Assembly (NCBI GenBank): GCA_903970625.1 | Contig: CAJCJG010000176.1 | Span: 1-35,654, forward strand | Origin: Solirubrobacterales bacterium 70-9 | GTDB lineage: Bacteria > Pseudomonadota > Alphaproteobacteria > Acetobacterales > Acetobacteraceae | Length of the DNA stretch: 35,654 nt | Direction of reading: 5' to 3' | Shown: positions 1-35,654 of the stretch, in pieces | Position numbering within the stretch: position 1 is the stretch's first letter | Layout: every line of letters starts with the position of its first letter | Position numbers and translations under genes: made by a program | Notes under the pieces: model-generated | What the model was told of the DNA's origin: nothing | What the model saw: only the letters and a program-made list of their open reading frames with translations | The model's database searches: none

Positions 1-36
1 GCGCGCCTCGTCGTCGTCGGCCAGCAGGATTTTCAC
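1..36 (-). CDS. Response regulator, N-terminal fragment (cut by window edge)
   Basis: Only the first 12 codons are inside the window. They read GTG AAA ATC CTG CTG GCC GAC GAC GAC GAG..., giving MKILLADDDEAR. This is the typical opening of a receiver domain: the first beta strand followed by the acidic cluster that binds the metal ion. The gene runs off the left edge on the minus strand, so output domain and length are unknown. It is transcribed divergently from the ABC transporter that starts at 240. The GTG is the only start in this frame near the motif. Confidence 0.6.
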   Translation of the reverse strand, partial: MKILLADDDEAR

Positions 37-188
37 GCGAACATGGCAGCAAGGCACGGGCCAGCACATGCCTGTGTGCCGCACCGCCCAAACAATGGGC
101 AGACGCCGCTTTCGGCGCCGGCTGAACCGACCGACGGGCCGCAAGCCGGCCGCCGGGTCATATGGCATGGAACCTGCCTACAGGCGTT

Positions 189-200
189 TGTCCGAACATA
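189..200. promoter_or_regulatory. Candidate operator TGTCCGAACATA upstream of the ABC transporter
   Basis: The 12-mer TGTCCGAACATA lies 39 nt before the transporter start codon. It matches, with one difference, the site at 9778-9789 (TGTCCGGACATA) in front of the amidase/hydantoinase operon, and the match continues partly into the flanks. The second copy is a perfect 12-bp palindrome, which suggests a dimeric repressor site. The regulator is not in the window and the function is inferred. Confidence 0.45.
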
Positions 201-239
201 CGCATCGGAGCGCGTTGGAAAATCATGGAGGCTTTGCGC

Positions 240-1367
240 ATGACGGAACTCGGGCCCATTTTCAATCCGCGCAACGCGGGCTTGGCACTTGCCGTCGCGG
301 GGGCGTTGGCCGCAACCCCGGCGCTGGCGGCAACGCCGGACCTCGACCATGCCAAGGACGTCATCGCGGCGCACTCGGCCACCCCGGAATTCGTCCCGCC
401 TGGCCCCGCCTTCAAAGCGAAGGACTGCGTGGCCGGCAAGAAGCTGATGTCGATTCCGACCTCCAGCGCGATCCCGTTCGTGGACGGCATCGAAAGCTCG
501 ATGGACACCGTCTCCAAGCAGGTCGGCATCGTGTTCCAGCAATGGAAGAACCAGGGCCGCCCGACACAGTGGATTCAGGGGATGGAATTCGCCGTCAACA
601 ACAAGTTCGACGGGATCGATTTGCAAGCTGGCATCATCCCCGGGGCACTGGCGCCGCAGGTGGCCGCCGCGACGAAGGCGGGCGTAAAAGTGTTCGCATC
701 GCACTACGAGGACACGACGCAGCCGACCGACCCCGCCGTCGCGGTGACGCTGAAGCTGCCGTTCCATGAAGTGGGCGAGGTAATCGGCAACTGGATCACG
801 CTCAAAACGGGCGGCCACGCCAACGTGCTGATCATCGGCTCGGACGACGTGCTGCCGACCAAGCCGTACGCAAAGGCGCTGGAAGACACGCTGGACAAGG
901 TGTGCGGCCCCGGCTGCAAATACCGCTATGTCGGAGTGACTATCCCAGACTGGTCCACGAAGATACAGACCGTCGCGCAATCCTCGCTGATCGCGGATCC
1001 CACGATCAACTACATCGTGCCGACCTACGACAGCATGGCGCAGTTCGTCATCCCGGCGCTGACCATCACCGGCCACCGCAAGGACGTGAAAATCGCCACC
1101 TTCAACGGCACGCCGTTCATCATCGACATGGTGCGCAAGGGCGATGTGGAGATGGACGTGGGCGAGAGCCTCGGCTGGATCGCGCGGGCGACGCTGGACG
1201 GCTACATGCGCAATTTCTGCGGATTGCCCTCCGGCGAGTTGCTGAACGTGCCGCTGTATATCTTCGATTCCAGCAACGCCGCGAGTGCCGGCATTCCCGC
1301 GAACTTCGACCAGGGGTATGGCGACAAGCACATCGCCGGCTTCAACAAGTTGTGGGGTATGGAGTGA
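240..1367 (+). CDS. CUT2-type ABC transporter periplasmic binding protein
   Basis: A 375-residue protein that should capture the substrate in the periplasm and deliver it to the permease encoded downstream. Residues 14-30 form a hydrophobic segment ending in TPALA before ATPD, a good Sec signal peptide with cleavage near residue 30. The rest resembles the sugar-binding-like periplasmic fold of the RbsB class, and the gene order binding protein, fused ATPase, permease is the CUT2/RbsBAC arrangement. ATG 240 is chosen because GGAGG sits 8 nt upstream; in-frame ATGs at 162 and 225 lack this. The stop overlaps the GTG of the ATPase gene by 4 nt. The substrate cannot be read from the sequence. The convergent amidase/hydantoinase operon and the shared upstream motif suggest a cyclic ureide, hydantoin, pyrimidine-like or amide compound rather than a sugar. 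Confidence 0.85.
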   Translation: MTELGPIFNPRNAGLALAVAGALAATPALAATPDLDHAKDVIAAHSATPEFVPPGPAFKAKDCVAGKKLMSIPTSSAIPFVDGIESSMDTVSKQVGIVFQQWKNQGRPTQWIQGMEFAVNNKFDGIDLQAGIIPGALAPQVAAATKAGVKVFASHYEDTTQPTDPAVAVTLKLPFHEVGEVIGNWITLKTGGHANVLIIGSDDVLPTKPYAKALEDTLDKVCGPGCKYRYVGVTIPDWSTKIQTVAQSSLIADPTINYIVPTYDSMAQFVIPALTITGHRKDVKIATFNGTPFIIDMVRKGDVEMDVGESLGWIARATLDGYMRNFCGLPSGELLNVPLYIFDSSNAASAGIPANFDQGYGDKHIAGFNKLWGME

Positions 1368-2959
1368 CCGAGCAGCCGCCGCGCCGCTACCCGGGGGAAG
1401 CCCCGGCCATCGCGATAAGGCGGCTGTCCAAACGCTTCGGCACATCGACAGTGCTGAACGACGTGGCGCTGGAAGTGATGCCCGGCGAGGTGCATGGGCT
1501 GCTGGGGCAGAATGGCTCCGGCAAGTCCACGCTCATAAAAATCCTCGCGGGCTTTCACGAGCCGGAGCCGGGCGCGGAACTGCTGATGCACGGCGAGGGC
1601 GTGGACCTGCCGATCCCGCCCGGCGTCGCGCGCGGGCTGGGACTCGCCTTCGTGCATCAGCATCTCGGCCTCGTGCCGTCGCTGACGGTGCTGGAGAATC
1701 TTCTGATCGGCGACATCGCGACCGCAACGCGCTGGCGCATCGACTGGACACGGGAGGCGGCCCGCGCACGCCAGACCTTCGCCCGCTTCAACCTCGACAT
1801 CGACCCGACCGCGCGCATCGGCGATCTGCCGCAAGTCACACGCGCGCTGGTCGCCATCGTGCGCGCGTTCGAGGATATTCGCACCCAGTCGCGCAACGGC
1901 CACGGCGTGCTGGTGCTGGACGAACCGACGCCGTTTCTGCCCAAAGTCGGCGTCGATCAGTTGTTCGCCTTGGTGCGCAGCATCGTCAAGGAAGGTGCCG
2001 CCGTCATTTTCGTCTCGCACGATATCGACGAAATCCGCGAAATCACCGACCGAGCCACGGTGCTGCGCGATGGCGTGGTGGCCGGCACGGTCGTCTCGCG
2101 GAAAGCGAGCGCGGACCAGTTCGTCGAACTGATCATCGGCAAGCGCGTCAGCCGCTACAAGACCGAGACGCGGGACATGTCGCAGACACCGATTGCCGTG
2201 GCCGTGGAGAACGTCACCGGCGAGATCGTGCGCGACGTGACGGTGCAGGTGCGGCGCGGCGAAATCCTCGGCCTGACCGGGCTGATCGGCTCCGGCTTCG
2301 ACGAGTTGCCGTATCTGATCTACGGCGCCCGCCGCGCGAAACAGGGCAAAGTCACGCTCGACGGCCACAGCCACGATCTGCACCGCATGTCGCCACCGCT
2401 GGCGATGGCGGCGAAACTGGCGCTGCTGCCGTCCGACCGACTGGGGGCGGCCGGGGCCGGCGGCCTGTCGATTACCGAAAACATGTTGCTGCCGGTTTAC
2501 AAGGATTTCCGTCGCTGGTTCGGGCTGGATTGGGGCGGCATGGCCGGCCGCGCCGCCGAGCTTGGCCGCGAATACGATGTGCGGCCCAACCGGCCTGATC
2601 TGGTGCTCAGTTCGCTCAGCGGCGGCAACGCGCAGAAAGTGCTGATGGCCAAGTGGCTGCAAACCTCGCCGTCGCTGCTGATGCTTGACGAGCCGACGCA
2701 GGGTGTGGATGTCGGCGCGCGCCAACAACTGTTCTCCGCCGTCGATCACGCGGCTGGCGCCGGCACGGCGGTGATGGTCGCGAGCACGGATTACGAGCAA
2801 CTCGCGCAGATTTGCGACCGCGTGCTGGTGTTCGCGCGCGGCCGAATCGTCAATGTGCTGGAGGGAAGCGCCATCAGCAAAGACAGCATTGCCGAACTCT
2901 GCCTGCGCAGCATCGGTGCCACCGACTTCATTCGCAACGCGGAGGCCGTGCCGACATGA
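1364..2959 (+). CDS. CUT2-type ABC transporter ATPase, two fused nucleotide-binding domains
   Basis: A 531-residue cytoplasmic ATPase of the RbsA/XylG type with two nucleotide-binding domains in one chain. NBD1 has a normal Walker A (GQNGSGKST, about residues 48-56), a Walker B ending in LDEPT and a switch histidine in FVSHD. Its signature motif, however, is replaced by LPQVTRALVAIV. NBD2 lacks the Walker A lysine (GLIGSGFDE), which is usual for this family, but keeps LSGGNAQKV and LLMLDEPTQGVDVG. Only one composite site (NBD1 Walker A with NBD2 signature) therefore looks canonical. The GTG start overlaps the upstream TGA as GTGA, and the stop overlaps the permease ATG as ATGA, so the three genes are translationally coupled. 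The same frame stays open upstream to 902, but that part is a shadow of the binding-protein gene. Confidence 0.9.
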   Translation: MTEQPPRRYPGEAPAIAIRRLSKRFGTSTVLNDVALEVMPGEVHGLLGQNGSGKSTLIKILAGFHEPEPGAELLMHGEGVDLPIPPGVARGLGLAFVHQHLGLVPSLTVLENLLIGDIATATRWRIDWTREAARARQTFARFNLDIDPTARIGDLPQVTRALVAIVRAFEDIRTQSRNGHGVLVLDEPTPFLPKVGVDQLFALVRSIVKEGAAVIFVSHDIDEIREITDRATVLRDGVVAGTVVSRKASADQFVELIIGKRVSRYKTETRDMSQTPIAVAVENVTGEIVRDVTVQVRRGEILGLTGLIGSGFDELPYLIYGARRAKQGKVTLDGHSHDLHRMSPPLAMAAKLALLPSDRLGAAGAGGLSITENMLLPVYKDFRRWFGLDWGGMAGRAAELGREYDVRPNRPDLVLSSLSGGNAQKVLMAKWLQTSPSLLMLDEPTQGVDVGARQQLFSAVDHAAGAGTAVMVASTDYEQLAQICDRVLVFARGRIVNVLEGSAISKDSIAELCLRSIGATDFIRNAEAVPT

Positions 2960-3978
2960 CCCAGGCAGCCGAGCAAGTCGAAACCAAGGCACCCCGCCCG
3001 CCGGTGGCGGCGGCACCGAAATTCAACATCGCGCGGCTGGCCGAAGCGTTCGCCCTGCTGGCCGCCACTATCGGCCTCGGCGCACTGTTCGGCGTGCTGG
3101 TGCCGGGCATTTTCCTGTCGTGGAACAACATCTCCAGCATGCTCGGCTCGCAGGCAGTGCTGGTGGTGTTGAGTCTCGCCCTCATCATCCCGCTGACGGC
3201 GGGCGACTTCGATCTGTCGATAGCCAGCAACCTCACCTTGTCTTCGATGATCATCGCCGTGCTGAACGCCCAACTCGGCTGGTCGCTCGGCGCCTCCATC
3301 GCAGCGGCGATGCTGGCCGGCGTGGTCGTCGGCATCGTCAATGCCGGCTTCATCCTGTATTTCCGCATCCCGTCGCTGATCGTGACACTCGGCACCAGCA
3401 CGTTCATCAGCGGACTGGTGCTGTGGATTTCCGACTCCAACACGATCAGCGGCATCGACACCGATCTGGTGCAATGGGTCGTCGTCAACCGCCTGTTCGG
3501 CATCCCGCTCGCGTTCTACTACGCGCTGATCCTGTGCGTGCTGATCTGGTATTTCCTCGGCTACACCACCGCCGGCCGCCGCCTGCTGTTCGTCGGGCGG
3601 AGCCGCGAGGTCTCGCGCCTATCGGGCATTCGCGTCGATCACATGCGCTTCTACTGCCTGCTCGCCTCCGGCATCATCAGTGCCGCGACCGGCGTGATGT
3701 ACGCGGGCACCATCGGCGCGGCCGACCCGGTCTCCGGCACCACGCTGCTGTTACCGGCCTTCGCGGCGGCCTTCCTCGGCGCGACCAGCATCACCCCAGG
3801 CCGCTTCAACGCCTGGGGCACGCTGATTGCGGTGTATTTCCTCGTCATCGGCATCACCGGCCTGACGATGCTCGGCATCCAGACTTTTGTACAGAATCTG
3901 TTCTACGGCGGGGCGTTGGTGCTAGCCGTGGCGTTGTCGCAACTCGTCCGTAAGCGGCAGCCGCAAGACTTCACGTAG
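2956..3978 (+). CDS. CUT2-type ABC transporter permease
   Basis: A 340-residue inner-membrane permease of the RbsC/XylH class. After a charged, Ala/Pro-rich N-terminus of about 25 residues there is a run of some eight to ten hydrophobic helices. The family-typical TAGDFDLSIAS segment (compare GGIDLSVG in RbsC) lies near residue 78. The loop GRRLLFVGRSREVSRLSGI lies between later helices and matches the region that contacts the ATPase in this family. ATG 2956 overlaps the ATPase stop as ATGA. The 3' end overlaps the convergent small ORF at 3971-4141 by 8 nt, leaving no room for a terminator between the converging units. Confidence 0.9.
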   Translation: MTQAAEQVETKAPRPPVAAAPKFNIARLAEAFALLAATIGLGALFGVLVPGIFLSWNNISSMLGSQAVLVVLSLALIIPLTAGDFDLSIASNLTLSSMIIAVLNAQLGWSLGASIAAAMLAGVVVGIVNAGFILYFRIPSLIVTLGTSTFISGLVLWISDSNTISGIDTDLVQWVVVNRLFGIPLAFYYALILCVLIWYFLGYTTAGRRLLFVGRSREVSRLSGIRVDHMRFYCLLASGIISAATGVMYAGTIGAADPVSGTTLLLPAFAAAFLGATSITPGRFNAWGTLIAVYFLVIGITGLTMLGIQTFVQNLFYGGALVLAVALSQLVRKRQPQDFT

Positions 3979-4141
3979 CTTCACGATGTCGGTCGAACAC
4001 ATGGGCCGGTTCGCTGAATTCGTTCGTCGCATGCGGCACCCGGTCGGCGGTCGCACGCGCAATGGCGGCAATCGTTGCATAGCGCTGCTTCTGTTCGTCC
4101 GACATGCAATCGGGGAGCGCAGGTATCGGTTCGTCCGGCAT
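3971..4141 (-). CDS. Small hypothetical protein (56 aa) at the end of the amidase/hydantoinase operon
   Basis: The minus strand has an ATG at 4141 with a purine-rich AAAGGAAAG about 4 nt upstream, a strong ribosome-binding site, opening a 56-codon frame. The product has an acidic/proline start (MPDEPIPALP), a central helix-prone stretch (KQRYATIAAIARATADRV) and a C-terminus containing FSEPAHVFDRHRE. The EPAxVF tail is reminiscent of the small AtzG/DUF4089-type partner proteins encoded beside some amidase-signature enzymes, but this is only an impression by eye. It lies downstream of the amidase gene on the same strand, separated by a REP doublet, and runs 8 nt into the end of the convergent permease gene. 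It could be a spurious frame; the ribosome-binding site and position argue for it. Confidence 0.45.
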   Translation of the reverse strand: MPDEPIPALPDCMSDEQKQRYATIAAIARATADRVPHATNEFSEPAHVFDRHREAT

Positions 4142-4172
4142 CGGCTTTCCTTTCGCATCTTTGCAACCAGTG

Positions 4173-4262
4173 ACCCGTCATCCCGGCGAAGGCCGGGGTC
4201 CAGGCCCACGCGAAAGTCGGGGCGGGTTCGCCTGGAGTCCGGCCTTCGCCGGAATGACGGGT
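4173..4262. repeat. REPIN-like inverted REP doublet, copy 1
   Basis: Two 32-nt arms (4173-4204 and 4231-4262) are inverted repeats of each other with about three differences, around a 26-nt centre. Each arm is itself a small hairpin built on GTCATYCCGGCGAA and GCCGGRRTCCAG. The same unit occurs at 22095-22185. Paired, inverted REP sequences of this kind are known in many proteobacteria and are moved by RAYT transposases encoded elsewhere. It lies between the amidase gene and the small ORF on the minus strand and could stabilise or attenuate that transcript. Confidence 0.8.
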
Positions 4263-4266
4263 GAGT

Positions 4267-5667
4267 TCACGACACTTGCGGAAATTTTTCGCGCCACGGC
4301 GTCGCCTGTTCATAGGCGTAGGCCGCGCGTAACAATGTCGCCTCGCCGAACCACTGGCCGACAAGCTGGATGTTGGTCGGCATCCCGTCCGCATCGAAAC
4401 CGCTGCATAGGCTGATCGCCGGGTGGCTGCTGATGTTGAAGGGCGTCATCGCCGTATCGCCGGTGTAGGCGGCGATGCCGCCCGCATCGGCGAATTTCGG
4501 CGCCACATGGAAGGCGCCGGGCGCCAGCAACAGATCGACCCCGCGCATCATCGCCGCGTTCGCGTCCGCAAGCACCCGCCGCTCCCGCAGCGCCGCCAGA
4601 TAGTCGGACGCCTTCATGCTCAGGCCCGCCATCATCTTGTCGCGCAGCGCCTGCCCCATCTTGTCGGCGCTGGCGCGAAAATCGTGCTCGTGGATCGAAT
4701 ACGATTCCGACCAGTTGATGACGGAGGCGGCATCGCGATAGCGCAGCACCGGCGCCGGCAAATCCATCGGCACGATAGTGGCACCCGCGCGGGCAAACAC
4801 GGCCGCGGCGGCGGCGAGGTTGGTCAGGATCGCCGGATCGGGATGCGCGCCGTTGCAGTCGAGGTCGACGACGAAACCGATTGTCAGCCCCTCGACACCG
4901 CCTTCGATGTTGGACAAGTAGTCGTCCGGCTCGCCCGCCGAGGTCGGGTCGCTCGCGTCGTGTCCCGCGATGGCCTGCAACACGGCCGCGCAATCCCAGA
5001 CGTTCCAGCACAGCGGCCCGGCAGTGTCGAACGCCCAGCAATTCGGCAGGATGCCGTAGCGGCTGACCAGCCCGTAGGTCGGCTTCAAGCCCTGCAAGCC
5101 GCACGCGGCGGCCGGCAAGCGCACCGAGCCGCCGGTGTCGCTGCCCAGCGCGAAAAGCGCCGTCCGCGCCGGCACCGAGGCACCCGCACCGGTCGAGGAA
5201 CCGCCGGTGATCCGCTCCACATTCCATGGGTTGCGCGCCGGCGGGAACGGCAGATCGTCGTAGAACGGCCCCATGCTGGTGCCGTATTCCCAGGTATTCA
5301 GCTTGCCCAGCAGGATCGCCCCGGCCTCGCGCAGCCGCGCCAGGATCGTGGCGTCGAAGGTGGGAACGTGCTCCATCAGCACGCGCGAATTGGCGCACGT
5401 TCGCACGCCGCGCGAAAAATAATTGTCCTTCACCGCGAACGGCAATCCGTGCAGGGGGCCGCGCCAGCCGCCTGCCGCGATCTCCGCCGCCGCCGCGTGC
5501 GCCGCCGCCCGCGCCGTGTCCGCAAGCACAAGGATGTAACTACGCACGGTCGAATCCACGTCGGCGATGCGCGCCAGATACGCCTCCGTCAACGCCACGG
5601 GCGACACCTGCCCCGTGCGCACCGCCTCGGACGCGGCGCGCATCGTCATCTGGGTGAGGTCGGTCAT
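4267..5667 (-). CDS. Amidase-signature family amidase (first copy)
   Basis: A 466-residue cytoplasmic hydrolase that cleaves a C-N amide bond. All three residues of the Ser-cisSer-Lys triad are visible: K80 in PFAVKDN, S157 in GGSSTGAG and the nucleophile S181 in GSDTGGSVR; the 24-residue spacing between the serines is that of the family. It starts 7 nt after the hydantoinase stop codon, so it belongs to the same transcript, although its own ribosome-binding site is weak. In context it may hydrolyse the N-carbamoyl or amide product made by ring opening. Related enzymes include GatA, biuret/allophanate-type hydrolases and aryl-acylamidases; the sequence does not decide among these. A GatA role is unlikely because no gatB or gatC is adjacent. 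Confidence 0.88.
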   Translation of the reverse strand: MTDLTQMTMRAASEAVRTGQVSPVALTEAYLARIADVDSTVRSYILVLADTARAAAHAAAAEIAAGGWRGPLHGLPFAVKDNYFSRGVRTCANSRVLMEHVPTFDATILARLREAGAILLGKLNTWEYGTSMGPFYDDLPFPPARNPWNVERITGGSSTGAGASVPARTALFALGSDTGGSVRLPAAACGLQGLKPTYGLVSRYGILPNCWAFDTAGPLCWNVWDCAAVLQAIAGHDASDPTSAGEPDDYLSNIEGGVEGLTIGFVVDLDCNGAHPDPAILTNLAAAAAVFARAGATIVPMDLPAPVLRYRDAASVINWSESYSIHEHDFRASADKMGQALRDKMMAGLSMKASDYLAALRERRVLADANAAMMRGVDLLLAPGAFHVAPKFADAGGIAAYTGDTAMTPFNISSHPAISLCSGFDADGMPTNIQLVGQWFGEATLLRAAYAYEQATPWREKFPQVS

Positions 5668-5674
5668 GCGCCGG

Positions 5675-7102
5675 TCAGACCGACGGGCCGCGCCGAATCT
5701 CCTCCGGAATCTTGCGCGGAATGAAGGCGCCGTCGGACAGATCGCCGTTGAACTGCCCGCCTTCCACCATGATCTTGCCGCGCAGCACCGTCATGCTCGG
5801 CCACACGGACACATCCCACCCGTCCCACGGCGAGTAATCGACGGCATGCAGCGCCGCGCCGTCGATCTTGTGCGCCAGCTTCGGGTCCAGCAACACGATG
5901 TCCGCGTCCGATCCCACCGCCAGCACGCCCTTGCGCGGATAAAGGCCCATGATCTTGGCGGCATTGGTCGAGACCAGGTCGACAAAATGCTCGATGCTGA
6001 AGCCGCGCTTTGTCACCATCTCGGTGTACATCAGCGACACGCGCGGCTCGACGCCGCTGTTGCCGCCGGTGGTGTCGTCGATGCGGTTGCCGATGAGCTT
6101 GATCTCCAGCGGGCAGCACACTTCGTCCGTGGCGACGCACTGGATGTTGCCGGACTCCATGCCGGCCCAAAGGGCCTTCTGATCCTCCGGATATTTCAAC
6201 GACGGATAGGTGTGATAGATCTGGCCGTTCGGGCGCTTGTAGTCTTCGGCATTGAACAGCACGTACTGGTGCAGGGTTTCCGCGTAGATCGGAAAGCCTT
6301 CCTTGCGCGCCCGCGTCACCGCATCGACTCCGGTGCGGGCGCTAGTATGCACCATGTACATCGCCGCCCCCGGCACGTTCTTCGCCAGCCCGATCACACG
6401 ATTGAACGACAATTCCTCCGACATCACCGTGTGCGCCTCGGCCAGATGCTCGAAGCCCACTTTGTCCTCGGCGATCAGCTTCTCGTACATATGCATGACA
6501 AGATCGTTGTCCTCGGCATGGATCAGCGCAAGGCCGCCTTCAGCCGACAGGATTTTCAGCACTTCCCAGATTTCGCCATAATGCGTCAGATGCGCCATGC
6601 GGCTCGGCGTGATGTCGGTGGTGAACATCTTGATCGTGGGGTAGCCCGCCTTCACCAACCCGGGAATTTCGGCCAGAATCTCCGGCCCCATCGGGCTTTC
6701 GACGGCGATGTGTAGCGTGTAGTCGCTGTAGCACTTGGTCTCGAACAGCTCCTGCCGCGTCTTCACCGCTTCCGTCAGCGTGGTGCCTGGCTTCCAGAAC
6801 ACGAAATCACACATCGTCGTCGTGCCGCCGAACAGGCTCGCCTTGCTGACGATGTTCGGCTGTTCGCTGCCGATCATCTTGCCGCCCGGCCCGGGCAAGA
6901 ACAGCGCGCAATGCACATGCGGGTCGATGCCGCCTGGGATCACGAACTGGCCGCTCGCATCGACGACGCGGGTCGCGCCCACCGGCACCAGCGTGCCGGC
7001 GCCCCCGATCGCGACGATCGCATGGCCGGACACGGCGATATCCACGACGGCGGCCCCGCCCGGCAGGACGGCGGTGCCATTGGTAATCACGAGATCGAAC
7101 AT
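5675..7102 (-). CDS. Dihydropyrimidinase / D-hydantoinase family metal-dependent amidohydrolase
   Basis: A 475-residue cyclic-amide hydrolase that should open dihydropyrimidine or 5-substituted hydantoin rings to N-carbamoyl amino acids. The binuclear metal site is complete: H62 and H64 in GGIDPHVH, the lysine expected to be carbamylated at K158 in TIKMFTT, H195 in LIHAED, H252 in MVHTSA and D326 in VATDEV. Length matches the family. ATG 7102 is preferred over an open extension to 7297 because GGAG lies 8-10 nt upstream and the protein then starts at the conserved FDLVITNGTAV strand. It begins 19 nt after the CobW-type gene and ends 7 nt before the first amidase gene. The metal-site Asp is in a TDEVC context rather than the common SDHCP, so substrate range may differ from classical hydantoinases. 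Confidence 0.88.
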   Translation of the reverse strand: MFDLVITNGTAVLPGGAAVVDIAVSGHAIVAIGGAGTLVPVGATRVVDASGQFVIPGGIDPHVHCALFLPGPGGKMIGSEQPNIVSKASLFGGTTTMCDFVFWKPGTTLTEAVKTRQELFETKCYSDYTLHIAVESPMGPEILAEIPGLVKAGYPTIKMFTTDITPSRMAHLTHYGEIWEVLKILSAEGGLALIHAEDNDLVMHMYEKLIAEDKVGFEHLAEAHTVMSEELSFNRVIGLAKNVPGAAMYMVHTSARTGVDAVTRARKEGFPIYAETLHQYVLFNAEDYKRPNGQIYHTYPSLKYPEDQKALWAGMESGNIQCVATDEVCCPLEIKLIGNRIDDTTGGNSGVEPRVSLMYTEMVTKRGFSIEHFVDLVSTNAAKIMGLYPRKGVLAVGSDADIVLLDPKLAHKIDGAALHAVDYSPWDGWDVSVWPSMTVLRGKIMVEGGQFNGDLSDGAFIPRKIPEEIRRGPSV

Positions 7103-7121
7103 CGCAAAATCTCCAGTACTG

Positions 7122-8123
7122 TCAGGCAGGGGCGAGGGACCCAGCCGCACTCCACGCCAGCGGCGCGAAGTCGGCAAGCCGGGAAAAAATGTCGGCATCG
7201 TCGATGCCGCGCGTGATGAATACCAGCCGACTGCGGGTATCCGCGTCGGGCCATTGCTCCAGCCATTCCGGCCGATAGATCGTGTGCTGCACGGCATGAA
7301 TGACCGCCACGCGATCCAGGCGATCGGCGAACTCGATCAAGCCCTTCACGCGCAACAGGTCGATGCCGCGCTCGGAGGCAAGGCGGCCCAGCGCCTTGGC
7401 AAACGCCAGCCGCGTCGGCGGCGCGGCCAACACCAGCGACAGCGTGCGGATCGCGTCCGTATGAGCAGCTTGCGGGATCACGGCCTGCGCAGACAGCCGC
7501 CGTCGCGCTGCTACCGCCGGCGCCTTCGCGAACAGCAATTCCGCCGGCGATGCCCCGGCATGCACGCGCTCCGCCCACCCGTTCAGCCCGTCCAGCACCT
7601 GCAACAGCGCATCGTCCGCCGCCGCCACATCGGTTTTCGAGATCAGAATCCGGTCGGCAACGGCCACCTGACTCACCGCTTCCGGATGGCGCTCCAGCGT
7701 CGTCCGCCCCGCCACGCTGTCCACCAGCGTCACCACCGCGTGGCACGTCGTCAGATGGCCGAGCATCGGATCGACGGCGAGCGTGTACAAAATCGGCGCC
7801 GGATCGGCGAGGCCGCTGGTCTCGATGACGATGCGGCGAAACTTGCCGATCTGGCCCCGCTCGCGCCGGCCGAGCAGATCGCGAATCGTCGTCACGATGT
7901 CCAACCGCCGCACGCAGCACAGGCAGCCGCTCGGCAGTTCGAACACCTGATCGGCGACGGTTTCCACCAGCAGATGGTCCAGCCCCATCTCGCCCGCTTC
8001 GTTGATGATCACGGCCGTGTCGGCCAGATCCGGCGAAGCCAGTGCCGCCCGCAACAATGTGGTTTTGCCGCTGCCGAGGAACCCGGTCAGCACCGTCACC
8101 GGAATCTTGTCGGCCGGGTCCAT
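7122..8123 (-). CDS. COG0523/CobW-family GTPase, probable metallochaperone
   Basis: A 333-residue G3E-family GTPase. It shows Walker A GFLGSGKTT (14-22), the NEAGE motif (41-45), the metal-binding CLCC motif (67-70), the switch-like ETSGLADP (101-108) and the guanine-specificity motif ISKTD (161-165). A CobW C-terminal domain follows from about residue 225. Family members insert or deliver Zn, Co or other metals to partner proteins. The ATG directly follows the TAG of the upstream amidase with no spacer, and the stop is 19 nt before the hydantoinase gene. Because the hydantoinase needs a two-metal centre, it is the obvious client. No cobalamin or nitrile hydratase gene is near. The client is inference. 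Confidence 0.88.
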   Translation of the reverse strand: MDPADKIPVTVLTGFLGSGKTTLLRAALASPDLADTAVIINEAGEMGLDHLLVETVADQVFELPSGCLCCVRRLDIVTTIRDLLGRRERGQIGKFRRIVIETSGLADPAPILYTLAVDPMLGHLTTCHAVVTLVDSVAGRTTLERHPEAVSQVAVADRILISKTDVAAADDALLQVLDGLNGWAERVHAGASPAELLFAKAPAVAARRRLSAQAVIPQAAHTDAIRTLSLVLAAPPTRLAFAKALGRLASERGIDLLRVKGLIEFADRLDRVAVIHAVQHTIYRPEWLEQWPDADTRSRLVFITRGIDDADIFSRLADFAPLAWSAAGSLAPA

Positions 8124-9719
8124 CTACGCGGCAATAGGCTCGGGCGGGGCCGCGCGATGGAATGAAGTTTCGCGTTGGAACGCCGCCCCCACGCTCAGGC
8201 ACAGCGCGTCGTCGAACGGCTTGCCGACAATCTGCATCGCCAGCGGCAGTCCGGAACGCCCGATCCCGGTCGGCAGCATCAGCGCCGGCAGGCCGGTGTA
8301 GTCGAAGATCATGGTGTTGCGCGGCAGCACCAGTTGCAGCGGGTGCCGCATGCCGTTGACCTCTACCGTCATCGTGTCGAGGAACGCGGCCTCCGCCCCG
8401 ATCCCCGGCGTGATCAGCACGTCAACGTCGGCCATCGCCGCCAGCACGCGCCGAATCACCAGGGGGCGACGGCGCAGCGCGCGCAGATAGGCGCTAGCGG
8501 AGAAGGTCAGCCCCTGCTCGATCCGCGCCCGGGCGCCGGCATCGAACTCGTCCATCCGGCCGAAATCCGGCTCCTGTAAGCTCGCGAGTTCGGCCATGGT
8601 GATCAGGTAGCCGTCGGCATGCGGTGTTTCGATATCGCCCAGATCGACATCGACCAGCGTGGCACCCAGCCTCTCGAACACGGTCAGCCCAGCGCGCCAT
8701 GCCGCCAGCGCCGGCGCGTCCTGCATCTCCACGAACCAGCCGCCGGGCACGCCGACGCGCAAGCCTGCCATATCCGCGCGCGCCCGCGCCCCGTCGTACG
8801 CGCCGACGGACACCGGATCGTCGCCATCCGCGCCCGCGATCACCGGCATCACGGCGGCGAGATCGTCGGCCGAACGCGCCATCGGCCCGATATGGTCCAA
8901 TGACCAGGAGAGCGGCGCCACGCCCGTGCGCGGCACCAGCCCGCGTGTGGGCTTCAACCCGGTGATACCGCACCACGCGGACGGCACGCGGATCGAACCG
9001 CCGGTGTCTGTCCCCAACGCAAGGGGAAGCAGGCGGGCCGCGAGCATCGCGCCTGATCCGGTCGAGGAACCGCCGGTCCAGCGCGCCCTGTTCCACGGGT
9101 TGCGCACCGCGCCATAGCGCGGATTGTGAGCCGAGCCGCAGGCATATTCGGTCGTGCCGAGCATCGCCACCGGGATGGCGCCCGCCGCCCGCAAACGCGA
9201 CACCACGGCGGCATCCGCCGTCGCGATCCGCTCGTCCGTCAGGCGGGAGCCGCAGGTGACGCGTGTGTCCGCCACGTCGATGATGTCCTTGACGCCGAAC
9301 GGAATCCCCTCCAGCGGCCGCGCCCGCCCAGCCCGAATGCGCCTGGTGCTGTCGCGCGCCATCGCATCGGCCCCGCCGATCTCCGTCAGCACCGCCTCGC
9401 GGCTCGGGTGGGTAGCGCGGCGGATCGCCAGAGCGTCCAGCACAGCGATCGGGTCGGTGGTGCCGGCGGCATATGCGGCGAGAAGGTCCACAACCCCAAA
9501 CCCGTGCAACGGCCCGGTGGCCAGCGCCGTGGCAGGCATTGGCGTCGCTGCGGTGGCCTGCTTCGGGGCGGCAGCGCGAAAATCGCGCTCGGTCCAGCCG
9601 GGCTCCGGCGTCGCAGGCGAGTGTGCCGGCGGCAATTCGCTGCGGGCGTCGGTCGGCGCAGCCACCGTTCCGGCCAGGATGGTCGCACGCAGCACCTCGG
9701 CTGACACGGCTTGGTTCAT
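8124..9719 (-). CDS. Amidase-signature family amidase (second copy) with N-terminal extension
   Basis: A 531-residue amidase, first gene of the minus-strand operon. The catalytic triad is K144 (PFGVKDI), S218 (GGSSTGSG) and nucleophile S242 (GTDTGGSIR). The first 70 or so residues form an Ala/Pro/Thr-rich segment not found in the core fold and not present in the other amidase of this operon; recognisable amidase sequence starts near GFGVVDLLAAY. ATG 9719 is chosen because GGAG lies 6 nt upstream; an open extension to 9788 would run over the palindrome at 9777-9788. The stop is immediately followed by the start of the CobW-type gene. Two distinct amidases in one operon suggest successive amide cleavages or two substrates. 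Confidence 0.87.
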   Translation of the reverse strand: MNQAVSAEVLRATILAGTVAAPTDARSELPPAHSPATPEPGWTERDFRAAAPKQATAATPMPATALATGPLHGFGVVDLLAAYAAGTTDPIAVLDALAIRRATHPSREAVLTEIGGADAMARDSTRRIRAGRARPLEGIPFGVKDIIDVADTRVTCGSRLTDERIATADAAVVSRLRAAGAIPVAMLGTTEYACGSAHNPRYGAVRNPWNRARWTGGSSTGSGAMLAARLLPLALGTDTGGSIRVPSAWCGITGLKPTRGLVPRTGVAPLSWSLDHIGPMARSADDLAAVMPVIAGADGDDPVSVGAYDGARARADMAGLRVGVPGGWFVEMQDAPALAAWRAGLTVFERLGATLVDVDLGDIETPHADGYLITMAELASLQEPDFGRMDEFDAGARARIEQGLTFSASAYLRALRRRPLVIRRVLAAMADVDVLITPGIGAEAAFLDTMTVEVNGMRHPLQLVLPRNTMIFDYTGLPALMLPTGIGRSGLPLAMQIVGKPFDDALCLSVGAAFQRETSFHRAAPPEPIAA

Positions 9720-9776
9720 CGACGGCTCCGGCGGATTGCGCCCGCACGTCCAGCAAGATCGATGCCACGCATGCAC

Positions 9777-9789
9777 ATGTCCGGACATA
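9777..9789. promoter_or_regulatory. Palindromic candidate operator ATGTCCGGACAT upstream of the amidase operon
   Basis: ATGTCCGGACAT (9777-9788) is a perfect 12-bp palindrome 58 nt upstream of the first amidase start codon. The overlapping TGTCCGGACATA (9778-9789) recurs with one change at 189-200 in front of the ABC transporter. Size and symmetry fit a dimeric repressor such as a GntR-family protein, but no regulator is encoded nearby except the response regulator fragment at the left edge. Confidence 0.5.
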
Positions 9790-9811
9790 GGCAGTCGCCG
9801 ACGGCGCGTCG

Positions 9812-9836
9812 GGCAACCGCCAAAAATGCGGTCGCC
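9812..9836 (-). terminator. Possible hairpin terminator after the methyltransferase gene
   Basis: Arms 9812-9820 and 9828-9836 pair over 9 bp (one G-T wobble) around a 7-nt loop. It lies 44 nt beyond the methyltransferase stop and before the palindromic operator of the next operon, which fits an operon boundary. There is no clean T-tract after the stem, so it may instead be an RNA-stabilising hairpin. Confidence 0.35.
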
Positions 9837-9879
9837 GCCTGCCGCTTATTTCGGCACGAAGCGAGGACCGCGACGCACC

Positions 9880-10467
9880 CTATCCTCGGGCCAATACGTC
9901 CATTCTATAGTTTTGCGTCCGGAGACGATTCTGCACCGCAAACGCGGGACGGCTGCGCGCAATGAACAACTCCGCCGCCGTATCACCGTCGCATGGTCCA
10001 TCCGTCCGCCCAAGCCAGTTGACCAGAATGATAACGGTATCCTGGGTGGCACTCGCCTCTGCGCGTCGAGCCGTGGCAGCGATGTCGTGCGGATCCAGAA
10101 AATACAGGATTTCCGACAGCACCATCAGGTCGAACATTCCTGCCGGCCACTCGCCAGGAACAACAATCTTGGCGAACTCGACATTGGCACACTCGCCGCA
10201 CGTCTGCCTCGCCCGGCTCAACGGCACCTCGTCGACATCGAGTGCCAGCAGATTTTCGCAGTGTGCGGCCAGCAGGCGCGTCAAAACGCCGATGGAACAC
10301 CCAACCTCCAGACCGCTCCGAATTCTTCTGTCCGGAAGCAATCCGATCGTCGCAATGTATTTTTCCCGCTCGTAGTCGCTCGTGCGCATGCGCCAAGGGT
10401 CGCTTTCGCGACGATACATCGCCGCGAAATACTCCGGCGGGACAGATCGGCACGAATCAGATCGCAT
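9880..10467 (-). CDS. NodS-like class I SAM-dependent methyltransferase
   Basis: A 195-residue Rossmann-fold methyltransferase. The N-terminal run EYFAAMYRRESDPWRMRTSDYE is characteristic of the NodS group, whose founding member N-methylates the glucosamine end of nodulation factors. The SAM-binding motif LEVGCSIG (about 53-60) and the acidic strand end LALDVDE (about 74-80) are present. The ATG at 10467 lies inside the end of the glycosyltransferase gene (11-nt overlap), so the two are translationally coupled; an open extension to 10533 lies in that gene. It is the last gene of the seven-gene operon. It probably methylates an amine or hydroxyl on the glycosylated product, but membership in the NodS group does not imply nodulation. 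Confidence 0.82.
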   Translation of the reverse strand: MRSDSCRSVPPEYFAAMYRRESDPWRMRTSDYEREKYIATIGLLPDRRIRSGLEVGCSIGVLTRLLAAHCENLLALDVDEVPLSRARQTCGECANVEFAKIVVPGEWPAGMFDLMVLSEILYFLDPHDIAATARRAEASATQDTVIILVNWLGRTDGPCDGDTAAELFIARSRPAFAVQNRLRTQNYRMDVLARG

Positions 10468-11575
10468 CGGCGAATATTTCCGCGTGCCGAGCAGGTTTTT
10501 TTGCCTCAAGAGCATACAACACGTCGGCAGCATTGCGGATTTCGACTTCCAGATCGCTCGCAGGAATTAGCCGCCGATGAAGAACTGCACTCCGTTCCTC
10601 AAGTTGCTGCCACGCCGCGCCAAAACTCGAAGCACCCAACGCTCGCCGCACGACATCCTCCGTCAGCCGCAGACTCCGCGTCAGATCGTCGATCTTTTCG
10701 GAGCATCTGATCCAATGTGCGCGCGCCATCCGGCGCAGCAACACCCGCCGCGCCGTATCAGCCGCAGGTTCCAGGCAGTCGTCCAGCCACGTATCTGCCT
10801 GCCGCATCCGCCGCCGCATTGTGTCGGCCATGCCACCCTTCGCGCGACCATGAATCCGCCCAGACACAGTCACCAGCGTTTGCGGGCAATGCCGAATTCT
10901 GGCATCGACCCGCTGCAATGCGCGGAAGAACGCACGATCTTCGCCGACAGGGATGTCGGGGATTCCCCCTGCCCGGCGAAACATGTCGGCAGTCACGGCG
11001 ATGCTCGCGCCGGAATGTTGCACATGGCGCGGCCAAGGATCTGCCTTGTCGGGATCCAGCCTGCTGATAATTTCGTCCAGCATGCTCGCAAGAGTCTGCA
11101 CACGTTCTTCATCTTCGATCAATTCGCGCGGCAGTTCCGCGGCGTCCTCGGCATTCATTTCCACGCGCCCGGCGACGGCGTCCGCTCCTTCGGCAATCGC
11201 CACGATGTTGTTCGAAAACCAATCCGGCGCAACGCGCGAATCCGCGTCGGTTGTCAGCAGGATGCCGCGTGGGCCGGCGTGCGTGGCCGCCTGCTCCATG
11301 GCGATCCGCCGGGCAAGCCCCGCCGACGCTCGTTCCGCCGGCAGATTGCATTCGTAGAGGTGCAGCGCGAATGGCATACGCTTGCTGGCATCTTTAACGA
11401 TGGGCACTGTCGCATCGGTGCAATCGTTGAGCAGCAGCAACACCTCGAACGCGCGCGACTCGCGCTGACCCGCCAGGGCCTGGAGGCACGGCAGAATATG
11501 TCGTTCCTCATTCTTGACAGGGATGGCAACGACATGGCGGACGGTCGCGGTACGGAGTGAATTGAGGGAGGTCAT
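10457..11575 (-). CDS. Family 2 (GT-A) glycosyltransferase
   Basis: A 372-residue protein whose first half is a GT2 nucleotide-sugar-binding domain. The VVAIPVKNEE opening strand (about 15-24), LLLNDCTD (47-54) and a DxD-type motif TTDADS (108-113) are visible. A later VGEDRAFFRAL fits the acidic ED region of GT2 enzymes. No membrane helices are apparent, so it is likely cytosolic or peripheral. The C-terminal 120 residues are Arg-rich and helical, with no family I can name. ATG 11575 is chosen; a TTG two codons earlier is the only alternative and neither has a strong ribosome-binding site. It is separated from the PIG-L gene by 114 nt, the largest gap in the operon, and overlaps the methyltransferase gene by 11 nt. 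Donor and acceptor are unknown. Confidence 0.82.
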   Translation of the reverse strand: MTSLNSLRTATVRHVVAIPVKNEERHILPCLQALAGQRESRAFEVLLLLNDCTDATVPIVKDASKRMPFALHLYECNLPAERASAGLARRIAMEQAATHAGPRGILLTTDADSRVAPDWFSNNIVAIAEGADAVAGRVEMNAEDAAELPRELIEDEERVQTLASMLDEIISRLDPDKADPWPRHVQHSGASIAVTADMFRRAGGIPDIPVGEDRAFFRALQRVDARIRHCPQTLVTVSGRIHGRAKGGMADTMRRRMRQADTWLDDCLEPAADTARRVLLRRMARAHWIRCSEKIDDLTRSLRLTEDVVRRALGASSFGAAWQQLEERSAVLHRRLIPASDLEVEIRNAADVLYALEAKKPARHAEIFADAI

Positions 11576-11689
11576 GTCCAATGGAACCCGTTGCCAAACG
11601 TCTTTGAGTGTGTCTTCAAAGTAAGCAATGCGTCTGTGTCACTTGCAGTTCCAGCGAAACGCTCCGTTGCGAAATTCGTGAGCGCCGAC

Positions 11690-12421
11690 TCACGGCTCGG
11701 TCAAAAAGACTTCCTCGGTCGCGTCGGCGATGGAGAGCAGATTGGCCGGCAGATGAAAGCCATTGGGATCGTCGGTGATCAGCCCGCCGATCTGCGACCG
11801 GTGTGCCGCGACGGCGCGGTGCTTGGCCGGCAGATGCCGCGCGACGTCAAGCCGAAACCCCCTGATCTCACCGTCCAGTTTCTCCTCGCGCGGCAGCGTC
11901 CAACCCCATACCGGATAGGCGACATGCCGCAATGCCGAGGCCCTTGCGACGGCCGCCGCAAGGTGATGTACGGCCAGGTGATCGCAGTGCGGGTCATGGC
12001 GCCAGGGCCCCGCGACCGCAGTGCAACCAGCTGCGCGGGCGAACCCCGATATGATCCTCACCGCATCCTCGAATGCCTGCCCCTCATTCGGCGCAGCCGT
12101 GTCCGGCAATCCGAGAAATGCGATGCGCTCCGCATCCAGGCCGAGCAACGCCACGGCCTGCCGCGCCTCCGCCTCGCGCGTCGCTTTCAGGCGCTCCGCT
12201 GGAAAGGCTTTCGACCCTGGATGCGAGCCGACGCCGTCGGTGGCAATCACCACCACCGGCTGCCGCCCACGCGCGCAGCATTCGGCAATCATCCCGCCGC
12301 AGCCGAGGCTTTCGTCGTCCGCATGTGGTGCGAGAACAATCACCGCGCCCGGGCCAATGATATCGTCGAGATCGCCCAGCGGCAGGGCGCGCATCGCGTC
12401 ATGCGCCTCGCCGGCAGTCAT
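11690..12421 (-). CDS. PIG-L / LmbE-family zinc deacetylase
   Basis: A 243-residue member of the family that removes N-acetyl groups from GlcNAc-type conjugates (compare MshB and PIG-L). The metal motif appears as APHADDE: H33 and D36 are the expected zinc ligands and D35 the general base, with Ala replacing the usual Pro. The second metal region is DPHCDHLAVHH near residue 160. ATG 12421 overlaps the stop of the acyl-CoA-dehydrogenase-like gene as ATGA. An open extension to 12700 is a shadow of that gene. Together with the adjacent glycosyltransferase and methyltransferase it suggests that a sugar is added, de-N-acetylated and then methylated. The order of steps is inferred. Confidence 0.85.
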   Translation of the reverse strand: MTAGEAHDAMRALPLGDLDDIIGPGAVIVLAPHADDESLGCGGMIAECCARGRQPVVVIATDGVGSHPGSKAFPAERLKATREAEARQAVALLGLDAERIAFLGLPDTAAPNEGQAFEDAVRIISGFARAAGCTAVAGPWRHDPHCDHLAVHHLAAAVARASALRHVAYPVWGWTLPREEKLDGEIRGFRLDVARHLPAKHRAVAAHRSQIGGLITDDPNGFHLPANLLSIADATEEVFLTEP

Positions 12422-13488
12422 AGAGAACTCGGCATCGCATGGCCCACGAAGTGCGCAGCCGCTTCGGCAAGCGCCTCGTCCATGGCCGGCTGACGAAGGT
12501 AGGTCGCAAGGTCGCGCATCTGGCGTTCGGCCGGGTTGCCCTCGACAAACGCGCTCAGCCCAAGCGAGCGTTGCACCAATTCCAGCATTGTGAGCCCCGC
12601 CATTTCCACTGCCCGGCGGGCCAGATTGACGTAGCCCGTCATCGCGGCAGCAGAGGCGTCTGTCGCCACCAAGCGCGCGCATTCCCGGCTCCACAGCCAC
12701 GCCGTCTGCTCCGCGATCAGCGATTGCGCGATGCGTTCAGCTTGCCATGGCGCGCCGTCGCGACCGCGCGCACGCAATTGCTCGCGCAGCATCTCGCCCA
12801 GCGTGCCAATCCCGCCGGTCAGTGCTGCGAGGGTGCGCCATGCTCCTGCGGAGAATTCCGGTTCGCGCATATAATCTCCGGCTTGCCCGATCCAATCCTC
12901 GGCATCCGGGCGATAGCCGCGGAAGTCGATCCATCCCGCCTGCGTCGCACGCATCCCGAGCAAACGGCCCGGCATAGCGCCGGCGGACATATCGGGTGCA
13001 AGCGTGACCATCAGCATGCGTGCTTCGTCGGGGTGGCCGACGGTGATCACCGCACGGGTCGCGGCGACGGCAGCGGAGCAGTTGATCTTCTTGCCGCTCA
13101 AGGCTCCGTCCTGGAGATGGACACCCGGTGGCTCCTCGGTATTCCAGATGCCGAACAGATGTCCCAGAGCGGCATCGCCTGCGGCCCGCGCGAGTTGCGC
13201 GTCCGTGCCGTATCGCCAAATCAGCCATAGTGCGTTGACATGGCCTTCGATCAGCCTGCCGACGGCCAGATTGGCGCTACCGATCAGCCGCAGGAGATCG
13301 AATAGCTCCTGACCCAGGCCGAGGCCGCCGACACGGCAGGGCAATGTTGCTACCAGCACGCCGCACCGGCGCAGTGCCTCCATGTCGTCCCACGGAAAAC
13401 CGGCGTTTCTGTCGAGCGACGCCGCATTGCGGCGCATGTCCGGCAGCAATGCAGCCACGTCGGCGAACAATCGCTGCACATCGCCCAT
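12418..13488 (-). CDS. Acyl-CoA dehydrogenase-like flavoprotein
   Basis: A 356-residue protein with the acyl-CoA dehydrogenase fold layout: an N-terminal helical part (LRRCGVLVATLPCRVGGLGLG), a middle beta region around residues 115-200 and a C-terminal helical bundle. It is shorter and more divergent than catabolic acyl-CoA dehydrogenases, and I cannot identify the usual catalytic glutamate. Flavin-dependent monooxygenases of the DszC type share this fold, so a hydroxylase or N-oxygenase role is possible. It starts 2 nt after the Rieske-FAD gene and overlaps the PIG-L gene by 4 nt, so it is tightly coupled to both. The neighbouring reductase could supply electrons. An open extension to 13854 covers the reductase gene and is rejected. 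Confidence 0.75.
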   Translation of the reverse strand: MGDVQRLFADVAALLPDMRRNAASLDRNAGFPWDDMEALRRCGVLVATLPCRVGGLGLGQELFDLLRLIGSANLAVGRLIEGHVNALWLIWRYGTDAQLARAAGDAALGHLFGIWNTEEPPGVHLQDGALSGKKINCSAAVAATRAVITVGHPDEARMLMVTLAPDMSAGAMPGRLLGMRATQAGWIDFRGYRPDAEDWIGQAGDYMREPEFSAGAWRTLAALTGGIGTLGEMLREQLRARGRDGAPWQAERIAQSLIAEQTAWLWSRECARLVATDASAAAMTGYVNLARRAVEMAGLTMLELVQRSLGLSAFVEGNPAERQMRDLATYLRQPAMDEALAEAAAHFVGHAMPSSL

Positions 13489-13490
13489 TC

Positions 13491-15032
13491 TCAAACACTC
13501 GCGACAATCGCACGCGCGTCGGACAGGCTTAGGCGGTTTCGCATCGGCTCGATCAGCCGCGCCGTCGCCGTCTCGTGGCCACAGGCGATGACGCCCGCCA
13601 CCATTCCGTCGTTCACCTGAAACGCAACAAAATCCTGCGCTGCGGGATTGCCGTCGATGTGCAGTTCGTCCCACCGGTCGGCGTGGCCGAGATACTCGAA
13701 TCGCTTGCCATAGTGATACGTCCAAAAGAACGGAACGCCGTCGTAGTGCGCCGTTCTGCCCATCATGCCCTGCACCGCGACGCGGGCCTGCTGCTGGGCG
13801 ACGCGCCAGTGTTCGATTCGCACGGCCTGGCCGTTCAGCGGGAACCGCGTGCAATCGCCCGCGACGAACAGCGCATCGGCCGCGCGCATCCCGGAATCGA
13901 CGATGATGCCGCCGTCATCGGCCTTTTCGACGCCCTCGACTCCATCGGTGGCGGGCCGCACGCCGGTTCCGACGATCACGCTCGCCGCATCCAGCCTGGT
14001 GCCGTCGTTCAGGACAACCTGCCGAACACGACCGTCGCCTTCCAGCCGCACGATCTCGGTCCCAAGGTGGAAGCTCACCCCATTGGCTTCGTGTAGTTGC
14101 CGAAACATCGTCCCGAGGCGCTCGCCGAATTGGCGGGCGAACGGCACCTTGTCCGGCCCGACGACGACGACATTGACTCCTCGCTTGCGCAGTGCAGATG
14201 CGGCTTCAAGGCCGATGAAGCTGCTTCCCATGATGACGGCGCTGCCACCTTTACGGGTCTCCGCCAGGATTGCCGCAGCATCGGACAGGTTGCGCAACGT
14301 GCGAACGCCCTGCAAATCGATGCCCGGCAGGACCGGCCGCTTGGCCAGTCCGCCCGTGGCCAGCAACGCCGTGTCGTACGTGGTGGTAGAGCTATCTGCG
14401 AACGAGATGGTTCGCGTGCGGGCATCCACCCGGGTCACGGTCGCGTCGATCTGCTCCACGTCCATGGCATCCCAGTCGTTTTTATCGCGCAAGGGCGGCA
14501 CATCGGCTGCCGCCATTTCTCCGCCGACGACGAACTTGCTGAGCGCAGTGCGATCGTACGGCTGTAAAGCTTCGTCGCCGATCAGAAGCACCCGGCCGTC
14601 GAAACCCTGGTCCCGCAGGGCCGATGCGGCGGCTGCACCCGCCGCGCCGCTGCCGATGATCGCCGCGATCCGCTCATTGCGGCGCCGCGCCGGCACAGGT
14701 GCAGTGAATGGCTCTGGCGAAATGACGACCCGGTCGCCGTCGATACGGACTTCGTAGCGCGTCAGGGCGTACAGCGACGGCGGTTCCACCAGCGCACCAT
14801 CCTGGATGGCGAATGTCGCCTTGTGCCAGGGGCAGATCAGCCGCCCGTTGCAGATCGCCCCGTCTTCCAGTGGCGCGCCGGCATGTGGGCATTCCCCTGC
14901 GAATGCGCGCACAACCTCGCCGTGCCTGATCAGCACGACCGGCGAAGACCCAAGCATCACCTTGGTGATCTTGCCTTCCGCCAGCTCCGAGAGACCGACT
15001 GTCGCTTGCATGACGGGCAAATGCAGCAGCAT
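13491..15032 (-). CDS. Rieske [2Fe-2S] / FAD pyridine-nucleotide-disulfide oxidoreductase fusion (AIFM3-like)
   Basis: A 513-residue redox protein. An N-terminal Rieske domain carries C48-x-H50 (CPHAG) and C67-x2-H70 (CPWHK). It is followed by a FAD domain with IIGSGAAGAAAA from about residue 125, an inserted NAD(P)H-binding domain with VIMGSSFIGLEAA, and the second FAD contact ALFVAGDC. A C-terminal domain of the reductase type follows. The layout matches AIF-like/AIFM3 proteins and the reductases of Rieske oxygenase systems, with ferredoxin and reductase in one chain. The ATG at 15032 is next to a 7-bp inverted repeat that contains the GGA of its ribosome-binding site. It sits between the efflux gene (21-nt gap) and the flavoprotein gene (2-nt gap) and probably feeds electrons to the latter. 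Confidence 0.87.
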   Translation of the reverse strand: MLLHLPVMQATVGLSELAEGKITKVMLGSSPVVLIRHGEVVRAFAGECPHAGAPLEDGAICNGRLICPWHKATFAIQDGALVEPPSLYALTRYEVRIDGDRVVISPEPFTAPVPARRRNERIAAIIGSGAAGAAAASALRDQGFDGRVLLIGDEALQPYDRTALSKFVVGGEMAAADVPPLRDKNDWDAMDVEQIDATVTRVDARTRTISFADSSTTTYDTALLATGGLAKRPVLPGIDLQGVRTLRNLSDAAAILAETRKGGSAVIMGSSFIGLEAASALRKRGVNVVVVGPDKVPFARQFGERLGTMFRQLHEANGVSFHLGTEIVRLEGDGRVRQVVLNDGTRLDAASVIVGTGVRPATDGVEGVEKADDGGIIVDSGMRAADALFVAGDCTRFPLNGQAVRIEHWRVAQQQARVAVQGMMGRTAHYDGVPFFWTYHYGKRFEYLGHADRWDELHIDGNPAAQDFVAFQVNDGMVAGVIACGHETATARLIEPMRNRLSLSDARAIVASV

Positions 15033-15048
15033 CGGCGGAGTTCCGCCG
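15033..15048. promoter_or_regulatory. Inverted repeat covering the ribosome-binding site of the Rieske-FAD gene
   Basis: CGGCGGA, a 2-nt gap, and TCCGCCG form a perfect 7-bp inverted repeat directly before the ATG at 15032 and 6 nt after the MFS stop. On the minus-strand transcript the GGA is the only plausible Shine-Dalgarno sequence, so folding could limit translation. The 2-nt centre means the actual loop would be larger. Confidence 0.3.
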
Positions 15049-15053
15049 GGGCC

Positions 15054-16586
15054 TCAATGTCCTGCGGCTTGCGCACCCTTGGGCGCCTTGCGCAGAAACA
15101 GCACCAGCGGCGCCACGCAAACGGAGATCACGGCAAGTACCTGGAAAATGTCGATATAGCTCAACATTGTGGCCTGAGTCTGCACCATCGCGCCCATGGC
15201 CGCGAGCCCGCGGCCGTGCAAATCGTCGTAGCGCGTGACGTGTTCGGCAAGGCGTTCGTGATGAAACTGCTCCCGCCATTGCAGCAGCGTGGTGGTGAAC
15301 GAGACGCCGACGCTTCCGCCCAGATTGCGCATCAGGTTGATGATCGCCGAAGCCTCGTTGGTCTTGTCGGCCGGTATTCCGATGTAGGAAGCGGCGCTGA
15401 TCGGGATGAATAGAAACGGCAGGGCCACCACCTGGAGGGCGCGCGCTTCGGCCAGAGAGCCGAACGAGATCGACAGGTCGAAGCCCGTCATGTGATAGAG
15501 CGAGAACGCCGTCATCAGGAGCGCCGGCAGCAGCAGCCATTTCGGCTGGATCTTGCTGCTGAGGATGCCGGCGACCGGCATCAGCACGATCGTCACGATG
15601 CCGCCGAGAGCCAGAGTGAGGCCCGCGTCGATGGCGTCGTAGCCGAGCAGCTCCTGCGTGAATTGCGGCAGCAACTGTGTTGTGCTGATCAGCATGAAGC
15701 CGATAATGAACATCACCGTGCAGGAAATGGCGAACGAGGGAATCGCGAGCAGGCGGACATTGACCACCGGCTGCCGGTTGTAGATTTCCCACACCACGAG
15801 GATCGCGAGCGCCGATACGCAAAGGATGGAGAGCGCAGCGATGAAGTGGGAGGAGAAGCCATCGTCCTGCTGAAACCGGTCCAGCACCACTTGCAGCGTC
15901 CCGAAGCCAAGGGCGACCAGAGCGAAGCCGACATAGTCGATGGAAAGGCCGCGCGACAGCAGCTTGCGGCGGTCGTCCTGCAACGCTTTCGGCTCATAGA
16001 CGAACAGGTAGGTCAGCGTCAGCGACAACATCCCGAACGGCACGTTGATCAGAAACACCCAGTGCCAGGAATAGCTGTCCGTCAGCCAGCCGCCCAGCGC
16101 CGGCCCGATCGCGGGAGCGACCACGACAGTCAGGCCATACAGCGCGAAGGCCTGCGAGCGCATCGCCGGCGGAAAACTATCGGCGAAAATCGATTGCTCG
16201 GTGGGCGCAAGCCCGCCTCCGCCTATCCCCTGGATGACACGGAACACGATCATCATTGGCAGCGACGTCGCAAAGCCGCAGAACACCGAACTGACGGTGA
16301 AGATCCCAACGCAAATCATGTAAAACCGCTTGCGGCCGACGACGTTGGACAGCCAACCGCTGATCGGCAATACGATGGCGTTGGACACCAGATAGCTGGT
16401 TAGCACCCAGGTGCTTTCGTCCTGGCTCGCGGCCAGCCCCCCGGCGATGTGGCGCAGCGCGACGTTGGCGATGGTCGTGTCCAGCACTTCCATGAAGGTC
16501 GCGATGGAAACGATCACCGCGATCAGCCACGGGCTGTTCGGCCCGGCGGCCGAGCGCGGCAGATTGGCGTAAGCGCCGGACGCCAC
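15054..16586 (-). CDS. DHA2-family MFS drug/metabolite exporter (EmrB-like)
   Basis: A 510-residue inner-membrane exporter with about 14 hydrophobic helices. It shows the DHA2 signatures: LDTTIANVALRHIAG in helix 1, the loop-2 segment SNVVGRKRFY, and motif C in PAIGPALGGWL in helix 5. The GTG start is 3 nt after the stop of the HlyD-family gene. With that protein it forms an EmrAB-type proton-driven pump spanning the inner membrane and periplasm, completed by a TolC-like channel encoded elsewhere. Its place in an operon with biosynthetic genes suggests it exports their product rather than acting as a general drug pump; this is inferred. Confidence 0.9.
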   Translation of the reverse strand: MASGAYANLPRSAAGPNSPWLIAVIVSIATFMEVLDTTIANVALRHIAGGLAASQDESTWVLTSYLVSNAIVLPISGWLSNVVGRKRFYMICVGIFTVSSVFCGFATSLPMMIVFRVIQGIGGGGLAPTEQSIFADSFPPAMRSQAFALYGLTVVVAPAIGPALGGWLTDSYSWHWVFLINVPFGMLSLTLTYLFVYEPKALQDDRRKLLSRGLSIDYVGFALVALGFGTLQVVLDRFQQDDGFSSHFIAALSILCVSALAILVVWEIYNRQPVVNVRLLAIPSFAISCTVMFIIGFMLISTTQLLPQFTQELLGYDAIDAGLTLALGGIVTIVLMPVAGILSSKIQPKWLLLPALLMTAFSLYHMTGFDLSISFGSLAEARALQVVALPFLFIPISAASYIGIPADKTNEASAIINLMRNLGGSVGVSFTTTLLQWREQFHHERLAEHVTRYDDLHGRGLAAMGAMVQTQATMLSYIDIFQVLAVISVCVAPLVLFLRKAPKGAQAAGH

Positions 16587-16589
16587 GCC

Positions 16590-17819
16590 TCACCGGACCT
16601 TGACGCGCGGCACGACGGACAGGCCGGGGGCGAGGTGCAAATCGTCGATGCGCAGGTCGTCGAACACGATCTTCACCGGCAGGCGCTGCATGACTTTCAC
16701 ATAGTTGCCGGTGGCGTTCTCGGCCGGCAGCACGCTGAAGGCGGAGCCGGTGCCGGTCTGGAAACTATCCACCTTGCCGTGAAAAATCTTGTCGGGATAA
16801 GCGTCGAGATCGATGTCCACCGGGTCGCCCGGCTTCATGTCGGCGAGTTGGGTTTCCTTGAAATTGGCCGTGACCCAGACTTGGCCGGGCACGACCGCGA
16901 CCAGCGCCTGGCCGGGCGTGGCATAGGTGCCGACTTCGACGTTGCGCTTGGCGACGCGGCCGGCGATGGGTGCTGCGATGGTTGTGTAGGACAATTGCAA
17001 CTCGGCGTTCGCCACGTCCACTTGCGCACCACGCACCTGGGCCTCCGCCGCCTTCACCTGCGCTGCCGCTGCATCCACCTGTGCTTGCGCGCCGGTGACG
17101 GCATGGCGGTTGGCGTCCAGCCGCGCTTGAGCGGTGCGGGCCTGCGCGGTGGCGCTGTCCACCTGTTGGCGTGTCGTCGCGCGCGGGTCGATGGCGCGTT
17201 GGCGGGCAAGATCCTGTTGCGCTTGCAGCAACTCCGCCTCGCCGACCCGGACCTGCGCCTGCGCCTGATCCGCGTTGGCCTGTTGCAGGGCCAGTTGCGC
17301 GCGCGCCTGAGTCAGTTGCGCCTCGGCATTGCCAAGGCTGGCGTTCGCCTGATCGAGTTTTTTCTGGAAGTCGCGCGGGTCGATCTGCATCAGCACTTGC
17401 CCGGCCGCGACCTGTTGGTTGTCGTCGAAAAGCACCTTGGTGATCTGGCCCGCGACTTGGGACGAGACGTTGGCGATGTGCGCGTCGATGAACGCATCGT
17501 CGGTGGTTTCGTAGTCACGGGTCGAAAGCCAGTAATACACCCCGCCACCGATCAACAGCACCAGTAGCAGACCGGCAATGATGAAAGGCAGCGCCCTCCG
17601 GAACGGAGATTTCGGTTTGGCCGGCTTCTCGTCGCCGCCTTCGTCTGGCTCGTTCTCCTTGTCCTTGTCGTCAGGCTTGTTATGCGCGCCGTCCTGAAAC
17701 CCCTCGCGATAGCCATGCTTGAAAGCGCGCGTCTCGCTGAACAGACCGATGCCGGACGACATGGGTTGCGAGGCAGAGGCAACGGCGTCGCCTTGAATCG
17801 GGTGTCCGTCAGCCGCCAT
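16590..17819 (-). CDS. HlyD/EmrA-family membrane fusion protein
   Basis: A 409-residue periplasmic adaptor, first gene of the seven-gene operon. It has a cytoplasmic N-terminus of about 75 residues rich in Asp, Glu and Lys, then one transmembrane helix (about 77-98). The EmrA-type YETTDDAFIDAHIANVSS strand follows, then a biotinyl-lipoyl-like half, a long Ala/Gln-rich coiled coil (about 135-270), the second lipoyl half and a beta-barrel domain. ATG 17819 has GAGG about 10 nt upstream. It is transcribed divergently from the PRC-barrel gene across a 217-nt region. The charged cytoplasmic N-terminus is longer than in E. coli EmrA. Confidence 0.9.
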   Translation of the reverse strand: MAADGHPIQGDAVASASQPMSSGIGLFSETRAFKHGYREGFQDGAHNKPDDKDKENEPDEGGDEKPAKPKSPFRRALPFIIAGLLLVLLIGGGVYYWLSTRDYETTDDAFIDAHIANVSSQVAGQITKVLFDDNQQVAAGQVLMQIDPRDFQKKLDQANASLGNAEAQLTQARAQLALQQANADQAQAQVRVGEAELLQAQQDLARQRAIDPRATTRQQVDSATAQARTAQARLDANRHAVTGAQAQVDAAAAQVKAAEAQVRGAQVDVANAELQLSYTTIAAPIAGRVAKRNVEVGTYATPGQALVAVVPGQVWVTANFKETQLADMKPGDPVDIDLDAYPDKIFHGKVDSFQTGTGSAFSVLPAENATGNYVKVMQRLPVKIVFDDLRIDDLHLAPGLSVVPRVKVR

Positions 17820-18036
17820 GCGGTTGGCCTCGCGTTCGCCTCATTGCGTCAGGCGTACGGGACCGCCGGGCCGCCGCACTCAAACCGAACGCGCGACGCC
17901 TTCGGCAGGTTCCCACCCGGCGGCAGCAATCGGCGGGCGCGGCACGATCACAAACGCCGGATCGCCACCGGGCGGCGGAACCGCAGCCCGGAATATGCCG
18001 TTGTCCGACACTCGAAGACTTCAAAAGGAGCTTGTA

Positions 18037-18588
18037 ATGAGGACGCTTCCAGCAATCATCGGCGGTCTCGGTCTGACCATTGCTTTGGCGGGGCCAAGCT
18101 TCGCGCAACAGGTCGCGGCCACCACGGATCAGGCACCGGCGGTGACGAGCAACCAGACCGAGAGCGGCCCGAATGGCAGCCTGCAACGGTATCACGGCGC
18201 CTTCCGCGCCAGCAAACTGGTCGGCTCCAACGTGTATAACCAGTCCGGCCAAACCGTCGGCTCGGTGGACGATCTGCTGATCGGCGAGGACGGCAAGATC
18301 TCGCAGGCGGTGGTCTCGGTCGGCGGCTTCCTCGGCATCGGCGGCAAGTTGGTGGCGGTGCCGTTCAACGAATTCAAGTTCGTCGAAAGCCGCAAATCCA
18401 CCACGGCGGATAGCGCCGTCGCCCCGATGGAACCGACAACCGCGACCGTGAACACGCCCCCCGCGAACGCCACGCTGCCCGCGAAAACCAGTGCGGCAGC
18501 GGCTGAGCCGGTCTATTTCAGCGTCGTGCTACCGAGCGCCACCAAGAGTTCCCTGAGCAGCGCGGCCGAATTCAAGTACGCCGGCTGA
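18037..18588 (+). CDS. Secreted PRC-barrel domain protein
   Basis: A 183-residue protein with a clear signal peptide (residues 1-23, ending SFA before QQ). A PRC-barrel domain follows at about 58-115, recognisable by KLVGSNVYNQSGQTVGSVDD and the following strands. The C-terminal third is low-complexity Ala/Thr/Pro/Ser. ATG 18037 has AAGGAG 7 nt upstream; the frame is open from 17818 but without a start of this quality. The role is unknown; exported PRC-barrel proteins are common in alphaproteobacteria and often linked to envelope or stress functions. A strong hairpin terminator follows, so it is probably monocistronic and separate from ligD. Confidence 0.85.
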   Translation: MRTLPAIIGGLGLTIALAGPSFAQQVAATTDQAPAVTSNQTESGPNGSLQRYHGAFRASKLVGSNVYNQSGQTVGSVDDLLIGEDGKISQAVVSVGGFLGIGGKLVAVPFNEFKFVESRKSTTADSAVAPMEPTTATVNTPPANATLPAKTSAAAAEPVYFSVVLPSATKSSLSSAAEFKYAG

Positions 18589-18598
18589 ATCTGGGCGC

Positions 18599-18630
18599 GG
18601 GCACCGGCGCAGCGGGCGGCGCCGGTGCCC
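18599..18630 (+). terminator. Hairpin terminator after the PRC-barrel gene
   Basis: A perfect 12-bp stem (18599-18610 with 18619-18630) around an 8-nt loop begins 11 nt after the PRC-barrel stop and is followed by TTGT. The T-run is short, but the stem is long and entirely GC-rich. It separates the PRC-barrel gene from ligD, whose start is 28 nt downstream. Confidence 0.65.
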
Positions 18631-18658
18631 TTGTCTCGGACCAGCGGCGAAGAACAGG

Positions 18659-21169
18659 ATGGCGATGCCCGACACCTCGGCCTACCGCGCCAAACGCGAT
18701 TTCACGGTCACGTCCGAACCCAGCGGGGCGGCCGGTGGGGGCCGTGCCGGCCTGTTCGTCGTGCAGAAGCACGCGGCCAAGCGGGCGGGATTGCACTGGG
18801 ATTTCCGGCTGGAGCATGGCGGCGTGCTGTGGAGCTGGGCGGTGCCGAAAGGCCCGTCGATGGACCCGGCGGACAAGCGGCTCGCGATCCATGTCGAGGA
18901 TCATCCGGTCGATTACGCGGATTTCCAGGGCGCCATCCCGGCCGGCCAGTATGGCGGCGGCGAGGTCGAGACGTGGGATCGCGGCCAATGGCAGCCGCTC
19001 GGGGATCCGGACGAGGGGATGCGCAAGGGCGAAATCGCCTTCACGCTCGCCGGCCGGCGCCTGAACGGCCGCTTCACGCTCGTCCGCCTGCGCAACCGCG
19101 ACACGCGCAAGGCCGAGGCTTGGTTCCTGATCAAAGGCCACGACGACGCGGCGCAGCCGGGTGCCACCGCCCCCGCGCTGGAAAAAACCGTCGCGTTGGC
19201 GGGCGGCCAGCCCACAGCCGGCGCCGTGCGCGGCGCCATCCCGGCCGCTCAGGCGCCGCAACTCTGCGACACGGCGACAGCGCCGCCGGACGGCGACGGC
19301 TGGATCAGCGAAATCAAATTCGACGGTTATCGCCTGCTGGCCCGGATCGCGGACGGCCGCGTGCGGCTGATCACGCGCAACGGCCACGACTGGGCGGACC
19401 GGCTGCCGTCGGTGGCCAAAGCGTTCGCGCAGCTGGAGCTGGACTCCGCCGTGCTGGACGGCGAACTGGTGGCCTTGCGGCCGGACGGCACTACCAGTTT
19501 CCCCGATCTGCAAGCGGCCCTGTCGGACGGCCACGACGCAAAGCTGCACTTCTACGTGTTCGATCTGCTGGCCCTGAACGGCTGGGATTTGCGCCCGTGC
19601 CCGCTGCTGGAGCGCAAGCGCGTGCTGCAAGGGCTGGACCCGTGGCAGGGAGATCTGCGATTCAGCACCCATGTCGAGGGCCGACAGGCGGCGATGCAGC
19701 GCCATGCCTGCGAGATGAAGCTGGAAGGCATCGTCTGCAAGCGTGCGGACGCGCCCTATCGCGCGGGGCGCTGGCATGTCTGGGTGAAGGTGAAATGCCT
19801 CGGCCGCGAGGAATTCGTCGTGCTCGGCTGGACGCCGCCGTCCGGCCACCGCACCGGCTTTGGCGCGCTGCATCTCGGCTACTACGATCCGGCCGGCGGT
19901 CTGCACTACGCGGGCGGCGTCGGCAGTGGCTTCTCGGAACGCGACCTCGCCGACCTGCGCCAGCGCCTCGACGGCCTGAAAGCGCCGGCGCCCGACATGC
20001 AGATCGCCGGCGACCCGCCCGATGCCACGATAAGCTGGGTGCGGCCGGACCTGGTGGCGGAGGTCGAATTCACCGCATGGTCCGGCGCCGGGCGGCTGCG
20101 GCACGCCGTCTTTCTCGGCCTGCGGGAGGACAAGGCGGCCCGCGAGGTGGTGCGCGACGCGGCCGACCCGGATGCGGCGCGCAAGGCGGTGCCGGCGGCA
20201 GCCAGCCGCATCGTCGTCGCACGCGCGCCGAAGCGGGCGGCCACGAAAGTCGGCGGCGTGGAAGTGACTCACCCGGACCGCGAACTGTGGCCCGGCATCA
20301 CCAAGCGCGATCTGGCCGACTATTGGCTGCGTGTCGCCGACGCGGCGCTGCCAGGTCTGGCGCATCGCCCGCTGTCCATCGTGCGCTGCCCGGACGGGAT
20401 CGGAGCCGAGCATTTCTTCCAAAAGAACGGCCACGGCCATCTGCCGGTGCAGATTCGGGAAAACTCCGTCTCCGGCTCGCCGTATCTCGCCATCGACGAT
20501 GCCGGCGGGCTGGTGGCGCTGGCGCAAATGTCGGCCATCGACCTGCATCCGTGGGGGGCGACCGAAGCCGATCCGCTATACCCGGACCGGCTGGTGTTCG
20601 ACCTCGACCCCGGCGAGGACGTGGCCTTCGGCGCCGTCGTGGCCGCGGCGCGCGATGTGCGGGAGCGGTTGCAGCGCCTGGACCTGGCCTCGTTCTGCCG
20701 CACCAGCGGCGGCAAGGGGCTGCATGTCGTAGTCCCGCTCGTGCCGCGCGCGGACTGGGCGCAGGCCAAGGCGTTTTGCCACGCCTTCGCCGAGACGATG
20801 GCGCAGGAGGCGCCGGACAGATACGTGGCCCACGTCAAGATCGCGGACCGGCGCGGGCGCGTGCTGGTGGACTGGCTGCGCAACGGCCTGGGCGCCACGG
20901 CCGTCGCCTCGTTCTCGCCACGCTCGCGCCCCGGCGCCGGGGTCGCGACGCCGCTGGCATGGCGCGAGGTGACGGACCGGCTGGACCCCGCAAAATTCAA
21001 CCTGCTGACGGTCCCCGGCCGCCTCGCCAAACTGAAGCAGGACCCGTGGGAGGGGTTTGCCGGCACCGCGCAATCGCTGCCCGATCTCGCGCCGCCGCCC
21101 GCCCCGGCCACGCCCCGCACCGGCGGCAGCATCGTCGTCGCCCGCAAGCCGAAACGCCGCTCGCCCTAA
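18659..21169 (+). CDS. ligD: Multifunctional ATP-dependent DNA ligase LigD (PE-LIG-POL)
   Basis: An 836-residue non-homologous end-joining ligase. Domain order is a 3'-phosphoesterase domain (about 30-160, with QKH, LHWDFRLE and VEDHP), an adenylating ligase domain with nucleophile K220 in EIKFDGYR plus its OB-fold (about 200-515), and a primase-type polymerase domain (about 535-820). The polymerase domain has the metal-binding aspartates D648 and D650 in FDLDPGE. All three active sites look intact. Two ATGs compete: 18659 and 18665; the second has AGGA five bases upstream and may be the real start. The ku gene follows after 12 nt, so the pair is one operon. The enzyme fills, trims and seals double-strand breaks held by Ku. 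Confidence 0.95.
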   Translation: MAMPDTSAYRAKRDFTVTSEPSGAAGGGRAGLFVVQKHAAKRAGLHWDFRLEHGGVLWSWAVPKGPSMDPADKRLAIHVEDHPVDYADFQGAIPAGQYGGGEVETWDRGQWQPLGDPDEGMRKGEIAFTLAGRRLNGRFTLVRLRNRDTRKAEAWFLIKGHDDAAQPGATAPALEKTVALAGGQPTAGAVRGAIPAAQAPQLCDTATAPPDGDGWISEIKFDGYRLLARIADGRVRLITRNGHDWADRLPSVAKAFAQLELDSAVLDGELVALRPDGTTSFPDLQAALSDGHDAKLHFYVFDLLALNGWDLRPCPLLERKRVLQGLDPWQGDLRFSTHVEGRQAAMQRHACEMKLEGIVCKRADAPYRAGRWHVWVKVKCLGREEFVVLGWTPPSGHRTGFGALHLGYYDPAGGLHYAGGVGSGFSERDLADLRQRLDGLKAPAPDMQIAGDPPDATISWVRPDLVAEVEFTAWSGAGRLRHAVFLGLREDKAAREVVRDAADPDAARKAVPAAASRIVVARAPKRAATKVGGVEVTHPDRELWPGITKRDLADYWLRVADAALPGLAHRPLSIVRCPDGIGAEHFFQKNGHGHLPVQIRENSVSGSPYLAIDDAGGLVALAQMSAIDLHPWGATEADPLYPDRLVFDLDPGEDVAFGAVVAAARDVRERLQRLDLASFCRTSGGKGLHVVVPLVPRADWAQAKAFCHAFAETMAQEAPDRYVAHVKIADRRGRVLVDWLRNGLGATAVASFSPRSRPGAGVATPLAWREVTDRLDPAKFNLLTVPGRLAKLKQDPWEGFAGTAQSLPDLAPPPAPATPRTGGSIVVARKPKRRSP

Positions 21170-21181
21170 AAGGACACCGCC

Positions 21182-22030
21182 ATGGCCGCCCTACATCCGA
21201 TCTGGACCGGCCATCTCCGGCTGGCGCTCGTCTCCTGCCCCGTCGCGCTGTTCAGCGCCAATCACGACAGAGGTTCGCTCCATTTCAACCTGATCAACCC
21301 AAAAACCGGCAACCGCATCCGCATGGTGGCGCAAGATGCGGAGACCGAGACGGAAGTCTCCCGCCGCGATCTGGTGAAGGGCTACGAGTTCAAGAAGGAC
21401 ACGTATCTCATTTTGACCGACGAGGATTTCGAGAGCGCGCGCATCGACAGTTCCTCCACCATCAAAATCGAAAAATTCGTCGATGTCGCCTCGGTCGATC
21501 CGATCTATTTCGATTCGAGCTATTACCTCGCGCCGGACGGCGATGCCGGCCGCGACGTGTACGCCGTGCTGCGCGAGGCCATCGGCGGCACTGGCAAGAT
21601 GGCGCTCGCCCGCGTGGTGATCGCGCGGCGCGAGCGGGCAATCGGCATCCTGCCGATGGGCAAGGGCCTTGTCGCGCACACGCTGCACGAGGAGCGCGAC
21701 CTGAACGACGCCGACGCCCTGTTTGGCGACCTGCCGCGCGGCAAGCCCGACCCGGAGATGGTGCAACTCGCCACACAACTGATCGCGCGGCAGGCCGGCA
21801 CCTACGATCCCGCCGACGTGGAAGACCGCTACGAAGCCCGGCTGCGCGCCGTCATCGACGCGAAGCTGAAGGGCGAAGGCGTCTCCGCCGACGACGAGCC
21901 GGACCCGGACGCCGCCACCGTCGTGGACCTGATGACCGCCCTCAAACGCAGCCTCGGCGAGACCGGCAAGCCGAAAACGGCGAAACCGGCAAAGTCGCCC
22001 GCAAAGCGATCGACCAAACGCTCCGCATAG
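21182..22030 (+). CDS. ku: Ku homodimeric DNA end-binding protein
   Basis: A 282-residue bacterial Ku starting AALHPIWTGHLRLALVSCPV, typical of the family. The Ku core beta-barrel covers about residues 1-255, with the conserved EKFVDVASVDPIYFD stretch near 95-110. A short C-terminal tail is rich in Lys, Pro and Ala, the type of extension that contacts DNA and recruits LigD. ATG 21182 has AAAAGGA 8 nt upstream and lies 12 nt after the ligD stop. No second ku is in the window. A REP doublet begins 65 nt after the stop. Confidence 0.95.
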   Translation: MAALHPIWTGHLRLALVSCPVALFSANHDRGSLHFNLINPKTGNRIRMVAQDAETETEVSRRDLVKGYEFKKDTYLILTDEDFESARIDSSSTIKIEKFVDVASVDPIYFDSSYYLAPDGDAGRDVYAVLREAIGGTGKMALARVVIARRERAIGILPMGKGLVAHTLHEERDLNDADALFGDLPRGKPDPEMVQLATQLIARQAGTYDPADVEDRYEARLRAVIDAKLKGEGVSADDEPDPDAATVVDLMTALKRSLGETGKPKTAKPAKSPAKRSTKRSA

Positions 22031-22094
22031 GCGCGGTCGTGGCCAAGCCTGCATTCCCCCAGCTAAGGGGCTTGGTCGAGAAAAAACGCTCCAC

Positions 22095-22185
22095 TTTCGT
22101 CATTCCGGCGAAAGCCGGAATCCAGGGGCCGCATGCTCCGATTTTCGCGCGGCCCTGGACCCCGGCTTTCGCCGGGATGACGAAA
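22095..22185. repeat. REPIN-like inverted REP doublet, copy 2
   Basis: Arms 22095-22130 and 22151-22185 are inverted copies with one length difference and a few mismatches around a 20-nt centre. The unit GTCATYCCGGCGAAAGCCGGRRTCCAG matches copy 1 at 4173-4262. In both copies one arm has the TTCCGGC/GCCGGAA form and the other the CCCGGC/GCCGGG form, changes that keep the small hairpin paired. It lies between the convergent ku gene and the 22210 gene and may act as a shared terminator. Confidence 0.8.
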
Positions 22186-22209
22186 TGAATCGGTTATTCC
22201 CAGACGAGC

Positions 22210-22821
22210 CTAACCGCCCCCGGCCGGCAACTCCGGCACGCCCAGCGACAGCATCAGCCGGTTGGCCCAGTTGAAGAACGCTGCACTATGGATCACGTCG
22301 GCGATCTGCAATTCGTCCAGCCCGGCGGCGCGCAGCGCCGCGACATGCTCGGCGCCGAACGCAACCGGCGTCGCCGACAGCGCCACGGAGGCCGCCACGA
22401 TGGCGTTCCACCGCGCGCCCAGATCGGCGCCGACGCCGTCGGCCAGCAGCCGGTCCACATCCTCGGTCCGCTTGGAATGATGCGAGGCGAAGCGGGCGTG
22501 GACGGAGGCGCAGTAGATGCAGCCGTTGAAGCGGGAGGCCGCCGTCGCCGCCAGTTCCCGCTCGGCGCGCGGCAGGCCGCCGGCCGTGTTGTAAAAGATG
22601 TCCTTGTCGGTTCGGGTCCGCGCGCCAAGGATGTCGGGGTCGCGTGCCAGCAGCATGAAATACGGCGATTTCGCCCGCGCCGCATCGACCAGCCCGGCCC
22701 AGTGCCGGTCGGTCAACTCCTCCGCCGGCAGCGGCGCCAGCCACGGCAGCCAGTCCAGTTCCGCCCGCGTGAACGCATTGGGGTCCGTATGGCCGGGATA
22801 GGCCAATGTCGCCTCGGTCAT
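22210..22821 (-). CDS. Alkylhydroperoxidase (AhpD/CMD-fold) domain protein with CxxC
   Basis: A 203-residue all-helical protein of the carboxymuconolactone-decarboxylase/AhpD fold. It has the redox motif C101-IY-C104 followed by H108 in NGCIYCASVHARF. This resembles the Avi_7169-type alkylhydroperoxidase-domain proteins that are encoded with a luciferase-like monooxygenase. ATG 22821 comes 1 nt after the stop of the preceding gene, with GGAGG about 11 nt upstream. It is the last gene of the trio. A thiol-based peroxide-reducing role is likely from the motif, but the substrate and the link to the monooxygenase are unknown. Confidence 0.82.
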   Translation of the reverse strand: MTEATLAYPGHTDPNAFTRAELDWLPWLAPLPAEELTDRHWAGLVDAARAKSPYFMLLARDPDILGARTRTDKDIFYNTAGGLPRAERELAATAASRFNGCIYCASVHARFASHHSKRTEDVDRLLADGVGADLGARWNAIVAASVALSATPVAFGAEHVAALRAAGLDELQIADVIHSAAFFNWANRLMLSLGVPELPAGGG

Positions 22822-22822
22822 C

Positions 22823-23383
22823 TCACGCCGCCTCCGCCAACGCGCGCAGCCCCACGACAACCCGGATCTGGAACGACAGGAACGAAACCAACTGCGACAG
22901 GGTCACGATGCCGGTCGTGGACCAGCCGGCATCCAGCAGCTTTTGCAAATCCGCCACCCCCACGTCGCGCGGATGGAACACCAGGGCGTGGGCATGCTCC
23001 AACCCCGCCGCCAGTTTCGCGGGCACACCGGGCGACGCGCGATAAAGCGGCCCCTCCACGTCCTCGGCGCTGAGCGGCCCTGCCGGAAAACGTCCGTACG
23101 GCCCGCGCGTCGCAGCCCGCACCGCCTCGGCCGCCATAATCTCCGCATCGTCGAGACCGGATGCATAGAACGCGGCGATCTCCGCCTCGCCATGCAGGCC
23201 CGCGACGAAGGCCGCGACCGCATTCCGCTCCGCAAGCGACACGTCGCCGGGATGCTCAGGTTGAAACAACGCCAGATAGCTGGCCTGCGCATTGTCCCGC
23301 GCCTGCGGCCGCTGCGCGCGGATCGCGTGCAGGGGCGAGCCGGCCGGCAGCCCCGCCAGCCGGTCGATGACGTCCTCCGTCAA
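22823..23383 (-). CDS. CMD-domain protein (Avi_7170-like), TTG start
   Basis: A 186-residue helical protein encoded between the monooxygenase and the CxxC peroxidase-like protein. It has no cysteine pair, so unlike its neighbour it is probably not a thiol peroxidase. The start is read as TTG 23383, which overlaps the upstream TGA as TTGA and has GGAGG 7 nt before it. No ATG or GTG offers a comparable site, and the frame upstream of this point is a shadow of the monooxygenase gene. The FQPEHPGDVSLAERNAVAAF segment resembles CMD proteins of the Avi_7170 type that accompany KPN_01858-type monooxygenases. Function unknown; it may be a structural or enzymatic partner of the other two. Confidence 0.75.
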   Translation of the reverse strand: MTEDVIDRLAGLPAGSPLHAIRAQRPQARDNAQASYLALFQPEHPGDVSLAERNAVAAFVAGLHGEAEIAAFYASGLDDAEIMAAEAVRAATRGPYGRFPAGPLSAEDVEGPLYRASPGVPAKLAAGLEHAHALVFHPRDVGVADLQKLLDAGWSTTGIVTLSQLVSFLSFQIRVVVGLRALAEAA

Positions 23384-24405
23384 GCCACCGCCTCCAGCAC
23401 AACCTGCCGCTGCCAGCCGAAGGCCGGAGCCACCCGGTCGGCCATCAGTTCGATGGAGCGCAGGATGCAGGCATGCGGCGGGTCCATCGGATGCACCTGC
23501 GCCACGATGTCGGTCACGCGGTCCAGCGTCCTGTCGCGCGACAGCGATTCGATCACCTCGTCCGGCGTGCCGACATGGGCGTCGGACTTCGCCAGCATCT
23601 CGTCCAGGGTGTCGCCCGGCTTCAGCCCGGCGGCGGGCATCAGCGCCGCGAACCGCCGCAGGCCGAGCAAGGCCAGATGCCGCGCCTCCGCCCGGTCGTC
23701 GGCCACGAAAATGCTGCGCGAACCCAGAATGCGCGGCGCCCGCCCAGGCGGCAGCGCCGCCAAATAGGCGTCGATGATCGGATTTTGAATGTCGGCGAGC
23801 GTCGCGTGCGGCGCGTCCGCCGGCCTCGGCTGCACTCGCGACAGCATCAGGCCGTCGCCCGCCAGCCCCGCCCGCCGTCCGCCCTCGACCGAGAACGTCG
23901 CCTGCCACACCCGGTCCACCAACTGCGGCGCCGCCGGATAGATGCGGTTCGGCCCGTTGCGCAGCGCCTCGCCCCGCCACGCCGCCAGAATTTCCGCGAG
24001 CGACTGCGCATACACCGCCGACCGATTGGCGCTGTCCTGCCCGAACGAGGCGAACGCCGCCGGCGTGCCCCCGGTGCCGAACCCGATCTCCAGCCGCCCG
24101 CCGGACATCGCGTCCAGCACCGCCGCGTCCTCCGCCACCCGCAGCGCGTTCTCCAGCGGCAGGGTCACGACGCCGGTGCCGAGCCGGATCGTCGATGTCC
24201 GCGCCGCCGCCTGCGACAGGAACACGAACGGCGACGGCAACCCGCCCTCGGTTTCCACGAAATGGTGCTGCGCCACCCACGCGGACTCGAACCCGCATCG
24301 CTCCGCCCAGACGATCTGCTCCAGCCCCAGCCGGTAGCGTTGCGCCGGATCGGTCCGGTCGAGCAGTCGGGAGAAAAAGCCAAGCCGCCTGGGTCGCTTC
24401 GTCAT
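23380..24405 (-). CDS. Luciferase-like FMN-dependent monooxygenase (KPN_01858-like)
   Basis: A 341-residue flavin-dependent monooxygenase of the bacterial luciferase (TIM-barrel) superfamily. Recognisable parts are AERCGFESAWVAQHHF (about 34-49), IRLGTGVVTLPLENALRVAEDAA, and GRLEIGFGTGG in the strand leading to the flavin phosphate site. ATG 24405 has AAGGTGGA about 7 nt upstream; an open extension to 24576 passes through the probable promoter region. Enzymes of this group oxidise varied substrates using FMNH2 from a separate reductase, which is not in the window. It is the first gene of a three-gene operon with two CMD-fold proteins, a combination also known elsewhere as a conserved set of unknown role. 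Confidence 0.85.
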   Translation of the reverse strand: MTKRPRRLGFFSRLLDRTDPAQRYRLGLEQIVWAERCGFESAWVAQHHFVETEGGLPSPFVFLSQAAARTSTIRLGTGVVTLPLENALRVAEDAAVLDAMSGGRLEIGFGTGGTPAAFASFGQDSANRSAVYAQSLAEILAAWRGEALRNGPNRIYPAAPQLVDRVWQATFSVEGGRRAGLAGDGLMLSRVQPRPADAPHATLADIQNPIIDAYLAALPPGRAPRILGSRSIFVADDRAEARHLALLGLRRFAALMPAAGLKPGDTLDEMLAKSDAHVGTPDEVIESLSRDRTLDRVTDIVAQVHPMDPPHACILRSIELMADRVAPAFGWQRQVVLEAVA

Positions 24406-24584
24406 CGCTCGATCCACCTTGTGCAGCGCAATATCGGACCAGTTTCGGCCGCCGGTCCATGCACATAAGTACGCAGCCGGACGAGGGAAGGGCACTGCGA
24501 TTGCCCTCCCGCGAAGGCAGAGCACGTTCGCAGAGCCGGTATGCGCGGCACGCTCGTCCGCCGCAGTGATTTTCACTTGCCCAT

Positions 24585-24607
24585 GTTAGTCCATTTTAAT
24601 AACTAAC
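24585..24607. promoter_or_regulatory. Candidate operator GTTAGT-N11-ACTAAC
   Basis: A perfect 6-bp inverted repeat, GTTAGT (24585-24590) and ACTAAC (24602-24607), is separated by an AT-rich 11-nt centre. It is an AT-rich island in otherwise GC-rich DNA between the monooxygenase operon (minus) and the ORF starting at 24612 (plus). A weak plus-strand promoter, TTGCCC (24577) and TAACTA (24600) spaced 17 nt, overlaps it. The arrangement fits a repressor site controlling one or both directions. Confidence 0.4.
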
Positions 24608-24611
24608 GGGC

Positions 24612-25181
24612 GTGAACAACGCATCACCCCGCTCCCCGGCAGAGCAACTCTCCCGCTTTCTGGAAGACCTGATCCAGGCCCTGCTCGCACGAACGGGCTG
24701 GTTCCTCCCCATGTGGCTGATCGCACCGCTGCTGAAGGAGCTTCGGGGCATCGGCCAGGCGTTCGCGCTGCTCGCGGCCCACATCGCCGAGTGCCAGGCC
24801 GCAGCGGCAGCCGCAGCCGCAGCCGCAGAGCAGGCGCCGGCCCCCGCCGCCAGGCAAGCTGCCGCAACCTCCCGGTTGGGTGCCCAGGGATCGCGCGCGG
24901 CGCGCAAATCCGCTCCGGCAGTCCGGCAAGGGGCCGATGGTGCCCGCCGCCCCGGCCCCGCCGCACCCCAACGCAAGCTGCCCCCCGCGACCGGCCGCCG
25001 AAGCGGCAGACAAGTCGCCCGTCGCGCGCACGTCCCCGCAGCCTCGTTCCACGCCTCCGCCAGCGGTCAGACATTTTCCGGCCTGGGGAAAGCCGGCGCC
25101 TTGGCACGCCCTTATTGTTACATATTCGTAATATTTATCCGCAGTTTGCCTGCGCTGTCGCATGTCGGGGAATGCCTCTAA
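24612..25181 (+). CDS. Ala-rich hypothetical protein, possibly frameshifted
   Basis: A 189-codon frame opening with GTG at 24612. The first 60 codons look real: amphipathic, Leu/Trp-rich helices (LEDLIQALLARTGWFLPMWL), coding-like third positions, then a run of about ten alanines from a GCAGCC-type tract at about 24801-24830. After this the sequence becomes Arg/Pro/Ala-rich and resembles shadow translation. From about 24840 the +1 frame ends at 25131 with WHALIVTYS and also looks plausible, so a length change in the Ala tract may have shifted the frame. There is no clear ribosome-binding site. A weak -10 (TAACTA, 24600-24605) would put the transcript start almost at the GTG, making a leaderless message possible. 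I do not recognise a family. Confidence 0.35.
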   Translation: MNNASPRSPAEQLSRFLEDLIQALLARTGWFLPMWLIAPLLKELRGIGQAFALLAAHIAECQAAAAAAAAAAEQAPAPAARQAAATSRLGAQGSRAARKSAPAVRQGADGARRPGPAAPQRKLPPATGRRSGRQVARRAHVPAASFHASASGQTFSGLGKAGALARPYCYIFVIFIRSLPALSHVGECL

Positions 25182-25208
25182 GGTCGCGAACGATCGCGGA
25201 GGGACCAG

Positions 25209-27368
25209 GTGCGGCTGATCGACTCTCATCGCAGCCCATTGGGGCCGGTGCGGGTGCTCGTGGCGAGTTCGCTGCTGTTTCCGCTGTTGCTGTTCGCGGT
25301 CGCGTCCTGGCTGAACTACCGGGCCGCGCTCGCGGACGCGACGCGGGAATTGCAACATAGCAGTGAGGTCGCCCGCGAGCATGCCGCCAAAGTGTTCGAG
25401 GGCCAAAGCCAGGTCGTCGATCGGGTCAACGATGCCGTCGCCGGCCTGGACGACGCGGCGATCCGTGCGTCGGAGTTGATGCTGCATCAAACCTTCGCGG
25501 GCATCGTCGCACGGCTGCTGCACATCCAAAGCGTGCTGCTGGCCAGCCGAGACGGGCATCCGCTGGTCAGCGCCGGCGTCTATCCGGTGCCGCGCGCGGT
25601 GGACCTGTCCAGGCGCGACTATTTCCGCGCCGTCATCGGCGGCTATGCTGGCACCTACATCAGCGGATTGCAGGTCGGCGACGTGAACCGGCAATTGTTC
25701 TTCGGCCTCGCGCGGCCCTGGACCGGCGCCGACGGGTCGCTGAAGGGCGTCATCGACGTCGCCGTGGCGCCGGCCTACTTCCAGGATTTCTACAAAATCC
25801 TGGTCGAGGAAGGCGGCGACGGGCCGGACGGCAAGGTTATGACGCTGGTCCGCGACGACGGGCAAATCCTGGTACGCTATCCGCCCGTCACCGGCCCGCC
25901 GCCGAAGGCCGCCCCCGACAGCCCGTTCTTCGCCGCCATCCGCGCCAACCCCGACGACGGCGTGTTCGACAGCCATTCCATCGTCGATGCCGACGCGCCC
26001 GCGCGGATTTTCGCCTACCGCAAGGTGCAGGGCTACCCGGTCTATATCGTCGCCGGCCGCAGCCGGTCCACGATCATCGCCGGCTGGCAACGGACCATGG
26101 CAAGCCACCTGATTTTCGGCGTGCCGGCCACCCTGGCGCTGTTCGCCGTCACCTGGACCGTGCTGGTCCGCACCCAGCGGGAGCAGGAGGCGCGGGTCAG
26201 GGCCGAACAGGAAATCGAACGGCGGCGGCAGGCGGAGGCCACCCTGCTGAAAGCCCAGCGGCTGGAAGCGGTCGGGCAGATGACGGGCGGCGTCGCCCAC
26301 GATTTCAACAATCTGCTGATGGTCATTCTCGGCAGCGCCGAAATGGCGATGAAGCGCGCCGACGATCCGGCGCGGGTGCGGCGGCTGGTCGCGCAGATCA
26401 TCGTGGCGGTCAAGCGCGGGTCGGAGATCACGCAGCAGCTTCTGGTGTTCTCCGGCCGGCAATCGTCGCGGCCCGAAATCCTCGACCTGAACCAACGGTT
26501 GCAGGATTTCAAGCCGCTGCTGGATCGCGCCGCGCGGGGCGCGATCCGGGTCGAACTCATCCTCGAATCCGGCCTGTACCCGGTGCGGCTGGACCCGGGA
26601 CATTGCGAGGCGGCGATCCTCAATCTGGTCGGCAACGCCCGCGACGCGATGCCGGACGGCGGCACGATCCGCATTACCACCCGCAACGTGACCCTCGGCG
26701 CCGCCGAGCAAGGGGACTTGCCGGCCGGGCGCTACGTGCGGATCGCGGTGGCGGACAGCGGGACCGGCATGGCCCCGGAAACGGCGGCGAAAGCGTTCGA
26801 GCCGTTCTTCACCACCAAGGGCATCGGCAAGGGAACCGGGCTGGGGCTGAGCCAGGTGTTCGGCTTCGCCCGCCAGGCCGGCGGCGACCTGCGGATCGCA
26901 ACGGCACTCGGGCGCGGCACCACCGTCGAGATCGTGCTGCCGGCAGCGGCGGCCGACCAGATCGCCGAACAGGCGGCGCAGCCCCCCTCGCCCGCGCCAC
27001 GCCGGGCCGATGGCGAGGTGGTGCTGGTGGTGAAGGACGAGGCGGGCGTGCTGGGCGTCACCGTCGAGGGCCTGCACGATCTCGGCTACACCACGCTCAC
27101 CGCCAAGGGCGCGCACGCGGCGCTCGACCTGCTGCGCGGGCCGGAGCGCGCGGACGTGATGCTGTCCGACGTCGTGATGCCGGACGGGATGACCGGATTT
27201 CAGCTCGCAGCCGAAGCCATGCGACTGCGTCCGGCGCTCAAGGTGCTGCTGACCTCGGGCGACAGCGCCGGCCTGGACAGCGAGGCATCGCAAGGGATTC
27301 CGATCCTGGCCAAACCCTATGGGTTGGAGACGCTCGCGGCCGTCTTGAGCGGGATTCTGAGGGGATAG
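25209..27368 (+). CDS. Membrane-bound hybrid histidine kinase with Cache-like sensor and C-terminal receiver
   Basis: A 719-residue sensor kinase. A transmembrane helix (about 16-34), a periplasmic region of about 260 residues that looks like a double-Cache sensor (GYAGTYISGLQVGDVNRQ, APARIFAYRKVQGYPVYIV), a second helix (about 300-320) and a short coiled coil lead to HisKA with H364 in GGVAHDFNN. The ATPase domain has N472/N476, DSGTGM (516-521), EPFFTTK (531-537) and GTGLGL (542-547). The receiver has phospho-acceptor D654 (MLSDVVMPDG), T682 and K702, but the usual acidic pair near its start is KDE (609-611), with Lys in place of an acidic residue. The start is GTG 25209 with GGGACCAG upstream. 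No separate response regulator is adjacent. Signal and target are unknown. Confidence 0.9.
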   Translation: MRLIDSHRSPLGPVRVLVASSLLFPLLLFAVASWLNYRAALADATRELQHSSEVAREHAAKVFEGQSQVVDRVNDAVAGLDDAAIRASELMLHQTFAGIVARLLHIQSVLLASRDGHPLVSAGVYPVPRAVDLSRRDYFRAVIGGYAGTYISGLQVGDVNRQLFFGLARPWTGADGSLKGVIDVAVAPAYFQDFYKILVEEGGDGPDGKVMTLVRDDGQILVRYPPVTGPPPKAAPDSPFFAAIRANPDDGVFDSHSIVDADAPARIFAYRKVQGYPVYIVAGRSRSTIIAGWQRTMASHLIFGVPATLALFAVTWTVLVRTQREQEARVRAEQEIERRRQAEATLLKAQRLEAVGQMTGGVAHDFNNLLMVILGSAEMAMKRADDPARVRRLVAQIIVAVKRGSEITQQLLVFSGRQSSRPEILDLNQRLQDFKPLLDRAARGAIRVELILESGLYPVRLDPGHCEAAILNLVGNARDAMPDGGTIRITTRNVTLGAAEQGDLPAGRYVRIAVADSGTGMAPETAAKAFEPFFTTKGIGKGTGLGLSQVFGFARQAGGDLRIATALGRGTTVEIVLPAAAADQIAEQAAQPPSPAPRRADGEVVLVVKDEAGVLGVTVEGLHDLGYTTLTAKGAHAALDLLRGPERADVMLSDVVMPDGMTGFQLAAEAMRLRPALKVLLTSGDSAGLDSEASQGIPILAKPYGLETLAAVLSGILRG

Positions 27369-27516
27369 CGCGGGCCGATAGCGGGCCGATCCGCGTCGGC
27401 GTGACCGTCGCCGGGACGTGATCGCGACGGGGGGCGACAGCGTGCCGCTCCGCACCAATCTGCATTGGCAGCGGTGCCCGATATCCGGCAGCCGCCTCAC
27501 GGCCTGGGCGAGAAAC

Positions 27517-28647
27517 ATGGGCTTGGCTTGTCCAAGCGGGTCACGCCGCGATTCGCGCATCGATCTGCTGCGCGGCTTCGCATTGGCGATGATCTACATC
27601 GATCATGTGCCGGACAACCCGCTGACCAACTTCACGATGCGTAATTTCGGCTTCGCCGACGCGGCCGAACTGTTCGTGATTCTGGCGGGCGTCTCGACCA
27701 TGATCGCGTATGGTCGTGCGTTCGAGCGCGACGGCGCGGCCTCCGGCCTGCGCCGGGTCGCGTTGCGATGCCTGCGGATCTACCTGGCGCAGGCGGGCCT
27801 GCTGCTGACGACGCTGGTCTTCCTGCATCTCTGGCGCCAACATTTCGGGCTGGAGGCGGCGGACCTGACGCCGTTCTTCGAGCAGCCCTGGCGGGCGCTG
27901 ACGCACGCGCTGGCCTTGCAGGCGCTGCCGCCGAGCCTGAACATCCTGCCGCTGTATGTGCTGCTGCTCGCGCTGTTTCCGCTGATCTACGCCGGGGTCC
28001 GCTACGCGCCCTGGGTGGCGCTGCCGCTGTCGGGCGCGATCTGGGTCGGCGCGAATCTGGACCACACGCTGAACCTGACCAACTGGCTGGACGGGCAGGG
28101 CTGGTTCTTCAACCCGTTCGCGTGGCAGTTCCTGTTCGCCATCGGCGTCCACGGTTCGGTCGTCCTGCGCCGCAACGGCGGCCACCTGCCCCGGAGACGA
28201 CTGTTGACGGTGGCGAGCTGGGCGTTTCTCGCCGCCTCGCTGGTGCTGGCCGCTCCCTGGACGATGTGGGGTCTGCCGGACCTGCGCCCGGTCGCCTTCG
28301 ATCCGCCCGACAAGACGGCGCTGGCGCCGGTCCGGCTGCTGGACATCCTGGCGATCGTCTATCTGGCGCTGAGTTCGCCGTGGCTCGGCCGGGTGGCGTC
28401 GCGCAAATGGGCGGTGCCGCTGATCGTCTGCGGCAAGCATTCGCTGGAGGTGTTCACGCTGGCGACTGTGGTGGCACTCGTGTTCCGTCTGCTGTTCCAC
28501 GATTTCGGCGCGATTTGGCAGCTTCAGGTGGCGGTCAACGTCGTCGGTCTGGGTGCGATGGTCGCGTTCGGGTTGCTGTTGGAGCGCAAATCGGCGCCAC
28601 ATGGCCATCCGATCGGGAAACATGTTGAAACCGGCGGCGCAACGTGA
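27517..28647 (+). CDS. OpgC-family integral membrane acyltransferase
   Basis: A 376-residue multi-pass membrane protein of the OpgC type, which transfers succinyl or related groups onto periplasmic or surface glucans. The family hallmark is near the N-terminus: RRDSRIDLLRGFALAMIYID followed by HVPDNPLTNFTMRNFGFADAAE, with about ten hydrophobic helices to the end. ATG 27517 is chosen because it gives the usual short cytoplasmic lead before the first helix; the frame is open from GTG 27418. It is separated from the kinase gene by 148 nt and ends 7 nt before the chosen start of the SGNH hydrolase gene, so these two probably form an operon. No glucan synthase (opgGH or ndvB) is in the window. Confidence 0.82.
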   Translation: MGLACPSGSRRDSRIDLLRGFALAMIYIDHVPDNPLTNFTMRNFGFADAAELFVILAGVSTMIAYGRAFERDGAASGLRRVALRCLRIYLAQAGLLLTTLVFLHLWRQHFGLEAADLTPFFEQPWRALTHALALQALPPSLNILPLYVLLLALFPLIYAGVRYAPWVALPLSGAIWVGANLDHTLNLTNWLDGQGWFFNPFAWQFLFAIGVHGSVVLRRNGGHLPRRRLLTVASWAFLAASLVLAAPWTMWGLPDLRPVAFDPPDKTALAPVRLLDILAIVYLALSSPWLGRVASRKWAVPLIVCGKHSLEVFTLATVVALVFRLLFHDFGAIWQLQVAVNVVGLGAMVAFGLLLERKSAPHGHPIGKHVETGGAT

Positions 28648-28654
28648 CACCAGT

Positions 28655-29428
28655 ATGCAAATGTATCAATTCGTTTCTCCGTTCCGGCTGTTGTTTGCCG
28701 GGCTTGTCGGCATGGCTTTGATGTCGGCCCCGGCACACGCCAAACCCGCCGCCCCGACCGGCCCGACGCTGCCGCATGTCGCCGGACGCATCGGGCACGC
28801 CGCCCCGCTGCGCATCGTGGCATTCGGCTCCTCCTCGACCGAGGGCGTGGGGGCCAGTTCGCCCGCCGCGACCTACCCGAGCCGGCTTCAGGTGTGGTTG
28901 CGCGGCGTGTTGCACGACCGGGTGGACGTGCTGAACGCCGGCATCGGCGGCGAGGATTCCGACGACATGGCACGTCGCATCCCTGGCGTGATCGCGCAGA
29001 AGCCTGACCTGATCATCTGGCAGACCGGCAGCAACGACCCGTTGCGCGACGTGCCGTTGCAACGGTTCGTGGACCGGACGCGGGACGGCATCCTGGCGAT
29101 GCGGCGGGCGGGCATCGACGTGATGCTGATGGAGCCGCAGGATTGCGCCGTGCTGCGCGCGCATCCGGGCTCCTTGGCCTATCGCGACGCGGTGCGGCAG
29201 TTGGCGAGCGACATGGGCGTACCCCTGGTGCGGCGTTACGATCTCATGCACGCCTGGATCGCGGCCCGGCTGCTGACGCCGGCCGAACTGATGTCCGGCG
29301 ACGGCCTGCACATGGGCGACGGCGGGTACGCGCTGCTGGCGGCCGATGTCGGCAAGGACATTCTGTCGCTGAGCGGTCTGCCGGCGCCGACGGCCGGCGA
29401 CGCAGTGATGGCGGACGCCCCGAAATAG
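28655..29428 (+). CDS. Secreted SGNH/GDSL-family hydrolase
   Basis: A 257-residue exported esterase or acyltransferase-like protein. The signal peptide is residues 1-29 (ending APAHA). SGNH blocks are visible: block I FGSSSTEG with S60 as the expected nucleophile (GSS instead of GDS), block II NAGIGGEDSDD, block III TGSND, and block V DGLHMGDGGY supplying the Asp and His. The start is ATG 28655, with a second ATG two codons later; ATG 28622, overlapping the opgC-like gene with a weak GGGA before it, is an alternative that adds 11 residues to the N-terminus. Following directly after the membrane acyltransferase, it may remove or transfer acyl groups on the same glycan in the periplasm. Confidence 0.85.
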   Translation: MQMYQFVSPFRLLFAGLVGMALMSAPAHAKPAAPTGPTLPHVAGRIGHAAPLRIVAFGSSSTEGVGASSPAATYPSRLQVWLRGVLHDRVDVLNAGIGGEDSDDMARRIPGVIAQKPDLIIWQTGSNDPLRDVPLQRFVDRTRDGILAMRRAGIDVMLMEPQDCAVLRAHPGSLAYRDAVRQLASDMGVPLVRRYDLMHAWIAARLLTPAELMSGDGLHMGDGGYALLAADVGKDILSLSGLPAPTAGDAVMADAPK

Positions 29429-29458
29429 AGGCCGAGGTTGCGAGGCGTCCGCATCGTC

Positions 29459-29737
29459 CTAGACGTAGAGCATCAATAACGCGAGACCGATGCCCGCGCA
29501 GGCGGAGCCGGCCATCTTCAGCGGCGTGCGGCCGGTGGGCGGCCGGGACGTTGCGATGCGCCGCCGCAGATCGGCGGTGATCAAGTCCACCGGCGGCGCC
29601 TTGGGCTCGGGGGGCGCGGGAGGAACGGCGACGAAAGCCGCTTCGGCCGGAGTTTCCTCGGCCGCGCGCCTGCGCAAATGGCGCGGCACGATGCCGGAGA
29701 AACTGGCGAGCGCTGGAGTGGCGAGATTCTGGTCCAT
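29459..29737 (-). CDS. Small tail-anchored hypothetical protein (92 aa)
   Basis: A 92-residue protein with a Pro/Ala/Glu-rich middle (VPPAPPEPKAPPVD), an Arg-rich patch (DLRRRIATSRP) and one C-terminal hydrophobic helix that ends the protein (AGIGLALLMLYV). ATG 29737 is chosen for GGGAG 7 nt upstream; an in-frame ATG at 29767 lacks this. It converges with the SGNH hydrolase gene (30-nt gap). A perfect CtrA-type box lies about 120 nt upstream of its start. I do not recognise a family; topology suggests an inner-membrane tail-anchored protein with a disordered cytoplasmic part. Confidence 0.6.
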   Translation of the reverse strand: MDQNLATPALASFSGIVPRHLRRRAAEETPAEAAFVAVPPAPPEPKAPPVDLITADLRRRIATSRPPTGRTPLKMAGSACAGIGLALLMLYV

Positions 29738-29855
29738 GGGGCTGCTCCCGCTGGCAGTCTGTTCCAAAACAACATCATTCCGATGATGAACGCGATAACC
29801 GTCCGTTCATTAAGGGAGTGTGAAGGAGCGAACGGATAAAAACGTGGATCTATCG

Positions 29856-29870
29856 TTAATCCATCGTTAA
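29856..29870. promoter_or_regulatory. CtrA-type box TTAA-N7-TTAA upstream of the 29459 gene
   Basis: TTAA (29856-29859), seven bases, TTAA (29867-29870): an exact match to the full CtrA binding consensus of alphaproteobacteria. It is 119 nt from the ATG of the minus-strand small membrane protein gene, the only protein gene it could readily serve on that side. A second exact match lies at 31541-31555. Confidence 0.5.
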
Positions 29871-30065
29871 ATGTGGCCCTCCACGGCATATTTTAATAAA
29901 AATCCCGCGAAATGCGCCGATTGTCGCATTTTTGGTCTTATCCCCCGCGCACCAGGCGTAGTTCGCGTACAATTCACATCTGTTAATAGATCGTATTTTT
30001 CGGAGCGCCGAGCTTGCCTGCAAAGCCGCTGCGCGAGTTACCGGGACCATGTCGCCCGAACGCTA

Positions 30066-30083
30066 TGTCGGCGAGCGCCGACA
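30066..30083 (-). terminator. Hairpin downstream of tRNA-Glu
   Basis: TGTCGGCG (30066-30073), two bases, CGCCGACA (30076-30083): a perfect 8-bp inverted repeat starting about 26 nt beyond the CCA end of the tRNA on the minus strand. No T-tract follows, so it may be a terminator or a processing and stability element for the tRNA transcript. Confidence 0.35.
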
Positions 30084-30108
30084 ACTCTGCCCACCCCATT
30101 GCGAGACC

Positions 30109-30184
30109 TGGTATCCCGTACGAGATTCGAACTCGTGTTACCGCCGTGAGAGGGCGGTGTCCTGGGCCTCTAGACGAACGGGAC
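30109..30184 (-). tRNA. tRNA-Glu (anticodon CTC)
   Basis: The minus strand folds into a complete 76-nt cloverleaf including an encoded CCA end. The acceptor arm is GTCCCGT paired with ACGGGAT, with a G-T first pair. The anticodon stem is CCGCC/GGCGG around the 7-nt loop CTCTCAC, giving anticodon CTC for GAG codons. The T arm contains GTTCGAATC. The sequence is close to typical proteobacterial tRNA-Glu. A good promoter is visible 14 nt upstream (30199-30227). No integrated element is seen at its 3' end. Confidence 0.95.
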
Positions 30185-30198
30185 ATTGGGCCGACGGC

Positions 30199-30227
30199 GT
30201 TCTAGGCCAGCGGCCGGGCGACTTCAA
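30199..30227 (-). promoter_or_regulatory. Sigma-70-type promoter of tRNA-Glu
   Basis: On the minus strand, TTGAAG (30227-30222) and TAGAAC (30204-30199) are separated by exactly 17 nt. The -10 box ends 14 nt before the first tRNA base, leaving room for a short leader. It sits just beyond the stop codon of the DUF6476-like gene, so the tRNA can be transcribed independently. Confidence 0.65.
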
Positions 30228-30231
30228 GCCG

Positions 30232-30513
30232 TCACCGCGCCAGCGCGATTTTCGCGATCACGCGGCCGTTGCGTGTCTCGATCACCACCACCCGGTCCGG
30301 CCCGCCGCCCTGCAACTGCACCGCCACGCGGTCCGCCGCCAACGACGCGCCCGCGATTCGTGTGCCGGCCGGCTCGTCGGCCAGCACGGTCTGCACCATC
30401 GCGCCGCCCGCGCCGCCGCCCGACATGCGGGAGGCGATCGTCACCATGATCGTCGCCACGCCCGCCACGATCATCACTCCCATCACGATCACCGCCGCCT
30501 GCAAGGCTCGCAT
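30232..30513 (-). CDS. Small membrane protein, DUF6476-like
   Basis: A 93-residue protein with one N-terminal transmembrane helix (about residues 5-28, MGVMIVAGVATIMVTIA). A compact C-terminal part ends DRVVVIETRNGRVIAKIALAR, which reads as a small beta-rich domain. Size, topology and position next to an RluA/RluD gene match the DUF6476 family of alphaproteobacteria as I recall it. ATG 30513 has GGGGAG 6 nt upstream. It is transcribed divergently from rluD with only 41 nt between the start codons. Function unknown. Confidence 0.72.
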   Translation of the reverse strand: MRALQAAVIVMGVMIVAGVATIMVTIASRMSGGGAGGAMVQTVLADEPAGTRIAGASLAADRVAVQLQGGGPDRVVVIETRNGRVIAKIALAR

Positions 30514-30554
30514 CGTCACTCCCCTCGTCGCCCGCTTCGGGCTACGCAGGGGCC

Positions 30555-31544
30555 ATGTCCGACGAAACCGGCGGCGGCGCAACCGCCCACGCCATTCTCG
30601 CCCCGCCCGACGCGGCCGGCGCGCGCACCGACCGGTTCCTGGCTGGGGCCATCGGTGCGCTGTCGCGCTCGCGGCTCAAAACCCTGATCGAGGGGGGGCG
30701 CGTCACCCGCAACGGCGTCGCGATGCGCGAACCGGCGGAGCCGGTGCGGGCCGGCGACACCTATGTCGTCGCCCTGCCCGCCCCGGTCGCGGCCATTCCG
30801 CTCGGGGAGGCGATCCCGTTCCCGATTCTGTATGAGGATGCCGACCTGCTGGTGCTGGACAAGCCGCCCGGCCTGGTCGTGCATCCGGCCCCCGGCAACC
30901 AGGACGGTACGCTGGTCAACGCGTTGATCGCCCATTGCGGCGCCGATCTCGGTATCGGCGGCGAGCAGCGGCCGGGCATCGTACATCGGCTGGACAAGGA
31001 CACGTCCGGAACGATGGTGGTCGCCAAGACCGATCAGGCGCTGGCCACCTTGTCCGCCGCCTTCGCCGCGCGCGACATCGACCGGGCCTATCTGGCGCTG
31101 GCGTGGGGCCTGCCCAACCCCGCAGCCGGCGACATCGCGGGCGCCATCGGCCGGGACCCGCGCGAGCGCAAGCGCATGGCCGTGGTCGCGCGGGGCGGCA
31201 AGCAGGCTTTGACGCATTACCGGACGCTGGCGCAGCGCGACGCGGCGGTTTCGCTCCTGGAATGTCGGCTTGCAACCGGCCGCACCCATCAAATCCGCGT
31301 GCATCTGGCGAGCCGTGCCCACCCGATCGTCGGCGACCCGGTGTATCTGCGCCGCGTCCCGGCCACCGCCCACGCCCTGCCCGACGCGCTGCGCCGGTTG
31401 CTGCTGGATTTTCCACGGCAGGCGTTGCACGCGGCAAGACTCGGCTTTCTCCACCCGCGCACCGGGCAGAAACTGTCGTTCGAAACGCCACCGCCGCCGG
31501 ACATGCAGGCGCTTCTGGACCGCCTCGACATGGCCCGGAGTTAA
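30555..31544 (+). CDS. rluD: RluA/RluD-family 23S rRNA pseudouridine synthase
   Basis: A 329-residue enzyme that isomerises uridine to pseudouridine in RNA. It has an N-terminal S4 RNA-binding domain (about 25-75, LSRSRLKTLIEGGRVTRNG) and a catalytic domain with the invariant HRLDKDTSG motif, D147 being the catalytic aspartate. The conserved DKPPGLVVHP and RTHQIRVHLA segments are also present. ATG 30555 is taken as the start. The S4 domain favours RluD (or the related RluC/RluA groups); exact target uridines cannot be told from sequence. rpoH follows 255 nt downstream with its own promoter. The stop codon TAA lies within the first half of the CtrA-type box. Confidence 0.88.
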   Translation: MSDETGGGATAHAILAPPDAAGARTDRFLAGAIGALSRSRLKTLIEGGRVTRNGVAMREPAEPVRAGDTYVVALPAPVAAIPLGEAIPFPILYEDADLLVLDKPPGLVVHPAPGNQDGTLVNALIAHCGADLGIGGEQRPGIVHRLDKDTSGTMVVAKTDQALATLSAAFAARDIDRAYLALAWGLPNPAAGDIAGAIGRDPRERKRMAVVARGGKQALTHYRTLAQRDAAVSLLECRLATGRTHQIRVHLASRAHPIVGDPVYLRRVPATAHALPDALRRLLLDFPRQALHAARLGFLHPRTGQKLSFETPPPPDMQALLDRLDMARS

Positions 31545-31555
31545 TCCCGACTTAA
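31541..31555. promoter_or_regulatory. CtrA-type box TTAA-N7-TTAA next to the rpoH promoter
   Basis: TTAA (31541-31544), seven bases, TTAA (31552-31555) is the second exact match to the CtrA consensus in the window. It ends 13 nt before the -35 box of the predicted rpoH promoter, a usual position for an activating or modulating site, and overlaps the rluD stop codon. Confidence 0.5.
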
Positions 31556-31568
31556 TCGGTCCGGTTTA

Positions 31569-31597
31569 TTGACGCGCTGGGGGAGGCGGCGTATAAC
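31569..31597 (+). promoter_or_regulatory. Sigma-70-type promoter of rpoH
   Basis: TTGACG (31569-31574) and TATAAC (31592-31597) are spaced exactly 17 nt, a near-consensus housekeeping promoter. Transcription would start near 31604 and give an untranslated leader of about 195 nt before the rpoH ATG. The leader contains the 12-bp palindrome GGCGCATGCGCC at 31745-31756. Confidence 0.7.
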
Positions 31598-31799
31598 CGA
31601 TTTAACGATTGGTGAGCGCCGAGTGCCGCTCGCCTGGACCGGCCGCTGGTCGGCTGCCTCGACGTGTGGGGCCACCTGCGGAGCTTCAAGGTTCAAAACA
31701 CGTACTCGCGGCGGCCCATTCGGGTCGCGTGATACATTCGGCCGGGCGCATGCGCCGCATAGGGCATGGCTTTCCCGGACTGACGCAAGGAGCCTGGCA

Positions 31800-32687
31800 A
31801 TGGCCTCTACCGTCCTCAACATCGCCCCAGAGGGCAATCTGACGCGGTATCTGCAAGAGATCCGCAAATTCCCGATGCTCGCCCCCGAGGAGGAGCTGGA
31901 GCTGTCGCGCCGGTGGCGCGACCATCAGGACATGGACGCCGCCCACAAACTGGTCACGTCGCATCTTCGCCTCGTTGCCAAGATCGCCATGGGCTATCGC
32001 GGTTACGGCCTGCCAGTCGGCGAGCTGATCAGCGAAGGCAATGTCGGCATGATGCAGGCCGTAAAGCGGTTCGACCCGGATCGCGGGTTCCGGCTGGCCA
32101 CCTACGCCATGTGGTGGATCCGCGCCGCGATCCAGGAATACATCCTGCACAGTTGGTCGCTCGTGAAGATGGGCACGACCGCCGCGCAGAAAAAGCTGTT
32201 CTTCAACCTGCGCCGGCTGAAGGGCCAGATGCAGGCCATCGAAGACGGCGACCTGCAACCGGAACAGGTGGCCAAGATCGCCCATGCGCTGGATGTGCCA
32301 GAGCAGGACGTGGTCAGCATGAACCGCCGCCTGTCGGCCCCCGACCATAGCCTGAACGCCCCAGTCCGCGCCGACAGCGAGGGCGAGTGGCAGGACTGGC
32401 TGGTGGACGAGTCCGACAGCCAGGAAACCGCGATTGCCGACCACGAGGAAATGAGCGGCCGCAAGGCGCTGCTGGCGAACGCGCTGAAGACGCTGAACGA
32501 GCGCGAGCGCCACATCCTGATCGAGCGGCGGCTGAAGGACGACCCGACGACGCTCGAAGATTTGTCGCAGCAATACAACATCTCGCGCGAGCGGGTCCGG
32601 CAGATCGAAGTGCGGGCGTTCGAGAAGCTGCAAAAGGCGATGCACACGCAGGTGGCCGAACGCCGCCGCGCGGTGCTGGCGGCCTGA
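31800..32687 (+). CDS. rpoH: RNA polymerase heat-shock sigma factor (sigma-32)
   Basis: A 295-residue sigma-70-family factor directing polymerase to heat-shock promoters. The RpoH box QKKLFFNLRR is at about 130-139, which separates it from RpoD. Region 2 includes GYRGYGLPVGELISEGN and ATYAMWWIRAAIQEYIL (about 100-116). Region 4 ends with the helix-turn-helix TLEDLSQQYNISRERVRQIE (about 251-270). ATG 31800 has AAGGAG 8 nt upstream; the frame is open from 31569 but that part is leader. It is followed by a strong terminator and so is probably monocistronic. Control likely combines the promoter at 31569, the CtrA-type box and possibly leader structure. Confidence 0.96.
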   Translation: MASTVLNIAPEGNLTRYLQEIRKFPMLAPEEELELSRRWRDHQDMDAAHKLVTSHLRLVAKIAMGYRGYGLPVGELISEGNVGMMQAVKRFDPDRGFRLATYAMWWIRAAIQEYILHSWSLVKMGTTAAQKKLFFNLRRLKGQMQAIEDGDLQPEQVAKIAHALDVPEQDVVSMNRRLSAPDHSLNAPVRADSEGEWQDWLVDESDSQETAIADHEEMSGRKALLANALKTLNERERHILIERRLKDDPTTLEDLSQQYNISRERVRQIEVRAFEKLQKAMHTQVAERRRAVLAA

Positions 32688-32717
32688 CGCCACCCCACGT
32701 CGCGGGCTGACCAAACG

Positions 32718-32741
32718 GGGCGGCTTCGGCCGCCCTTTTTT
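32718..32741 (+). terminator. Rho-independent terminator of rpoH
   Basis: A perfect 7-bp stem GGGCGGC/GCCGCCC closes a stable TTCG tetraloop and is followed directly by six T residues. It begins 30 nt after the rpoH stop. This is the clearest intrinsic terminator in the window. Confidence 0.92.
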
Positions 32742-32869
32742 GTGCGCGCCGCACATCACGAACATTGTGCCCGGCAAGCGAGACGTTGGCGCGATTGCGC
32801 TGCCTCGTCCGCTCGACATCATCTCTCGTTTGCGATTATTTTTGCTTGGTCATTGCTCCGGAACAGGCC

Positions 32870-33955
32870 ATGCGCGCGCGACAGTCATGTGGCGCCCACC
32901 TAACGCTGTTCATCGGCAAACACATTGCCGCAATTCTGGCGATTTGCACCGGCATTGCGCTGGCCCCGTTCCCGGCGCTGGCACAAGTCGACATTCCGTC
33001 AGCCATCGGCAAACACATTCGCGACCTCGGCGGCAAAGATCCACGCGCACGGCTGTCCGCAGCCATGGAACTTGGCAACAATGCCTCGGCCGATCCCAAA
33101 TTCCGTACCGCCGCCGCCGTGGCCGTTCCCGCGCTGGTTCGCGCGCTCAAGGACCAGGACGCAACAGTCCGCCACTTTGCCGCGTTCGCCCTCGGCATTA
33201 TCGACGCCCAGGAAGAGGTGACGGTCCCGGCGCTGATCGCAGCGTTGCACGATCCGGACAATTCCGTTCGCGAAGAAGCGGCAGATGCCCTGAGATCTGT
33301 CCACGCGGAACCCGCATTGTCGGTTCCCGCCCTCGCTGCCGCGTTGGCGGCCCAAGACGGCAATGGAAGAGCGACCGAGGCTCTGATCGCGTTCGGCAAC
33401 GAGGCACGGGTTGCACTGCCGGCGCTGATCGATCTGTTGCAACATCAGGATAGCGGGGAGCGTTGGAAAGCCGCGCGGGTGATCGGCAGCATCGGCCCGG
33501 ACGCACAGGCGGCCGTGGCCGCGCTGACGGTGGCGCTGAAAGACCCGGCCGAAGACGTTCGGCTGGAAGCGGCAGCGGCGCTCGCCGAGGTCGGAGCCAA
33601 TCTGCCGCAGGCGTTGCAGGTCGCGTCGCGCCTGCTCGGAAACGAAGACCCGCATTTGCGCCGCCGCGCCGCCGGCGTGATCGGCATGTTCGGCGTCGCG
33701 GGCGAACCCGCCATCGCGGCGCTGACAGGGCGGCTGCGCGACGAGGATAGCCCCGTCAGATCGGTCGCCGCCCACGCGCTCGCCCAGATTGCCGAGGCGC
33801 TTCGCGACGGCCACCGCACCGACTCCGTCAAGGAGTTAGAGGACGCGCTGGCGAAGCTGGAGCAGAACGACGACAGCGAAGTACGGGTGAAGGCTGCGGC
33901 CGTGGATGAGGCGCTGGCGGAGTTGAAGGCGCCGCCGCCTGCGCAGCCGCAATAG
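32870..33955 (+). CDS. Exported HEAT-repeat protein
   Basis: A 361-residue protein. Residues 1-39 form a signal peptide (hydrophobic AAILAICTGIALAPFPALA before QVD). The rest is a row of about seven HEAT/PBS-lyase-type helical repeats of roughly 35-40 residues, each with a VPALVRALKDQDATVRHFAA-like pattern, and a short Pro/Gln tail (APPPAQPQ). ATG 32870 is chosen because it places the signal peptide at the N-terminus; an upstream in-frame ATG at 32765 lies in the region following the rpoH terminator. It probably acts as a protein-binding scaffold in the periplasm. The next gene starts 30 nt downstream and may be co-transcribed. No enzyme domain is visible. Confidence 0.8.
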   Translation: MRARQSCGAHLTLFIGKHIAAILAICTGIALAPFPALAQVDIPSAIGKHIRDLGGKDPRARLSAAMELGNNASADPKFRTAAAVAVPALVRALKDQDATVRHFAAFALGIIDAQEEVTVPALIAALHDPDNSVREEAADALRSVHAEPALSVPALAAALAAQDGNGRATEALIAFGNEARVALPALIDLLQHQDSGERWKAARVIGSIGPDAQAAVAALTVALKDPAEDVRLEAAAALAEVGANLPQALQVASRLLGNEDPHLRRRAAGVIGMFGVAGEPAIAALTGRLRDEDSPVRSVAAHALAQIAEALRDGHRTDSVKELEDALAKLEQNDDSEVRVKAAAVDEALAELKAPPPAQPQ

Positions 33956-33985
33956 AGCTAAGGATGATTTTGCGCCGAGGACGCA

Positions 33986-35041
33986 ATGACCCGGCTGAAG
34001 CGTGTGTTGCTGCTGGCCAAACGCAAATTGGGCAAGCTGGCGCCGGTCGCGAAATGGATTGGCGGCCTGTCGGCGGCCATCGGTCTGGCAACTGCGGTGG
34101 CGCAGGGATATGCCGGGATCAATGACCGGGTCACACGCCACGCGACGGTCGCGGAGGCTGTCAAGGTTGCCGACCAGCGCCTGCGCGACCTGGAATACGA
34201 CGCGGCGTGGCAGGCGAACGGCAAGGCGCTCGCGACGGACCCCAGCAATGCCGCCGCTCTCGCGCAGCAGACCATCATCGCGATGCGGTGGCTGGAGGAC
34301 GCGCGGATCGGTTCTATGGCGGGCGCCAAAACGTTCGGCGACATCGCCGACCCGCTGGAAGATGTCCTGTCCCACCGCGCGACATCGGCGCGGGGACCGC
34401 ATCTGGCGGACATCGAGGCCCATATCGGCTGGGCCAGATTCCTCAAAAGCCGCGACGGCGTGGCCAATCTTCGCATCCGCGAGGAATTCGACGCCGCCCT
34501 GGCCATCGACGGCGGCAACATGTACGCGCATGTCATGCGCGGGTTTTTTGCCGCCTGGAACGGCGCGCCGGTCGCCGAAATCCGCGCCGATTTCGACGCA
34601 GCACTGCAAAGCGGCGCCGACCCGGATTATTGCGATCGGATGATTCTCTCCGCTCTCACCAATTCCAGCGCGGAACCCTATGAATTCGCCGCGATCGAAT
34701 ACGCCAACAAAATCAGGCGACAGCAGAAGCCGGCCGGTGCGGACCTGCGGGAGCGCGTCTTGTGGGCTTACGAATACGGTCTCGGCGATACCGTCTACCT
34801 GCAAAAATTGGCCGCTGCCATGCCGCCGGACGAGCAGATCGCCACGCTCGACTGGCTGATGGCGGGCCAGAACGCGGCGCGGGCCGGCAACGACAGCGTG
34901 CTCCGCGCGTATTTCCTGGAAGCGGCCGGGCAGACGTCGCAGGCGCTTGCCATCTACCGGCAGGTTGCCGGGACAACCCCCGAGGTGAGCAGCCGCGCCA
35001 TGGGTCTTGCGCGCTCCGGCATCCACCGGCTCGCTCGGTAG
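33986..35041 (+). CDS. Membrane-anchored helical-repeat (TPR-like) hypothetical protein
   Basis: A 351-residue protein with a strongly basic N-terminus (TRLKRVLLLAKRKLGKLAPVAKW), one hydrophobic segment (about 25-41) and then about 300 residues of alpha-helical, Ala-rich sequence. TPR-like units include DAAWQANGKALATDPSNAAA and TSQALAIYRQVAGTTPEVS. ATG 33986 follows the HEAT-repeat gene by 30 nt, so the two likely form an operon of scaffold proteins. I do not recognise a specific family. It may assemble a complex at the inner membrane. Confidence 0.7.
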   Translation: MTRLKRVLLLAKRKLGKLAPVAKWIGGLSAAIGLATAVAQGYAGINDRVTRHATVAEAVKVADQRLRDLEYDAAWQANGKALATDPSNAAALAQQTIIAMRWLEDARIGSMAGAKTFGDIADPLEDVLSHRATSARGPHLADIEAHIGWARFLKSRDGVANLRIREEFDAALAIDGGNMYAHVMRGFFAAWNGAPVAEIRADFDAALQSGADPDYCDRMILSALTNSSAEPYEFAAIEYANKIRRQQKPAGADLRERVLWAYEYGLGDTVYLQKLAAAMPPDEQIATLDWLMAGQNAARAGNDSVLRAYFLEAAGQTSQALAIYRQVAGTTPEVSSRAMGLARSGIHRLAR

Positions 35042-35048
35042 TGTCGCA

Positions 35049-35537
35049 TCACAGGCCGGTGGTGCCACCCGGCGCGGAACCATCCCGATCGCCGGTGGCC
35101 GCCAGCCCCCATGCCTCCGCCAGCTTCGCCCGTTCGTCGCGCAGCCGCGCGATCTCGACGCTGGCCTGTGCGTCCAGCGCCACGCGGATCGCCACCGGGA
35201 TAACCTGCGCCAGCAACCAGCCGGCCCCCTGCGCCGACCACGCCAGCGCCGGGACGGCCATGTCGGAGAGCAGGGACATGCACGCGCCCATGCTGTGGCC
35301 GCCCGTCCACAGCGCCAGCAGGGGCCGCAGCGACCCGGCCAGTCCGAACAGCAGAACGGCGCGCAACGTGGCCCTCCCCTCCCCGTCGTCGGTCAGATAG
35401 ACGACGATGGCAGGCAGCAGCAGGACGGCGGCCATCAGCGCCGTCGGCGTCGCCAGCGCCGCCAGCGCGCCGCAGGCCAGCCCCTGCACCCAGCGACCGG
35501 AGCCACGCCGCGTCGCCACCGCCGCTGGCTTTTTCAC
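35049..35537 (-). CDS. Hypothetical membrane protein (162 aa)
   Basis: A 162-residue protein with a basic start (MKKPAAVATRRG), three or four hydrophobic segments between about residues 18 and 118, and a hydrophilic helical tail (VEIARLRDERAKLAEAW). The GTG start at 35537 overlaps the stop of the upstream gene as GTGA, supporting both the start and co-transcription. It converges with the helical-repeat gene (7-nt gap). No family recognised. Confidence 0.65.
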   Translation of the reverse strand: MKKPAAVATRRGSGRWVQGLACGALAALATPTALMAAVLLLPAIVVYLTDDGEGRATLRAVLLFGLAGSLRPLLALWTGGHSMGACMSLLSDMAVPALAWSAQGAGWLLAQVIPVAIRVALDAQASVEIARLRDERAKLAEAWGLAATGDRDGSAPGGTTGL

Positions 35538-35654
35538 CTCAGCAGCGCCGCCACGACGGCCACCACCAACGCGGTCAGGCCGATGACGCCGGCGGTTTCC
35601 TGCCCGAGCCGCAACGCCGTCTCCGCCCGCCCCTCGGCACCGTCGGCAAGGTGG
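35534..35654 (-). CDS. Hypothetical membrane protein, C-terminal fragment (cut by window edge)
   Basis: The last 39 codons of a minus-strand gene entering from the right edge. They end with one hydrophobic helix (AGVIGLTALVVAVVAALLR) at the very C-terminus, preceded by a Glu/Arg-rich segment (ADGAEGRAETALRLGQE). The TGA overlaps the GTG of the next gene by 4 nt. The identity of the full protein cannot be judged. Confidence 0.6.
   Translation of the reverse strand, partial: HLADGAEGRAETALRLGQETAGVIGLTALVVAVVAALLR

What the first reader, a model, noticed from the sequence alone, without database searches (positions are those of the whole stretch)
9880..17819. Seven-gene make-modify-export operon with Nod-factor-like logic but different enzymes
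Seven minus-strand genes are packed with gaps of 3, 21, 2, -4, 114 and -11 nt: EmrA-like, EmrB-like, Rieske-FAD reductase, acyl-CoA-dehydrogenase-like flavoprotein, PIG-L deacetylase, GT2 glycosyltransferase, NodS-like methyltransferase. A glycosyltransferase, a sugar de-N-acetylase and a NodS-type methyltransferase are the steps of lipochitooligosaccharide tailoring, here with PIG-L in place of NodB and with a two-protein redox module and a dedicated pump. No PKS, NRPS, acyltransferase or chain-elongation gene is present, so the core molecule must come from elsewhere or be a simple metabolite. I recall PIG-L/methyltransferase/GT/ACAD neighbourhoods in other proteobacteria without an assigned product; that is from memory.
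Basis: partly seen in the sequence, partly recalled or inferred. Interest (0 to 1): 0.7.

Follow-up and report, generated by a model that had tools for sequence, protein, structure and literature searches.

The report
Four-gene stress-linked amino-sugar pathway
Four of the seven genes (glycosyltransferase, sugar deacetylase, methyltransferase and an unusual flavoenzyme) travel together across distant bacteria, often beside stress and DNA-repair genes, and probably build an unknown modified amino-sugar molecule; the pump and reductase beside them here are local neighbours, not part of the conserved unit.

Summary
The seven genes, coordinates and gaps are as described. The unit is not. In 148 related neighbourhoods the acyl-CoA-dehydrogenase-like flavoprotein (ACAD), PIG-L, NodS-like methyltransferase (MT) and GT2 recur together, whereas the Rieske-FAD reductase never appears and the EmrA/EmrB pump appears in 4/2. 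Across 200 genomes of the order, ACAD and GT2 co-occur perfectly (both in 64, neither in 136), and all four are present in 61 of the 70 genomes with any; nine genomes lacking a local PIG-L each carry one elsewhere. The block reaches other proteobacterial classes, Deinococcus and Nostoc. Three Deinococcus plasmids fuse the ACAD to a GH1-like glycosidase domain. The ACAD lacks the dehydrogenase glutamate by sequence register; its top-scoring solved relatives include the sugar N-oxygenase KijD3. Here the operon starts at an exact EcfG (general stress response) promoter motif, divergent from a second one for PRC-LigD-Ku; relatives put the block beside catalase, Ku/LigD, trehalose genes or Dps. Best reading: a stress-linked pathway that adds an N-acetyl-amino sugar to an unknown acceptor, then deacetylates, methylates and oxidises it. 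Nod-like only by analogy: no NodABC nearby, MT far below the NodS cut-off. Product unknown; I found no paper describing it.

The parts
12418..13488 (-). ACAD-like flavoprotein, core gene 1 (356 aa); the dehydrogenase catalytic Glu is not at its usual register
   Evidence: Pfam; profile best hits KijD3, TdsC, DszC; model pLDDT 94.4, ACAD-superfamily fold; invariant RDL-x3-LRQ-x3-D motif
11690..12421 (-). PIG-L (LmbE-like) de-N-acetylase, core gene 2; ATGA overlap with the ACAD gene
   Evidence: Pfam 1.1e-21; P-H-x-D-D-E and D-x-H-x-D-H motifs invariant in 20 homologues; closest solved: TT1542, diacetylchitobiose deacetylase, BshB
10457..11575 (-). GT2 glycosyltransferase, core gene 4; GT-A domain plus C-terminal helices
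   Evidence: Pfam; model pLDDT 92, nearest folds WrtF, TarS, RmlT; DAD and ED motifs invariant
9880..10467 (-). NodS-like SAM methyltransferase, core gene 3; 11-nt overlap with GT2
   Evidence: Pfam NodS 5.7e-15; below NCBIfam NodS cut-off; solved relatives 4isc, then NodS 3ofj
13491..15032 (-). Rieske-FAD NADH reductase; locally attached, not part of the conserved block
   Evidence: 0 of 148 neighbourhoods; homologues elsewhere in the genome of relatives
15054..16586 (-). EmrB-type DHA2 MFS transporter; locally attached
   Evidence: TIGR00711 423 bits, above cut-off; near the block in 2 of 148 loci
16590..17819 (-). EmrA-type periplasmic adaptor; locally attached, first gene of the operon
   Evidence: TIGR00998 275 bits; near the block in 4 of 148 loci; Acidisoma relative in an ordinary EmrAB-OMF operon
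17888..17913 (-). EcfG-type promoter motif GGAAC-N17-CGTT in front of EmrA
   Evidence: same motif class (N16) in front of phyR in this genome
17977..18002 (+). divergent EcfG-type promoter motif GGAAC-N17-CGTT in front of the PRC-barrel / LigD / Ku genes
   Evidence: motifs on both strands in 0.018% of shuffles of the intergenic stretch
18037..18588 (+). PRC-barrel protein (context)
   Evidence: Pfam PRC 4e-14
18659..21169 (+). DNA ligase D (context, stress and DNA repair)
   Evidence: Pfam LigD domains
21182..22030 (+). Ku (context, stress and DNA repair)
   Evidence: Pfam Ku 1.5e-37

Best explanation
The functional unit is a conserved four-gene pathway (ACAD-like flavoprotein, PIG-L, NodS-like methyltransferase, GT2) that builds or tailors an amino-sugar glycoconjugate. 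Proposed order: GT2 transfers an N-acetyl-amino sugar to an unknown acceptor; PIG-L removes the N-acetyl group; the NodS-like enzyme methylates the freed amine; the ACAD-fold flavoprotein, which lacks the dehydrogenase base at its usual place, oxygenates the amine or the sugar in the manner of the sugar N-oxygenase KijD3. In this genome the block lies downstream of an EmrAB pump and a Rieske-FAD reductase and is probably read from an EcfG (general stress response) promoter divergent from PRC-LigD-Ku, so the product is probably made under stress. Shown: the unit, its distribution, the motifs, the active-site residues of PIG-L, the presence of the GSR genes. Inferred: substrates, order of steps, N-methylation, N-oxygenation, actual stress induction.
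For: Unit: 148 neighbourhoods, order ACAD-PIGL-MT with GT2 adjacent; same order in proteobacteria outside the alpha class, in Nostoc and in Deinococcus; presence/absence in 200 genomes ACAD-GT2 64 both, 0 one only, 136 neither, all four in 61 of 70; PIG-L found elsewhere in 9 of 9 genomes lacking it locally; distance matrices correlate 0.80-0.91, without a background control. Sugar chemistry: PIG-L catalytic motifs intact; NodS-like Pfam match; GT-A fold; GH1-like domain with PVNEI and ETG motifs fused to the ACAD in three Deinococcus plasmids; blocks embedded among further glycosyltransferases in Sphingobium, Novosphingobium and Deinococcus AJ005. Oxygenase reading: KijD3, TdsC, DszC and nitrososynthases among best profile hits. 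Stress: divergent EcfG motifs, PhyR-NepR-EcfG present with the same motif at phyR, Ku/LigD, catalase, TreZ or Dps beside the block in relatives; ku-ligD is a known EcfG target (PMC7083833).
Against: No product, substrate or phenotype is known. Fold comparison does not separate dehydrogenase from monooxygenase, and no flavin reductase is in the block. The EcfG motif is not enriched genome-wide (78 against 88 in the reversed control) and is not in front of ACAD in relatives (1 of 148, against 8 of 106 for GT2), so GSR control is local rather than general. Some Methylobacterium loci have ACAD and MT without a local PIG-L or GT2, or ACAD alone, and three family genomes lack a family PIG-L altogether.
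Confidence: 0.58

Rival explanations
1. The flavoprotein is a true dehydrogenase/desaturase acting on an acyl or thioester moiety, so the block makes or modifies an acylated amino sugar (glycolipid), not an N-oxidised one.
For: Fold ties with real acyl-CoA dehydrogenases (VIA-align Z about 38-40); annotated as acyl-CoA dehydrogenase in public records.
Against: By sequence register the YEGT loop carrying the catalytic Glu is replaced by RQPAPD, with R, Q and the D invariant (the MCAD motif is from memory); no acyltransferase, acyl carrier or CoA-ligase gene was recognised among the recurrent neighbours (judged from sequence clusters); the best profile hits are monooxygenases. An alternative base position, as in isovaleryl-CoA dehydrogenase, was not tested.
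Confidence: 0.25
2. One reading: one seven-gene make-modify-export operon in which the pump exports the product and the Rieske reductase feeds the flavoprotein.
For: Tight spacing and one promoter region here; the Rieske and ACAD genes are 2 nt apart.
Against: Rieske 0 of 148, EmrA 4 of 148, EmrB 2 of 148 neighbourhoods; Rieske nearly independent of the block across 200 genomes; closest plasmid EmrAB lies in an ordinary efflux operon.
Confidence: 0.08
3. The block modifies a polymer (capsule, LPS or exopolysaccharide) rather than making a small metabolite.
For: Extra glycosyltransferases, UDP-galactopyranose mutase and catalase beside the block in Sphingobium, Novosphingobium and Deinococcus AJ005; GT2 weakly matches exopolysaccharide GT models.
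Against: No flippase, polymerase or polysaccharide export gene was recognised among the recurrent neighbours (judged from sequence clusters); most loci hold only the four genes as a constant set.
Confidence: 0.3
4. A low-molecular-weight thiol pathway like bacillithiol or mycothiol (glycosylation, PIG-L deacetylation, further tailoring).
For: Best curated PIG-L match is BshB1; stress-gene context.
Against: 49 bits against a cut-off of 182.5; the glycosyltransferase is GT2, not the GT4 type of BshA/MshA; no cysteine ligase was recognised among the recurrent neighbours.
Confidence: 0.07

Closest known systems
Nod-factor (lipochitooligosaccharide) biosynthesis, NodC-NodB-NodS
   Same: Set of functions: GT2, removal of N-acetyl from a sugar, N-methylation of the freed amine by a NodS-like enzyme; the MT matches Pfam NodS.
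   Different: PIG-L (CE14) instead of NodB (CE4); no NodA, no NodC-type chitin synthase, no nod genes nearby; MT 66.7 bits against the NodS cut-off of 300; adds a flavoprotein; stress rather than symbiosis context.
GlcNAc-X then GlcN-X pathways: bacillithiol BshA/BshB, mycothiol MshA/MshB, HpnI/HpnK (BHT-glucosamine), GPI PIG-A/PIG-L
   Same: A glycosyltransferase paired with a de-N-acetylase; the PIG-L metal and catalytic motifs are intact.
   Different: Partners differ (methyltransferase and ACAD-fold enzyme) and mostly the GT family too; all curated equivalog cut-offs scanned are missed by a wide margin.
KijD3 / DnmZ / ORF36 sugar N-oxygenases (group D flavin monooxygenases, ACAD fold)
   Same: ACAD fold; KijD3 is the top-scoring solved relative of the profile; sugar-pathway context.
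   Different: About 20% identity; no dTDP-sugar pathway or flavin reductase in the block; N-oxygenation not shown.
EcfG / PhyR-NepR general stress response regulon with ku-ligD
   Same: Exact GGAAC-N16/17-CGTT motif at phyR and at the bidirectional promoter between PRC-LigD-Ku and this operon.
   Different: Regulation is predicted only; most relatives show no such motif in front of the ACAD gene.

Membership tests
Nod-factor biosynthesis | MT meets the curated NodS equivalog cut-off | tested here: not met
   66.7 bits, cut-off 300
Nod-factor biosynthesis | NodA, NodB and NodC linked to the block | tested here: not met
   none among the window genes scanned with Pfam, and none annotated in the plasmid neighbourhoods read; not searched genome-wide
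Nod-factor biosynthesis | product is an N-methylated, acylated chitooligosaccharide | not testable with these tools
   needs chemistry
PIG-L / CE14 de-N-acetylases | metal-binding and catalytic motifs (P-H-x-D-D-E, distal H) present | tested here: met
   invariant H33, D35, D36, E37, H145, H148 in 20 sequences; Pfam 78 bits, cut-off 28.2
bacillithiol deacetylase BshB1 | curated cut-off | tested here: not met
   49 bits, cut-off 182.5
acyl-CoA dehydrogenases proper | catalytic Glu in the YEGT loop | tested here: inconclusive
   position reads RQPAPD by sequence register, but the register rests on the MCAD motif from memory and an alternative base position was not tested
acyl-CoA dehydrogenase superfamily fold | three-domain ACAD fold | tested here: met
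   model pLDDT 94.4; Z 38-40 over about 345 residues
group D flavin monooxygenases | closest sequence relatives are monooxygenases | tested here: inconclusive
   KijD3, TdsC, DszC top the profile search but true dehydrogenases follow closely; fold does not separate them
group D flavin monooxygenases | cognate flavin reductase | tested here: inconclusive
   none in the conserved block; a reductase encoded elsewhere in the genome was not searched for
EmrAB pump | EmrB curated cut-off | tested here: met
   423 bits, cut-off 230.2
EcfG general stress regulon | GGAAC-N16/17-CGTT promoter and PhyR-NepR-EcfG in the genome | tested here: met
   NepR by profile, PhyR and EcfG recognised by eye from their sequences
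EcfG general stress regulon | EcfG-dependent transcription | not testable with these tools
   needs RNA data from wild type and an ecfG mutant

The most novel reading that the evidence does not exclude
A previously undescribed, widely shared bacterial stress metabolite or surface glycoside, containing an N-methylated and flavin-oxidised amino sugar, made by this four-gene pathway in organisms from Acetobacteraceae to Deinococcus and cyanobacteria.
Probability: 0.25. Interest if true: 0.82.

Novelty: new variant of a known kind. Interest (0 to 1): 0.58.

Why it matters
It picks out, from annotated but unexplained genes, a compact pathway whose four members track each other almost perfectly across genomes and sit among oxidative-stress, trehalose and DNA-repair genes in unrelated bacteria, including Deinococcus. 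If it makes a protective amino-sugar compound, it would be a common stress product that annotation hides under 'acyl-CoA dehydrogenase', 'NodS' and 'PIG-L' labels. It also warns against using the NodS label as a sign of nodulation functions: public records carry the GO term 'nodulation' on these methyltransferases.

Tried and rejected
A seven-gene unit was rejected on 148 neighbourhoods and 200-genome profiles. Full NodS membership was rejected on the curated cut-off. A general EcfG promoter in front of the ACAD gene was rejected (1 of 148), as was genome-wide motif enrichment. Literature searches for the gene set gave no description; the library holds only open papers. Sequence search for the N-terminal Deinococcus domain found no solved structure and only weak GH35/GH1/GH53 hits, but it aligns with the neighbouring GH1 protein and keeps both Glu motifs. 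Fold comparison could not decide dehydrogenase against oxygenase, nor the GT2 donor sugar. A fusion among the four core domains was looked for and not found. No sigma-70 promoter-like site was found in 9600-18700.
Full report
OBSERVATION. The seven ORFs, strands, coordinates and gaps are right. Pfam and NCBIfam agree with the family names, with limits: the methyltransferase reaches 66.7 bits against the NodS cut-off of 300, PIG-L 49 against the BshB1 cut-off of 182.5, and the flavoprotein matches only the N-terminal acyl-CoA dehydrogenase domain in Pfam.

THE UNIT IS FOUR GENES. I compared all seven proteins with 60 neighbourhoods from the same order and 88 more from plasmids and named species. 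ACAD-PIGL-MT runs contiguously with GT2 beside it: 67 loci have ACAD+ PIGL+ MT+ GT2-, 17 have GT2 in front, and 3 have the window's own order ACAD-PIGL-GT2-MT (including Gluconacetobacter diazotrophicus PA1 5). PIG-L is found in 109, MT in 134 and GT2 in 109 of the 148 ACAD loci. The Rieske-FAD gene is in none, EmrA in 4, EmrB in 2, LigD in 15. These loci overlap in part (some species appear in two collections) and were selected by ACAD. With HMMs the same order appears in proteobacterial genomes outside the alpha class (L207-L218), and the genes appear together in Nostoc (L037), Deinococcus (L036, L224, L225) and an Acidipila MAG (L135).

PRESENCE AND ABSENCE. In 200 genomes of the order (analysed) ACAD occurs in 64, PIG-L in 65, GT2 in 64 and MT in 67 (three weak MT hits set aside). 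ACAD and GT2 coincide in every genome. All four are present in 61 of the 70 genomes with any. The Rieske gene, at similar frequency (69), has Jaccard 0.32 with the block against 0.89-1.00 within it. Fisher p-values (down to 6e-54) ignore kinship and are only a guide. Nine genomes whose ACAD locus lacks PIG-L each carry one strong family PIG-L elsewhere, so the dependence survives loss of linkage. The same-genus sister genome lacks a block-type ACAD (best 88 bits; it is 87% complete), which with the lower GC3 of GT2 and MT (0.67-0.68 against 0.83-0.87 in most flanking genes) is consistent with horizontal gain or patchy loss. Pairwise distances of the four proteins correlate at 0.80-0.91; without a housekeeping control this is only consistent with joint inheritance.

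WHAT THE ENZYMES LOOK LIKE. PIG-L keeps all the catalytic and metal positions; its solved relatives include diacetylchitobiose deacetylase and BshB. The MT resembles 4isc and NodS, and more weakly phosphoethanolamine methyltransferases. GT2 has a confident GT-A domain and a helical C-terminal part, nearest to WrtF, TarS and RmlT, donor unresolved. The ACAD model is confident (pLDDT 94.4); its profile hits KijD3, TdsC, DszC, MsuC and nitrososynthases together with true dehydrogenases, and by fold all tie. The loop that carries the catalytic glutamate in acyl-CoA dehydrogenases reads RQPAPD in the family consensus (RQPAMD in the window; register set with the MCAD motif from memory). Group D monooxygenases share this fold and include N-hydroxylating enzymes (PMC6165268; PMC5481743), so an oxygenase role is plausible, not shown. 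In three Deinococcus plasmids the ACAD is fused to an N-terminal domain of about 400 residues that aligns with the GH1 protein next door in one of them and keeps PVNEI and ETG, which ties the flavoprotein to glycoside chemistry.

STRESS CONTEXT. In this genome the 220-nt stretch between EmrA and PRC-LigD-Ku holds exact GGAAC-N17-CGTT motifs on both strands, seen in 0.018% of shuffles. The genome has NepR by profile and, read by eye at that locus, EcfG, a histidine kinase and a divergent PhyR with GGAAC-N16-CGTT in front. Genome-wide the motif is not in excess (78 against 88 reversed controls), so the case rests on position. ku-ligD and an adjacently numbered efflux gene are EcfG targets in Sphingopyxis granuli (PMC7083833). 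In relatives the motif is in front of GT2 in 8 of 106 loci (0.48 expected) but not in front of ACAD (1 of 148). Independently, the block lies beside KatE-type catalase in Sulfitobacter, Sphingobium, Novosphingobium and Paracoccus, Mn-catalase and a universal stress protein in Roseivivax, TreZ in Paracoccus, Dps in Deinococcus AJ005 and Ku/LigD in Bradyrhizobium (counts, without a formal background).

MECHANISM, WITH GRADES. Shown: four-gene unit, distribution, PIG-L active site, folds, motifs. Likely (about 0.65): an amino-sugar glycoconjugate is the product class. Less sure (about 0.4): N-methylation of the freed amine. Open (about 0.5): oxygenation rather than dehydrogenation. Likely in this organism (about 0.7): EcfG control. 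The pump and reductase may serve the product here, but nothing comparative says they must.

NOVELTY. The logic is that of known GlcNAc-X / GlcN-X and Nod-factor pathways; the combination with an ACAD-fold enzyme, the breadth and the stress setting are, as far as the open literature searched here goes, undescribed. I file it as a new variant of a known kind.

Noticed in passing
L036:6750-9089, L224:4741-7113, L225:4714-7077: Deinococcus ACAD homologues carry an N-terminal GH1-like glycosidase domain with both catalytic Glu motifs; it scores below all Pfam and NCBIfam cut-offs.
   Followed up: partly
L129:11035-11610, L179:11035-11622: Methylobacterium loci with an ACAD homologue alone, followed by a gene that looks like a cytochrome b561.
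   Followed up: no
G021:C1:1368608-1372057 and G041:C12:147721-148880: Broken remnants of the block: in G021 a split ACAD and stop codons in ACAD, GT2 and MT matches; in G041 shortened PIG-L and MT without ACAD or GT2.
   Followed up: no
L036:9806-12418 and L224:7121-8473: A DEAD/DEAH helicase gene (D. radiodurans) and a TnpB gene (D. wulumuqiensis) interrupt the block at different places.
   Followed up: no
window 902-9788: ABC transporter and permease, amidase, amidohydrolase, CobW GTPase and a second amidase form a separate cluster downstream of the operon.
   Followed up: no
window 25209-28647: Cache-domain hybrid histidine kinase followed by an OpgC-type gene (osmoregulated glucan succinylation family).
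   Followed up: no
window 31569-32687: A sigma-70 family factor (regions 1.2, 2 and 4), possibly RpoH-like.
   Followed up: no
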